This document shows, piece by piece, positions 1 through 64,000 of a stretch of DNA of 64,000 nt; position 1 is the first letter of the stretch; each line of letters opens with the position of its first letter. This DNA comes from Lunularia cruciata (lineage: Eukaryota; Streptophyta; Marchantiopsida; Lunulariales; Lunulariaceae). The notes under the pieces were generated by a model. The model saw nothing but the letters and a program-made list of their open reading frames with translations, had not been told where the DNA came from and made no database searches. The position numbers and the translations under genes are program-made. The stretch lies in the NCBI GenBank assembly GCA_948567375.1, contig OX419755.1, forward strand, positions 67,001 through 131,000, written 5' to 3'.

Positions 1-1458
1 TGTGATACCTTTGAGGGTCACCTTGAATTCTCTATGTAAAAAAAGGCAAACATGTCTTGAAACTTGCAAAAGAGACTTTAATAGGCAAGCCAATTGTCAT
101 TTGGCATGTTAGTGCTGACCTTCATATGTTTTGGCTCCTCCTTTGTGAGTGAAATTTCTAGGTTGTGAAAATTTTTTGTGACTTGAATGTGAAAAGGAAT
201 AGTCTTGGTAGACTACTTCGGGGGTTTCTCCAAGAAATAGCATTGGAACCTATCTTTAAGGATTTTGTGATGGACTTCTTATGCCTTCACAACTTGCCTT
301 GTGGGTTTGTTTGTATGATTTTCAATGTTGGTATATTTTTTGGTTGAAGATGGATCAAGTTGCAAGGGTGAAGAGTGGTCATTTATCATTTCAATAAGAA
401 TCTCATCCTTGAGCATAAAAGATATGATGTCTTTTGCTCATGGAATGAGTGTATTGTCATGAAGAGGTCCATCAAGATGAAGATATTCCTCATCAGTTTC
501 ATCATCTTGAAAATTGATGTCATCCTTGATGTAGTAATAGGAGGTACTCAAGGTCTCACAAGTATGCTCTTTTGTGTAAGGCAAAGAGAACTTGGGCAAG
601 TAGAAGTTAATGTTGTTAGAGTTAATATAGTCATTCTCTAAGTCTAGAGAGGTGTCGTCAAGGATCAAGGAAATGGGAATGTTAAAAATGCTTTAAAAAT
701 CTCAACAACCTTGGTTTAAAAATGGAGCTAAGGCCAGCAAGGGTGAAGGAATTTGTGAACTTGGGCATGGCAAGGCCACTCATCTTGTCCTTAGTTATGA
801 ATAGACAATTAGCAATGGCATCTATGAGTTCCTCATCAATGTTAATGTGAGAAACTTGGTTTTTCCTCCTGATCCAAGCTTGAAATAGGTTTGTTTGGGT
901 ACATCAAAAATATTGTGTGCTTTGATCTCCTTTCAAAAGTCAACTTTCCAATTTTCTATGAAACAATGATTAGCCACTACTAGCCATAGGACACCTAACA
1001 ATAGTGGGATTGTGCTAGCATAGGCATGTACATGATCAAGTAATCAACAAAAAAGATCTTCTTGCTGATGAGTGTAGTGAGCTTTGGTAACAATCCAAGG
1101 AGATGATGTCTTCTCCCATTTGCTATTCAGAAAACAATAAAAGTTTTTGTCATTCCCTTTAGTCCCAATGTTTCCATGAAACCCTTTGTCATGATATTTA
1201 TTAAAGACCCTAATGCAATGCTATAGTTTGGGATGACACTACCTTCAATTGTTATGGGAATATTGGGGTCATGAACCTTAGTGTACAACACCTAGTGATC
1301 TACTGACTCAATGTCTACAAAAGTAACGTGGGGTCTTTTTGTAGTCAAAATCCATAGGCATCCTTGATTTGGAGGGTGAAAGATGCCCACAATTGGAGTT
1401 GGTAGTAAATCTACAGAATCACATCCCTATGGTTGGACTTTTTTGATCAGCGGTTACT
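1..1458. other. Unannotated AT-rich stretch
   Basis: No gene, LTR boundary or long reading frame is supported here. The short open frames on both strands lack recognisable motifs. The minus-strand frame at 438-668 is rich in D, N and Y but matches no family I know. The stretch is probably decayed repeat DNA, judging by the context to the right. Confidence 0.4.
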
Positions 1459-1662
1459 TGAAGCATACTACATGTTATTCCTTCAAGTGAAAGTTTTGAA
1501 GTTTCCTATGCTTTGTGGAGGACACTTTGTAGAGCTACCTAAAAGGAATTTTGGCTCTCATGAAGCATACTATTGTTCCTTTAGTAAAAAGTTTTGAAGT
1601 TTCCTATGCTTTGTAGAGGACATTTTGTAGAGATATTTGAAAGTAATTTTAGCTCTCATGTT
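1459..1662. repeat. 102-bp tandem duplication
   Basis: Two adjacent copies of a unit of about 102 bp start at 1459 and 1561, both with TGAAGCATACTA. Each contains the same run ending in AGTTTTGAAGTTTCC followed by TATGCTTTGT. The copies differ by scattered substitutions, so the duplication is old. No coding role is visible. Confidence 0.7.
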
Positions 1663-1681
1663 AGCCAAATCAGTCATAATG

Positions 1682-2350
1682 TCATAATTTTGTATGAAAA
1701 AAAGTAGGTGGTTGCCTTGCTAACATATCTAACATAGAGACTGCTGTCATATACATCTCCAAAATGAGCTGAGTAATTTCCTCCCGCATGGTCTCTTTGT
1801 TAAAACTTCCAAAGTAGCTCTCAAAGCTGGAGTTACTAATCTGATAGGGCATGGCATACATGCAGGAACAAGTTGTAAGAAAGATGGTTGCCTCCACAAT
1901 TGCACTTTCATTGGTTAGGGTTGTTTCCATGGGAACAAAAGCTTCATCTACTATGATGATATTCACATTCCCATCAGGACCAGCATTGTTGTATTGCTCA
2001 TTCTATATAGGTGCTTGCTATGCTTGCATGATAAAGTTCCAGATATTTGGGCATTGTGCCATATTGTGTGTGCCTGTGTAGTATGCACAACGGGTAGGCC
2101 TATTAGGACATTGATTTGCATAGTAATTCTCACTACAAATATGACAGCATATGTCAAGTCCATGCAATCCTTGCCCTCATCCATTTCCTTGTCCACCTTG
2201 GAAGGGTGGGTCCCATAAGTGTTAAGTGAACTTGTTATATTGTGGGATGAAAAAATGCACTTTTTCTTCTTGGGGCTCATGGCATCTTTGTAGTGTTTTG
2301 TAGTTTGCCATGACGTGCTGTTACCTTCCACAATGGACATAAAAATTCAA
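1682..2350 (-). pseudogene. Degenerate retrotransposon gag fragment with two zinc-knuckle relics
   Basis: On the minus strand, between about 2150 and 2030, one frame reads two consecutive 13-residue cysteine motifs. The first is C-x2-C-x3-Y-x4-C and the second C-x2-Y-x3-H-x4-C, with a Q-C-P-N between them and a second C-P-N after. These look like a pair of nucleocapsid zinc knuckles, each with one ligand changed to Tyr. The downstream frame (1682-1966) continues as an uncharacterised polar segment. Frames shift across the region and there is no intact start, so this is a relic. The parent family is not obvious; it does not match the gag of A, B or C in this window. Confidence 0.4.
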
Positions 2351-3499
2351 AATATCCAAAGTAGCACATTATGCATTGGTGTGGCTTCATCTCATGCCTC
2401 ATCTCAAGAAATTCCTCCCCAAGTGGTTTTGTTCACTAGGTTCTATACGTCAGGCTATTGTGCTATAGTGAAGATTCATGAGGCATTCCAACTTTACTAT
2501 AATATCTTCCATCTTGGTGGTTGTTTCAGAAACAATGGTCGCTTCAAATTGATAATGCTAGTGGAGCTATAAGAGTAACCATGGGAGTTTCTATGGGCAA
2601 GTGATAATATATACAAGCACTGGTTGTTGTATCACATTTGGGCCAGTGCAACTCCTTGAGTTATCCCATAGAAATAAATTATAAATTATTGCAGGTCTTG
2701 ACAACTGTAATTATGAAAATGTATGGTTAAATTGATGTTTTATTATTGTATTTTATTTTTTGTCAATTATTTGAGTTAGTGATCTATTAGTTCATTGAAA
2801 ATAACTAATTAGAGCTATATAAATATCAAATTTAGAATCAAAACAAGTTATTGCAGAAATTTGTGCCAAAACTTCACCCTTTATGGGAAAATTGCTTGAC
2901 ACCAGGATGAAAAGAATAACGTCTGAATCTCCAAGTAGTAGCATAGGGATTATGGATAACACTTCCCTTGAATCTTGGGATGATGGAGCAAGGGTCCGGC
3001 AAGGCCATATCTTGCTCATTAGGTTGAGGTTAGTAGCAAGCTTCCTCAAAGGCTTGGGCTAGATTTGCAACTTTGTTGTAAATTAAGAATTTCTAGATAT
3101 CCTCAAGTATAAATCCTTAAACAAGTTGAGATTCATAGTAGGGTCTAGGGTTGAGGTTATCATTGATGCAATATATTGGAACCTTTGAATGAATGCTTAT
3201 ATGGTTTCATTGTATCCTTTGCATAGTCAGTTTATTTTGTCCATGAGTTGTTCTTGTTGTCTTGGCAGGATGTATTTTGTGTCACACTTTGTCATCCACA
3301 AAGTTTGTGCGATACAAACATTCTTGAACATTCATAGAAATGGCTCAAAATCTTCCTATTATGTGAACATTACTATACCAAGAGGTATGCAATTGTTTTT
3401 GCTCCCCAAGGTCAAAGCTATTGTAGTTGGGCTACAAGAAGTTTAGGAGTTGGGATTGGTGTTCTTGTTGAAAAGGCTTGAGTAGCTGCCATATCTGAT
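2351..3499. other. No recognisable feature
   Basis: Only short unrelated frames are present. I see no LTR termini, tRNA or conserved motif. The right edge at 3495-3499 (CTGAT) is the probable target-site copy of the adjacent family D solo LTR. Confidence 0.4.
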
Positions 3500-4237
3500 T
3501 GTAATACTCCGAGGACAAGAGAAGAGAGAAAACACAGATTGCACACTCAAACATTCGATGCCCCAAAGGAGCACCTTCTCTTTATTATATAGACAAAGAG
3601 GATCTCCTCCAAGGAAGCTCCACCATAGGATTAGGGACACAGATAGGTGACCTGTCAGCAAGATCCACCCTTGGATTACTTACTTGGATGGGTGACATGT
3701 CTCGTCTAGGTCCTATCTGGTTGGTCAAACAAGCCTTTACTGGAGGGAATCTTTTAGGGAATCTTCTTGTAGGAATCTCAGAATCACGTGAGTAAGGTAC
3801 AGTTGGAAAGCTCTTGACGAGACAAAGAAGGGGGGAGGGAAGGCCAGCCTTTCCTCTATTGGGGGGGTTCCTACACATTTTTGAGGCCTAATTCATCTGT
3901 TTAGGCCTCCAAAATTGCTTTCAAAGATTTCAGGCATATTTCAGATCCTACTCTATTAGTAGAAGTCCCCTTTTGGTGATACCTCTTTTTGATCTGTTTA
4001 GTCCATCATGTGTAACATCCTTCCAGATGTTACCAAACCAATTCTCACCTTTAAATCATATGTATAGCTATTGGTTCTAAGGTTCTCAAGTCTATTTTGG
4101 TTTCTAACCTATTAGTAAAAGTACTCTTTTGGTGATACTTCTCTCTTATCTATTTTGATCATCATGTATAACATCATTCTAGATGTTACCAAACCAAATT
4201 TCACATCTAGATCATATGGCTAGCTCTTAGTATTACA
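3500..4237 (-). mobile_element. Family D solo LTR (738 bp) with target-site duplication
   Basis: The ends are perfect 9-bp inverted repeats: TGTAATACT at 3500 and AGTATTACA ending at 4237, so the termini are TG...CA. The flanks are CTGAT (3495-3499) and TTGAT (4238-4242), a 5-bp duplication with one C/T change. On the minus strand a TATATAATAAAG box lies about 100 bp before the 3' end, which sets the orientation and places U3 on the right. A segment of about 135 bp is repeated inside it (near 3955-4085 and 4100-4235). No internal coding region or PBS follows on either side, so this is a solo LTR. A rearranged second copy lies at 19144-19750. Confidence 0.8.
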
Positions 4238-5010
4238 TTGATGCCAAAGAAGAGGGGATCCAAAAGTACTTTTCATCAACATAAACATCACTTGAATTTG
4301 GGATTTTGCAAGGGTATTGGAGAACATGAGAGGTAATGCATCCCTTGGTTTGAAAACCAAAGTACATATGGAAATATGAGGCAATTCTTCCTCTTGATTA
4401 AAAAATGTCTCCCTAGTTGAGTTGGAAGGTAATGCTTTGTGGTGCCCACATTTTTGTTTTTTTCTTATTTTTGAAGAAGTGTACAAAAGAAGTTGAATTG
4501 CGCCTGTGTGGCACAAGAAGGCAAAGAAAGGTGTCCTCGGGTTGTTACCCAAGGTAAAAATGACTTTGTGTCAAAAGGTGAGGTACTCTGAATTGCCATG
4601 TCAGTATACAACCCGAAGTAAGGAGACTTTGGCTTGGGAGTGCTCAACCCAAGGCGAGGATAGTGTAACAACTTTCCTTCGGAGTCAGACAATCAAGAAG
4701 GTATTGCTCACTAAAACAGTGGTCATATGCGTGAGGGAAAATTGACAGTGACAAGAGCATGCAGGAGGTGTGATTTCTTGGTAGAAACTTGAAGTGAAGA
4801 AAGATGGAGAAGGCACGCCACTATAAGACTCAGGATAGAGATGAGAGGATGATGAGTAATTTTCCATCTCCGTTATAAAGTTGTCCTAAGGGAGATCGTG
4901 GAAAGGGAAGTTTAGTCAAAGACGCATTGGTGTGTTGAGAAGAAGTCAAGAGAGTTAGTTTGGGAATCAGTTGGAAGAATAGCTACCAACTCAGAGTAGA
5001 AGAGAGTAAG

Positions 5011-6843
5011 ATGGGAGGTGGGAAGAAGAACTTTGAATTCACAATGAGAAATCATGCAATTCGGAGGTTAGATGTGATCACGAGAATCAAAGTCTTGAGC
5101 AGGCTTCAAATCACATTCCTGGCATAGAATTGGAATATTAGTTTTCCAGGTTTCATGAATGAGATCATCAAGAGTAAGTGTCTTGATGGCCTCAAGGGAG
5201 AAGAGAAGAGAGGAAATCCGGCTTGATGGACAGAGTCAGATTGGAGATTAGTACTCGGAAGAGAGGCAGGCGCAAAGCATGATGCCATGTTCTTGGGGAA
5301 GGGAGAAGTAGCTGAAGAAACCCAAGAAGTGAGAGATGCCTTCTCTTTGAAGCGCATAATGAATTGCTACAAAGTGGAGAGCTATAAAGATCCTGTGATG
5401 GGAGGTATTATAACTGCACTAATAGGGATCTTGAAGCGGGAGAGAACAACCTATGTGATGAAACATCGAGCGGTGTTCTTCCACAAAATGTTTGCAGGAG
5501 AGCCAATAAATTGGGTGAAGTGTTTTCACCAATGTGCAAGACAGATGGTATAGAATTTGCAAGACAAGTCACCTTCACATTACATTGTGTTGTTTGCAGC
5601 CCATTTCTATCTTGGGCTGAACTTGCTCAATGCAGCAGAGAGACACAAGATGGTGTCACACTTCCATCCTGATTTGAGAAGAGATGTTGATGCGGAGGAG
5701 CAGCAGTACATCTTCCAAATCAAGAGCAACAACAAGTACTACACGCAGACAAATCAAAGCGTGCAGGTGAAGGTAAACACTCCAAAGTCAAAGAAGAGGA
5801 GTCAAGAGGTGAAGATTATATTGTAAGTGTTAGCAAGATTAGAAGAAGAGAACTCGGAATTGAAGAAGAGTGTAACCCAAGGTGAGGAGGAGAGGGAAGT
5901 ACTTCAAGTAGATGCAATAGTACAAAATCAAGTAATTGAGAACTTGAAGAAGGAAGTGGGGAGTAGAGAGAGAATAATAGAGTAGAATGACATAGCTAGA
6001 GAAAGACAAGTAGCGGAGAATGAGATCTTGAAACAACAATTTGCTGATTTGCAACTTGAGATTATTCATGCTATGGCAAGGGTAGCAGAGAAGGAGCAAG
6101 AGCTTGATAGGATGACGGAGAGTGTAGCTGAAAAGAAGCAACTCTAGCAAAGGGAGTTGACAATGAGATATAGAGAAGAAGAAAGATTGAGAGAGTTACT
6201 CCGTAATCTAGAGGAGAAGATTGTTCAGAAGGAGAAGGAGAAGGAGATAATAAAAGCCGAGTTTGAGGCAAAATTGGCAATGTACAAAGAAGATTTACTT
6301 GCAGATCAAGAACGTGAGAGAAGAATGAGACTGGAGCCATTGAAGGAGATTGTGACAAAGATGAACGTAATCTTGAGTACAAAAGCCAGCATGCAAATTG
6401 AAGAGACAAGATTGCATAAGTTGAAGTTGCTGGTGCAGGAGACAAGGAGGAGAAATGTGAAGGATAAAGACTTAAATGTTTTGCTTATCAATCTTAGAAC
6501 TAGTGTCGATAGGAAGATATTAGAAGTGGAAGATAATATCACAATTAGATTAGATTTAGTGAAGCTAGAGATAGATAAACTTTAGAAGGATGTGAGAGCA
6601 AAGCCCAAAGTAGATGACATAGGAGTGCAACTATCTTTGGAACTACCTTTGGAGGTATTAGAGAAAAGTGGGTCAGGAGATAAGGAGTTAGATAGATTAC
6701 CCACTAGTGTAATTGTAGATCAGAGTGAAGAAGTGTTTGAATTGGTAGAAGAATTAGTAGTTGTGAAACCCGAGGACAGAGTTGTGAGTGAAGTTACTTT
6801 GGGATTGGAAGCCAAGGAAGAGGTAGACATCAGATTGGAGTAG
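5011..6843 (+). pseudogene. U3-encoded coiled-coil protein of family B (611 codons, stops)
   Basis: One frame runs from ATG at 5011 to TAG at 6841-6843, broken only by in-frame stops. At two of them (after FLA near 5125 and after QMV at 5554) sister copies have Trp; another is the TGA before WTES. Conserved blocks shared with the other B LTRs are YKVESYKDP (about residue 120), FFHKMFAGE (about 157), HYIVLFAAHFYLGLNLL (about 190) and HFHPDLR (about 217). Residues about 275-525 are a Glu/Lys/Leu-rich coiled coil containing LHKLKLLVQETRRR. The C-terminus has LEKSGSGDKE and an acidic tail. I do not recognise the protein family. It is not gag, pol or envelope: there is no zinc knuckle, catalytic motif or membrane segment. 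It sits wholly upstream of the LTR TATA box, so an mRNA for it would come from U3 of the 3' LTR or from an outside promoter. Parallel copies lie in four other LTRs. Confidence 0.7.
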
Positions 6844-6960
6844 TAACCGATTTGAGATTTGAAGAGGCAAATATGAAGAGGTGGTTTGTCATTTTGGATT
6901 TGTAGGTTAGAAAAGTTGTTGAAGAACGGTAGAGTTGTTAGTAACTGTTGTTTGCTTCAC

Positions 6961-6969
6961 TATTTAAAG
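6961..6969 (+). promoter_or_regulatory. Probable TATA box of the family B LTR
   Basis: TATTTAAAG lies 118 bp after the U3 reading frame ends and about 670 bp before the LTR end. The same position is conserved in the other B LTRs (for example the reverse complement of CTTTAAATAGTG in the minus copies). It marks the likely U3/R boundary just downstream. Confidence 0.5.
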
Positions 6970-7644
6970 GTGGCATTTGCAATCATATGTTGTTCAATGC
7001 TCATAATTCTGAGAATGGATAAAGCAAAGTGCTATGAAGAAGTGCTCATCATTTGAGCTTAATTCCAAGTATCAACTTTGTGTCTATGTTTGTGAGTGTT
7101 GGGAGAATTTTGAAGTGCAAGTCAGTGTGTTTGTTGGATGTTGGATTCCGCAACCTTGATCTTCATTTTGTGTGTTTGATCCTGAGTGAAGTGCAATTGG
7201 AGCAATGCCTTGATAGATCTAAGAAGAATTGTAGTGTTGGTAGTATTTTTCATTTGTGAGTGCAGCGCAAAGTTGATGTGAAACAATTTTGATCAAGGAA
7301 GTTATGCCTTCAATGGAGGGGTGGAACACAATTTTGAGGCAAAGTTTTTTTGCAGTGAAGTGCCATTTTTGGAAAGCCCGAATCATCACAATCAAGATTG
7401 TTTGGAAAGATTTGATGGAGTTGTGATTATGTGTGACAAATTGTTATGACAAGATTGCGAGTCAGTGCTTGTTTCTCTCTTTTGGGTGTAGTTGCTACTT
7501 AAGAGATTAAAGACAAAATCAAGAAGGACTACATTGTGACATTTGACTTTGTTTTCACCAATTCTGACCTGTATCTCTGCGGGAACAAACTTTACTTACC
7601 TAATTACCACAAAAAAGATATTTGCCGGGTTGTCACATGATTTT

Positions 7645-7662
7645 TGGCACCGCTATTGGGGA
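7645..7662 (+). other. Primer-binding site, tRNA-Asp type
   Basis: TGGCACCGCTATTGGGGA begins 8 bp after the LTR end. It resembles the TGGCGCCGTTGCCGGGGA site used by plant Athila/Tat elements, which pairs with the 3' end of tRNA-Asp. It differs by C/T and G/A transitions. The copy at 40392-40409 (minus) is closer to that consensus. Confidence 0.7.
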
Positions 7663-8076
7663 TACAAAGCTCGGAAGTGGAAGAATACAAAGCCAATTTT
7701 GAACTAGGGTGTTAAAACAATATGAATGTTTGCATTAGAGAACAACAGGAAGAGAGTGTTCAAAGATGAATGTTGCAGCATGAAGAAGAATAATGCTTGA
7801 AGATATAATCCACTTTTGACGAGACCGAATGAGAGGCATTGGACTTTCAACTTCTTCACAAAGTGTTAGTAGCCCTATGATAACTTGACCAAAAGAAACA
7901 CAAAGGTGGTTGGCAATGCTTCTTCGCATCTCCATCTTCCAAGAATAAGAAAGACTTGAGCAGGCAGACATATTTGTTACGACCTTGTACACCGACTTCC
8001 CCTTAAGATGTAAAGGAAGTCACATTTCTAATGAACTTTGTTTGAGAAAAGACAGCACAAACACTAATGGAGAAGT

Positions 8077-8574
8077 GTGTCAACACCTTCTATGCACAAT
8101 TCCTCGATTGTCTTAAAGGAATTCAAAGAACACTCCAAAGGTGTTGAGCTTGAGTCTTCCACTCAAGTTGAAGGTGACATACTCAGAGAAGAAATTTTTG
8201 AGGAAGATCCTATTATGAACTTGACTAATTGGAACCCCTGGGCTGGCAACACGGCATTGATACCAGCCAGCCCCTCGGTTCCGTCAAGTTCAAACTTACC
8301 ACAACCAATTCCACCAAGTCAAACAATGACTTTGTTACTTGTCACTCAATATGCCTATCAAATGTACAAGGGGACAGAACAAGACAAAGACCTCAATGAA
8401 TTCATCAAAGAATTTGAAGTCATCTCCTTTTCTAACAAGGAACATGACTTGGGGGATTGCCTGCAAATTTTCCCAAGTCTGTTTCAAAAGAAAGCTCAGT
8501 TGGTACACCCATGTGACCCAAAAGGGGTTTGTACCAACGGACTGGGCGGACTTGAGAAACAATTTCTTGGAATT
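8077..8574 (+). pseudogene. Family B gag, N-terminal part, cut by family A
   Basis: Reading starts at ATG 8077 and passes through a Pro/Ser-rich stretch into a gag-like helix segment (DLNEFIKEFEVISF). A frameshift near 8480 then moves the coding to the +2 frame, which gives KLSWYTHVTQKGF and then PTDWADLRNNFLEL. The W-x-x-L-R-x-x-F-L spacing is typical of the capsid core of Ty3/gypsy gag. The frame stops abruptly at 8574, where the family A LTR starts. The continuing half of a B gag is found, inverted, just left of 51060. The capsid is structural; here it is non-functional. Confidence 0.65.
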
Positions 8575-9266
8575 GTGAGCCAGCTTGTCTCTCACTCAGG
8601 ATGAACCTCTGATGGCTATTATGGAAGCGCACCATGGACTAAGAAGGCAAGGAACCCCAACTCCATCATACTCTTCCAAGGCTAACACTCCAAGACTCAA
8701 GACATTGCTCACTAGAGAACTCAATGAGAGAGAGATAGTTGCAAATGAAAAGATGATGAGTACCTCCTCACCCCTTGTTTATATACTTGTGAAATAGTTA
8801 CGTACCAAAGTTACTAATTACCGTAGTAACTCAAGTTACTAGACTAAAAGTCAAGTAAAGTCAAAAAGTAGAAAGGAATATCCATTCACATAGGCATATT
8901 CCCCTAAGCATGTGGTCTTATCTTGACCCAACCACTAAGTCAAGGACTCATTCACATGGGCTATCCTTGGACTAAAGAAGAATCCAAAACAAAAAGGCTT
9001 GCGTGCCCAAGAGTTCTCAACTCTTTCCTCAAAGCCAACCACTTAGGAATAATACCAAGTCAATACATTGAAATCCAAAAATAGTGGTGCTCATCTTTTC
9101 TACTTCCTCTAAAGTAAAGTCCCCTCTATCTTAGCTATGACTAAATTTAGCTAACCATGACTAATATAGAACCATCATTTATCTCTATATAAATATTATC
9201 TCTTAAGTACTTGTAATACCAAGCTAAATATCACAATACCACACACATGCACAAATGGGTGTTACA
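8575..9266 (-). mobile_element. Family A 3' LTR (692 bp, minus)
   Basis: On the minus strand this begins TGTAACACCCAT and ends GGCTCACA. It is about 96-97% identical by eye to the LTR at 51060-51752; a 61-residue accidental frame inside both differs at one position. A polypurine tract and the integrase end lie immediately to its right, so it is a 3' LTR. It is the partner of the 51060 LTR in the split-element model. Confidence 0.85.
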
Positions 9267-9275
9267 TTTACCCCC
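9267..9275 (-). other. Polypurine tract of family A
   Basis: The minus strand reads GGGGGTAAA directly before the LTR start TGTAACA. This is the plus-strand priming site expected just upstream of a 3' LTR. Confidence 0.7.
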
Positions 9276-9314
9276 AGACTAAGTTTTCACTTTGTCTTCA
9301 AAGTGAAGGTCTCT

Positions 9315-10335
9315 CTACCTTCTATGGTACATCTTCAACTTATTATGGTTAATCTTATCAAAGTGTCTTCCTCCCAACTCCTTGAGATCATAGGTGTAAT
9401 TGCCCCACACCTTCTCCACTATGAAAGGTCCAAAGTACTTAGGCAAAAACTTCTTTTGCACTCTCTTGAATCAAATAGAATCAAACAACATTACCCAATC
9501 ACCTTCTTTAAGAGGCTCCACCTTCTTCTTGCCTTTTCTCTTGTCATAGCTCTCCTTTTGTTTCCTTTGGGCTTTCTCCACTCGAACCATAGCAACTGCT
9601 CTTGCCTCTTCCAACTCCATGAGTTGATCCTTCCTTGACTTCTCTGCATTACCCCCCTTGTGCTTTCTTCAATCTCCTATGAATGCTTTGGAAGGTAGGA
9701 AGATCAAAGTGAATAGGTAAGGTAGACTCAAAACCATATACCAATTGAAATGGAGAATATCCAGTGGAAGTCTTCATGGTTGTCCTATACTCCCACAAAA
9801 CTGCATGAATCCTTTTGTCCCAATGATGTTTAGCCCCCTCCATTTCTGCATCTTTGGCCAACATCATGCACAAGGTCTGATTGGTTCTCTCTGCCAAGCC
9901 ATTGGAATTTGGCTTATAGGATGTAGTTACTCTATGTGTGATAGAGAAATGTCGTAGCATGGCTATAGTAATGCTTCCTGTAAACTCTCCTCCTCTATCA
10001 GAAACCAACTCCAAAAGGCATCCAAACCTAGTGATAATGCGTTCATAAAGAAATCTACCCACTTCATCTTCATTCTTGTCCCTCAATGGTCTAGTCTCAA
10101 CCCACTTGGTAAGGTAATCAATAACTACCACAATGTACCGATTGTTCCTTGGGGTTCTATTGAGAGGACCTACAAAATCAATTCTCCACTTCTCAAAAGG
10201 TCCAAGCAATGGAATTGATCTAAGTGGTGGAGTGGATGTAGACTTTCTAGCAAAAGCTTGACAAACATGACAAGTTTTGCAATAATCAAGACAATCCTTG
10301 AAAATCCCTCTCCAATGGTAACGTTTGGAGGAGTT
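9315..10335 (-). pseudogene. Family A integrase, C-terminal three quarters
   Basis: Reading leftwards from 10335: the CxxC half of the H2C2 zinc-binding domain (TCHVCQAF), the core (WRIDFVGPL, then LVSDRGGEF and the glutamate region NGLAERTNQTL), and a C-terminal domain with a GPF motif (KYFGPFIVEKV), ending at TAG 9315-9317. The long open part is 9649-10209. A frameshift separates it from the C-terminal domain, whose usual Gln codon before F-K-R is TAG. The enzyme inserts the cDNA into the host chromosome. The right end at about 10335 falls exactly where the other A half stops at 57093: the two halves abut with at most 2 bp missing. The break lies between the HH and CC halves of the zinc domain. 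Confidence 0.85.
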
Positions 10336-11317
10336 TTGCCAAATCTTGGAGGAGGTTCAAAGTGGCAAGAAGAAAGGCCTCATTTGGGTGTTTAAAGGCT
10401 TTGAGGCATAGGGCTGTGAGCTATGAGAGGCTACAAAGGCCTAGGAGGGCCAGAAGGGCCAACAACCAACTTGTTGGCGTAAGGCTAGCTAGTTTAGAGT
10501 AGATCTTGGTCATTGGTTGGAAAAATTTGCCCATCCTGCTAGATTGTGTGCAATAGGGTTTGACTCCTAGATCTTATGTTCCTAGACTAGTGCCCTAGCC
10601 AACTGGTCCACCCTCACTTGTTGTCTTAGTGATTGTGCCACTATTATCTATACACTTGTAACTTTGGCTAGGAGAGGCAATTTCATCCCATTCTTGGTGA
10701 TCCTGGTAGCTTAGGACTTAGATACAAACTTCTCTTATGTCAAATGCCAAATGGTGGCAGAGTCAGTCTTGTGTTGTTTTATAAGATGGAGGGTTTTTGT
10801 TTAGATTTCTTGTAATTGGACCCCTTCCATTCTCTGCTTCTTGTCTGTGCACCATGTTTGTGTGAGGTGCCCTGACTTTTGAGCGTTGGTGCTCTGGTGT
10901 GCTCTTGGTAGTGAGGTTGGAGTGATGGCCAGTCAAACTACCTTTGTTTCTCTCTAGTGAGGCAAGAAGTGATGACCTACAGACCATGAGAGTGCGTGTT
11001 GTGATGGCAGGTTATAGGTTACCCTTTCTCTTAGTGTAGTTATTTGGGTTAGAGTTACATTAGTGGGTGGTGCTTAGTTGGTGTTGTCACTTGGTGTTGG
11101 CACTTGTTGATGTTGGCACTTGGTGGGGTACTTGCGGTTGCGACTTGCGGTTGTAGTTCGTAGTTCCGGTTTGTTGTTGCAACTTGCAATTGCAGTTTGC
11201 GGTTGCGGTTACTTTGTCACGACGATGTTCTTTTGGGATTCCACAAGAGATAGCCTTGTAGTACATAGTGGGTTTACTTGGAGTGGTACTTAGTATCAGC
11301 CTATATCTCAGGTCTCA
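10336..11317. other. Leader region left of family C gag, unclassified
   Basis: The first about 45 bp (TTTGGAGGAGTTTTGCC) resemble the short repeats at 57094-57198. A weak tRNA-Met-like PBS (TGGTGGCAGAGT at 10752) matches 9 of 12 bases of the usual plant sequence, with no matching LTR before it. At 11130-11210 there is a run of short degenerate GTTGCGACTTGCG-like repeats. No coding region is supported. Confidence 0.4.
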
Positions 11318-12680
11318 GTGAGGGAGGAAATTGACTCTAAGTTAGAGTTTGACACAAGAGTTGATTCAATTGAGAGTGCACTTGGTGTGTCTGCACCATT
11401 GTTGTGGGACATGGACAAGATTTATGGGGCCTCCAAAGGCCCTAGGTGTTACTTTGGTACAATGAGCACCATTGAGTTGGATGATTTCATCCAAGAGTTT
11501 GATAGTTGGTGTGATCAGCAGCAGATGTGGAACCTGACTTTGTTTACACCTTTCATGGCATGGAAGGGGTTGTTTCAGCATCTAGAGGGTCCACGGATAG
11601 ATGACTACCATAAGTTCAAGAGAGCTCATTTGGAGGAGATTGAGTTATGGAGACAATATTGGTCTCCAAACTATGTCTCTATCACTTCAGGTTTAATGGC
11701 TAGGAGTAGATTGGTTGTACCTACGAGTTCTAACTCAAGTAATGTTAGTGGAGCTAGTGGAGGTGCACTAGCTAGAGATAGTGGTACTATGAGTGGAGGT
11801 ACCGCTACATGAGGTGGTGTGGTACTGTGGTTTAACCCCATGGTGGAGTTCTTCCAATGTTTGAGGTAGAACTACCAAGGAGTGCGGACTGACAAGTTGA
11901 GGAGCTTGCAAGAGTTCCAGCAGAAGGCTGGAGAGAGACTATGCAAGGCATACACTTGCATGAGGCGGCTGATCAGTTTCACTTAGGGAGTTATGGAGAC
12001 AATATTGGTCTCCAAACTATGTCTCTATCACTTCAGGTTTGGAGGCTAGGTGTAGATTGGCTGTACCTACGAGTTCTAACTCAAGTAATGTTAGTGGAGC
12101 TAGTGGAGGTGCACTAGCTAGAGATAGTGCTACTATGAGTGGAGGTACCGCTACAGGAGGTGGTGTGGTACCATGGTTTAACCCTATGGTGGAGTTCTTC
12201 CAGTGTTTGAGGCATCACAACCAGCACAGAGGCACTAGTGACCGGTGTTTTGATCTACACCTAGAGTTACGGAGTGGTAGGGCTGTTATGGCAGGTAGTA
12301 GAGGAGCTCCAGTTCATGGAGGACGAGGTGGTAGAGGTGGTGGTAGAGGATCTACACCTAGGGATGAAGTACTTGCTCTTACTTCTGATATAGCTATAGC
12401 TACTCAGATTGAGCAATTGGAGCAGAGATTTGCTAGTATGACTATTGCTCAAAGGAGATCAAATTTGGGTGTTGAGGCTTCCACCTCATATGTTGGTGAT
12501 AGAGATGCTTTCAACTTCATGTGCGGAGCAGCACAGGTGGATGCATCTGCAGCAATGACTAGGAGTGCAGTACGTGCTCTAGAGCCTAGAGGAACATCAG
12601 TGGAGTTGGACCCACAGGGAGGGGAGGTTGGGAGAAAGGTCAGACTTCCCCAATCTTTCACGCTGTCAGAGGCATTGTAG
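11318..12680 (+). pseudogene. Family C gag, with internal duplication and RGG tract
   Basis: The N-terminal segment (11318-11812) contains a capsid-like helix block (LDDFIQEFDSWCDQQ, then HLEGPRIDDYHKF). A frame between the duplicated units reads KLRSLQEFQQKAGERL and then AYTCMRRLISFT, typical of plant gypsy capsids. The second open part (12039-12680) carries an Arg/Gly-rich tract (GGRGGRGGGRG) near 12325-12350 in place of a CCHC knuckle, then a short coiled coil (IEQLEQRFASM). It ends at TAG 12678-12680, where the minus copy has CAG. A 346-bp duplication disrupts the capsid. The role would be the particle shell and RNA binding. The next 60 bp run into a B LTR insertion. Confidence 0.65.
11644..12212 (+). 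repeat. Duplicated gag segment, 346-bp period
   Basis: About 223 bp at 11644-11866 recur at 11990-12212 with only scattered changes (for example TACATGAGG versus TACAGGAGG). The 123 bp between them encode capsid residues. This is a tandem duplication of one 346-bp unit whose second copy has lost its tail. It arose after the element inserted or in its immediate parent. Confidence 0.8.
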
Positions 12681-12739
12681 ACAACATCCATGGTTCCTAG
12701 ATGTCCAAATGCAAGTGTTGATGGAGTACATGATGGAAT

Positions 12740-15700
12740 TGTGACAACCCGGCAAATATCACTTTTGTGATAATTGGGTAAGTAAAGTTTGTTCATGCAG
12801 AGATACGATTCAGAATTGGTCAAATACAAAGCCAAACAATAACTTGTAGTTCTTCTTGATTTCTTCTTTAATCTCTCAGGTAGAAACTACACCAAGAAGA
12901 GAGTAACAAGCTCACAATCTTGACAACTTGTCATGACTACACACTCATAATCACAACATAGCAAATTTTGTTCAAACAACTCTTGATTGTGATGATTCAG
13001 ATTCTCCCAAAGATGGCACTTCACTGCAAAGAACAATTTTGTCTCAGAATTGTGTTCCACCCCTCCATTGAAGGCACAACTTCCTCGATCAAAATTGCTT
13101 CACATCAACTTCGTGCTGCACTCACAATGTAGAATACTACCAACACTACAATTCCTCTCAAATCTGTCAAGGCATTGCTCCGATGCACTTCACTCAGGAT
13201 CAAACACATAGAATGAAGATCAAGGCTGCAGAATCCAACATCCACAAACACACTGACTTGCACTTTGGAATTCTACACACACTCACAAACACACACACAC
13301 AAAATTGACAATCGGAATTAACTCAAGCAATGAGCACTAAAAACAACACTTCGCTTTATCTATCTTCAGAAATTTGAATACTGTACAACATAGTACTACA
13401 AATGCTCCCCTTAAATACTGAAGCAAATGGCAGTTCTTCCTAGTTATGTACCGCTTCCTAACATCTCTTCCTACCTACAGATCCGAACTGACAATCCATC
13501 TCTTCATATCTGTCTCTTCCTATCTCAAAATTGTTACTTACCCGATCCGATGTCTACCTCATCATCAGCTTCCAAACCCGATGATCTTCCTACTACTTCT
13601 CCTTCTTCGGGTATATTTATAACTACTAATTCCTTCACTACTTCTACTACTTCTACACTAGGAACTACAATTGAGCTTAGGGTTACTCGATCTACTTTTG
13701 TATCTCTTGACCCACTCTTCTCTAATATGTCAAATAACAAGTCCGATGACACTTGATTTCCTACTTCTGCAACATTGGACTTCCTCTCCGCTGTCACACT
13801 ATTCCTAATTTTCTTTAACTTTGAATTGACTAAATGTAATCTGAGACTAACGTTGTCTTCTACTTCTAACATTTTCCGGTCTACTCGCTCCCTTAATTGG
13901 ATTAGCAATGTGTTCATATCCACATCTTTGGCTTTTCTCTTCCGAGTTTCATGCACAAGCAACTTCAACTCATGTAGATGTGCTTCTTCCAATCTCCCTT
14001 CAGCCTTTGTAATGAAGATTGCTTGCAACTTTCTTGCAACTTCTCCTGTTGATTCCGACTCATACCCTCGAGAGCGCTCTGCCTTCAACTCTTCGCGGTA
14101 CATCTTCAACTCATCTTTGTACTCAGCAGCAAGCATCTTCTTCTCCTCCGCATATTGTGCACTCTATAACTCAGCACTTCGTACCAGCTCTCGGAATCGT
14201 CCTTCTTCTTCATCCCTAACTGCTAACTCCCTCAACCCAACTCCTGCTCCATTATTGCTGCCGCCTTCAAATGAATATTCTAGATGCGCACATCACTCAC
14301 TTCCTCCTTCAATTTTCTCAGCCACATTGCCTGCTCCTTCAATTCTCCTGCTTGCTTTGGCAGTTCTTTTCCTCTTGACTTGCAGCTCTCTTATAACATC
14401 TCGAAAGCCTTCTTCTTCAAGACTTCCTCTCTCAAAAGTTCTCCAATTTCTTCATTTCTTCGGACTTGTTGCTCCTGCAACCCCTTCACTTCACTCAACA
14501 GATGCTTCACCACCTGCAACTCATTCATCACCTTTCTACGATCTTGGGGAATGATGTTCCGATGCTCCTTTAGTAGCTCTAACAATGGTGTGACAACCTG
14601 TGTTAGATACAATATCCCACCAAAGTTATCTTTATCTTCGTTGCCATCTTATTCTTTGTTCTTTGGCTCCTTCATTGGCTCCTTCTGCCAAAGTTGCAAT
14701 CTTCTTATCTTCAGAGACACCGCGTCTGAACTCTCTTCTCCTTTACCAATTGAACTCAGCCCCACAAGATACTCCTCTTTTCCTTTGGTCTTTGCTTATT
14801 CACCACTAGGGCTACGCAATGACTCATTGTTCCGGGTACTCTGTCAATCATTGCATGACAAGCTTCACTGACCCCCACCGATTGCTGAACCTCAGCAAGG
14901 TTCCCACTCACTATCACTTCCAGACTCCTCACTTTGTAAGGTGAGTTCATCCTCTTCTGATTCCTCTCCTTGCGACTCTGTTTCTTCTTCAGACTCTGAT
15001 TCTGATGATGCTTCTCTCACCATCTTCTTACTCTACACAACTAGTCTTCGAGTCTTCCTTTGAGCTGGAGGTGACTTTTCCTCTTTGGGTTTACTATGCT
15101 TCTTTGTCTTTGGACTTGTGACTTCTTCCATCTTCCATTGTCCTATCTTCAAGAAGTGTTCATCATTGGCTCACAGGTGTATCATATATTGTCGCTCTTC
15201 TTCATCCACTTCTTGTCTTAAGTTAGGATGAAAATAGGACATCATGCAATGCCTCTCCTCTACTGTTAGCAAGTTCAAGTCAAAGTAGAAGTGTGCTAAA
15301 AATGCTGCAAAATAATAGGGAGGCAAACCTGTCCGCCAATTGATTACCATCTACCTCGTTTGGTGGTGAAAACACTTTGCCCAATTCACCTTTAACCCTG
15401 CAAACACCGCTTGCTGCATGTTCACATAAGTTGTTCATTCTGGCTTGAACATGGTCATCATCGCTCCCACAATACTTCTCCTAATCGGATCTCGATAGGA
15501 CTCCACCTTATAGCCATTCGTGGTTCTCGGAACAAAGAAAGAGTTTCGGATTTCCGCCATTTCTTCTGCAGCACCACACTTCCGATAGAAGGTGATCCCC
15601 GTTGGTTCTCCTGCTTCCTTCTCCAATACTAACCTCCAATCCAACTCAGTCCATTGAGCCAGATTTCCTCTCTTCCTTTCAATTTCAGGACCCTCCTCAC

Positions 15701-16435
15701 AATTACTGGCAGCTATCTCTGCCCTCACTCCTGGGAAACTGAAATTCAAGTTCCATGCTAAAAACATAATACAAAGTCTATTCAAGACCTCAATTTTGGC
15801 TACCACATCTAATCTACGAATTGCAAAACTTTGCACCACCTGAGCATTTGTGACCTTTCTTTGCCATGATCTGCTCTCTTGTTCTTCAACACTGAAAGAC
15901 AATGCCCTATCCTGGACGAGACACTCTAACCCCTTCTGGATTTCAAAAAATTTCACTCTCAATCAGCTTCCAGACATGTATTACTGTAGGATGACTACTC
16001 AAAGGAATTGGAAATTTACTTGGCATATTCAACTTGTCCCTGCGCAATTGCAATCTTATATTACCCCAAATTGTAGTCGTTCTTTAGTCAATTTCAAATT
16101 CGACCTCCCCTCTTTTGTGTGTTGATGTCCGGTCACTGTTAAGACATGCTTCTTCTGCCTCCGCCATTTCTTGAAGTGTACTTTCTTGCCACGTACCAAG
16201 GTTGTTAGACAGTCTTCGTATCACCTGTGCCTTCAGACTCAAAGATGATGCTCTTTGGACTTTTTTCTGTCGTACCCTTCTTCTGAGTACCTCCATCATC
16301 GGATCCGATCTTGCCTTCTTCAGATTTCTTCCAAAGTCACTTCCATCCATTCTTCTTTTGCAATTTGGCTTTCCGTGCTTACTTCTTCCCTCAAATGCTA
16401 ATAAACAGAAAAAAACAAAAAATGTGGGCACCACA
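12740..16435 (-). mobile_element. Family B long-form solo LTR (3.7 kb, minus) in family C gag
   Basis: On plus it starts TGTGACAACCCGG and ends GGGCACCACA, the reverse of a B LTR. Family C sequence stops at 12739 and resumes at 16436, as comparison with the minus C copy around 63550 shows. No internal B sequence is present, so it is a solo LTR left by LTR-LTR recombination. The flanking 5-mers GGAAT and ACTAC do not match, so the duplication is lost or mutated. Confidence 0.8.
13534..16350 (-). pseudogene. U3-encoded coiled-coil protein of family B, copy 2
   Basis: This is one of the longest versions. On the minus strand it starts near 16345 (MDGSDFGRNLKK), about 90 bp inside the LTR, and ends near 13534 in an acidic tail (EADDEVDIGSGK), a potential of about 900 codons. 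Blocks in order: a basic segment (EVLRRRVRQKK); QSFAIRRLDVVAKIEVLNRL; TELDWRLVLEKEAG; YKVESYRDP near 15510; then, after several frame breaks, a coiled coil (ELKMYREELKAE; HLHELKLLVHETRKRKAKD); and LEKSGSRDTK. Uninterrupted parts are 15435-15962 and 13534-14136. At the site where most copies have TGA this copy reads CAA (LAQWTE). The protein family is unknown to me. Confidence 0.65.
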
Positions 16436-16449
16436 ACTACCTGCTAGCT

Positions 16450-17436
16450 AGCTACCTACTATAACACAAACTGAGTCTAGCATGATGTTTGAGGCGGCTT
16501 AGCTGATTGTGCGGCGTGTTTTGCTTTTGGCCAGTGACATGTTTACATTGGAAGTTGACCCAACCCCAGTGTTCCAGTTGGCTGCTGTGTGAGAGTAGGG
16601 ATGATGTGGTTCCTACTACTAGAGCAAAGGTGGTTTGTAGTGGAGCTGACTTGGTTGAGGAGCATGGGATCCGTTCAACGACTAATGGTTTATGGCAAGC
16701 AACAGCGGCTAGACTGGAGGAGTTGCCAGCTAGACCGGCCTTTGAGAGAGCACAATTCACACCCGGTGTTGTCCTATTGGATAACCTAAGGTGGATTTTC
16801 CGTTTGGTGGGACTTTCACGGAAGGTCTATACACCATAAAGAGTCTTGTTAGACTTTGGTGCACAACCTCTTATGTTGGGGAATGCTGCAATTGTCGGTT
16901 TGGAGTTATGGAAGATCAATGTGGAGAGGTGTCCATTTCAAATCCAAACATCTCTAGGTGGTGGTTCAACAAAATACATCACACGTGAGGAGCTTGTTGT
17001 CCTAGTTTAGCCTGGTCATCCAATTGATAGCTCAGTGATGAGAGCTCATGCTATTGCGACAGTAGTTGAGTCATATGAAGTACTAGTTGGAGGAGAAGTG
17101 TTATACCCCATGGGTTTCAACATTGACTATTGGGAGGAGACAAGCTCCTATAGACCAGGTTGGCAGTCTGGTGAGGGACGGGTATGTTGCCTACCATTAT
17201 GCTTTAGTAGTGGTAGTCTTGGCTCACTACAGTCCGGGACCATGGCAGCATCAGTTTTAGCTTTGAGTGGTGTAGTTACTTGGCTTGGTGACTTGTTGGA
17301 GGGGAACGCCCATGCAGAGGATAATCCACAACCAAAGGAGATCACTCGGATTTGGAGTACAAGTGGGATTGTTCCATCCACCTTGGATGTTCCATTGTGG
17401 AGTTTAGAGGAGGCATTACAGCAGCATGCAGATTAG
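16450..17436 (+). pseudogene. Family C aspartic protease region, copy 1
   Basis: The frame at 16507-16839 covers the linker before the protease (EELPARPAFER, then VVLLDN). At 16843-16880 another frame reads VLLDFGAQPLMLGNAA. The corresponding site in the minus copy is DSGTQPLMLGKAA, the D-S/T-G active site of retroviral-type proteases. The Ser is therefore Phe here (TCT to TTT) and the enzyme is dead. The downstream strand-pairing half (PFQIQTSLGGG) is recognisable. The protease would cleave the polyprotein. The stretch continues without break into the methyltransferase. Confidence 0.65.
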
Positions 17437-18530
17437 TTGATGCAGAAGACTTGGAGTGGAGCCTTTGTACCATCAGGAGATGAGTATGAGGATGAGCCTC
17501 CAGAGTCGATTACTTTGACACCTTTGGATACTACACTCATTACTTGGCAATATCCAGTAGAGGGGATATGTCTATTGGAATTGTTTGGTGGGATTAGCAC
17601 CGAACTAGCTACAGTATTATAGGCGGGTATACAAGTACAGAGGTACTTGTATGTAGAGAGAGATGAGATTGCTAGGCAAATCTCTCTACATCATATGGCA
17701 CACTTGGCCTATCAATATCCAGAGTTATTACCAATGTCAGTAGTCAGAGGTTACCAGAAGGCCCTACCAACAAACATTTCCTTACTGGGGGCGCATGATA
17801 TGGAGAGACATGGGCCTATTCACATGGTGATTTTTGGATGGGTAGAGGTTTAAGTCTTTAGGATCCTTGTTCTGGTGTGTTTTGGGAGATGTTACGGATA
17901 CTACAACATCTCTAGCTTTCATCAATCCATTTCTCCAGCTTACCTTTTGGAGAACGTTCCTTTGATGGGTGATTCTCTCACCAAAGTGGTAGCTAGTACA
18001 CAGGTCCCGTCCATTCTTGGACGGGACCTGCTATATTGTTAGATGCAGCCAAAGTGGGATCACGGGCTCATTGTCTTTGTCTTTGGTGGACGAACCTCTT
18101 ACCCAGAGAGGTTCTACAACGTACTTATGATGGGATTCAACAACTTGACCACATCCTTGTTGATGATACTTTGGATATTGGGCGTCAGTCTCAGACAGTG
18201 GTAATGGCTGATAGGTCACCTATGGTAGTGGTGAACCTAGTTGGACAGCCTAGAGCCACATTTCTCACACTCATGAGTTTCATAGGCTCTCATGCTTTTT
18301 TGAGAGGGAGGACCTGGACTTGTTTGGGACTCACAGTTACAACAGTTGATGGAGCTCAATGCCGATGAGAGAGAGCAGGTGATGGGTTTTTGCACCGATA
18401 TTACCACTGTTCCAATAATGTCAAAGGCATTTAGGCGTCAGGTGTTAGGTCAGGCTATGGACTTGAACTATTTGACCTGGATTGTGAGCCTTGGCTTGGC
18501 AGAGCAGCAAAGGATGCACTTGATAGGCAT
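17437..18530 (+). pseudogene. DNMT3-type cytosine-5 DNA methyltransferase domain in family C, copy 1
   Basis: The domain lies between protease and RT. Motif I is GICLLELFGGISTEL (from 17566); motif II is YVERDEIARQ. The catalytic P-C motif IV is lost: after HMVIFGW a small deletion runs into TAGAGG. Further on are DP..CSGVFWEML, motif VI LENV (about 17953), motif VIII DAAKVGSRAHCLCLWWTN (from about 18039) and motifs IX-X EQVMGFCTDITTV and RQVLGQAMDLN. In motif VIII both Arg codons CGT have become TGT relative to the minus copy. The order I to X is collinear, as in DNMT1/DNMT3, not permuted as in plant DRM. Stops: TAG at 17620 (CAG in the other copy), plus two shared with it. The role would be cytosine methylation of DNA; this copy is inactive. 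Confidence 0.85.
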
Positions 18531-18789
18531 CACCACTCAGACACTTGTGAGTCTTGTGCCTATTGAGATGATTCAAGCACATGCTGGGGGCGATGGACCA
18601 AGTGGGCATGGTATTCTTGGGACACAGCCAGTAGCTACTTGGGAGAGTGGTCTACTTGGAGTCCATCTAGGTGAGTGTGGGCTACTTGGATTGCACCCTT
18701 GGTCCACATGGAATGCAGCTAGAGGACATGTGGAGCTTGCAGCCAGAGTGGAGGGAGTTTTTCACACAGAGGTTGGGACCTCTAGTGGT

Positions 18790-19143
18790 TGAGGGCATGA
18801 CACTATTACTCCCAAGGGCCCAATGTAGCAGCCAGTCAGTACGTCTTCCACTCCTACTACAGTTATAGAGAATACTTGGGAGCCAGATCTTGGACCCAAG
18901 CTTACAAGAGAGGAAAGATGGAGGGTTTGGAGGTTCTTGAGGAGCCACATGAGTTGTTTTGCCTTCAGTATGAAGGATTTGGGTGCTCTAAAGGGACCTA
19001 GTATACGGATTGAGCTGACTAATAATACACTAGTTTTCTAATGTCCTTATCAATATAATGAGATGGAGAAGACATTGATTCAAAGCTGGAGTAGTGACCT
19101 TTTTGAGGCTGGTTTGGTAGAGACTTCACATGGAGAGTATTGT
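18790..19143 (+). pseudogene. Family C reverse transcriptase, N-terminal piece
   Basis: After a TAG (18826-18828) the frame reads the RT lead-in: LRSHMSCFAFSMKDLG, a GPSIRIELTNNT segment, then DLFEAGLVETSHGEY. The text stops at 19143, where the family D copy begins. About 510 bp of RT, including the Y-I-D-D box seen in the minus copy, are missing. The RT could not work. Confidence 0.7.
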
Positions 19144-19750
19144 AATACTCCTGGGACAGTAGAAGAGAGAAAACAAAAACTTCACACTCAAACATTCAAT
19201 GCCCCAAAGGAGCACCTTCTCTTTATTATATAGACAAAGAAGATCTCCTCCAAGGAAGCTCCACCATATGATTAGGCTCACAGATAGGTGCCATTTCAGC
19301 AAGCTCCACCCTTGGATAACTTACTTGGATGGATGACATGTTGGTCTAGGTCCTATCTAGCTTGTCAAACAAGCTTTGACCAGAGGGAATCTTTTAGGGA
19401 ATCTTCTTGTAGGAGTCTCAGAATCACAAGAGTAAGGTATCGTTGGAAAGCTCTTGACAAGACAAACTAGGGGGAGGGAAGGCTTGACTTTCCTTTTGTT
19501 GGTAATCTACACATTTTTGAGGCCTATTCATCTGTTTAGGCCTCCAAAATTGCCTTTAAAGATTTCAAGCATATTTTGGTTCCTACTCTATTAGTAGAAG
19601 TCCCCTTTTTGTGATACCTCTTTCTGATCTGTTTAGTCCATCATGTATAACATCCTTCTAAATGTTACCAAACCAATTCTCACCTTTAAATCATATGTCT
19701 AGCTATTGGTTCTAAGATTCCCTCCGGTCAAAGCTTGTTTGACAAGCTAG
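19144..19750 (-). mobile_element. Rearranged family D LTR replacing the RT core
   Basis: It starts with TGTAATACTCC and aligns with the D solo LTR at 3500-4100 along almost its whole length. It lacks the second internal repeat and ends instead with a 34-nt inverted copy of its own 19357-19390 (GGTCAAAGCTTGTTTGACAA at 19717-19750). Family C sequence on the two sides is not contiguous: about 510 bp of RT are gone. This is therefore not a clean insertion. Confidence 0.7.
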
Positions 19751-20150
19751 AACAAGCAAGTTGAGTATTTGGGTGACACTATCTACCTCGGAGGACTTGG
19801 TGTTCAGCAAACCAAGGTGGAAGCTATTGCACATATTCCTCAGCCTATGGATGTGGGTAGAGTGCAAGCATTCCTTGGGTTGGAAAACTTCTATTGCCGC
19901 TATGTTAGAGGATTTAGTGCCATTGCCAAGGCCTTGACGAAGCTGACCAAGCTTACACAGGAGTGGTGTTGGGTAGATGATCAGGAGAGAGCTTTTGTAG
20001 AGCTCAAGGAAAGCTTGACATCTGCTCCTACTTTGAGGAGACCAATCAGAGGATGACCATTTCAGGTTCATATTGATTGGAGTATATTGGGGCTTGGAGC
20101 GGTGCTCACCCAACATGATGATGAGGGGAATGAGTTTGTGGTGGCCTATG
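19751..20150 (+). pseudogene. Family C RT thumb and start of RNase H
   Basis: The open frame at 19769-20056 reads GDTIYLGGLGVQQTKVEAI, AFLGLENFYCRYVRGFS and LTSAPTLRRPI, the classic RT connection of Ty3/gypsy. A TGA at 20054-20056 follows; then the first RNase H Asp region reads VHIDWSILGLGAVLTQ. It is interrupted at 20150 (GGCCTATG) by a B LTR and resumes at 23878. Confidence 0.8.
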
Positions 20151-23100
20151 TGTGACAACCTAAAAAATATCACTTTTGCGGTAATCGGGTAAGTAAAGTT
20201 TGTTCCTGTAGAGATATGATTAAAAATTGGTCAAATACAAAGCAAAGTAATAATTTCAGTTCTTCTTGGTTGCATCTTTAAGCTCTCAGGTAGAAACCAC
20301 ACCCTGAAGAGAGTAACAAGCTCACGATCTTGACAACTTGTCATGAATACATACACACATAATCACAACATAACAAATTCTGTCCAAACAAATCTTGATT
20401 GTGATGATTCAAATTCTCCCAAAGATGGAATTTCACTACAAAGAACAACTTTGCCTTAGAATTGTGTTCCATCCCTCCACTGAAGGCACAACTTCCTTGA
20501 TCAAAATTGCTTCACATCAACTTCGCGTTGCACTCACAAATGTAGAATACTACCAACACTACAATTCCTCTCAGATCTGTCAAGGCATTGCTCTGATTGC
20601 ACACTTCACTCAAGATCACACACACAAAATGAAGATCAAGGCTATGGAATCCAACATCCACAAACACACTAACTTGCACTTTGAAATTCTCCCAACACTC
20701 ACAAACACAAACATAGAATTGATACTCAAAATCAAGCTCAAGCGACAAGCACTAAAAATAGCACTTCACTTTATCTTTCTTCGGAAATATGAATATTGAA
20801 CAACGACTTGAATGCCACTCTTAAATAGTGAAGCAAACAACACTACTAACAAAAATACCATTCTACAACAACTCTTCTAACTTGCAGATCCAAATTGACA
20901 ATGCACCCATTCATATCTGTCTCTTCAGATCTCAAATCTGTTTCTACCCCGATCCGATGTCAAGCACCTCATTAGCTTTTAAACCCAATGATCTTCCTAT
21001 TACTTCTCCTTCTTTGGGTATATCTACCGCTACTAAATCCTTCACCATTTCTACTATCTCTTCTCTACAATCTACAATTGAGGTCATGGGTAATCTATCT
21101 ACTTCCTTATCTTTTGACCCACTCTTCTCTAATGTGTTAAATATCAAGTCCAATGACACCTGAATTCCTATTTCTGCAACACCGGACTTCCTCTCCTCTG
21201 TCACACTACTCCTGATTTGCTCTAACTCTGACTTGACTAAATCTAATTGGAGACTTACATTGTTTCTTACTTCTAACATCTTCCAATCTACTCGCCCTTA
21301 ATCAGATCAGCAAAATGTTCATATCCACATCTTTGGCTTTTCTCTTTTGAGTTTCCTGCACAAGCAACTTTAACTCATGTAGACATGTTTCTTCCAATCT
21401 CCCTTCAGCTTCTGTGTTCAAGATTTCCCGCAACTTTCCTGCAACTTTTCCTACTAATTCTGACTCATAACCTCGAGATTGCTCTACCTTCAACTCTTTG
21501 CGGTACATTTTCAACTCATCTTTGTACTCAATAGCGAGCATCTTCTTTTCCTCCGCATACTATGAACTCTGTAACTCAACACTTTGTACCAGCTAGCTCA
21601 ATCTTTCTTCTTCTTGATGCTTGACTGCCAACTCTCTCTGCCATGCTTGATCCTTCCCAATTGCGCTCTTCCTCAAGCTTTCCAACTCTTGCTCCATTAT
21701 TGCGGCCATCGCCTTCACATGAATACTCTCAATGTGCACATCACTGACCTCCTCTTTCATCTTGGTCAGCAACATTGCCTTCTCTTTCAGTTCTTCAGCT
21801 TGCTTCTGTAGTTCCTTACGTCTTGACTCAACACTCTCTTGCAACTTCTCAAAAGTCTTCTTCTTCAAGATTGCATCCACCCGAAGTTCTTCAACTTCCT
21901 CGTCTCTTTGGGCTACGCGCTCTTGCAAACCCTTCACTTCAACCAGCAGATACTTTACCACCTGCAACTCATTTTTCACCTTCATATGATCTTGGGGAAT
22001 GACCTTCTGGTGCTCCTTCAACAATTCCAACAATGGAGTGACAACCTTTGATAGATACTGAATTCCGCCAAAGTTCTCTTTGTCTTTGGCCCCGTCTTTG
22101 TACTTTGCTTCTTCCATCGGCTCCTTCTGCCAAAGTTGCGATCTTTTTATCTTCAGAGACACTACTTCCGAGCTTCCTTCTTCCTTACCTACTGAAATCA
22201 GCCCCGCAAGATACTCCTTTTGTCTTTCAGCCCCCTTCTCTTCCACAACCAAGGCTACGCAATAATTCTTCTTTCCTGATACATTGTCAATCATTGCATG
22301 ACAAGCTTCACCCCTCCAACCGATTGCTAAACCTCATGTTCCCCCTCACTCTCACTTCTAGATTCCTCACTTTGTAAAGTGATTTTGTCTTCTTCTAAGT
22401 CCTCTCCTCGAGACTCTGTCTCCCCTTCAGACTTGGTTTTTGATGATGCTTCTCTCACACTCTTCTTACTCTACAGAACCAGTCTTCTCGTCTTTTGTTG
22501 TGCTGGAGGTGACTTTGCACCTTCGGGTTTACTGTGCTTCTTCTTCTTCAGACTTGTGACTTCTTCCATCTTCCACTGTCCCATCCTCAAGAAGTGATCA
22601 TCACTAGCTCATAGGTGTGCCATATATTGTTGCTCTTATTCATCTGCCTCCCATCTCAAATCAGGATGGAAATGCAACACCATGCAATGTTTCTCCTTTG
22701 CTGTCAGCAAGTTCAACCCAAAGTAGAAGTGTGCTGCAAATGGTGCAAAATAATGTGGGGGCAAACCTGTCCTCCAATTGACCACCATCTGCCTTGTTTG
22801 TTGGTGAAAACACTTTGCCCAATTCACCTTCACTCTTGTAAACATTTGGTGGAAAAAGACGCCTGTTGCATGTTCACATAAGTCATTTGGTCTGGTTTGA
22901 ACATGGCCATTATCGTCCCCATGATACTTCATTGAATCGGGTCCCAATAGAACTCCACCTTGTAACTATTTGTTGTACGTAGAGCAAAGAACAAATTTTG
23001 GATCTCCGCCGTCTCCTCTGAAGCATCACACTTCCGATAGAAAGTGATCCCCATTGGTTCTCCTACTTCCTCCCCCAACACTAACCTCCAATCCGACTCA

Positions 23101-23877
23101 GTCCATCAAGCCGGATTTCCTCTCTTCTCCTTGACTTTGGGGCCATCCTTCACAATTACTGGCGGCTATCTCTGCCATGACTCTTGGGAAATTGAAATTC
23201 CAGTTCCATGCTAAAAAGGTAATAAGAAGTATGTTCAAGACTTTGATCCTTGCTATGATGTCTAACCTACAAATGGTGAAACTTTGCACTGCCAGAGCAT
23301 TTGTGACCTTCTTTGCCATGATCTGCTCTCTCATTCTTCGGCACTAGAAAACTATTCCTTCTCTTGGACAAGACACTCTAACCCCTTTTGGATTTTGGAA
23401 AATTTCACTCTTAATGGCTTCCTGACACATATTACTGTAGGACGACTACTCAGAGGGATTGGAAATCTACTTGACATATTCAACTTGTCCTTGCGCAATC
23501 CCACTTTTATATTACCCCAAATTGCAGTCATTTTTCAGTCAATTTCAAAATCAACTTCCCCTTCTTTTGGGTGTCACTGTCAAGACATGCTTCTTCTATC
23601 TCCACCGTTTCTTGAAGTGTACTTTCTTGCCACACACCAAGGTTGTTAGATGGTCTTTGTATCAGCCTTTGCTTCCTGATCCAAAGACGATGCTCTTTGG
23701 ACTTCTTTCTTTGTACCCTTCTCCTAAGTACCTCCATCATTGGATCCGATCTTGACTTCTTTGGATTTCCTCCAAAGTCACTTCTGTCCATTCCTTCTTT
23801 TGCAATTTAGCTTTCTTTTTTTACTTCTTCTCCCAAATACTAATAAACAAAAATAAACAAAAAACGTGGGCACCACA
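20151..23877 (-). mobile_element. Family B long-form solo LTR (3.7 kb, minus) in family C RNase H
   Basis: On plus it begins TGTGACAACC and ends GGGCACCACA. The flanks are CTATG (20146-20150) and TTATG (23878-23882), a 5-bp duplication with one C/T change. The uninterrupted target is read in the minus C copy near 59940. A solo LTR is therefore well supported. It is the closest relative of the 12740-16435 copy. Confidence 0.9.
20944..23800 (-). pseudogene. U3-encoded coiled-coil protein of family B, copy 3
   Basis: On the minus strand: a start near 23791 (MDRSDFGGNPKK), a basic block (EVLRRRVQRKK), then a break-rich middle including WAKCFHQQTRQMVVNW, LPPHYFAPFAAHFYFGLNLL and HFHPDLRWEADE (22947-22636). 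The long coiled-coil frame is at 21593-22294 (ELLKEHQKVIPQDHMKV; KAMAAIMEQELESLRK). It ends with LEKSGSKDKEVDRLPM near 21150. Several frameshifts and a TGA in the A-stop-W site make it non-coding now. It confirms the block order seen in the other LTRs. Confidence 0.65.
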
Positions 23878-25056
23878 TTATGCTAGTTGCTCCAACAATT
23901 CAGCGGAGGCAAAGTATAGTTCATATGAGGGAGAGTGCTTGGCAGCAGTTTGGGCAGTAGCACATTTCCAATGTTACCTATTAGGTAACCTCTTCACTCT
24001 CATCACTGATCATCAACCACTAAAATGGTTGATGGAGTCCGACAAACTTTTAGGAAAGCTTGCATGATGGGCTCTAATTTTACTAGAGTATGATTTCTTG
24101 GTTATTCACAGACCTGGAGTGGTGAAGCGTGATGCAGATAGGTTGAGTGGAAACCCATGTCCCACCTAGTAGGATCAGACCGGAGCACGTTGGCATGGTG
24201 AGATAGATGAGGAGATGGTGCCAGGTTGGCATGCATTTGCCTTTCTATGTATATCTTTTGAGGCTTAAATGGTATCTCTCTCAACACATACAAGAGGAGT
24301 TATTGAGGTCACAAATCCAGAGAGTGAAGATATTGGTACAGTTCAATGAGACATTCATGATGATGTCTTAGTGATGGACTATCTTTGCACTGGTGTTGTG
24401 GGTGGCACAATTGGGGCTAAGGAGAGAAACTATGTTCTTCAGCAAGCCCAATGGTTCAAATTGGAGAGCATACACATTTTGCGTGTATGGGAGGATGGTA
24501 GAGTGTGAGTAGTACCACTTCCATCTTAGAGACCATAATTGGTCTGTCATGCTCATGAAGAGCTAGGACATTTTGGAGTCAAGCGTACATATAGCTTACT
24601 CCAGAGTCACTATTGGTGGCGTGGTATGCAGACCAAGGTACAATAGTTTGTTGCCAGATGTGTGGTTTGTGACCGAGTTAGAGCATCATTCAATGCTCCT
24701 ACGCCATAGTTACACCCATTACCTATCATAGGATTGGGTTACCGTTGGAGTTTGGACTTTGCTAGACCTTTACTGCTGACTATGAGACATCATCTGTATG
24801 TTTTGGTGATGGTGGAGCACTTCTCCAAGTGGATTGAGTTGGTGGTACTTCCTGACAAGTCTATGAAGGGACAACTTACTCATTCTTGGATTGAGTTCTT
24901 AGTCATTTTGGTGCACCAGCTGAGATTTTGACTGAGCAGGGTACAGAGTTCTGGGGGGAGTTTCAGGTCTTGTGTGACAAGGTTTTGATTGATCACCGTA
25001 CTACCTCCCGAGAGCACCTAAGGCAGATGGCTTAGCAGAGAGAGTGGTTCAAACGG
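23878..25056 (+). pseudogene. Family C RNase H and integrase, first part, copy 1
   Basis: RNase H continues: YASCSNNSAEAKYSSYEGE, then LITDHQPLKWLM with the third catalytic Asp kept. Stops include TGA for CGA (about 24065), two adjacent TAGs at 24167-24172 where the minus copy has CAG CAG, TAA at 24536 for CAG, and TAG at 24707 for CAG. The integrase H2C2 domain reads HAHEELGHFGVKRTY then CVVCDRVR. The core begins RWSLDFARPL and passes VEHFSKWIELVVLP. It is cut at 25056 by insertion E in the middle of the core (ERVVQT). Confidence 0.8.
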
Positions 25057-25484
25057 TGTTGTCAAGAAAATAATCCACACGTAGTATTGGTGCAATTTGA
25101 TGTGAGTTTCTTTTTCATGTTAGTGAACTCAAGGGTTTCATGTTATGGTGAAACCGGAAGTTGTTTTGTGTTCCTATAAACTCAAGGATTTTCTCTTGTG
25201 TTACATCAAGGATTTTCTTTTATGTTACATAAGCTCTGGGCTTATTTGTATGTCACTTAAGAGCAGGAGTTTGTTTATGTTATTGGGGTCTCAAGAGTAT
25301 TTGAGTTAGTGGTAGTAGCAAGGGGTTTGGGGGCATCAAGAAAAAAGAAAAAGAAAAGCCTGAACAGGTCTGGAGAAAGAAAAGGGGAAGGAGAGGATAT
25401 TTTTGGGAGAAAGAGGCCTGGACAGGGGGAGAGGAATTTTGGAAGGGTATTTTTTTTTGTGACTGGTGTGGATCAGGAGAGGAG

Positions 25485-26249
25485 TCTGAATGAGAAGTGG
25501 CAAAGGGATTGGAAGGGAAAATGTTCCCCAGGAGGGAGTTTAGACAGTGAGGAGTTCTGGAAAATCAGTAGAGCTGGCACAAATTTTCCGGAATTGACAT
25601 GGGTTTTGAGGAGAAATGTTTGAAGGAGTTTAGACAATGAGGAGTTTTGGAAAATCAGTAGGGCTGGCAGGAAGCTTAGTGGATTGACATGGGTTTTGAG
25701 GAGAAATGTTTGCAGGAGTTTAGTCAATAGGAGTTCCGGGAAGATAAGTAGGGCTAGCAGTGGAGTTCTCCTGAAGTGGCAAAGGGATTTGAAGGAAAAA
25801 TGTTTCCCAAGAGAGAGTTTAGACAGTGAGGAGTTTTGGAAAATCAATAGGGCTGGTAGGAAGTTTTGGGAATTGACATGGGTTTTGAGGAGAAATGTTT
25901 GTAGGAGTTTTAGTCAACAAGAGTTTTGGGAACATCAGTAGGGCTGGCAATGGAGTTCTCGGGAAGAGGCAAAGGGATTTGAAGGAAAAATGTTTCCTAA
26001 GAGGGAGTTTAGACAATGAGGAGTTTCAGAAAATCAATAGGGCTGGCAGGAAGTTTCAGGAAGTGACATGGGTTTTGAGGAGAAATGTTTGCAGGAGTTT
26101 TAGTCAGCAGGAGTTTTGGAAGATCAGTAGGGCTGGCAGGAAGTTTCGTGAATTGACATGGGTTTTGAGGAGAAATGTTTGTAGGAGTTTAGTAAGCAGA
26201 AGTTTCAAGAAGATCAGTAGGGCTGGCAGTGTAGTTTTTGAGAAGGGGT
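25485..26249 (+). repeat. Minisatellite with alternating 90/190-bp spacing
   Basis: The anchor GACATGGGTTTTGAGGAGAA occurs at 25596, 25686, 25875, 26065 and 26155, spaced 90, 189, 190 and 90 bp, and again in part at 28225 beyond the inserted B LTR. A second sub-unit, GTTTAGACAGTGAGGAGTTTTGG, accounts for the longer spacing. Because all spacers stay near multiples of 3, long accidental frames appear on both strands (for example 25473-25847 minus). I do not regard them as genes. Confidence 0.8.
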
Positions 26250-28124
26250 TGTGACAACCCGGCAAATATTACTTTTGCGGTCATCGGGTAAGTAAAGTTT
26301 GTTCCAGCAAAGATATGATTCAGAATTGGTCAAATACAAAGTCAAACAGTAACATGTAGTTCTTCTTGATTTCTTCTTTAATCTCTTAGGTAGAAACTAC
26401 ACCCAAAAGAGAGTAACAAGCTCACAATCTTGACAACTTGTCACAAATACACCCACACATAATCACAACATAGTGAATTCTGTCCAAACAAATCTTGATT
26501 GTGATGATTCAAATTCTCCCAAAGATGGCATTTCACTACAAAGAACAACTTTGCCTTAGAATTGTGTTCCATCCCTCCACTGAAGGCACAACTTCCTTGA
26601 TCAAAATTGCTTCACATCAACTTCGTGCTGCATTCACAAATGTAGAATACTACCAACACTACAATTCCTCTCAGATCTGTCAAGGCATTGCTTCAATGTA
26701 CTTCACTCATGATCAAACATACAAAATGAAGATCAAGACTATAGAATCCAACATCCACAGACACATTGACTTGCACTTCAAAATTCTCCACACACTCACA
26801 AACACAAACATAGAATTGACAATCAGAATTAAGCTCAAGCAACGAGCACTTAAAACCAACACTTTGCTTTATCTATGTTCAGAAATTTGAATACCGAACA
26901 ATATAGTTCTGCAAATGCTCCCTTTAAATACTAAAGCAAATGGCAGTTCTTCCTACTGATGCACCGCTTCTTCCTACCTGCAGATCCAAATTGACAATCC
27001 ATCTCTTCATATCTCAAAATAGTTTTTCCTCCAATTTGATGTCTACCTCATCATTGTTTTCAAACCCGATGATCTTCCTATTACTTCTCCTTCTTTGGGT
27101 ATATCTAATTCTACTAACTCCTTCACTATTTCTACCACATCTACACTACAATCTACAATTGAGGTCATGGGTAATCCTTCTACTTCGTCATCTCCCGACC
27201 CAATCTTCTCTAATGTGTCAAATAGCAAGTCCGATGACACCTGAATTCTTACTTCTGCAACATTGGTGTTAACTATTATCAATTCCTTTGCTAATTCTAC
27301 TATATCCTCATCAAGAATTGTAATTGAAAGCATGGGTACACTATCTACGCCTTCAATTTGTAACCCACTTTCTCATAATCTCTCAAGTAACTGACTCAAA
27401 GACACTTATTGTCTGATCTTGCACTTTGGGTTTATTCACTACTACTACTTCTCCTTCAATTCCTATTCCATCTTCAATCTGAACTGAAATTGAAGTCATA
27501 GCTATCCTAACTATCTATTCTTTTTCTATCCTAACTCTCTCTAATGCCTCAGGCAAGATTCTCGAAATCATCTTCATTGCACTTTGAGGTCTGACTATCT
27601 CAAATATAGTCATCTTTGTCTTGAGGTGAAGAAGCTTCTAACCTGACGTTGTGTAAACCTGAAGTCCAAAGTCCGAAGTCAGAAGTCTCAAGTCCGAAGT
27701 CTCAAGTCTCAAGTCTCAAGTCCGACGACCGAAGATCAGAAGACACTAACTTGCTATGTACATCTACTCTTGAAACTTCAAATGCTTGCAACTTCTTCTA
27801 CAAACCTTCAAACTCTACAATTTTGGTGGCAACAGAAAGCCCTGAACGAGACGCTTCCAACAATACATAACATACTTGATTTGAACTTGTGAACATTGAG
27901 ATATAGCCCCCGAAAAAATCTCAACCTGTAACTTCCATTCCTCCTTCGGGTCTGCCCTCTTTCAATCCTGGCTGAGTTAGTCTTCATCTGACACAAAGTA
28001 GACTTCCTAGGGCTTGATCAAAATACAAATTTCCTTTGATTTATTCTCCATTTGGTTTCAATTTAGTTTCAGCAAGGCAGTTCTTCTTCAAAACTCGTCC
28101 AAAATGAAAAATATGGGTACTACA
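26250..28124 (-). mobile_element. Family B short-form solo LTR (1.9 kb, minus) inside insertion E
   Basis: On plus it begins TGTGACAACCCGG and ends GGGTACTACA, with flanks GGGGT (26245-26249) and GGGGC (28125-28129), a 5-bp duplication with one change. It shares about 1.1 kb of R-U5 and the C-terminal end of the U3 reading frame (27043-27333 minus: VSSDLLFDTLEKIGSGDDE) with the long form. It has a different U3 start, including ten-base GAAGTCTCAA-like repeats at 27660-27735. Confidence 0.85.
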
Positions 28125-29717
28125 GGGGCAAAGGGATGTGAAGGGAAAATGTTTCCCAGGAGTGGAGTTTAGACAGTGAGGAGTTTTGGAAGATCAGTAG
28201 GGCTGGCAGGAAGTTTTGTAAATTGACATGGGTTTGAAGAGAAAGAATTTGAACAGAAGGGTTAAGACATTGAGAGTAGGAAGTTGAAAGGGAAGACAAG
28301 ACGAGGGTTTGGAGAAGAATCAAGAGCAAGGCAAGGGAGAAAATAATAAATACAGAATGTTGAGTTGGAAGGACAAAGGATCGAGAAGAGGGTTTCTGAA
28401 AAACAGAGAATATCAAAATTGGTTTTGAGAAAAAGGAAGAGAGAGAGGGTTAGAACTGTAAGGGAAGAAAAATCAAGGGAAACATCTGCGGAAAGACAAG
28501 GTCTAGACTGATCAGGGAGGTTGAAGGAGAGGGGAGTTTTTCAAGTGTTTGTTGGCTTGGTCTGTGACAAGATAGAGGAAGGAGAGAGAAATGCTTCGAG
28601 AGGCCTTTGGGCAGTGACATGACCAAAGAGAGAAATTTTGAAATTGAAGAGCTGATGGGTGTGGATGCAGGGAGAACTTTCAAGGGTATAGCTGACATGT
28701 GACATGAATGATTGAGCAAATGCTAGCACATGGCTTTGAAAACAGAGAGTCAAACATAGTTGTGGACTGAACTGCTAATAGAAGTTTTTTGAAAGGTGAG
28801 GTGCTTTGCAACAACAAAAAGAAAGCAAAGAGGGAGAAGTATTTTCTGAATGGAGTCTGAAGGGAGAAGAGGACTGGTTCAAAGGAACAAGAGATTGGGG
28901 AATGTCTCAATGGTTTTCTGAGAAGTGGAAAATTGAGGAGCTGAGTGTGTGGAGACAGGGTCTTTCACAAAAAATGTGGCGGAAGCTATTTGGCAGTGGT
29001 TGGAACAGTTAAGACATCAAGAATTGATTTACGTGAGCAGGAGATCTAAGGATGTTTCATGAAAGGATCTTTGGCTGAGAACAAAAACCTTTGCAACAAA
29101 GCATTGATGGGAGTGCTGCTGGGAGGTGAAGGAAGAGGTCTGGAGGGTGAGTTGTCTTTACTGTTATCGGACAAAGTGTGTGGGAAAAGCGCCAGGTGAA
29201 ATGATTTTCTGTCATAATTTAGTGCAAACATGTATGAACTGGAGTTGTTTGGCTTGTCCAAACTTGTGAACCTTGCAGCTGAATTTTTTATGAATGAAAA
29301 ATCCTAAGACAATGTGTGTTCAATCTATGACTAGCATGGAGGAAACTCTATTTTAAGAGCTCTTAGTCTGTCTATATGAATGGTTTGATTTAGTAGCCTC
29401 GGTGCCGGGTTGAGCCCAAATAGAATACTATTTGTTGTTTGTAAAATTCCCAGCCCATTTTTAGGAACCGTCTAGTCCAAAACCATAGCTGAAACTGCGT
29501 GGGCTGGCCAGTATTGTGAAGGCCAAGGACAAACCCTTGAGAAACCCAACCTCAAGAAACAAAGAAAAATTCTTATAGAGCTCAGATTTCTAACACACCA
29601 AGAATAAGAAGAGAATGTAAGTCTATGAGAAACTCTAAATCAACTACAATAAAGACAAACTTAGCACAAGCAGCCATGTGCCCGGTGCACTCTCAAGGCC
29701 AAAGAAATTCCCTGACA

Positions 29718-30248
29718 ACGGTGAAGAGAGGATTGCAAAAGTATGGTTTGTAGAGAGGCCACTTGGGAGATTGGGATCTTCAATTACCTTGGTTGGCCAT
29801 GGGCTATCCGTTTGGCCGGCAATCCTCCTAAGCATCCTTCTCTCCATACTTTCTGACAAGGAGGAGGTTATAGACCTTTGATCCATCAATTTCATCCAAT
29901 AAACTATGTGTATCTATAGTAGACAACACCAATGACATTTGATGTTTCTTGAGAGTGCGTGAGGTTTTGCCATCTGGAGTCCTTGTGTTAGAAGGATGTG
30001 ATGGTGTTGTTTGGAAGGATCATGTGTGCAATTGTGCGCCATGCTACCTCCCAAACATTGATGGTACTATGGACCCAAGCTTGGCACTTGTACGTGCAAG
30101 CTTGAAGTGTATGTCATGTGGCTCTTTTGGTGAAGCTGCTACTATGTTAGTGTGTGATAGTTGTTTGAGAAGATGGCATATGGCATGTATGACTCCTCTC
30201 CTCACGGTGGTTCCTCAAGGATAGTGGTTATATCCTAAATGTACTTGA
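29718..30248 (+). pseudogene. Family C integrase end and PHD finger, copy 1
   Basis: After insertion E the integrase core resumes (ACGGTGAAGAGAGG, then KYGL.RGHLGDWDLQLPW in broken frame). A frame from 29949 gives the integrase C-terminal fold (LRVREVLPSGVLVLEG) and a PHD finger from about 30108 to 30242. Its ligands are C-x2-C, C-x2-C, H-x2-C, then Y-x2-C; the seventh ligand Cys is Tyr here. TAG at 30222-30224 replaces the CAG found in the minus copy. A PHD finger typically binds the histone H3 tail. The reading ends at TGA 30246-30248. Confidence 0.8.
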
Positions 30249-30417
30249 CCTATAGCTAGTTCATTATTTATATGGTATAGATTGCAGATAGGCGACTAAT
30301 GATAGGGCTCCATAGGACCGGGCCTCTTGATCTTTGCCCATTATAAGGTATACCATATACTTAGAGTAGATGGCTATATGGAGTCAGAGGGATCTAACCG
30401 CTAGCTAGGAAGGCAAT

Positions 30418-31079
30418 TGTGGCACTTTAGAGTCTATGTATGACTTATGTGTGAGTTGTGCTTCTATAACGTATGATGTTGACAATGATGCATGTTGTGT
30501 AGCAATGTATATACACACGATAGTTGTCACGCCATTTGTAGTGTCACATCTAGATTGCTTGGACACTGGAGTTCCAGTGATAGTAGTTAGAGTTATTTCA
30601 GTAGTTTCTCAAAGGCTACTTTCCAATGGTCAGATTTTGTGTTTGAGGTACTGACTTCACGGTGGGGCCTACTGCCACTTTGCACCATTTGCACCACCAT
30701 CAAGTGTACCATCAGCAGAACTATTAGGGTTTCAGACCTAGCTCTAGTCCAAGGGGTATACTTTCGAAGTGCAGCTCTAAAGAGCTCACTTCTTTGATGT
30801 TGAGCCTTTGAGTTCTTGGCTATGGTGGATAGAGACCGGCAAGCGTCACCTAGATTCTCTTAGCAAGAGTGGGTGTGGCTTGACTGTAATCAATGCCTAG
30901 TTGTTGGTAGTTTATAGAGTGACAGATCAAGTACTGATTTGAGTTGAGTTGAGAGTGGTAAACAATCTGATTATTGTGGCACTTTAGAGTCTATGTATGA
31001 CTTATTTGTGAGTTGTGCTTCTATAGTGTATGATGTTGACATCAATGTATGTTGTGTAGCAATGTATATATGCACAACA
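30418..31079 (+). mobile_element. Family C 3' LTR, copy 1 (662 bp)
   Basis: It begins TGTGGCACTTTAG and ends TATGCACAACA. It has the same length as the minus copy (57199-57860). The first about 105 bp (30418-30522) recur as the last 105 bp (30975-31079), an unusual direct repeat at both ends of one LTR. A degenerate polypurine stretch precedes it. It directly abuts a family A fragment at 31080. Confidence 0.85.
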
Positions 31080-32498
31080 AGACTCTCAAAGCTTTTGAGG
31101 AGCTCAAGTAATCCCTTATAATGGCTTCAATTCTTGCTAAATCTAATTTGAGTAACCCTTTCATCCTTAACATTGATGCTTCCAATGTAGCTATAGGATG
31201 CACTCTTAGTCAACTAGACCAAGATGAGCATGATCATCTAAATAGCTTATGCTAGTAGATAGATGGTCTTAGCAAAGAAGAACTATTCAGTCACAAAAAG
31301 AGAAAGGTTGGTAGTGATTTTTGGTCTCAGAAGTTTTGACTATACTTGATTGGAGGGAAGGCTCCCATTGTCATGGGTCATAAGGCTTTGAAGTACATCT
31401 TCAACAAGGCTAGTAAGGTGGATGATACTCTTGTTTGAATATGGTTACACCATTGAGAAAAGACCAAGGAAGAAACATGGAAATGCTGACTTATTATTTA
31501 GGGCTTATGATCATGATGGAGTTTATCCAATGGATGATTCTTTTTTAGATGAAGCTCATGATAACCTCAATCACTCAAGTGGTTTAAATGGAGTACAAGG
31601 ACATAGTAGACTTTGTTACAAGAGGTAACTATCCTGATGGGATGTATGCTACGGAGAGGAAGGCCCTTGCAGCAAGATGTAAACCTTACACAATAGTGGA
31701 GAATATTTCTTTTCACCAAGAAGCAGATGGTCTACTTCAAAGAGTAGTGGGTAAGGAGGAGTCTATCCTACTCATGAAAGAGTTTCATGATGGTTTGGTA
31801 TGAGGGGATCACTTTGCAAGCAAGGTGACCGCTTTCAAGATTCTAGATGTAGGTTACTATTGGAGAGGAATTTTCAAGGATTGTCTTGATTATTACAAAC
31901 TTGTACTATTTGTCAAGCTTTTGCTAGGAAGTTTACCTCTTCTTCACCTCTTAGATCAATTCCATTACTATGAACTTTTGAGAAGTAGGTAATTGACTTT
32001 GTTGGTCCTCTCAATAGAACCTCAAGGAACAATTAGTACGTTATGGTAGTTATTGATTACCTTACCAAGAGGGTTGAGACTAAATCATTGAGAGACAAGA
32101 ATGAAGATGAATTTAGTAGATTTCTTTATAAACACATCATCACTAGGTTTAGGTGCCCTTTGGAGTTGGTTTTTGATAGAGGAGGATGAGCAAACCCAAA
32201 GGAAAAAAAAAGAGAGCTATGACATGAGGCAAGGCAAGAAGAAGGTAGAGCCCTTCAAGGAAGATGATCAGTTACTGTTGTTTGATTTTATTCAATTCAA
32301 GGGGTTGCAAAAGAAGTTCTTGTGTAGGTACTTAGACCTTTCATAGTGGAGAAGGTGTGAGGAAATTACACTTATGATCTCAAGGAGTTGGGAGGAAGAC
32401 ATTTTGATAGGATTAACCATGACAAGTTGAAGTTGTTTCATAGAAGGTAAAGGGACTTTCACTTTAAGGACAAAGTGAAATCTTAGTTTGGGGGTAAT
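31080..32498 (+). pseudogene. Family A RNase H-integrase fragment, copy 2
   Basis: It begins inside RNase H (CTCAAAGCTTTTGAGGAGC, matching 56310). It continues through SKSNLSNPFILNIDASNVAIG (broken by TAA), KKHGNADLLFRAYDHDG, the H2C2 domain and integrase core (IDFVGPLNRTSRN, VVIDYLTK, PLELVFDRGG). Then it jumps over about 480 bp of the core to the C-terminal domain (KVEPFKEDDQ). Frames are broken many times. It shows the uninterrupted sequence GATTCTAGATGTAGGTTACT at about 31840, which defines where the other A element was split. It is clearly more diverged than the A halves at 8.6 and 51 kb. Confidence 0.8.
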
Positions 32499-32935
32499 TG
32501 TAACACCCATTGGTGCATGTTTACTCTATATGGATATTAAGTTGGTATTGCAAGGGATGGAGAAATAATATATATATATATATGGAGTTTAGCTAAGCTT
32601 CTACATTAGTAATAATTAGCAAGAGTTAGTCCTAGCTAAGATAAAGGTGACCCTATTCTAGAGGAAGGGAAAAGAGTGAGCATCACTATTTTGTCTTCTA
32701 GTGTATTGACTTGGTATTATTCCTAGTTATTTGAGTTTGAGGAAAGAGTTGAGAACTCTTGGGCCCACAAGCCTTGTTGGTGCAAAAATTTTCTTTAGTC
32801 CAAGGAATCCTTGACTTAGTTGGTAGGTGAGGATAAGACCTCTACTCATGGGAATATTTCCATGTGCTTGGATATTCCTTTAGACTTTTTTACTTTTAGC
32901 CTAATATTCTAAGTTATTGTGGTAATGTGACAACC

Positions 32936-35900
32936 CGGCAAATATCACTTTTGCGGTAATCGGGTAAGTAAAGTTTGTTCCCAAAGAGATACGATTCAGA
33001 ATTGGTCAAATACAAATCAAAGTAACAATTGCAGTTCTTCTTGAGTTCTTCTTTAGTCTCTCAGGTAGAAACCACACCCAGAAGAGAATAACAAGCATTG
33101 ACTTGCAGTCTTATCACAAATTAACACTTCTTAATCACAACTCTATCAATTCTTTCCAAACAATCTTGATTGGGATGATTCAAGCTCTCTCGGAAATGGC
33201 ACTTCACTGTAAAATGACTTCGCCTCAAAATTGTGTTCCACCCTTCCACTGAAGGCACAACTTCCTTGATCAAAATTGCTTCACATCAACTTTGTGGTGC
33301 ACTCACAAATGCATAATACTACCAACACTACAATTCCTCTCAGATCTGTCAAGGCATTGCTTCGATTGCACTTCACTTAGGATCAAACACACAGAATGAA
33401 GATCAAGGCTACTGAATCCAACAACCAACAAGCACATGGACTTGCACTTTGAAATTCTCCCAACACTCACAATTACAAACACAAAGTTGATACTCGGAAT
33501 CAAGCTCAAGCAACAAGCACTGCTTCACAACACTTCACTTTATCTATTCTCAAAATTATGAGCACTAAACAACATAAGACTGTGAATGCACTCTTAAAGT
33601 GAAGCAATCGATAGTTCTAACAAAAATACCATTTTCTAACAACTCTACAAACCTACAGATCCAAAATTACAATGCATCTCTTCATATTTGCCTCGTCAAA
33701 TCTCAATTTTGTTTCTAATCCAATCTGATATCTACTGCATCATCAGCTTTCAAACCCAAACCCGAAGTAACTTCACCCACTACTACTCTTTCCTTGGGTT
33801 TCATAACTCCTAACTCTTCTATCAATTCTACTACTTCTTCACTCTGATCTACAATTGAGGTCATGGGTAACCTTTCTACTACTTTATCTTCCGACCCACT
33901 CTTCTCTAAAGTGTCAAATGTCAAATCTGAAGACACCTGCACTCCTACTTCTCTTACTTTGGGTCTTTGTACTTCTTCTACCTCACGAGAAAGTTTAGCT
34001 AACTTCGTCCTAATAAGGTCTAGTTTGAGACACACATTGTCCCTCACCTCCAACATCTTCCTATCTACACAATCTTGCAGCCGGATTAAAAGATTGTTTA
34101 ATTATGTATCCTTTGCCTTCCTCTTGCGCATCTCTTGCACTAGCAGCTTTAGCTCATGCAACCTCACCTCTTCAAGTTTACATTCCACTTCCGTACTCAG
34201 CATGGCCTTAATTTCATTGACGACACCTTCTACTTCACTAGTTTCTTCCACCACCGTAAACTTCTCCTTCTTCCTCTCTTCGTCCAATTCACTGATACAT
34301 CTGAAGCTCATCTTCAAATTCAGCTTTTAATGCTTCCTTCTCCCTTTGATGTATAAAGAGTTGTTCCTTTGCTTCTTGCATCCACCCTCTCAACCGATCT
34401 TCTTCACTACTCCCCTCCGTCAACTCTTGTTGCAAGGCTTGATCTTTCTCCGCTGCCCTCTTCTTAAGGCTCTCCAACTCTTGCTCCATCACCGCAGCAA
34501 TTGGCTTGGAGTGTATCAACTTGACATGCACCCCTACAAGTTCTCCTTTCAATCCCGTAGTCATCACAGTCATCTCCTTCACTTCCTCATGATTTTTACT
34601 AACTCTTCCCTTGTTGCCTCAAAGTGCTTACTCCAAAGAACCTCCTCAACCTAAAGTTCTTTGACCTCCATCTCCACTCTTGTCAACTTACTTTGTAACA
34701 ACAAGGTTTTGGCACTCCAGGTTTTTACCACTGCTAATTCATCTAGTACGTCAAGCTTGGCACTTATCATCTCCATCTTCTTTTGCTAGAACATCATCAA
34801 CAACGGGCATACTACCTTGGACAAATAGTCCACTCCTTCACACCTTGCATCCTCGGCTCGGACTTTGGGTTCCGACTCTTCTACATTTGGTACCTTGCCC
34901 CAAAGTTGAGATCTTTGCACCTTCAAAGTTTCCTCCTCGAAACTTTCTCCCTCTTTCTGAGTAAGGTCACTGGGCTCCATTGCAGATACACTCAGGGCAT
35001 TCTTACACTTGGCAGCTTGGGGTTGTGCTTCGCCTTCTTCTCCCTTCTTCTTCTCACTGCCCTGTTCCATCATGGAAACTTTGGGACTCGGCTTTCTAAC
35101 CTCTTTCATCGGCTGTATCAATTGCCGGACCTCCGCTTTGCCTTCATTGTCGCTACTCAATTCTTTGCTTTGTAGCATAAACTCCTCTTCTTTGCTTGAC
35201 ACTCCTTCCTTTGATCCGGTTTCTCCTCCCAATTCTTCTTCTTCTTCTTCTTGCACGACTTCCTTTGTCTTCACTATCACTGCCATTAAGTTAAGCTTTG
35301 GAACTTTCTGGGGTTGTACTATCGCAACATGACTCTCAAGCTTGGTCCTCTTTTGTGCCCTTGGAAGGTCAATTGCTATGATCTTTTCTCTCCCACTCTC
35401 TTTGTAGTACCTATCTCCCTCTTGCACTCTCTCTATATAGTATCGCTCATCTGCATCGGCTTCCTTGCGCAAATCTGGATGAAAGTGCGACCGCATTCAA
35501 CTTTGCTCTTCCAAAGTCAGCAAGTTCAACCCAAAATAAAAGTGTGTTGCGAATGGCACAAAATAATGCGGTGGCATATCCATTCTCCATCCTGAAATCA
35601 TCTGCCCCACTCTCTGATGCAGGCATTTTGCCCAATCTACTGCCTCTCCCGCAAACATTTGGTGAAAGAACAATGTTTGTTGCATAGTAACATAGGTGGT
35701 TCGCTCTGGTTTGAACATGGCCATCATGGCGCTTACAATTCCTCTCCACTCAGGGTCTCTATAACTATCCACCTTATACTTATTCTTAGTGCGGGGTTGA
35801 TTGAATGACTTTCTTACTTCTGTAGTCTCTTCTGAAGCATCACACTTCTGATAGAAGGTGGTACCTCCTACCTTTCCGGCTTCCCTTCCCAACACTACTC

Positions 35901-36125
35901 TCCAATCTGCCTCCGTCCATCAAGCGGGATTCCTTCTCTTCCCCTCATGCTTTGGCCCATCCTTGCAATTGCTTGCTGCAATTTCTACCATGAAACCTGG
36001 AAAATTGAAATTCCAGTTCCAGGCCAAGAACGTGATACAAAGTCTCGTCAAGACTTTGATCTGTGCTATTATTTCTAATCTACATGGTAACTAAAAAATG
36101 TGGGTACCATAATCTGGGTACCATA
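32936..36125 (-). mobile_element. Family B long-form solo LTR (3.2 kb, minus) inside a family A LTR
   Basis: On plus it begins TGTGACAACCCGGC and ends with a decayed GGGTACCATA, a motif present twice (36102-36111 and 36116-36125). The flanks are GGTAA (32931-32935) and GGTAT (36126-36130). About 500 bp of the U3 start seen in other copies are missing near 36085. No internal B sequence is present. Confidence 0.8.
33715..35940 (-). pseudogene. U3-encoded coiled-coil protein of family B, copy 4 (best preserved)
   Basis: Two adjacent open frames on the minus strand, 35895-35497 and 35496-34786 (133 and 237 codons), are separated by one stop and keep the N-terminal half nearly intact. The blocks are GREAGKVGGTTFYQKCDA, YKVDSYRDPEWRGIVSAM, FKPERTTYVTMQQ, FFHQMFAGEAVDWAKCLHQ, PPHYFVPFATHFYFGLNLL and HFHPDLRKEADADER. 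An acidic linker (EEEEEELGGE) follows, then a coiled coil (34582-34102: AVMEQELESLKKRAAEKDQ; VRLHELKLLVQEMRKRKAKD) and LEKSGSEDKVVERLPM. TGA lies upstream at the conserved A-stop-W site. This copy is the best template for a profile search. Confidence 0.7.
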
Positions 36126-36419
36126 GGTATGTAACTATTTCACAAGTATGTAAGCTAGGGATGAGGACCTACTCATCATCCTTTCATTTGCAACTATCTC
36201 TTTGTCATTGAGTTCTTTAATGAACAATATCTTTAGTCTTGAAGGTTCCTCAGAATTCTAGCCTTAGAGGAGTGTGATGGAGTTTCTTGCTTTCTTAGTC
36301 CTTGGTGTGCTACCTTAATAGCCATTAGAGGTTCATCTTGAGTGAAAGACAAGTCAGCTCATAGCCCAAGTCTAGCAGTTGATAGGAAAGTAATCTCCAC
36401 ATATCTACCTATCTATGTA

Positions 36420-36775
36420 CTTGCTATGCCTATTCTTCTTCTTTGGTATCATTATGGTTAAAGCATACTCTCTATGTGAAATCTCTACCAAACCAACTTC
36501 AAAAAGGTCTCTTCTCTGGCTTGAATGAAGGCTCTCCCCATATCACTATGTTTGTAGGGACATTGAAAAATTAGTGTATCACTAGTAAGCTGGTCATACA
36601 CTAATTGATGATAACATCTAAAAACTTCATACTAAAGGCAAAACAATTCATGTAGCTCCTCAAGAACCTCCAAACTCTATGTCTTTCTCCTCCTATAAGC
36701 TTGGGTCCAATGTCTAGCTCCCAAGTGTCCTTTGTAACTAACATAGAAGTGGAAGACATATTGATTAGCATGAGG
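36420..36775 (-). pseudogene. Family C RT N-terminal relic
   Basis: The plus sequence aligns with 60815-61135 of the minus C copy: CATACTCTCTATGTGAAATC, CTCAAGAACCTCC, AGCTTGGGTCCAATGTCTAG and others. On the minus strand it encodes the lead-in to RT (the GPGIRIELTSNT region) in broken form. It is much more diverged than the two main C copies, so it is an older insertion remnant. Confidence 0.75.
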
Positions 36776-37332
36776 GTTTAGGAGCAATATAAGTATTGCT
36801 TCTAAACCCCAATGCAAAGTAACTAGTAAGGGTTGTATCATCTATGGGCAAGGAACCACTATGGGAGTTGAAGTATGGGACTACCATTGTGGGATAAGCT
36901 GCTAAAGATGTTTGCCGCTATAGGCATTGTACAATTCAACTATGGGATGTTCTTTTACAAGATAGAGAGATGTTGTGGGATTCCTCTCTATGGGACACAA
37001 AAGAACAGGCTTAGATTGATGTGGGTGAGTAAATTAGTATGATAAGGTTAGACAAGAAATTAATGCAAAGGTAGCACATTGGCAAAGTTAGGTAGTGTAA
37101 CCTAGATTAGAATAAAGGATTAAGAGCCACTTGGCATTTATGGAGGATGGCAAGTGAAGGAGACAACCGTTGCAAGAGAAGTAACAAGGAGAATTTTTTA
37201 GGGTTCAATCCCACCTATATAAGGAAGCTTAGCCCATTACCTTCTAATTTTATAAGAAAACCTACTATCAAGCAAGGAGAAGTAGTACCTCTCATTTTTG
37301 TAAATACTAGTGAATTCAATTTGAAGGACACA
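36776..37332. other. Unclassified spacer with a strong hairpin
   Basis: At 36774-36809 GGGTTTAGGAGCAAT is followed, after a six-base loop, by ATTGCTTCTAAACCC: a 15-bp stem with one mismatch. The rest has no frame or terminus I recognise, apart from a TATATAAGGAAGC box at 37217. It ends at the family B LTR start at 37333. Confidence 0.45.
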
Positions 37333-37586
37333 TGTGACAACCCGAAAAATATCACTTTTGTGGTAATCAGGTAAATAAAGTTCATTCCTACAAAGATACA
37401 AGTCAAAATTGGTCAGATATGAAGTCAAATGTCACAATGTAGTCCTTGATTTTGTCCTTAATCTCTCAGGTAGCAATTACACCTAGATAAGAGTAACAAG
37501 CATTGACTCACAATCTTGTCACAACAATTTGTCACACATAATCACAACTCCATCAAATCTTTCCAAAAAATCTTGATTGTGATGAT

Positions 37587-39485
37587 TGTGACAACCCGAC
37601 AAATATCACTTTTGCGGTAATTGGGTAAGTAAAGTTTGTTCCCGCAGAGATACAAATCAGAATTGGTCAAATACAAAGTCAAATAGTAATATGAAGTTCT
37701 TCTTTGTTGCGTCTTTAATCTCTCAGGTAGAAACCACACCCAAAAGAGAGTAACAAACACTGACTTGTAGTCTTGTCACAAATTAGCACTCCTTAATCAC
37801 AACTCCATCAATTCTTTCCAAACAATCTTGATTGTGATGATTTAGGCTCTCCCAAAAATGGCACTTCACTGCAAAATGACTTTGCTTCAGAATAGTGTTC
37901 CACCCTTCCACCAAAGGCATAACTTCCTCGATCAAAATTGCTTCACATCAACTTCACACTGCACTCACAAATGCAAAATACTACCAACACTACAATTCCT
38001 CTCATTTTTTCAAGGCATTGCTTTGATTGCACTTCACTCAGGATCAAACACACAGAGTAAAGATAAAGGTTGCGGAATCCAACATCCAACAAACACACTG
38101 ACTTGCACTTTGAATTTCTCTACACACTCACAAACACAAACACAAAGTTGATACTTGGAATCAAGCTTAAGCAACGAGCACTGCTTCACAATACTTTGCT
38201 TTATTTATTCTCAGAATTATGAGCACTAAACAACATAAGACTGTGAATGCAACTCTTAAATAGTGAAGCAATTGACAGTTATCTTCCTAATGTACCTCTT
38301 CCTAATGACTTTACAAACCTGCAGATCCAAAATGACAATGCAGTTCTTCATATCTGCGTATTCAAATCTCAAATTGGTTACTAATCCAATCCAATGTCTA
38401 CTTCTTCCTCGGTTTCAAACCCGATCCCGAAGTAACTTCACTTCTGATTACTCTGTCCTCGGGTTTCATAACTCCTAATTCCTCCACTAATTCTAACACT
38501 TCTCCTTCCTGATTTGTAATTCCTATCATAATTAAACCTTCTAAATCTCTATGTCCCGACCCACTCTTCTCTAAAGTGGCAAATGTCAAATCCAAAGATA
38601 CATGCACTCTTATCTCTCTTACTTCGGGTTTAACTTCTATCAATTCCTTTACTAATTCTATTGTGTCATCATCAAGAATTGTAATTGAAAGCATGAGTAC
38701 ACTATTTACACCTTCAATTTGTAACCCACTTTCCCCTAATCACTCATGTTATTGACCCGAAGATATTTACAATCTGATCTTGCACTTTGGGTGTATTCAC
38801 TACAGCTACTTCTCTTTCAATTCCTATTCCATCTTCAATCTAAATTGAAATTGAAGTCATGGGTATCCTAATTAACTTATTTTCCCTACTCTAACTTCCT
38901 CTAATGCCTCTGCCAAGATTCCTAAAGTCACTTTCACTGCACTCCGAGGTCCGACTACCTCAGGTTGAATCATATTTATTTGGAGGCAAAGTCTTTAGAC
39001 CCAAAATCATGTAAACCCAAAGTCCGAAGTCCGAAGTCACATTGACCCGAAAACACCAAACTCTTCACATCTACTCCTAAAACTCCAAATGCTTATAACT
39101 TCTTCTATAGACATCCAAACTTTGCGATTTTGGTGGCAATGGAAAGCTCTAAACAAGACACTTGTAACAAAATATAGCACACTTGATTTGGACTTGTGGT
39201 CACTCAGATATGGCCCCCTCAAGAATCTTGACTTGTAACCTTGATTCCAATGCAAAGAAACCCTCCTTCGGCTTCTGATCCAAGTTTTTCACTCCTCTGA
39301 CACAAAGTAAGCTTCTTCGGGTTTGATCCAGTCCAAGTCCTTCTTCCTCTAACACAAAGATGACTCCCTCAAGCTTGATCAAAATACACGTTTCCACTCA
39401 TTTCTTCTCCATTTGGTTTCAATTTGGTTTTAACAAGGCACTTCTTCTTCAAAACTCATCCAAAATGAAAAATGTGTGTACCACA
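37587..39485 (-). repeat. 3' LTR of the short-form family B element
   Basis: On plus it starts TGTGACAACCCGAC and ends GTGTGTACCACA. On minus it is followed leftward by the target duplication. It carries the C-terminal remnant of the U3 frame (38398-38694 minus: VSLDLTFATLEKSGSGHRD) and GAAGTCC repeats near 39020. Confidence 0.9.
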
Positions 39486-39723
39486 TACCCCCTCTCTCAA
39501 ATATGAGCATCCCCACGAACACACAACAAGGATTGAACAAGATGAATAAAATGACAAAGGCAATGTTTCTCTGCTAGATTTTGTTTAGCGTCATGCACAA
39601 AATTAATAATTAAAGTGGTCTTTGTCAATGCTTCAATATTTCCTTCTCTACACACTCAATTGAGTTGTCCAAATGGATCACTTCAGCCCAACAAGGATTT
39701 TTGTCTTTTGATTCAAGTTTTGC

Positions 39724-40164
39724 TCAGAGATCTAGAGCTTTTCTTCCCTCTATCATAAACTCTCTTTTCTTCTTTTTCTTTTTCTTTCTTTTCCAAACGA
39801 GGAGAATTGCAACCCAAACAAGGCGACAGCCACTCCAAATCACTCCAAGATTTAAATTCATCATCTGTGGCCAAGAGTTTGAAGGCAACAATTGGAACTT
39901 AAAGAAAGGTGTCTTTGGATTCACGTTCTCAAGAGATGGGGGTTCAAAAATCCTAAGTGCTGGTGACCCATAGGGTGTCGTGGCCATTGTATGCTCCAAC
40001 TCACTCCAAAAACATGATTCCTTGTCTGACTCCTCAGAGGAAGTAGACTCCTTTGAATCTTGATTTAAATCTTGAATAGTCTTCTCTTGGGCTACATTTG
40101 AAACCTTTTGAATTGGATTTGGTGTCAGCAACCTTGGTTGGTCAAAAAAATTAATGTCCAACAT
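39724..40164 (-). CDS. Uncharacterised 146-residue ORF of the short-form family B element
   Basis: This is the only sizeable sense frame of the 931-bp internal region. It starts 228 bp after the PBS (MLDINFFDQPRLLTPNP) and is acidic and Ser/Glu-rich (residues 36-50, SKESTSSEESDKES). Then comes a Pro-containing segment (TPYGSPALRIFEPPS), and the end runs into a long Lys tract (KRKKKKKKKRE). The position is where gag would begin, but I see no capsid or zinc motif. It may be a gag leader remnant or non-coding. Whether it is translated cannot be told from sequence. Confidence 0.35.
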   Translation of the reverse strand: MLDINFFDQPRLLTPNPIQKVSNVAQEKTIQDLNQDSKESTSSEESDKESCFWSELEHTMATTPYGSPALRIFEPPSLENVNPKTPFFKFQLLPSNSWPQMMNLNLGVIWSGCRLVWVAILLVWKRKKKKKKKREFMIEGRKALDL

Positions 40165-40391
40165 CTTTCCACGTTATGATTCTTCAATCGTTGGATTGCA
40201 ATGATATTGGAAATTTTCAACTATTTTTCTCTCAAGGGCTTCAAAGTCTTCTTTCTCTTAGTGTTCTTGAAGTTCTTGAGCTTTTCTTCTCAACCTCCTT
40301 ATATTCTTATTACTTTTTGGCACTTTTGTTCTTGAAGGCATTGAAATTGGTTAAAACAACACTTTGTATTCTTCAACTCTTGATAATTGTA

Positions 40392-40409
40392 TCCTCGGCA
40401 GCGGTGCCA
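40392..40409 (-). other. Primer-binding site, tRNA-Asp type
   Basis: The minus strand reads TGGCACCGCTGCCGAGGA, 7 bp after the 5' LTR end (40417). It is close to the tRNA-Asp complement TGGCGCCGTTGCCGGGGA. It fixes the orientation of the short element as minus. Confidence 0.75.
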
Positions 40410-40416
40410 AAAATCA

Positions 40417-42319
40417 TGTGACAACCCGGCAAATATCACTTTTGCGGTCATTGGGTAAGTAAAGTTCGTTCTCATAGAGATACAAATCAGAATTGGTCAA
40501 ATACAAAGTCAAATAGTAACATGTAGTTCTTCTTGGTTGTGTCTTTAATCTCTCAGGTAGAAACCACACCCAAAAGAGAGTAACAAGCACTGACTTGTAG
40601 TCTTGTCAAAAATTAGCACTCCTTAATCACAACTCCATCAATTCTTTCCAAACAATCTTGATTGTGATGATTCAGGCCCTCCCAAAAATGGCACTTCACT
40701 GCAAAATGACTTCGCTTCAGAATAGTGTTCTACCCCTCCACTGAAGGCACAACTTCCTCGATCAAAATTGCTTCACATCAACTTCACACTGCACTCACAA
40801 ATGCAAAATACTACCAACACTACAATTCCTCTCAGATTTGTCAAGGCATTGCTTTGATTGCACTTCACTCAGGATCAAACACACAAAGTAAAGATCAAGG
40901 TTGTGGAATCCAACATCCAACAAACACACTAACTTGCACTTTGAATTTCTCCACACACTCACAAACATAAACACAAAGTTGATACTTGGAATCAAGCTTA
41001 AGCGACGAGCACTGCTTCACAGCACTTCACTTTATCTATTCTCAAAATTATGAGCACTAAACAACATAAGACTGCAAATGCCACTCTTAAATAGTGAAGC
41101 AATTGACAGTTATCTTCCTAATGTACCTCTTCCTAATGACTCTACAAACCTGCAGATCTGAAATGACAATGCACCTCTTCATATCTGCCTATTCCAATCT
41201 CAAATCGGTTACTAATCCGATCCGATGTCTACTTCTTCCTCGGTTTCAAACCTGATACCAAAGTAACTTCACTTCCAATTACTCTATCCTCGGGTTTTAT
41301 AACTTCTAATTCCTCCACTAATTCTAACACTTCTCCTTCTTGATTTGCAATTCCTATCATAATTAAGCCTTCTAAATCTTTATCTCCCGACCCGCTCTTC
41401 TCTATAGTGTCAAATGTCAAATCAAAGACACCTGCACTCTTATCTCTCTTACTTTGGGTTTAACTACTATTCAATTCCTTTACTAATTCTATTGAGTCAT
41501 CATCAAGAATTGTAATTGAAAGCATGAGTACACTATTTACACCTTCAATTTGTAACCCACTTTCCCTTAATCACTCATGTTACTGACCCAAAGACATTTA
41601 CAATCTGATCTTGCACTTAGGGTTTATTCACTACTGTTACTTCTCTTTCAATTCCTATGCCATCTTCAATCTGAACTGAAATTGAAGCCATGGGTATCCT
41701 AATTAACTTATTTTCCCTACTCTAACTTCCTCTAATGCCTCTACAAAGATTTGTGAAGTCACTTTCATTGCACTCCGAGGTCCGACTACCTCAGGTTCAA
41801 TCATATTTATCTTGAGGCTAAGTCTTTTGACCCAAAATCATGTAAACCCGAAGTCCGAAGTCCGAAGTCACATTGACCCAAAGATACCAAACTACTCTTC
41901 ACATCTACTCCCAAAACTTCAAATGCTTGTAACTTCTTCTATAGACATCCAAACTTTGCAATTTTGGTAGCAATAGAAAGCTCTGAACTAGATGCTTAGA
42001 ACGAAGTATAGCACACTTGATTTGGACCTGTGGTCACTCAGATATGGCCCCCACAAGAATCCTGACTTGTAACCTTTATTGTGATGCGAAGAAACCCTCC
42101 TTCGGTGTCTGATCCGAGTTTTTCCCTCCGCTGACATGAAATAAGCTTCTTCAAGTTTGATCCAGTCTGAGCGCTTCTTCCTCTAACACAAAGACGACTC
42201 CCTTGAGCTTGATCAAAACACACGTTTCCACTCATTTCTTCTCCATTTGGTTTCAATTTGGTTTCAGCAAGGCACTTCTTCTTCAAAACTCATCCAAAAT
42301 GAAAAATGTAGGTACTACA
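40417..42319 (-). repeat. 5' LTR of the short-form family B element
   Basis: On plus it starts TGTGACAACCCGG and ends GTAGGTACTACA. It carries the same U3-frame tail as its partner (41229-41420 minus: TFDTIEKSGSGDKDLEG) and CCGAAGTCCGAAGTCCGAAG repeats near 41850. Confidence 0.9.
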
Positions 42320-42899
42320 ATGATTAGGCTCTCCCAAAAATGGTACTTCACTACAAAACAACTTTGTCTCAGGATTGTGTTCCACCCCTCCACTAAAAGC
42401 ACAACTTCCTTGATCAAAATTGCTTCACATCAACTTTGCGTTGCACTCACAAATGTAGACTACTACCAACACTACAATTCCTCTCAGATCTATCAAGGCA
42501 TTGCTCCGATTGCACTTCACTAAGGATCAAACACACAAAATGAAGATCAAGGTTGCAAAACCCAACATCCAACAAACACACTGACTTGCACTTCAAAATT
42601 CTCCCAACACTCACAAACATAGACACAAAGTTGATACTCGGAATTAAGCTCAAACGACGAGCACTACTTCACAACACTTTGCTTTATCCATTCTTAGAAT
42701 TATGAGCATTGAACAACATATGACTACAAATGTCACCTTTAAATAGTGAAGCAAATGATAGTTACTAACAATTATACCGTTCTACAAGAACTTTTCTAAC
42801 CTATAGATCTGAAATGACAAACCACCTCTTCATATCTGCCTCTTCAAATCTCAAATTGGTTACTACTCCAAACCGATGTCTACCTCTTCCTCGGCTTCC

Positions 42900-45345
42900 A
42901 ATTCCAAAGTAACTTCACTCACTACTCTGTCCTCGGGTTTCACAACTACTAATTCTTCTACAAATTATAACACTTCTTCACTCTGATCTACAATTACACT
43001 GGTGGGTAATCTATTTACTCCCTATGTCTTGACCTACTCTTCTCTAATACCTCCAATGGTAATTCCAAAGATATCTGCACTCCTATGTCATCTACTTTGG
43101 GCTTTGCTCTCACATCCTTCCGAAGTTTATCTATCTCCAACTTCACTAAATCTAATCTAATCGTGATATTATCTTCTACTTCTAATATCTTCCTATCAAC
43201 ATGAGTTTTGAGACTAATAAGCAAAGCATTTAAGTCTTTATCCTTTGCATTTCTACTCCTCATCTCCTGCACCAGCAACTTCAACTCGTGCAGTCTTGTC
43301 TCTTCAATTTGCACGCTGGTTTTTGAACTCAGCATCGTGTTCATCTTCGTCACAATCTCCTTCAATGGCTACAATCTCATTCTTCTCTCACGTTCTTAAT
43401 CTGCAAGCCAATCTTCTCTATACATTGCCAGTTTTGTCTCAAACTCAGCTTTTACTATCTCCTTCTCCTTCTACTTCTGAACAATCTCCTCCTCTAGATT
43501 ATGGAGTAACTCTCTCAATCTTTTTTCTTCTCTATATCTCACCGTCAACTCCCTTTGCTTGAGTTGCTTCTTTTCTTCTACACTCTCCATCATCCTATCA
43601 AGATCTTGCTCCTTCTCTGCTACACTTGCCATAGCATGAATAATCTCAAGTCACAAATCAGCAATCTATTGTTTCAAGATCTCATTCTCCGCTACTTGTC
43701 TTTCTCTTGCTATGTCATTCTACTCTATTATTCTCTCTCTACTCCCCACTTCCTTCTTCAAGTTCTTAATTACTTGATTTGGTACTATTGCATCTACTTG
43801 AAGTACTTCCCTCTCCTCCTCACCTTGAGTTACAATCTTCTTCAATTCTGAGTTCTCTTCTTCTAATCTTGCTAACACTTGCAATACAGTCTTCACCTCT
43901 GGATACTTTGACTGCATTTCCTTCTTCTTGTGCTCCAACTTTACCAACTATGGGCACACAATTTCCCGCAAATACTCCACTCTTTCACTTGGGGTTACCT
44001 TGACTTGCGGACTTGTCTCCTTCTCTGCCTCTTCTTCTCAGCCTTAATCGCCATATGGGAATAACTTCTTTGCTCCTTGAACTTCCACTCTCCACTTCTC
44101 TTACCCTACTTGGTCCCACTTCATACTTCACCTTTGTTTTGGAGCGGACTCCTTGTTGAATAGTCACCCTCTTCTCCTCCTGCTCTGGAACCTTGTCTTT
44201 GGTTCTCGGGTCACCTCCTTCTTTGGTCTCCATCTTTACTTCCTCCGCTTTAGGTACCAACTGCATCTCCACTCCATCATCAATGTCATGACTTGTGTCC
44301 CCACTCTGCAGCATGAACTTGGGTTCTTCCTCCTTCTCCAAGTCTTTGGATTTGCACTCAGCCCTTTTGACTCTTTGTCCAATGATGCAATTACCACCAA
44401 ATCTCTCCTTTGGTTCACCTTTCTAGCTTTTTGGGATCTTGCCGCCGCTACTTCTACTTCTTCTCCTTGTTGACTCCTCTTCTTTGACTTTGGAATGTTT
44501 ACCTTCACCTGCACACTCTGCCTCGTCTGCATGTAGTACTCGTTGCTACTCTTGATTTGCAAGATGTGCTGCTGCTCCTTTGCATCAACATCTCTTCTCA
44601 AATTGGAATGGAAGTATGACACCATCTTGTGTCTCTCCGCCGTATTGAGCAAGTTCAGCCCCAAATAGAAATGGGCTACAATTGGCACAATGTAATGTGG
44701 AGGTGACTTCTCTTGCAAATTCCACACCATCTATCTTGCATGTTGGTGAAAACACTTCACCCAATTTATTAGCTCTCTTGCAAACATCTTGTGGAAGAAC
44801 ACCGCTTGTTGTTTCATCATGTAGATTGTTCTTTTCAGCTTCAAGATCACCATTAGTGCACTTACAATACCTCTCCTCACAGGATCTTTATAGCTCTCCA
44901 CTTTGTAGCCATTCTTCATGCGCTTTGAAGAGAAGGCATCTCTCACTTCTTGGGTTTCTTCAGCTACTTCTCCCTTTGCCAAGAACGTGGCACCATGCTT
45001 TGCGCCTGCCTCTCTTTAAAGTACTAATCTCCAATTGGACTCTGCCTATCAAGCTGGATTTCCTCCCTTCTCTTCTCCCTTGAGGCCATCAAGACACTTA
45101 CTCTTGATGATCTCAATCATGAAACCTGGAAAAATAATGTTCCAACTCTATGCCAAGAATGTGATTTGAAGCCTGCTCAAGACTTTGATTCTCGCAATCA
45201 CATCTAACCTCCGAATCACATGATTTCTCACTATTAATTTAGAGTTCTTCTTCCCACTTCCCATCTTACTCTCTTCTACTCTGAGTTGGTGGTTATTCTT
45301 CTGATTGATTATCGGACTAACTCTCCTAACTTCCTCTTGACACAC
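42900..45345 (-). pseudogene. U3-encoded coiled-coil protein of family B, copy 5
   Basis: On the minus strand: MGSGKKNSKLIVRNHVIRRLDVIARIKVLSRLQITFLA (45345-45148, in parts), GYKVESYKDPVRRGIVSAL (44982-44731), FFHKMFARELINWVKCFHQ, PPHYIVPIVAHFYLGLNLL and HFHSNLRRDVDAKEQQ (44730-44236). Then come the coiled coil (43947-43720; 43365-43015: LHELKLLVQEMRSRNAKD) and LEVLEKSRSR. It aligns residue by residue with the plus copy at 5011-6843, which supports the two LTRs being one subfamily. Stops and frameshifts are scattered. Confidence 0.65.
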
Positions 45346-46009
45346 CAGTGCGTCTTTGACTTCACTTTCCTTTCCACAATCTCCCTTAGGACGACTTCTT
45401 AACAGTGATTTGAAAATTACTTGTCATCCCTTCATCTCTATCCCAAGTCTTATAGCGGCCGGCCTTCTCTGTCTTTCTTCACTTTGAGTTTCTACCAAGA
45501 AATCACACCTCTTGCATGCTCCTATCACTGTCAATTTTCTCTCATACGTATGACCGCCATTTTTGTGAGTGGTACCTTCTTGAATGTCTCACCTCAAAGG
45601 AAAGTTGTTTCACTGTCCTTGCCTTGGGTTGAGCACTCCCAAGCCAAAGTCTCCTTACTTTGGGTTCTATGCTGACATGGCAATTCTAAGTACCTTGCCT
45701 TGTGACAAAAAGTCACTTTACCTCAGGTTACAACCCAAGAAACACCTTTCTTTGCCTTCTTGTGCCATATAGGCGCAATTCAACTTCTTTTGTACACTTC
45801 TTCTTCAAAAATAAGAAAAAAAATATAGGTACCACATACCCCCTCCCTCAAATGTGAGTGTCCCCGTGAACATAGACCTTAGGTGTCTTAGAGACTTTTG
45901 AGTCTATGGTCCAATATCTCCAAACTATCCACCCGTTCACTTGAGTGGCAAATGGTTGCACTTCCAAGTCTACAAGTTGAATGGACCCATTTTCATAAAG
46001 ATGAAGAAC

Positions 46010-46960
46010 TCAATAAGACCATATCCATCTTAAATGTAGTTTGCCTGGAAAAAATATTTGGCAATTGTCATATAACAACACAAAATCTCCTTTGCAAACA
46101 GTCACATGCTTGATATGCTTATCATGCTTGACTTTCCTTTGTTCTTGTACTTCTTTTGTGGTTTGCATTGCATTGTCTCTTTTCTCTTCTAGCCCTATCA
46201 GTTGATGGATCCAAAGATTCTGACTTTCTTCTTCCGAGAATTGTTCCTCACAGAGAATCCAATATGTCAGGACTTCAAATTCAATTGGTAGTATGGGGTG
46301 CAAGCCGTATGTCAAGAAGTATGGAGTTTTCTTGGTTGTGATCTTTTTTGTCGTTCAATGTGACCACAATGCAGCTGGTAACTTTGTGTCACAGTCATAG
46401 GCATAATTGACAATCACCTTAGTCAGAATTTTGCAATGTAACCCATTTTCCTTTTCCGTTAAGCCATTTTCTTTTGGATTATAAGAAGTCATCTTTTGAT
46501 GTTTAATTTGAAAGTATTTTGTTAGTGCCTCCATCAAAAAGTTCAAAAAATGTGTCACTCTGTCACTGACCAATTCTTGAGGACATCTATATCGAGAGAT
46601 GATGTTTCAAAAGAAAAATTCCACCACTATTTTTGCATCATCTCTATGAGTTGCTTTAGCTTTGACCATCTTGGTAGCATAGTCAGAGCAAACCAAAATG
46701 TAGCATTTTCTTGTGACTCGGGTTACCGGTTGTATTGGTCCCACAAAATCAACTCCCTATTTCTCAAATGAGGCCAATGGTAAAATTGGTCTCAAAGGCC
46801 ATTGGGAAGTAATCATCAGCTTTCCCATTCTCTGACAAGCTTCACAGCTTTGGATATGGGCATGCATGTCTTTGTACATTGTATGTCATCAATACCCCAA
46901 AGAAAGAATCTTCTTTACAGTATTCTTCAAGGCATAGTGTTCACCCAATGCTTTGGAGTG
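46010..46960 (-). pseudogene. Family B integrase
   Basis: Leftward: the CHVCQRMGKL half of the zinc domain (about 46850), the core GVDFVGPIQPVTRVT, then CSDYATKMVKAKA, ELVSDRVTHFLN and MTSYNPKENGLTEKENG with the glutamate site, and the C-terminal region (KGDFVLLYDNCQIFFPGKLHLRW). Frame changes near 46340 and several stops inactivate it. It ends just before the polypurine tract. Confidence 0.75.
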
Positions 46961-47116
46961 TAAAGACTCAATTGTGCCACTGACTTTGTATGACTCCAAG
47001 CATTGCCAAAGTACTTCATCTTTGCCTATCTTGAATAAAATGTTGTGTTTCAGCTGATATGGCCCCATTTTCTTGAGAAAGACTGCCCTCTGCTCTAGGT
47101 CCAGCCCTTCAGGACA

Positions 47117-47698
47117 CTAGAGAGTATGCAAATAGTGATATTTGGCTGCATACCTTGTACTTTGCATTGCTATTAATTGATATAACTCTTCATGAGGGAA
47201 CCAATCGTCAATCTTCCATTCCTGGTCTTGAGTTTCCAACTTGGACAGGAAGTCCGCATTTGAACGTGAAGCTCCCTTCCTTACTTGTACAATATATGTG
47301 AATTCTTGTAACAACAAGATCCATCTTGCAATTCACCCGGACAAATCTGCCTTTTTGACCAAATGTTGCAATGCGTAATGGTCAACATAGAAGACAAACT
47401 TGTATCCCAGCAAGTAGTGGCAAAATTTCTTGCAAGCATACATCATTCCAAGTGCTTCTCTTTTAGTCATTGAATAGTTCTTTTTTGAAACTAAAAGTTG
47501 TCAATTGGCGTAATAGATGGGTTAATCTTTCTTCTTGTCACCCTTTTGATTCAAGACTACTCCAATTGCCATGGACAAAGTATCTACATATACATGAAAA
47601 GGGGCGTCCCAATTTGGGGTCCTCATAACTAGTGCTTCAACCAGTTTCTTCTTCAATACCTAGAAAGCTTCTTCTTGATTTGCTTCCCACAAGTAGTC
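47117..47698 (-). pseudogene. Family B RNase H
   Basis: The region is in broken frames: the first Asp area near 47580 (LSMAIGVVLNQ-like), the YSMTKREALGMMYACKKF area near 47440, and the tail FTYIVQVRKGASRSNADFLSKL (47317-47117). The last is the usual H-x-x-x-x-N-x-A-D end of Ty3/gypsy RNase H. It would degrade the RNA strand during cDNA synthesis; it is not intact here. Confidence 0.65.
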
Positions 47699-48500
47699 TT
47701 AGGATTTCTTCAAAAACTTTGTAAGGGGTGCAGCAAGCACCGCATAGTTTGAAACAAAGCGTCTGTAGTATCCAACATGTCCCAAGAAGGCTCGCAACTC
47801 CCAAATGTTCTTTGGAGATTCCAAAGCTGAGATTACTTTAACCTTCTTGACATCAATTTCAATACCTCGGCTTGACACCCAATGCCCCATAAGAATTCCC
47901 TCCTTCATTGCAAAGAAGCATTTCTCCGGGTGTAGTGACAAACCCGCAAAATGACACCTTTCAAAAGTTTGACAAAGGTAATCCAAATGTACATCTCTTT
48001 GCCCAAACACACAAAAATCATCAATGAAGACTTCCACAAATTTGCATAGGATATCCTTGAAGATTGAATTCACCATCCGCTGGAAAGTAGCAAGAGCATT
48101 ATACAACCCAAAAGGCATTTGATTGTAAGCAAAAGTGCTCCAATCGGTTGTGAATGTGGTTTTATCCTTGTCCTCTTCTTGAAAGAATACTTGATTGTAC
48201 CCTTAAAATCCATTGAGAAAACTATAACAAGGATGACCAGCTACTTAGTCCAAAATTGTATCGATAAAGGGCAAGGGATGATGATCATTCCTTGTGACTG
48301 CATTCAACTTACATAAATCTTGGCACACTCGGATCTTCCTCATTTTCTTCTTGTGGATAATGACAATGGGGATACCCATTCACTACTTAAGACAAGAAAA
48401 ATTATTTTGGCCTCCAAGTACTTGCAATTTCATCTTTCATCAAAAGTGAGTACTTTGGGTTCAAGCGGTATTGTCTCTGCCAAACCGGAACCATACCTTC
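47699..48500 (-). pseudogene. Family B reverse transcriptase
   Basis: The open part 48118-47699 reads MPFGLYNALATFQRM, VEVFIDDFCVFG (catalytic F-I-D-D), LSLHPEKCFFAMKEG, MGHWVSSRGIEID and LRAFLGHVGYYRRFV. The palm start lies at about 48420-48120 in shifted frames (stops near 48180). The N-terminal lead-in is in the next feature. The Phe before IDD is normal for Athila/Tat. Confidence 0.8.
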
Positions 48501-49516
48501 AACCAGATCAATCCGGTGTTCTCCAAATTCTTGTGGAATACCCGGCATTTGATCAATAGACCAGGAAAATACATCTTGGAATTCTATAAATAGGGCAGTG
48601 TATCCTACCAACTCCTTCAAAGTGACTATCTTTGAAATTTTCAATTTTTTTCCTTCGATCAAGACAGCATCTTGATAGTCATTGGGGTTGATGACTCCTT
48701 CAACATGACTCACTCGGCTTAATCTGAGTCGAGTTGCCATCAAACCCCCTTCCTCCAAGTCATGTTCACCTAAGGCAAGGTCATATGGATCTTTGTCTTC
48801 TACATCCACCTCGTAACATTCCAAGTAATTGACTTGGACTTTGTCTTCGGAGTCTTCTGAAGACAAAGATGAGGTATCTTTGGATTTGTCCTCGTCCTTT
48901 GACAAACTTGTTTCCCCAAGATGGGGAACCTTTGCCCAACTCACAGACACCAGCTTCTGATCTTTGGATGAAATGTCCTTGAACTGCAGCTTTTGTTGGT
49001 GCCAATCCACCACAACTTGAGCATTATACAACCAGGGTCTTTGGATGAATAGTGGGTAAGCAGTTTTGGTCACTAGTTGCAACACAATGTAATTCAACTT
49101 GAAGGGCACCCCTCCAATGATTGTGGTAATGTTTGACAGCATACCCAATGGCCGTCTCCTGGTTTGTTCTGCAAATTTCGAGACTCGGGGTGTTGGCTCA
49201 ACGTATGATACCCCAACCAATTTGTAGTATTGTTGGTCATGATATTCACACCGGAACCCAAATCAATGGGTATCAATGTGATCATGCACCCTACAACCTC
49301 TACATCAACCTCAAGAGATCCCAAATCCTCTTGTTCAATACAATATATGGCGGGCAGGTCTTTCTTAGACATCGCCCTTACTTTCTTGAGGGCAGAATTT
49401 AGCTGCCTCTTGTACAACTTACTGTCTTCACACAATTGCTTAAATGTGATGTTTGTAGTTGTGGCTACCAAATCTGCTACAATATCATATTGGGGTACTC
49501 TCCCTAATTTCACCAT
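48402..49516 (-). pseudogene. Family B protease and protease-RT linker
   Basis: The protease active site is IDLGSGVNIMT (about 49290-49260), a variant of the D-x-G-S-G-V-N form found in Athila/Tat; the following flap and PLFIQRPWLYNAQ box follow after a frameshift. The open frame 49220-48402 (272 residues) continues through an acidic linker rich in Asp/Glu/Ser (SSEDSEDKVQ) to the RT lead-in (FQDVFSWSIDQMPGIP; QYRLNPKYSLLMKDEI). This is the longest intact frame of the element. Confidence 0.75.
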
Positions 49517-49662
49517 CTTTGCCTTTGGCTTTGTATTTGAAGTCTCTCCATGTTCAAATTGACTTCGGGACGCTTCATGATGGTGATGGGAGTACTAGTG
49601 GTCTTGACCCAAGGTTTCTCAGGTTGGCCCATCTTGGCTTGGATCAGTTCTTTTACTACGGA

Positions 49663-51059
49663 TCAGATGTCCGCTAGAAAAACTGGAGGCTTTGTCTTTG
49701 TCTCTTCCTCCAAACTCAGTTCTTGGGTTCTGAGTACCGCTTCCTTGAGCTCTTTCTGCAAGGCTTTAGCTTTGGCTTTTGCAAAGATCTTTTCCTCCTT
49801 GGCAAAAAGGATTGACTTTGGGCACAGCCTCTTTACCTTTTGTGAGGATGACAAGGTCGTACTTAGTTCCTCAAGATCATGCTTCTTCTTGCCGGTGCGC
49901 GTCTCAACCTTCAAAATTTTGAGGTCTGGCCATTCTCCTTCTGGGGCCGGGCTGCCTTCTTGAGGTCTCTCCTCCTCAAGTGTTATACAATTTACATTAG
50001 TATCACCCTTTGCCAAAAGCACAACATGTTCAGCCGGGGTCTGTACATATTTTATAGGCAGCTTTGGGTTGGGGATTGAGGGCATTGGTTGCCCATATGA
50101 CCCGATCCTTTGCAATTCCCACATAGAGGAACATACCCAATTTGCCGTCTTGGCTCCGGACAGTTGGGTGACCAACGTCCTATCAAGCCACAATTGTAAC
50201 ATGCTCCGGGTGCAACATTCAAAGTCAATTTTGGTTGCTCATTGGTGGTCTTTGTGGAGGAGCATTGGGGTTATACTCCCTTGGTCCGTACCTCGAACCT
50301 TGGTACGATGTGCTTGCTTGAGGTGGTACCTCTTGGGTTTGGTACACCGCCTGCTCTTCCTCTTCTTGATTCCATCCCGGAACCCAATCAATCTATTGCA
50401 CCGGAAATGCATTACGAGTATTGCATTCAGTGTTTGCATGGCCTAACTTGCCACACGTGGTGCACCATACGTTAGATCTACCAAATGATGGAGACTTCTT
50501 CTGGTCATTTTCCCAATCATCTGGATCTTAAAATCCAGAAACTCCTTTAGGAGGGTATCTAGCTTGGTATTGGCCTTATGTACACTCTTTGCTGGGGGTG
50601 TCACTAGTTTCTTACCCCCACCTCTTTGTACTCCTCTTGGCTTTGATTCTTCTTTGGATTCCAAAGAAGAACTTGAAGACGTGGAGGATTTTTCGAAGAA
50701 GGGGATGTACTATGAGAAGCTCTCCTTTGGGGCTTCTTGCCTTTCTTCTCCTGATTTCTTTGATTGCCGGTAGAGTGAGAGTGAGCCGCCTCATAGCAGG
50801 CAACATGTTTGAGTACCTTGTCCAAGGAAGTAACATTCCTCTCTCTAGCAAAGATCCAAATCTTTGGTGAAAGTCCTCCTAGGAACCAGATAATGGCTTG
50901 GGCATTAGAGTAACCCACGACACCCGATTGCTTTGGGACTCGGTTCAAAAGCACCATGAATTGCTCAGACTAGTCTCTCAACTTCTCCTTCTTGCCTCTA
51001 TCCAAATTGTTGAGCGCCTCAAAGACACTCGTATCAAAGTCAACCTCCCAAAAGCGTAC
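49663..51059 (-). pseudogene. Family B gag, C-terminal part
   Basis: Leftward from 51059: VRFWEVDFDTSVFEALNN, LDRGKKEKLRD, a TAG, then SEQFMVLLNRVPKQSG (50957-50604), SLDKVLKHVACYEAA, and a Lys/Ser-rich linker. The basic frame 50664-50443 holds KANTKLDTLLKEFLDFKIQM and is followed by a degenerate zinc-knuckle area near 50460-50400. Finally comes a long charged tail (50202-49663: KAKAKALQKELKEAVLRTQE). The frame at the 51059 edge continues the capsid core that ends at 8574 on the plus strand, apart from a few missing residues. Confidence 0.7.
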
Positions 51060-51752
51060 TGTAACACCCATTTGCGCATGTGTGTGGTATTATGATATTT
51101 AGCTTAGTATTACAAGTACTTAAGAGATATTATTTATATAGACATAAATGATGGTTCTATATAAGTCATGGTTAGCTAAATTTAGTCATAGCTAAGATAG
51201 AGGGGAATTTACTTTAGAGGAAGTAGAAAAGATTAGCACCACTATCTTGGATTTTAGTGTATTAACTTGGTATTATTCCTAAGTGTTTGGCTTTGAGGAA
51301 AGAGTTGAGAAGTCTTGGGCACGCAAGCCTTTTTGTTTTGGATTCTTCTTTAGTCTAAGGATAGCCCATGTGAAGGAATCCTTGACTTAGTGGTTGGGTC
51401 AAGATAAGACCACATGCTTAGGGGAATATGCCTATGTGAATGGATATTCCTTTCTACTTTTTGACTTTACTTGACTTTTAGTCTAGTAACTTGAGTTACT
51501 ACGGTAATTAGTAACTTTGGTACGTAACTATTTCACAAGTATATAAACAAGGGGTGAGGAGGTACTCATCATCTTTTCATTTGCAACTATCTCTCTCTCA
51601 TTGAGTTCTCTAGTGAGCAATGTCTTGAGTCTTGGAGTGTTAGCCTTGGAAGAGTATGATGGAGTTGGGGTTCCTTGCCTTCTTAGTCCATGGTGCGCTG
51701 CCATAATAGCCATCAGAGGTTCATCCTGAGTGAGAGACAGGCCGGCTCACAT
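51060..51752 (+). mobile_element. Family A 5' LTR (693 bp)
   Basis: It begins TGTAACACCC and ends GGCTCACA. A tRNA-Asp PBS follows at 51757. It is nearly identical to the minus LTR at 8575-9266, with most differences in U3. A TATA-like TATATAAACAAGG lies near 51541. It abuts family B gag on the left with no matching target duplication on the other A half. Confidence 0.9.
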
Positions 51753-51756
51753 TTTT

Positions 51757-51773
51757 GGTTCCGTTGCCGGGAC
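51757..51773 (+). other. Primer-binding site of family A, tRNA-Asp type
   Basis: TGGTTCCGTTGCCGGGA starts 5 bp after the LTR. It matches TGGCGCCGTTGCCGGGGA except near its 5' end and one G. It is typical of Athila/Tat-type elements. Confidence 0.8.
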
Positions 51774-51792
51774 CTCTCTAAAAGGCAAGATA

Positions 51793-51963
51793 ATGTTCCG
51801 CGTTCAATTCTACATCAGACAGAAGGAGGCTATGAGAGCTCACTTGGAGAGAACATTAGGAGAGGAGAGGGCTGAACTTATGTTAGAGAACCAAGATCCA
51901 TTTGTATACCTTGTAATTCATTATGATGTCTTTGAGGTGATTTTGTACATCTTGTACAGATGA
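51793..51963 (+). other. Short charged leader ORF of family A
   Basis: An ATG 20 bp after the PBS opens a 56-codon frame (MFRVQFYIRQKEAMRAHLE, then TLGEERAELMLE) with alternating charge, possibly a helix. A non-coding leader of over 600 bp follows. It may be a leader peptide or the relic of an upstream gag exon. I do not recognise it. Confidence 0.3.
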
Positions 51964-52600
51964 GAGGAATTGGAGAGATTGTGTGAGGTGGATTGCAGAT
52001 TTTGGGGATTAAGGTGATTTTGGGCAAAATCTCAAGTTTGAGATCTGGACTTGAAATTTCTACACATGATAGCTTGGGTTATCTTTCAGTTAGCACGCTT
52101 GAAATTCTTGTGAGAGCTACTATGCGCATTGGGCTAGAATTTTTGAAAGTTGATAGGGTATAGTGCTCATGCAACTGCATGCTCTCCGGAAAATTGTACA
52201 GAGTCCTCCATTTCTTCAATTTTCAGTGAATTGTTCTGAAAATTTCCAAGAAAATTAAGTGCATTTTATTCTACCTGCTGCCACAGAAATTAGAGAGAGA
52301 TCGTTCTTGTGCAAGGATTTATGAGTTTTTGAAGTGAGTGGGGTGGTTTTTAGACCAAATCTGAAATAAAGGTGCTGAATAGAAATGGGTCTAGGCCAAA
52401 TGGCTCGATGAAAAGATCTGAAATTTTGCAGGGAGAGACCCTAGAGTTCTAATTAAATGTGCAAAATTTCAGAGGACTGTGACATACTGGTTGGGAGATT
52501 TGAGTGACATTGTGAGGAAGGGTCAATTCTGCAGAGTGGAGATCTCATGCATGAGAAGTTTGAGATCAACAAAAAGCATGTTTAGTTTCATCTTGGGAAC

Positions 52601-53074
52601 ATGGATGGTCATCAAGAGTGGAAATTGAGATTATGCAAGGTTCCCCAAGGGTTTGAGGTGATTGTAGGGGTTGATTTGAGGAAAAGAGAGTTTACAATAG
52701 AATTTGAAGAGAGTATTGAGAGGATCCAAAAACCTACACCACTTGGAGGAAAGAGTGAGTCTAAGTGCTTTCTATGTAGAGAGAAGGGACATAAGGCAAG
52801 TTCATGTCCATTGACCTTTGAGAGCAAGAGATTGAGGGAAAGGAGAGGCTTACTTGACTTGGGTTTGTATGTTGGACCTTCTTCACCAAGATTGGGAAGG
52901 AGAAGATCTAAGACCAAGGAGTTGTGTGAGGTTTGTGGAGTTGAAGGACTTCCAAAAGGACATGAGTGTAATGGAGTAAAAGCACTTTTGGAAAATTTGG
53001 TGAAGGATCTTGGAGAGAGTCTTAGTATAGCTACAGAAATACTACCATCTTCATCAGCTAGTTCTCAAGATTAG
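52601..53074 (+). CDS. Extra zinc-knuckle ORF upstream of family A gag (157 residues)
   Basis: An intact frame lies between the leader and gag. Residues 56-69 are a CCHC knuckle (CFLCREKGHKASSC, C-x2-C-x4-H-x4-C). Residues 109-123 hold a second Cys/His cluster (CEVCGVEGLPKGHEC). The N-terminal third is mixed alpha/beta-like (KVPQGFEVIVGVDLRKREF) and the C-terminus is Ser-rich. The true gag capsid follows 200 bp downstream with its own knuckle, so this is an additional nucleic-acid-binding ORF rather than the usual nucleocapsid. It is uninterrupted although gag and pol around it are broken. It could be a duplicated gag end or a captured host knuckle protein. Confidence 0.55.
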   Translation: MDGHQEWKLRLCKVPQGFEVIVGVDLRKREFTIEFEESIERIQKPTPLGGKSESKCFLCREKGHKASSCPLTFESKRLRERRGLLDLGLYVGPSSPRLGRRRSKTKELCEVCGVEGLPKGHECNGVKALLENLVKDLGESLSIATEILPSSSASSQD

Positions 53075-53280
53075 TGATGGAGATAATCTTTCAACTTATG
53101 GATAAACTATCCATGAGAGTTAGATTAATATGCACTCTAGGATTTGATGTTGCTATAGAAATCTTGGAGCGACCTGAACCTTCTGTGTTCCCTAGAGTGG
53201 ATTATTCTCAGATGGTGTTAGTCATGTATATACTCTATTAGTAATAGAGTGAGAGAAAAGAAAGATAGTGAGGGGTTAAG

Positions 53281-54330
53281 ATGGGGAAAAATTTGGTTTT
53301 CTTTGGCAAGGATGGAGAAGATGTGGAGGCCTTTGTGAGAGACTTCAAGAGAGCTTGCATAGGAAACAATGAGAGGAGGAAGAATGAGTGGGCCTCATTG
53401 TTACCAGATTTCTTTGAGGATGCAGCACTTACATGGTATGAGTCAGAATACCAAAAGAGAGAGAGAGGAGAGATGGGGAAGAGGAGTCTTGGGAGACATT
53501 GACTTCAGCACGCATTGAGAAATTTCTTCTTGATGAGATTTATGAGAGATTGATGAGTGAGGTTACATTTCTCAAGCAAGGAGATGGAGAGAAAGCGAGA
53601 GTCTATGTGGAAAGAGTGGAAAAGTTGGAGTCCTGATTTTGCATAGTGTTGAGGAAGGTTGGGGATGATGTGGAGACTACAATGATTGGCATAGGGGCCA
53701 TGCTCACCAAGAATTTTGTGGGAGGGTGGAGACCACAAATTAGAAGCAAGGTGAGATATGAGAAACCTTCTTCCAAGGTTGAAGCTATCAAGATCGCAAT
53801 TCGTATGGAGGAGAGTTTGGAAGGGGATGAGAGTGATTTGGTGGTGAAGGAGGTTGTACATCCTCCTCAAGGCTACAAGTATGGTGGAACTTCTGATACT
53901 TTGGTGACAAGGGTTGCACCACAAGTAGTAGTTGCTCCAGTTCTTGCACCTCCACCAAAAGATCCACTCCAAACCATCACAGAACAACTTGCGGATCTCA
54001 AGATCAATGTGGTGCAACTATGGGAGAAGAGAGAGGTGGATCAGAATGTAGGGAGAGGGCCTAGGAGTTATGGAAAGTATCCATATAGAGGAGTTCAACC
54101 AGCCAAAAATTTCAATGATAGAAATTTTTTTGGTTGTGGAGGAAGAGGCCATATCCAAAGGATTGCCCAAATCCCACTTACCATGGAGGAAGGGGTTATG
54201 AGGGAGCCAATAGAGGGAAAGAGGGTGGTAGTGAAACCCAAGTGGCTTCTAATCCAAACAAAGGTAAGGGGATAGCATCCATTGATGTGGTGGAGAGCAA
54301 GATGAGAAGGGAGAGTGCTCAAACTCCAAG
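53281..54330 (+). pseudogene. Family A gag
   Basis: The start MGKNLVFFGKDGEDVEAF leads into a capsid core (EWASLLPDFFEDAALTWYESEY). A frameshift near 53480 moves to LTSARIEKFLLDEIYERLM and YVERVEKLES, then a stop. The open frame 53646-54275 reads NFVGGWRPQIRSKVRYEKP, KIAIRMEESLEGDES and a Pro-rich linker. The zinc knuckle is split by a frameshift near 54140: C-G-G-R-G-H in one frame, KDCPNP in the next. The order is as in plant Ty3/gypsy gag. Confidence 0.8.
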
Positions 54331-54339
54331 AGTCTTAAT

Positions 54340-55035
54340 TTGGAGCTTTTGGCACAAGAGAAGAAGAGAGCTCGTTTTGCAGAAGATGTTCACTCTTCTC
54401 AAGGATTTACTCCAAGCAAGGATACTCCTATGTCTACTAGGAGCACTTGCACCTCAACACCATCAACAACAAAGACTCCAAGGAAGAAGTTGGGGATGGA
54501 GGATTTCTTGATTTCAAAGCAACAATGGAACTACAATGTGTTGGAGGATATTGGTAGTCACAAGGCTAACATCACAGTGGGCCAATTGATTGCTTTGAAC
54601 CCTACCTTGAGAAAGGAGCTTAGAGGTGGTTTGAGTTCTACAAGGAGCAAGAAAAAGAAGAAGGCAAAACCTCCAGTATCAATGGGGGTGGTGGATGCCA
54701 AGCCAACACCATGGGAGGCTTGTGAATATGCCTCCAAGATTGATGTGAGAGTGAATGGTCACAACATCAAGGATGCATTGGTTGATGGAGGATCAACAAT
54801 GAATGCCATGTCAGAAAGGTTGATGAAGAAGTTGGGTATGATACCCTCAAGACCTTCAACATTTGTGGTGAGCATGGCAAACAAGCAACAAGTTCGACCA
54901 ATAGGGGTGATGGATAAAGTGGTAGTTTCAGTTATGGGAGTTCAAAATCTCATGACTTTCCAAGTCTTGAAGGATTCAAGCTATGACTTACTTCTTGGGA
55001 GGCCATGGTTCCGAGCAGCATGCACAACTGATTGA
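54340..55035 (+). pseudogene. Family A aspartic protease
   Basis: The open frame of 231 residues has an N-terminal linker, Thr/Ser-rich with a basic RSKKKKKAK tract. The protease core follows: ALVDGGSTMNAMSE (active site D-G-G-S), PSTFVVSMANKQQVRPIGVM and the ending LLLGRPWFRAA. D-G-G replaces the usual D-S/T-G, as in many plant gypsy elements. It would process the polyprotein. A TGA follows ACTTD, and the pol frame resumes at 55051. Confidence 0.8.
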
Positions 55036-55050
55036 TGGCACAAAGGGTAC

Positions 55051-56283
55051 TTGAGGATTGGGCCATCAAACCATAGAGTCACAGTTCCTGTGACTAACAC
55101 CACCAACACTTCACATTCAGATACACCATCTTCTGATTATTGGGAATTAGATTCTGAAGAAGGAGCTTTAGGTGTAGACACAAGCATGGAAGAGGAGACT
55201 TCCACGGAGGAGGATGAATTTGAATCTGATTCAGATGTGTATCCTTTGTGTGCTATGGGTTTTGCACCTAAGCCAGAGGTTTTGAAGGACCCAGACAAAT
55301 CACCATTGACACTTGAGGAGGTAGAGAGAATGTTAGCTACCCTCAAGTATGGCCCAAATGTTACCAAGGAGGAGAAGGTGAGATTTGAAGAGATTTTCCG
55401 CAAGTTCATCCATGTGTTTGCTTTTAGTTACAAGGATTTGAAGGAAGCCACCTTGGAGGAGCACAAGATAGAGGTGGAATCACATGCAAGACCAATCCGC
55501 CAAAAGCAACGTTGCATTAGCCCACCAATATCTTTGGTTGTGAAGGAGGAGATTGATAAGCTCAAGGAGGTTGGATTTATCTTTGAGGTGGAGAATTCAG
55601 AATGTCTCCAATTGTCATTGTGAAGAAAAGGAATGGCAAGCTTTGGGTATGTGTGGATTACAAGAAGCTTAATGTTGTTACCAAGAAGAACTACTACCCA
55701 TTGCCATTCATTGATGAGATCTTGGAGGAGGTTGCAGGTCATGAGAGGTACAGTTTTGGAGATGGTTATAGTGGATACAACCAAATCAAGATTGCACCAG
55801 AGAATCAACAACTCACCACGTTCACCACACCTTGGGGAACTTACGCTTTCAAGGTCATGCCTTTTGGGCTTTGCAATGCTCCAGCCACATTCCAACGGTT
55901 CATGAACAAGGTATTTGAACCTTTCATTGGGAAATTTGTGAGGGACTTCATTGATGACTTTTGTGTCTATGGGAGCAAGGAGGAGCACTTTGAGCACCTA
56001 ATCAAAGTCTTGCAATGCTTGGATGAGGCAAATGCATCACTCAACCCAGAGAAGTGCATTTTTGGATGTGAAGAAGGTCTACTTTTGGGGCACATCATCT
56101 CCAAGGATGGAATAGTAGTTGATCTTGAGAAGGTGAGGAAAACCTCAGACCTTCCATTCCCTTCAAGCTTGACAAAGTTATGCCAATTCTTGGGGATGGT
56201 TGGGTACTATAGGAGGTTCATCTTCTCATTTTCCAACAAGGCTTATGCATTGACCATCTACATGAGAGAAGGGTGTAAATTAC
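55051..56283 (+). pseudogene. Family A reverse transcriptase
   Basis: The first frame (55051-55623) has an acidic linker (EEETSTEEDEFESDSD) and the RT lead-in (FRKFIHVFAFSYKDLKE, IRQKQRCISPPISLVVKEE). A frameshift at about 55600 changes to SPIVIVKKRNGKLWVCVDY, YYPLPFIDEILEEVAG, the GDGYSGYNQIKI strand, TPWGTYAFKVMPFGL, FIDDFCVYG (catalytic F-I-D-D), LNPEKCIFGCEEG and FLGMVGYYRRFI. A second frameshift near 56280 leads into RNase H. Only two frame breaks separate it from function, so this A copy is young. Confidence 0.88.
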
Positions 56284-57093
56284 ATGGTGATTTTGGAAGA
56301 CAAGGAGGCTCTCAAAGCTTTTGAGGAGCTCAAGCAATCCCTTGTTGTAGCTCCAATTCTTGCTAAACCTGATTGGAGTAAGCCTTTCATCCTCTACACT
56401 GATGCTTCTAATGTAGCTATAGAATGCACTCTTAGTCAATTAGACCAAGATGGGCATAATCATCCAATAGCTTATGCTAGTAGGCAGATGGTTTCAGCAG
56501 AGAAGAACTACTCTGTCACGGAGAGAGAAGGGTTGGCAGTGATCTTTGGTCTCAAGAAGTTTAGACACGACTTGATTGGAGGGAAAGCCACCATTGTCAT
56601 GGATCACAAGGCTTTGAAGTACATCTTCAACAAGCCTAATGTTGAAGGGAGACTAGCAAGGTGGATGATACTCTTGTCTAAGTATGACTACACCATTGAG
56701 GATAGGCCAGGAAAGAAACATGCAAATGCTGATTTGTTATCTAGAGCCTATGATCATGATGGAGATGAGCCAATGGATGATTCCTTCCCGGATGAGGAGC
56801 TCATGACAATCTCAGTCACTCAAGAGGTTCCAATGGAGTACAAGGAGATTGTGGATTTTGTGACAAGAGGTAACTATCCAGAAGGGATGCATGCTAGGGA
56901 GTGGAAGGCCCTTGCAACAAGATCTAGACCTTACACAATGGTGGAGGATATTCTTTTTCACCAAGGAGCAGATGGTCTACTTCAAAGAGCAGTGGGTAAG
57001 GAAGAGTCTATCCTACTCATAAAGGAGTTTCATGAAGGTTTAGTATGTGGAGGACACTTTGCACGAAAGGTGACTGCTTTCAAGATTCTAGAG
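56284..57093 (+). pseudogene. Family A RNase H and integrase zinc half-domain
   Basis: The open frame runs FEELKQSLVVAPILAKP, LYTDASNVAIE (first Asp), YSVTEREGLAVIFGLKKFR, IVMDHKALKYIFN (third Asp) and KHANADLLSRAYDHDG. Next is the integrase HH half (IKEFHEGLVCGGHFARK, KILEA). It ends at about 57093, where foreign sequence begins. The CC half and core of the same integrase are at 10335-9315 on the opposite strand. RNase H appears intact; the element as a whole is not. Confidence 0.88.
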
Positions 57094-57198
57094 GCAACTT
57101 GCAAAAGTCTTCCAAACTAGCAAAACTTCTCAAAATCTGGCCAAATAGCAAAACTCCTCCAAATCTGGCCAAAATCTGACAAAAAATCCTTAAGGTTG
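57094..57198. other. Short repeat stretch between family A and family C
   Basis: There are three degenerate copies of a unit of about 36 bp like CAAAACTCCTCCAAATCTGG. A related sequence starts at 10336 next to the other A half. It may be the remains of the sequence into which C inserted, or filler DNA from a rearrangement. Confidence 0.5.
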
Positions 57199-57860
57199 TG
57201 TTGTGCATATATACATCGCTACACAACATACATCATTGTCAACATCATACACTATAGAAACACAACTCACACATAAGTCATACATAGACTCCAAAGTGCC
57301 ACAATAATCAAATTGCTGAACAATTTCAACTCAACTCAACTCAGATCAGTACTTGATCTGTCACTCTATAAACTGCCAACAACTAGGCACTGATTATAGT
57401 CAAGCCACACCCACTCAAGCATAGAGAATCCAGGTGACGCTCACCGGTCTCTATCCACCATAGCTAGGAACTCGAAGGCTCAACATCAGAGAAGTGAGCT
57501 CTCTGGAGCTCACTTTGAAACTATACCCCTTGGACTCGAGCTAGCACTGAAACCCTAATGGTCTCACTGATGGCACACTCGACGGTGCAAACGGTGCAAA
57601 GTGACGGTGGGCCCCACTGTGAAGTCAGTACCCCGAACACCAAATCTAACTGTCGGAAAGTAGTCCCTGAGAAATTGCTAGAATAACTCTAACTACTATC
57701 ATTGGAACTCCAGTGTCCGAGCAACTAGATGTGGAACTACAAATGGCGTGACAGCTATCGTGCATATATAGATTGCTACACAACATACATCGCTGTCAAC
57801 ATCATACACTATAGAAGCACAACTCACACATAAGTCATACATAGACTCTAAAGTGCCACA
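57199..57860 (-). mobile_element. Family C 3' LTR, copy 2 (662 bp, minus)
   Basis: The minus strand begins TGTGGCACTTTAGAG and ends TATGCACAACA, with the same length and ends as 30418-31079. The terminal 105-bp direct repeats are 57756-57860 and 57199-57303. A clean polypurine tract, AGGGGGGCGA on minus (57861-57870), precedes it. Confidence 0.88.
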
Positions 57861-58029
57861 ATCGCCCCCCTAGCTGGCGGTTAGGTCCCTCTAACTCCAG
57901 ATAGCCATCTACTCTAAGTATATGGTATACCCTCTAATGGGCAAAGATCAGGAGGCCGGGTGCTATGGAGCCCCATCATTAGTCGCCTGTCTGCAATCTA
58001 TACCATATAAAGAATGAACTAGCTATAGG
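57861..58029 (-). other. Family C 3' untranslated region and polypurine tract
   Basis: It lies between the polyprotein stop (TGA, 58030-58032) and the LTR start. It ends with CTAGGGGGGCGAT on the minus strand, the plus-strand primer for reverse transcription. No frame is present. Confidence 0.7.
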
Positions 58030-58329
58030 TCAAGTACATCTAGGACATAACCACTGTCCCTGAGGAACCACCGTGAGGGGAGGAGTCATACATGCCATAT
58101 GCCATCCTCTCAAACAACTATCACACACTAACATAGTAGCAGCTCCACCAGGAGAGTCACATAACATACACCTCAAGCCTGCACGTACAAGTGCCAAGCT
58201 TGGGTCCATAGTACCATCAATGTTTGGAAGGTGGCATGGCGCACAATTGCGCACATGATCCTTCCAAACAACACCATCACGTTTTTCTAACACAAGGACT
58301 CCAGATGGCAAAACCTCACGCACTCTCAA
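58030..58329 (-). pseudogene. Family C integrase C-terminal domain and intact PHD finger, copy 2
   Basis: The 99-residue frame reads RVREVLPSGVLVLEKRDG (integrase C-terminal beta fold) and NCAPCHLPN. The PHD finger covers residues 54-98 (58170-58036): C54-x2-C57-x11-C69-x2-C72-x4-H77-x2-C80-x14-C95-x2-C98, with W93 and W76 at the usual positions. All eight zinc ligands of the C4HC3 set are present. PHD fingers usually read the N-terminal tail of histone H3, so the domain may guide integration, in the place where chromoviruses carry a chromodomain. The domain is open, but the integrase upstream is broken. Confidence 0.88.
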
Positions 58330-58371
58330 GATAGTGCGGCCTGTAGAAACATCAAGTGTCGTCGGTGCTGT

Positions 58372-59290
58372 CTACTGTAGATATACATAGTTGCATGGAT
58401 GAAATTGACGGATCAAGGGTCTATAACCTCCTCCTCGAATGGTAGCATAGCGTAAAGTATCTCTATGCTGAGCAATCGCCAAGTTCTCAAAGGCCATTGG
58501 CATCACTCTCTGAAAGATCTCTGCCCGCTGAGAACATGCGCTCATCCATACATCGGGGTCATCCAAGTCCAAAACTACAGTAGCATCTTGACGAATGGCT
58601 GCAGGTAAATCTGGATCTCATCCATAGAGTAGAAAGTATGGAGAGAAGGATGCTAAGGAGGCATGCCGGCTGAACCGATAGCCCATGGCCAACCAAGGTA
58701 ACTGGAGATCCCAATCTCCCAAGTGGCCTCTCTGCAAACCATACTTTTGCAATCCTCTCTTCACCGTCTGAACCACTCTCTCTGCTAAGCCATCTGCCTC
58801 AGGGTGATCTCGGGATGTAATACAATGATCAATCAAAGCCTTGTCACACAAGACCTGAAACTCTCAAGAACTCTGTACCCTGATCAGTCAAAACCTCAGT
58901 TGGTGCACCAAAATGACTAAGAACTCAATCCAGGAACGAGTAAGCTGTCCCTTAACTAGACTTGTCAGGAAGTGCCACCAACTCAATCCACTTGGAGAAG
59001 TGCTCCACCATCACCAAAACATACCGATGATGTCTTGCAGTCAGCGGTAAAGGTCCGGCAAAGTCCAAACTCCAACGGTAACCCAATCCCATGATAGGTA
59101 ATGGGTGTAACTGTGGCGTAGGAGCATTGAATGATGCTCTAACTTGGTCACAAACCACACATCTGGCAACAAACTGCTGTACCTCGGTCTGCATACCGCG
59201 CCACCAATAATGACTCTAGAGTAAGCTATACGTACGCTTTACTCCAAAATGTCCTAGCTCCTCATGAGCATGATGGGCCAACTGTGGTCT
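58372..59290 (-). pseudogene. Family C integrase, copy 2
   Basis: Leftward: HH half (AHHAHEELGHFGVKRTY, about 59280-59225), CC half CVVCDQVR (ORF 59194-58952), core RWSLDFAGPLPL and VEHFSKWIELVALP, then a frameshift, then DHPEADGLAERVVQTVKRG (58851-58618) with the catalytic Glu, and LPWLAMGYRFS. A further frame (58572-58372) reads MDLDDPDVWMSACSQRAEIF and covers the linker to the C-terminal domain. The Asp of the second catalytic site lies in the shifted part near 58880 (LTDQGTEF). Inactive by frameshifts. Confidence 0.82.
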
Positions 59291-59513
59291 CTATGATGGA
59301 AGTGGTACTACTCGCACTCTACCATCCTCCCATACACGCAAAACGTGTCTACCCTCCAATCTGAATCGTCTGGCTTGCTGAAGAACACTGTCTCTCTCCT
59401 TGGCCCCAACTGTGCCACCCACAACACCAGTGCAAAGATAGTCCATCACTAAGACATCATCATGAATGTCTTGCTGAACTGTACCAATATCTTCACTCTT
59501 TGGAGCTGTGACC

Positions 59514-60000
59514 TCAATAACTCCTCCTGTATGCGCTGAGAGAGATACCACCAAAGCCTCTGCAAATACACAGAAAGGCCAATGCATGCAAACCTGGCAC
59601 CATCTCCTCATCTGTCTCACCATGCCAACGTGCTCCGGTCTGATCCTGCTGGCTGGGACATGGGTTTCTACTCAACCCATCTGCATCACGGTTCACCACT
59701 CCAGGTCTATGAACAACCGTGAAATCATACTCCTGTAAAATCAAAGCCCATCGTGCAAGCTTCCCTAAAAGCTTGTCGGACTCCATCAACCACTTCAGCG
59801 GCTGATGATTAGTGATGAGAGTTAAGGGGTTACCAAATAGGTAACATCGGAAAGGTGCTACTTCCCAAACTGCTGCCAAGCACTCTCCCTCATATGAACT
59901 ATACTTCACCTCCGCTGAATTGTTGGAGCGACTAGCATAGGCCACCACAAACTCCTTCCCCTCATCATCATGTTAGATGAGCACTGCTCCAAGCCCCAAC
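59514..60000 (-). pseudogene. Family C RNase H, copy 2
   Basis: The frame 59948-59514 reads MVAYASRSNNSAEVKYSSYEGE (catalytic Glu), LITNHQPLKWLM and HRPGVVNRDADGLSRN. The first Asp (VHTDRSMLGLGAVL) is at the end of the RT frame, followed by TAA where copy 1 has CAA. In copy 1 the D-H-Q motif is kept; here it is N-H-Q, a G-to-A change of the third catalytic Asp. The downstream linker lies at 59623-59291. Confidence 0.82.
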
Positions 60001-61060
60001 ATACTCCGATCAGTGTGAACCTGAAATGGTCGTTCCCTGATTGGTCTCCTCAAAATAGGAGCAGATGTCAACCTCTCCTTGAGCTCTACAAAAGCTCTCT
60101 CCTGCTCATCTCCCCAACACCACTCCTGTGTAAGCTTGGTCAGCTTCATCAAGGCCTTGGCAATGGCACTAAATCCTCTAACATAGTGGCAATAGAAGTT
60201 CGCCAACCCAAGGAATGCTCGCACTCTGCTCACATCCGTAGGCAAAGGAATACGTGCAATAGCCTCCACCTGGGTTTGCTGAACACCAAGTCCTCCGGGG
60301 TAGATAGTGTGACCCAAATACTCAACCTGCTTGTGGAAGAATCTACACTTCCCAAGATGTAGTTTGAGTCCATGAGATCTCAACCTCTCAAACACCTCCA
60401 ACAACTATCTCTCATGCTCTTCCACAGTAGTGCTAGAAACCAAATGTCATCAATATAGCACCGAGCAAAATCCAATCCAGCTAGGATCCTATCCATGACC
60501 CGCTAGAACTCAGCAGGAGTGTTCTTCAACCCGAATGGTAAGAACCTCCACTGATATAACACATCCTTGCCGTGAGGATCAATAGCCCAAAATGTTATCT
60601 TGGACTTATCCTCCTCCTTGATTGGCAACTGATGATATCCGACTCGAAGATCCAAAGTACTGAAGATCTTTGCATGCCCAATCGCATCAAAAATCTCCTC
60701 CGGTGTAGGCATGGCATACCGATCAGCCCAAGTCTGTCGGTTGATTGGACGGTAATCTTCACACATCCGCCTATCTGTATAGTTGCCATGCATATCCTTC
60801 TTGGCTGGCATCATTGTCGCTGATGCATACTCTCCATGTGAAATCTCCACCAAACCAGCCTCAAAAAGGTCACTACTCTGGCTCTGAATCAATGTCCTCT
60901 CCATCTCACTATATCGATAAGGACGTCGGAAAATTGGTGTGTTGCTAGTCAGCTCAATCCGTATACCAGGTCCCTTCAGAGCACCCAAATCCTTCATATT
61001 GAAGGCAAAACAACTCGTGTGACTCCTCAAGAACCTCCCAACCCTCTGTCTTTCCTCTCC
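59973..61060 (-). pseudogene. Family C reverse transcriptase, copy 2
   Basis: The frame 61030-60503 covers palm and fingers: RRMCEDYRPINRQT, KIFSTLDLRVGYHQLP, WRFLPFGLKNTPAEF, then TAG where the family has Gln. The next residues RVMDRILAGL and CYIDDI contain the catalytic Y-I-D-D (about 60440). After a frameshift the thumb and connection are open at 60404-59973 (LKLHLGKCRFFHKQVEYLGH; FLGLANFYCHYV). The Y-I-D-D box and absence of a chromodomain separate C from families A and B. It copies the RNA genome to cDNA; dead here. Confidence 0.88.
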
Positions 61061-61138
61061 AGTAAGCTTGGGTCCAAGATCTAGCTCCCAAGTATCCTCT
61101 ATAACTGTAGTAAGAGTGGAAGACGTACTGACTGGCTG

Positions 61139-62473
61139 CTATACTAGGCCCTTGGGAGCAATAGTGTCATGCTCCCGACCACCAGAGGTCCCAACCTCTG
61201 TGTGAAAAACTCCCTCCACTCTGGCTGCAAGCTCCACACGTCCTCTGGCTGCATCCCATGTGGACCAAGGGTGTAATCCAAGTAGCTCACGCTCACCTGG
61301 ATGGACTCCAAGTAGACCACTCTCCCTAGTAGCTACTGGATGTGTCCCAAGAATACCATGTCCACTTAGTCCATCACCCCCAACATGTGCATGAATCGTC
61401 TCGATAGGCACAAGGCTCACAAGTGTCCAAGTGGTGATGCCTATCAAGTGCATCCTACGCTGCTTTGCCAAGCCAAGGCTCACAATCCAGGTCAAACAGT
61501 TCAGGTCCATAGCCTGACCTAACACCTGACGCTTGGATGCCTCTGACACTATTGGAACAGCGGTAATACCGGTGCAGAAACCCATCGCCCGCTCTCTCTC
61601 ATCAGCATTGGGCTCCACCAACTGCTGTAACTGTGAGTCCCAAACAAGTCCAAGTCCTCCCTCTCGAAAAGCATGAGAGCCTGCGAAACTCATGAGTGTG
61701 GGAAATGCAACTCTAGGCTATCCAACTAGGTTCACCACTGCCATAGGTGACCTATCAGCCACTACCATTGTCTAAGACTGATGCCCAGCATCCAAGATAT
61801 CATCAACAAGAATGAGGTCTAGTCGTTGAATCCCATCATAACTACGTTGTAGAACCTCTTTGGGTAAGAAGTTCGTCCACCAAAGACGAAGACGATGAGC
61901 CCATGATCCCACTCTGGCTGCATCTAACAATACAGCAGGTCCCATCCAAGAATGGACCTAATGTGTACTCGCCACCACTCTAGTGCGAGAATCTCCCATC
62001 AAAGGAACGTTCTCCAAAGGGTAAGCTGGAGAAACAGACTGATGAACCTAGAGATGTCGTAGTATCTGTAACATCTCCCAAAACACACCAGAACGAGGAT
62101 CCTAAAGACCCAAACCACGGCCCGTACGTGTATGTCCCTAACATGGCCATCCAGAAATCACCAAGTGAATAGGCCCATGTCTCTCTAGGTCATGCGCCTC
62201 CAGTAAGGAAATGTCTCCTAGTAGGGGCTTTTGGTAACCTCTGACTGCTGACATCGGTAATAACTCTAGATACCAATAGGCCAAGTGTGCCACATGATGT
62301 AGAGAGACTTGCCTAGTAGTCTCATCTCTCTCTACATACAAGTACCTCTGTACTCGTAAACCCGCCTGTAACACCGCAACTAGTCCGGTGTTGATCCCAC
62401 CAAACAACTCCAATAGGCATATCCCCTCTACTGGATACTGCCAAGCAATGAGTACGGTATCCAAAGGTATCAA
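61139..62473 (-). pseudogene. DNMT3-type cytosine-5 DNA methyltransferase domain in family C, copy 2
   Basis: One continuous frame, interrupted only by TAG codons. Motif I is GICLLELFGGINTGL (about 62425-62380); motif II YLYVERDETTRQ; motif IV GWPC then TAG (62146-62138); next GHTRTGRGLGL, TAG, DPRSGVFWEMLQIL. Motif VI is LENV (62017-62006), motif VIII LLDAARVGSWAHRLRLWWTN (61930-61871), motifs IX-X ERAMGFCTGITAV and RQVLGQAMDLN (61593-61499). The A-H-R-x-R-x-x-W-x-N form of motif VIII and the PCQ-SRxG-like region resemble DNMT3 rather than DNMT1 or CMT. The collinear order excludes DRM. It sits between protease and RT in the polyprotein. The product would methylate cytosines, perhaps in the element's own cDNA. 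Six TAG stops within the domain inactivate it. Confidence 0.9.
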
Positions 62474-62638
62474 AGTAATCGCCTTTGGAAGCTCATCTTC
62501 ACACTCATCTCCTGATGGTACAAAGGCTCCACTCCAAGCCTACTGCACCAACTGATCTGCATGTTGCTACAATGCCTCCTCTGAACTCCACAATAGAACA
62601 TCCAAGGTGGATGGAACAATCCCACTTGTACTCCAAAG

Positions 62639-63160
62639 TCAAGTGATTTCCTCTAGTACAAGAGTATCCTTTGCATGGGTGTTCCCCTCCAACAAGTCAC
62701 CAGGCCAAGTAACTGCACCGCTGAAAGCTAAAACTGATGCTGTCATGGTCCCGGACTGTAGTGAGCCAAGACTGGCACTATTGAAGTGTACTAGTAGGCG
62801 ACATACCCGTCCCTCACCAGACTGCCAACCAGGTCTATAAGAGGTTATCTCCTCCCAATAGTCAATGCTGAAACCCATAGGGTATAACACTGCTCCCCCA
62901 ACTAGCACATCATATGACTCAACTATCGTCGCAATAGCCTGAGCTCTCACCACCGAGCTATCAGTCGGATGACCAGGCTGAACCTAGACAACAAGCTCTC
63001 CACGTGTGATGTACTGTGTCAAACCACCACCAAGAGATGTCTGGATCTGAAATGGACACCTCTCCACATCGATCTTCCGTAACTCCAGACCGACAACTGC
63101 AGCCTTCCCCAACATAAGGGGCTGCGTACCAGAGTCTAACAAGACTCTGTGGTGTATAGA
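62639..63160 (-). pseudogene. Family C aspartic protease, copy 2
   Basis: The active site LDSGTQPLMLGKAAVVGLE is read from about 63142 in a frame different from the upstream gag frame; D-S-G is intact at 63136-63128. It continues RCPFQIQTSLGGGLTQYIT. The ORF 62953-62639 gives the second half (MGFSIDYWEEITSYRPGW). The spacer to the methyltransferase is short. It would mature the gag-pol polyprotein. Confidence 0.75.
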
Positions 63161-64000
63161 CCTTCCCTAAAGGTCCCACCAAACAAAAAATCCCCCTCTG
63201 GTTATCCAATAGGACAACACCAGATATAAACCACGCTCTCTCAAAGGCCGGTCTAGCTGGCAACTCCTCCAGTCTAGCCGCTGCTGCCTGCCATAAACCA
63301 CTAGTCGCTGAATGGATCCCATGCTCCTCAACCAAGTCAGCTCCACTACCAACCACCTTTGCTCTAGTAGTAGGAACTGCACCATCCCTACTCTCACACA
63401 ACGTGACAGCCAACCGGAACATTGGGGTTGGGTCAACTCCCAATGTAAACATGTCACTGGCTGAAAACAAAGGATGCCGCATAATCAGTTGAGCCGCCCC
63501 CAACATCATGCTAGACTCAGTCTGTGTAGTAGTAGGTGGCTGACTAGCAAGTACTCCATCAAGTACTCCATCACTACCTACTACACTTGCACTGGGACGT
63601 CTAGGAACCATGGATGTCGTCTGTAATGCCTCAGATAGCGTGAAAGATTGGGGAAGTCTGACTTGTCCCCCAACCTTTCCTCTCTGTGGGTCCAACTCCA
63701 CTGATGCTCCTCTAGGCTCTGGAGCACGTACTGCACTCCTAGTCACTCCTGCAGATGCATCCACCTGTGTTGCTCTGCACATGAAGTCCAAAGCATCTCT
63801 ATCACCAGCATATGAGGTGGAAGCCTCAGCACCCAAATCTGATCTCCTTTGAGCAATAGCCATACTAGCCAATCTCTGCTCCAACTGCTCAATCCGAGTA
63901 GCCATAGCTGTGTCAGAAGTAAGGGCAAGTACTGCACTCCTACTAGGTGTAGATCCTCTACCACCACCTCTACCACCTTGTCCTCCATGAACTGGAGCTC
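63160..64000 (-). pseudogene. Family C gag C-terminus and linker, copy 2 (cut by window end)
   Basis: The open frame 63905-62961 starts with a short coiled coil (IEQLEQRLASMAIAQRR) and continues with low-complexity Ser/Thr/Pro sequence (SQPPTTTQTESS) and FERAWFISGVVLLDN just before the protease. Upstream, at 63930-63990, the minus strand encodes a Gly/Arg tract (GGQGGRGGGRG). No CCHC knuckle is seen in either copy, so RNA binding may rely on this RGG-like tract. The frame reads on into the protease area out of register. Confidence 0.65.

What the first reader, a model, noticed from the sequence alone, without database searches (positions are those of the whole stretch)
61139..62473. A plant Ty3/gypsy retrotransposon that carries its own DNMT3-type DNA methyltransferase
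Seen: in both C copies (here and at 17437-18530) the motifs I, II, IV, VI, VIII and IX-X of a cytosine-5 methyltransferase occur in collinear order, between a D-S-G protease and a Y-I-D-D reverse transcriptase. Key strings are LLELFGG, GWPC, LENV, AHRLRLWWTN and RQVLGQAM. Known: methyltransferases inside retrotransposons have been reported from dinoflagellates and charophyte algae; I know of no described land-plant example. Inference: the element could mark its own cDNA or new insertions, changing how the host silences it. Both copies are dead, but the same domain in two copies shows it belonged to the mobile lineage and was not a chance insertion.
Basis: partly seen in the sequence, partly recalled or inferred. 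Interest (0 to 1): 0.95.

Follow-up and report, generated by a model that had tools for sequence, protein, structure and literature searches.

The report
Plant retrotransposon carrying a DNA methyltransferase
Two dead copies of a plant jumping element carry the gene for a DNA-methylating enzyme of the DNMT3 type; similar elements occur in liverworts, peat mosses and algae, although one published paper says land plants lack them.

Summary
A profile of relatives finds a cytosine-5 methyltransferase (MTase) at two places in the window only: 62470-61451 (440.6 bits, one frame, stops all TAG) and 17515-18516 (broken frames). Motif order is canonical and the best solved match is DNMT3A. It lies between the aspartic protease and reverse transcriptase of a Ty3/gypsy element whose integrase ends in a PHD finger. 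It is no chance insertion: 17 of 50 first-search relatives are Marchantia polymorpha, others Calypogeia and Sphagnum, and one relative on a 9.3-kb contig (L014) has both long frames open.

DNMT3-bearing Gypsy elements are known from Klebsormidium, so this is a new variant of a known kind. Self-methylation of cDNA is inferred, not shown. No structure prediction, host-genome survey or host-DNMT3 tree could be run.

The parts
57199..64000 (-). Copy 1 of the element, cut off in gag by the window end
   Evidence: Collinear with copy 2 in six aligned blocks, 6-11% divergent
62961..63998 (-). gag part of copy 1 (open piece; its last part is out of frame with the protease)
   Evidence: 42.7% identical to Marchantia P0004 over 293 aa
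62984..63166 (-). Aspartic protease piece with DSG at 63136-63128
   Evidence: Open frame; homologous stretch of L014 is Asp_protease_2, E=7.8e-4, 20.5 bits, below its cut-off of 24.3
61451..62470 (-). DNMT3-type cytosine-5 methyltransferase domain, copy 1
   Evidence: Family profile 440.6 bits; DNMT3A E=1.2e-8; PF00145 19.8 bits
61139..61141 (-). In-frame TAG between MTase and RT, followed by CAG CCA
   Evidence: Same place and register in copy 2 (TAG CAG CCA) and in L014 (TAG CAA TCA)
60503..61138 (-). Reverse transcriptase, first part, same frame as MTase
   Evidence: RVT_1 E=2e-8; 57.7% identical to L014
59514..60404 (-). Reverse transcriptase end and RNase H (frame-shifted from the first part)
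   Evidence: RT_RNaseH 3.6e-24, RT_RNaseH_2 3.5e-12
58372..59215 (-). Integrase in three pieces
   Evidence: Integrase_H2C2 2.2e-6; rve 7.4e-4, below its cut-off; 57-79% identical to L014
58030..58371 (-). C-terminal PHD finger
   Evidence: PF00628 E=6.7e-11; 63% identical to L014, 79% to Marchantia P0040
57199..57860 (-). 3' terminal repeat, TG...CA, preceded by a G-run; holds a 103-base repeat at both ends (57862-57760 and 57305-57203)
   Evidence: Same layout and end point in copy 2
11294..31079 (+). Copy 2 of the element, interrupted by stretches of about 3.7, 3.7 and 4.7 kb; 5' end not recognised
   Evidence: Blocks
17515..18516 (+). MTase domain of copy 2, frame-shifted
   Evidence: Family profile pieces of 120.5, 119.9 and 75.0 bits
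18826..18828 (+). In-frame TAG of copy 2 followed by CAG CCA

Best explanation
The window holds two decayed copies of a Ty3/gypsy LTR retrotransposon of a plant, probably a liverwort. Its lineage carries a non-rearranged DNMT3-type C5 methyltransferase as the last enzyme of a gag-protease-MTase polyprotein, and a PHD finger at the end of integrase. Shown: domain identity and order, presence of the same domain in the same place in many relatives, catalytic residues kept, and an in-frame UAG CAR YYA between MTase and RT in both copies and one intact relative. Inferred: most ribosomes stop at the UAG and make Gag-PR-MTase, a few read on and make RT-RNaseH-integrase-PHD; MTase is thus made at Gag level and packed into the particles, where it methylates newly made cDNA, most likely at CG, so that new copies arrive already marked; the PHD finger steers insertion by reading histone H3. 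The window copies died by deamination of methylated CG and CHG.
For: DNMT3 type: family profile against PDB gives DNMT3A 3.2e-26, a DRM 1.3e-13 (4onj; DRM by recall) and DRM2 4e-12, matched over their C-terminal part, HhaI 5.7e-7; none of the 58 listed chains is named DNMT1. Lineage property: 17 of 50 relatives in the first search are Marchantia polymorpha, with Calypogeia and Sphagnum. Constraint: catalytic Cys in 52 of 54 and motif VI Glu in 53 of 54 near-complete domains; against Marchantia P0004 the MTase is 65% identical while gag is 43%, the protease linker 55%, and the tail after it aligns over 36 residues only. Stop: TAG CAG CCA in both copies, TAG CAA TCA in L014, same register, flanks diverged; CAR-YYA is the documented plant-virus readthrough signal (PMC2194720, PMC2754532, passages). 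Many unnamed relatives end about 100 residues after the MTase. Decay: differences per background C are 99/414 at CG, 155/847 at CHG, 233/4442 at CHH. A K. nitens or dinoflagellate element MTase methylates CG in yeast according to the abstract and discussion of PMC5890265 (SymbioDIRS is the one named).
Against: No activity was measured. Both window copies are dead and differ as neutrally decaying DNA (MTase dN/dS 0.74 with kappa 1, 1.13 with kappa 8). Relatives were found by searching with the MTase, so how many sister elements lack it is unknown. Readthrough is not shown: some Marchantia gene models join MTase and RT through predicted introns (P0006, P0009, P0012), P0034 has MTase and RT in one frame with no stop, and no unusual RNA fold follows the stop in either window copy (z 0.26 and 0.38; L014 -2.29). 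Three of 54 domains have Glu for the Pro of motif IV. The SymbioLINE MTase did not methylate DNA in yeast. The MTase is less conserved than RNase H and integrase.
Confidence: 0.5

Rival explanations
1. The element lineage is as described, but the MTase acts in trans on host chromatin or on rival elements rather than on its own cDNA, with the PHD finger or Gag determining where it goes.
For: The domain is constrained and DNMT3-like. PHD relatives in PDB include UHRF1, KDM5, CHD4, AIRE and PHF21A types that bind the H3 tail (names; binding mode recalled).
Against: Position in the gag-protease frame fits work inside the particle better. The K. [quoted passage not shown]
Confidence: 0.2
2. The MTase fold is kept for another purpose, such as binding or modifying RNA, and does not methylate DNA.
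For: The SymbioLINE MTase gave no DNA methylation in yeast and RNA methylation was raised by its authors (PMC5890265 discussion). Three of 54 domains have Glu instead of Pro in motif IV.
Against: Catalytic Cys and Glu are almost invariant; the nearest fold by sequence is the DNA enzyme DNMT3A, while tRNA C38 MTase/DNMT2 chains match at 8e-8 or weaker against 3.2e-26.
Confidence: 0.15
3. The TAG before RT is ordinary decay or a plain end of ORF1, and RT is made from a spliced or separate message, not by readthrough.
For: All 8 stops in copy 1's MTase-RT frame are TAG, as decay of CAG would give. Marchantia models predict introns there (P0006, P0009, P0012).
Against: The stop is at the same place in both copies and in the otherwise open L014, in one register, with CAR-YYA kept while flanks diverge.
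Confidence: 0.25
4. A host DNMT3 pseudogene landed once in an element and the two window copies merely share that chance insertion.
For: Only two copies lie in the window and both are dead.
Against: The domain is in one frame with gag or protease in public proteins of several bryophytes and many metagenome sources with catalytic residues kept.
Confidence: 0.01

Closest known systems
KnitGypsy-Dnmt3 of Klebsormidium nitens (de Mendoza et al. 2018, PMC5890265; abstract, sections 9 and 11 and term passages read)
   Same: Dnmt3-type, non-rearranged MTase inside an LTR Gypsy element of a streptophyte; purifying selection reported there. Its repeats are described as DIRS-like; both window copies show a B-A-B repeat layout at the 3' end.
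   Different: There the MTase is reported in the Pol ORF; here it ends the gag-protease frame before a conserved TAG. The one K. nitens protein found (P0093) groups with P0044, P0074 and P0076 (71-83% identity) and is only about 33-39% identical to the other families; P0044/74/76 form a deep separate group in the tree. The paper does not mention a PHD finger (0 occurrences).
SymbioDIRS-Dnmt3 and SymbioLINE-Dnmt of Symbiodinium (same paper)
   Same: Retrotransposons with a C5 MTase.
   Different: DIRS and LINE classes, not Gypsy; dinoflagellate host.
Plant host DNMT3 (PpDNMT3a/b; Yaari et al. 2019, PMC6453930, passages read)
   Same: DNMT3-type MTase with canonical motif order in non-flowering streptophytes.
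   Different: Host genes bear a C-terminal DUF3444; no DUF3444 is listed for L014. No host DNMT3 sequence was at hand for a tree.
Soybean SIRE1 and murine leukaemia virus (named in PMC2194720, passages)
   Same: Reading frames in register parted by a stop that is suppressed.
   Different: In SIRE1 the stop lies before an envelope-like frame; in MuLV after gag with a pseudoknot. Here protease and MTase both precede the stop.

Membership tests
DNMT3 methyltransferases | C5-MTase motifs I to X in linear, non-rearranged order | tested here: met
   Motif strings in order; DNMT3A matched by the family profile in the same order in three stretches
DNMT3 methyltransferases | Closer to DNMT3 than to DRM, DNMT1 or bacterial enzymes | tested here: met
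   PDB sequences only: DNMT3A 3.2e-26, DRM 1.3e-13, HaeIII 1.4e-8, HhaI 5.7e-7, no chain named DNMT1. No tree with host enzymes was made
DNMT3 methyltransferases | Catalytic Cys of motif IV and Glu of motif VI | tested here: met
   52 of 54 and 53 of 54 near-complete family members; window copy 1 has both
DNMT3 methyltransferases | De novo DNA methylation activity | not testable with these tools
   Needs an assay
Plant host DNMT3 | C-terminal DUF3444 | tested here: not met
   Pfam scan of L014 ORF1 and ORF2 lists none
DRM methyltransferases | Rearranged motif order | tested here: not met
   Motif I precedes IV, VI, VIII and X
Ty3/gypsy LTR retrotransposons | RT-RNase H-integrase order with rve core | tested here: met
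Ty3/gypsy LTR retrotransposons | Two LTRs and a target-site duplication | tested here: inconclusive
   3' repeat TG...CA with G-run found; no 5' end recognised in copy 2, copy 1 cut by the window end; duplications not tested
KnitGypsy-Dnmt3 | MTase in the Pol ORF of a Gypsy element | tested here: inconclusive
   Gypsy met; but MTase lies before the TAG, in frame with gag and protease. The published element was not at hand as DNA
KnitGypsy-Dnmt3 | DIRS-like repeat structure | tested here: inconclusive
   3' half B-A-B seen in both copies; 5' half not seen
KnitGypsy-Dnmt3 | Same MTase group as the K. nitens protein | tested here: not met
   P0093 nearest to P0044/74/76, a separate deep group; whether P0093 is itself a KnitGypsy-Dnmt3 was not established
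UAG readthrough signals of the TMV type | UAG CAR YYA | tested here: met
   Both window copies and L014; consensus in PMC2754532 and PMC2194720
UAG readthrough signals of the TMV type | Measured readthrough | not testable with these tools
   Needs a reporter assay

The most novel reading that the evidence does not exclude
An old lineage of green-plant and algal retrotransposons carries both a DNA-methylation writer (DNMT3) and a histone reader (PHD). In land plants the writer is made at Gag level ahead of a leaky UAG and marks the cDNA inside the particle before insertion, so the element arrives in the genome already methylated. The writer changed place within the polyprotein during evolution: before RT in one branch, between RNase H and integrase in the other.
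Probability: 0.3. Interest if true: 0.85.

Novelty: new variant of a known kind. Interest (0 to 1): 0.64.

Why it matters
[quoted passage not shown] Liverwort and Sphagnum proteins and this window contradict that for land plants at large, though not for tracheophytes. Marchantia is a genetic model, so it becomes testable why a transposon should methylate DNA when its host uses methylation to silence it. The Gag-side position with a readthrough-type stop gives a concrete prediction about how much MTase is made and where it acts.

Tried and rejected
Chance insertion: rejected by the relatives. Gymnosperm or fern host: no support. The last protein search, with another Gypsy family of the window, gave 5 hits: best a Marchantia protein (66% over 27% of the query), the other four unnamed at 27-30%. 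TAG as a sense codon: not tested as such; excess C/T-type differences at CG and CHG explain the stops, and a TGA interrupts the frame at 62641-62639. Selection between the two copies: none visible; the RT-C/RH row of that call was read in a wrong frame (7 and 6 stops) and is dropped; the PHD row gave dN/dS 1.92 and 2.84 on few changes. IMG/VR scan: 13 loci, 25-40% over partial stretches, not followed; the second genome contigs locus, L015, 31%, not followed. Own-genome search: not completed. Structure prediction: not accepted, so no fold test. ARAGORN and Rfam on the window: no gene, no match. Ten paper searches, two of them with no paper at all, listed no land-plant element of this kind by title or abstract, and the passages I read in nine papers described none; the library lacks most subscription papers and all preprints.

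Full report
What is there. On the minus strand from 64000 down to 57199 lies a decayed Ty3/gypsy element, cut off in gag by the window end. In its open pieces Pfam finds RT, RNase H, the integrase zinc-binding domain, a sub-threshold integrase core and a C-terminal PHD finger. Between the DSG protease and RT lies a cytosine-5 methyltransferase at 62470-61451. A profile of 11 relatives finds the domain only here and in a second copy at 17515-18516 on the plus strand, and finds nothing in one shuffled and one reversed window. Copy 2 is interrupted by other sequence between about 11294 and 31079.

Type of enzyme. With X at stops, copy 1 matches DNMT3A at E=1.2e-8. The family profile matches DNMT3A at 3.2e-26, 4onj (a DRM by recall) at 1.3e-13, DRM2 at 4e-12, HaeIII at 1.4e-8 and HhaI at 5.7e-7; none of the 58 listed chains is named DNMT1. 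DRM is matched over its C-terminal part, as expected of a rearranged enzyme. PF00145 is just below its cut-off for the dead copy (19.8 against 22 bits) and clear for the intact relative (45.9 bits). No structure was predicted and no tree with host DNMT3 could be made.

Relatives. The first protein search gave 50 proteins: 17 are Marchantia polymorpha by name, and Calypogeia fissa, Sphagnum troendelagicum, Sphagnum fallax, Closterium and Monoraphidium also appear. The second gave 181, of which 120 were listed, adding Riccia sorocarpa, Marchantia paleacea, Sphagnum tenellum and Klebsormidium nitens. Of 165 sequences scored (163 proteins, window copy 1, L014), 59 covered at least 280 profile positions and 54 covered 300 and entered a tree. 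The window falls in a fully supported group of 15 rows with Marchantia, Calypogeia and unnamed rows; within it the order is open. Catalytic Cys is kept in 52 of 54 and motif VI Glu in 53 of 54 rows; three rows have Glu for the motif IV Pro.

Constraint. Against Marchantia P0004 the MTase (65%) is more conserved than gag (43%) and the protease linker (55%), and the tail after it aligns over 36 residues only. Against L014 it is 49%, above gag (26%) and the protease linker (39%), below RT (58-63%), RNase H (72%), PHD (63%) and integrase (57-79%). That is the pattern of a working domain. The two window copies themselves show neutral decay: MTase dN/dS 0.74 or 1.13, depending on kappa.

The stop before RT. 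L014 is a 9,285-base contig filed under a cyanobacterial genome bin; its content is that of a eukaryotic retrotransposon. Its ends share 127 identical bases, so it closes as a circle. The gag-protease-MTase frame and the RT-RNase H-integrase-PHD frame are both open and in register, parted by one TAG followed by CAA TCA. Both window copies have TAG CAG CCA at the same point, in register. CAR-YYA after the stop is the documented readthrough signal of tobacco mosaic virus and kin (PMC2194720, PMC2754532, passages), and soybean SIRE1 is cited there as using stop codon suppression. I infer that MTase is made with Gag and that RT comes from readthrough. Against this: P0034 has MTase and RT in one frame without a stop, three Marchantia models join them through what look like predicted introns, and no unusual fold follows the stop in the window copies. 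The seven other TAGs of copy 1's MTase-RT frame are probably decay.

Two architectures. In P0037 and P0043 the order is RNase H-MTase-integrase-PHD; in P0038 and P0049 MTase directly precedes integrase-PHD; in P0047 and P0050 MTase follows RT. In the tree P0037, P0038 and P0043 fall in one group of six rows (100/99), apart from the rows with MTase before RT. Integrase pieces of P0037, P0038, P0043 and P0049 are 35-56% and their PHD 41-52% identical to the window's, while another Gypsy integrase of the window matches the same four at 28-34%. The lower ends nearly meet, so the integrase argument is modest; the shared PHD is the stronger link. Either the MTase changed place within one PHD-bearing lineage or it was taken up twice from related sources. 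Which of the two I cannot tell.

Terminal repeat. After a G-run (decayed in copy 2) the element ends in 662 bases, TG...CA, with a 103-base repeat at both ends, 94% identical in copy 1; copy 2 has the same layout and similarity stops at the same point. The legend in section 9 of PMC5890265 calls the K. nitens repeats DIRS-like. Whether this is an LTR with internal repeats or half of a split repeat cannot be told without a 5' end.

Host and decay. The copies differ at 604 of 6059 sites: 487 transitions, 117 transversions. C/T-type differences per background C count are 99/414 at CG, 155/847 at CHG and 233/4442 at CHH, the mark of CG and CHG methylation and so of a plant. CpG observed/expected is 0.28 in the window. 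A second Gypsy family of the window has its best relative in Marchantia. I take the host to be a liverwort, at about two in three.

Known and new. DNMT3 in a Gypsy element is known from K. nitens (PMC5890265; abstract, sections 9 and 11 and passages read). A 2025 survey repeats the streptophyte and dinoflagellate cases but names the classes LTR Copia and DIRS (PMC12344493, passages). A 2019 paper says transposon methylases are absent from land plants such as tracheophytes (PMC6338049, passages). My ten paper searches showed no land-plant case. New here, as far as I can see: land-plant members, the Gag-side position with a leaky-type stop, the PHD partner, and two domain orders.

Noticed in passing
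window 8571-9078 and 51247-51754: Inverted pair of 508 bases, 98% complementary, younger than the other long inverted pairs of the window (83-93%).
   Followed up: no
window 53637-57117: Another Gypsy element in nearly open pieces; its protease-RT region is 66% identical to Marchantia P0164 over 27% of the query, other hits 27-30%.
   Followed up: partly
window 12732-45826, families D1-D9: Many copies of repeat families whose open pieces look like long coiled gag-like proteins; no relatives were sought.
   Followed up: no
L014 1-9285: A circularly closing eukaryotic retrotransposon contig sits in a cyanobacterial genome bin; P0052 of the same MTase group is named Candidatus Obscuribacterales. 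Both look like mis-binned eukaryotic DNA.
   Followed up: partly
P0048 (Closterium sp. NIES-53): Gene model with a Copia RT domain (PF07727) and an MTase of this family at its C-terminal end; may be a chimeric model or an independent Copia capture.
   Followed up: no
P0093 (Klebsormidium nitens), P0044, P0074, P0076: A deep, separate group of element-type MTases (71-83% identity to P0093).
   Followed up: partly
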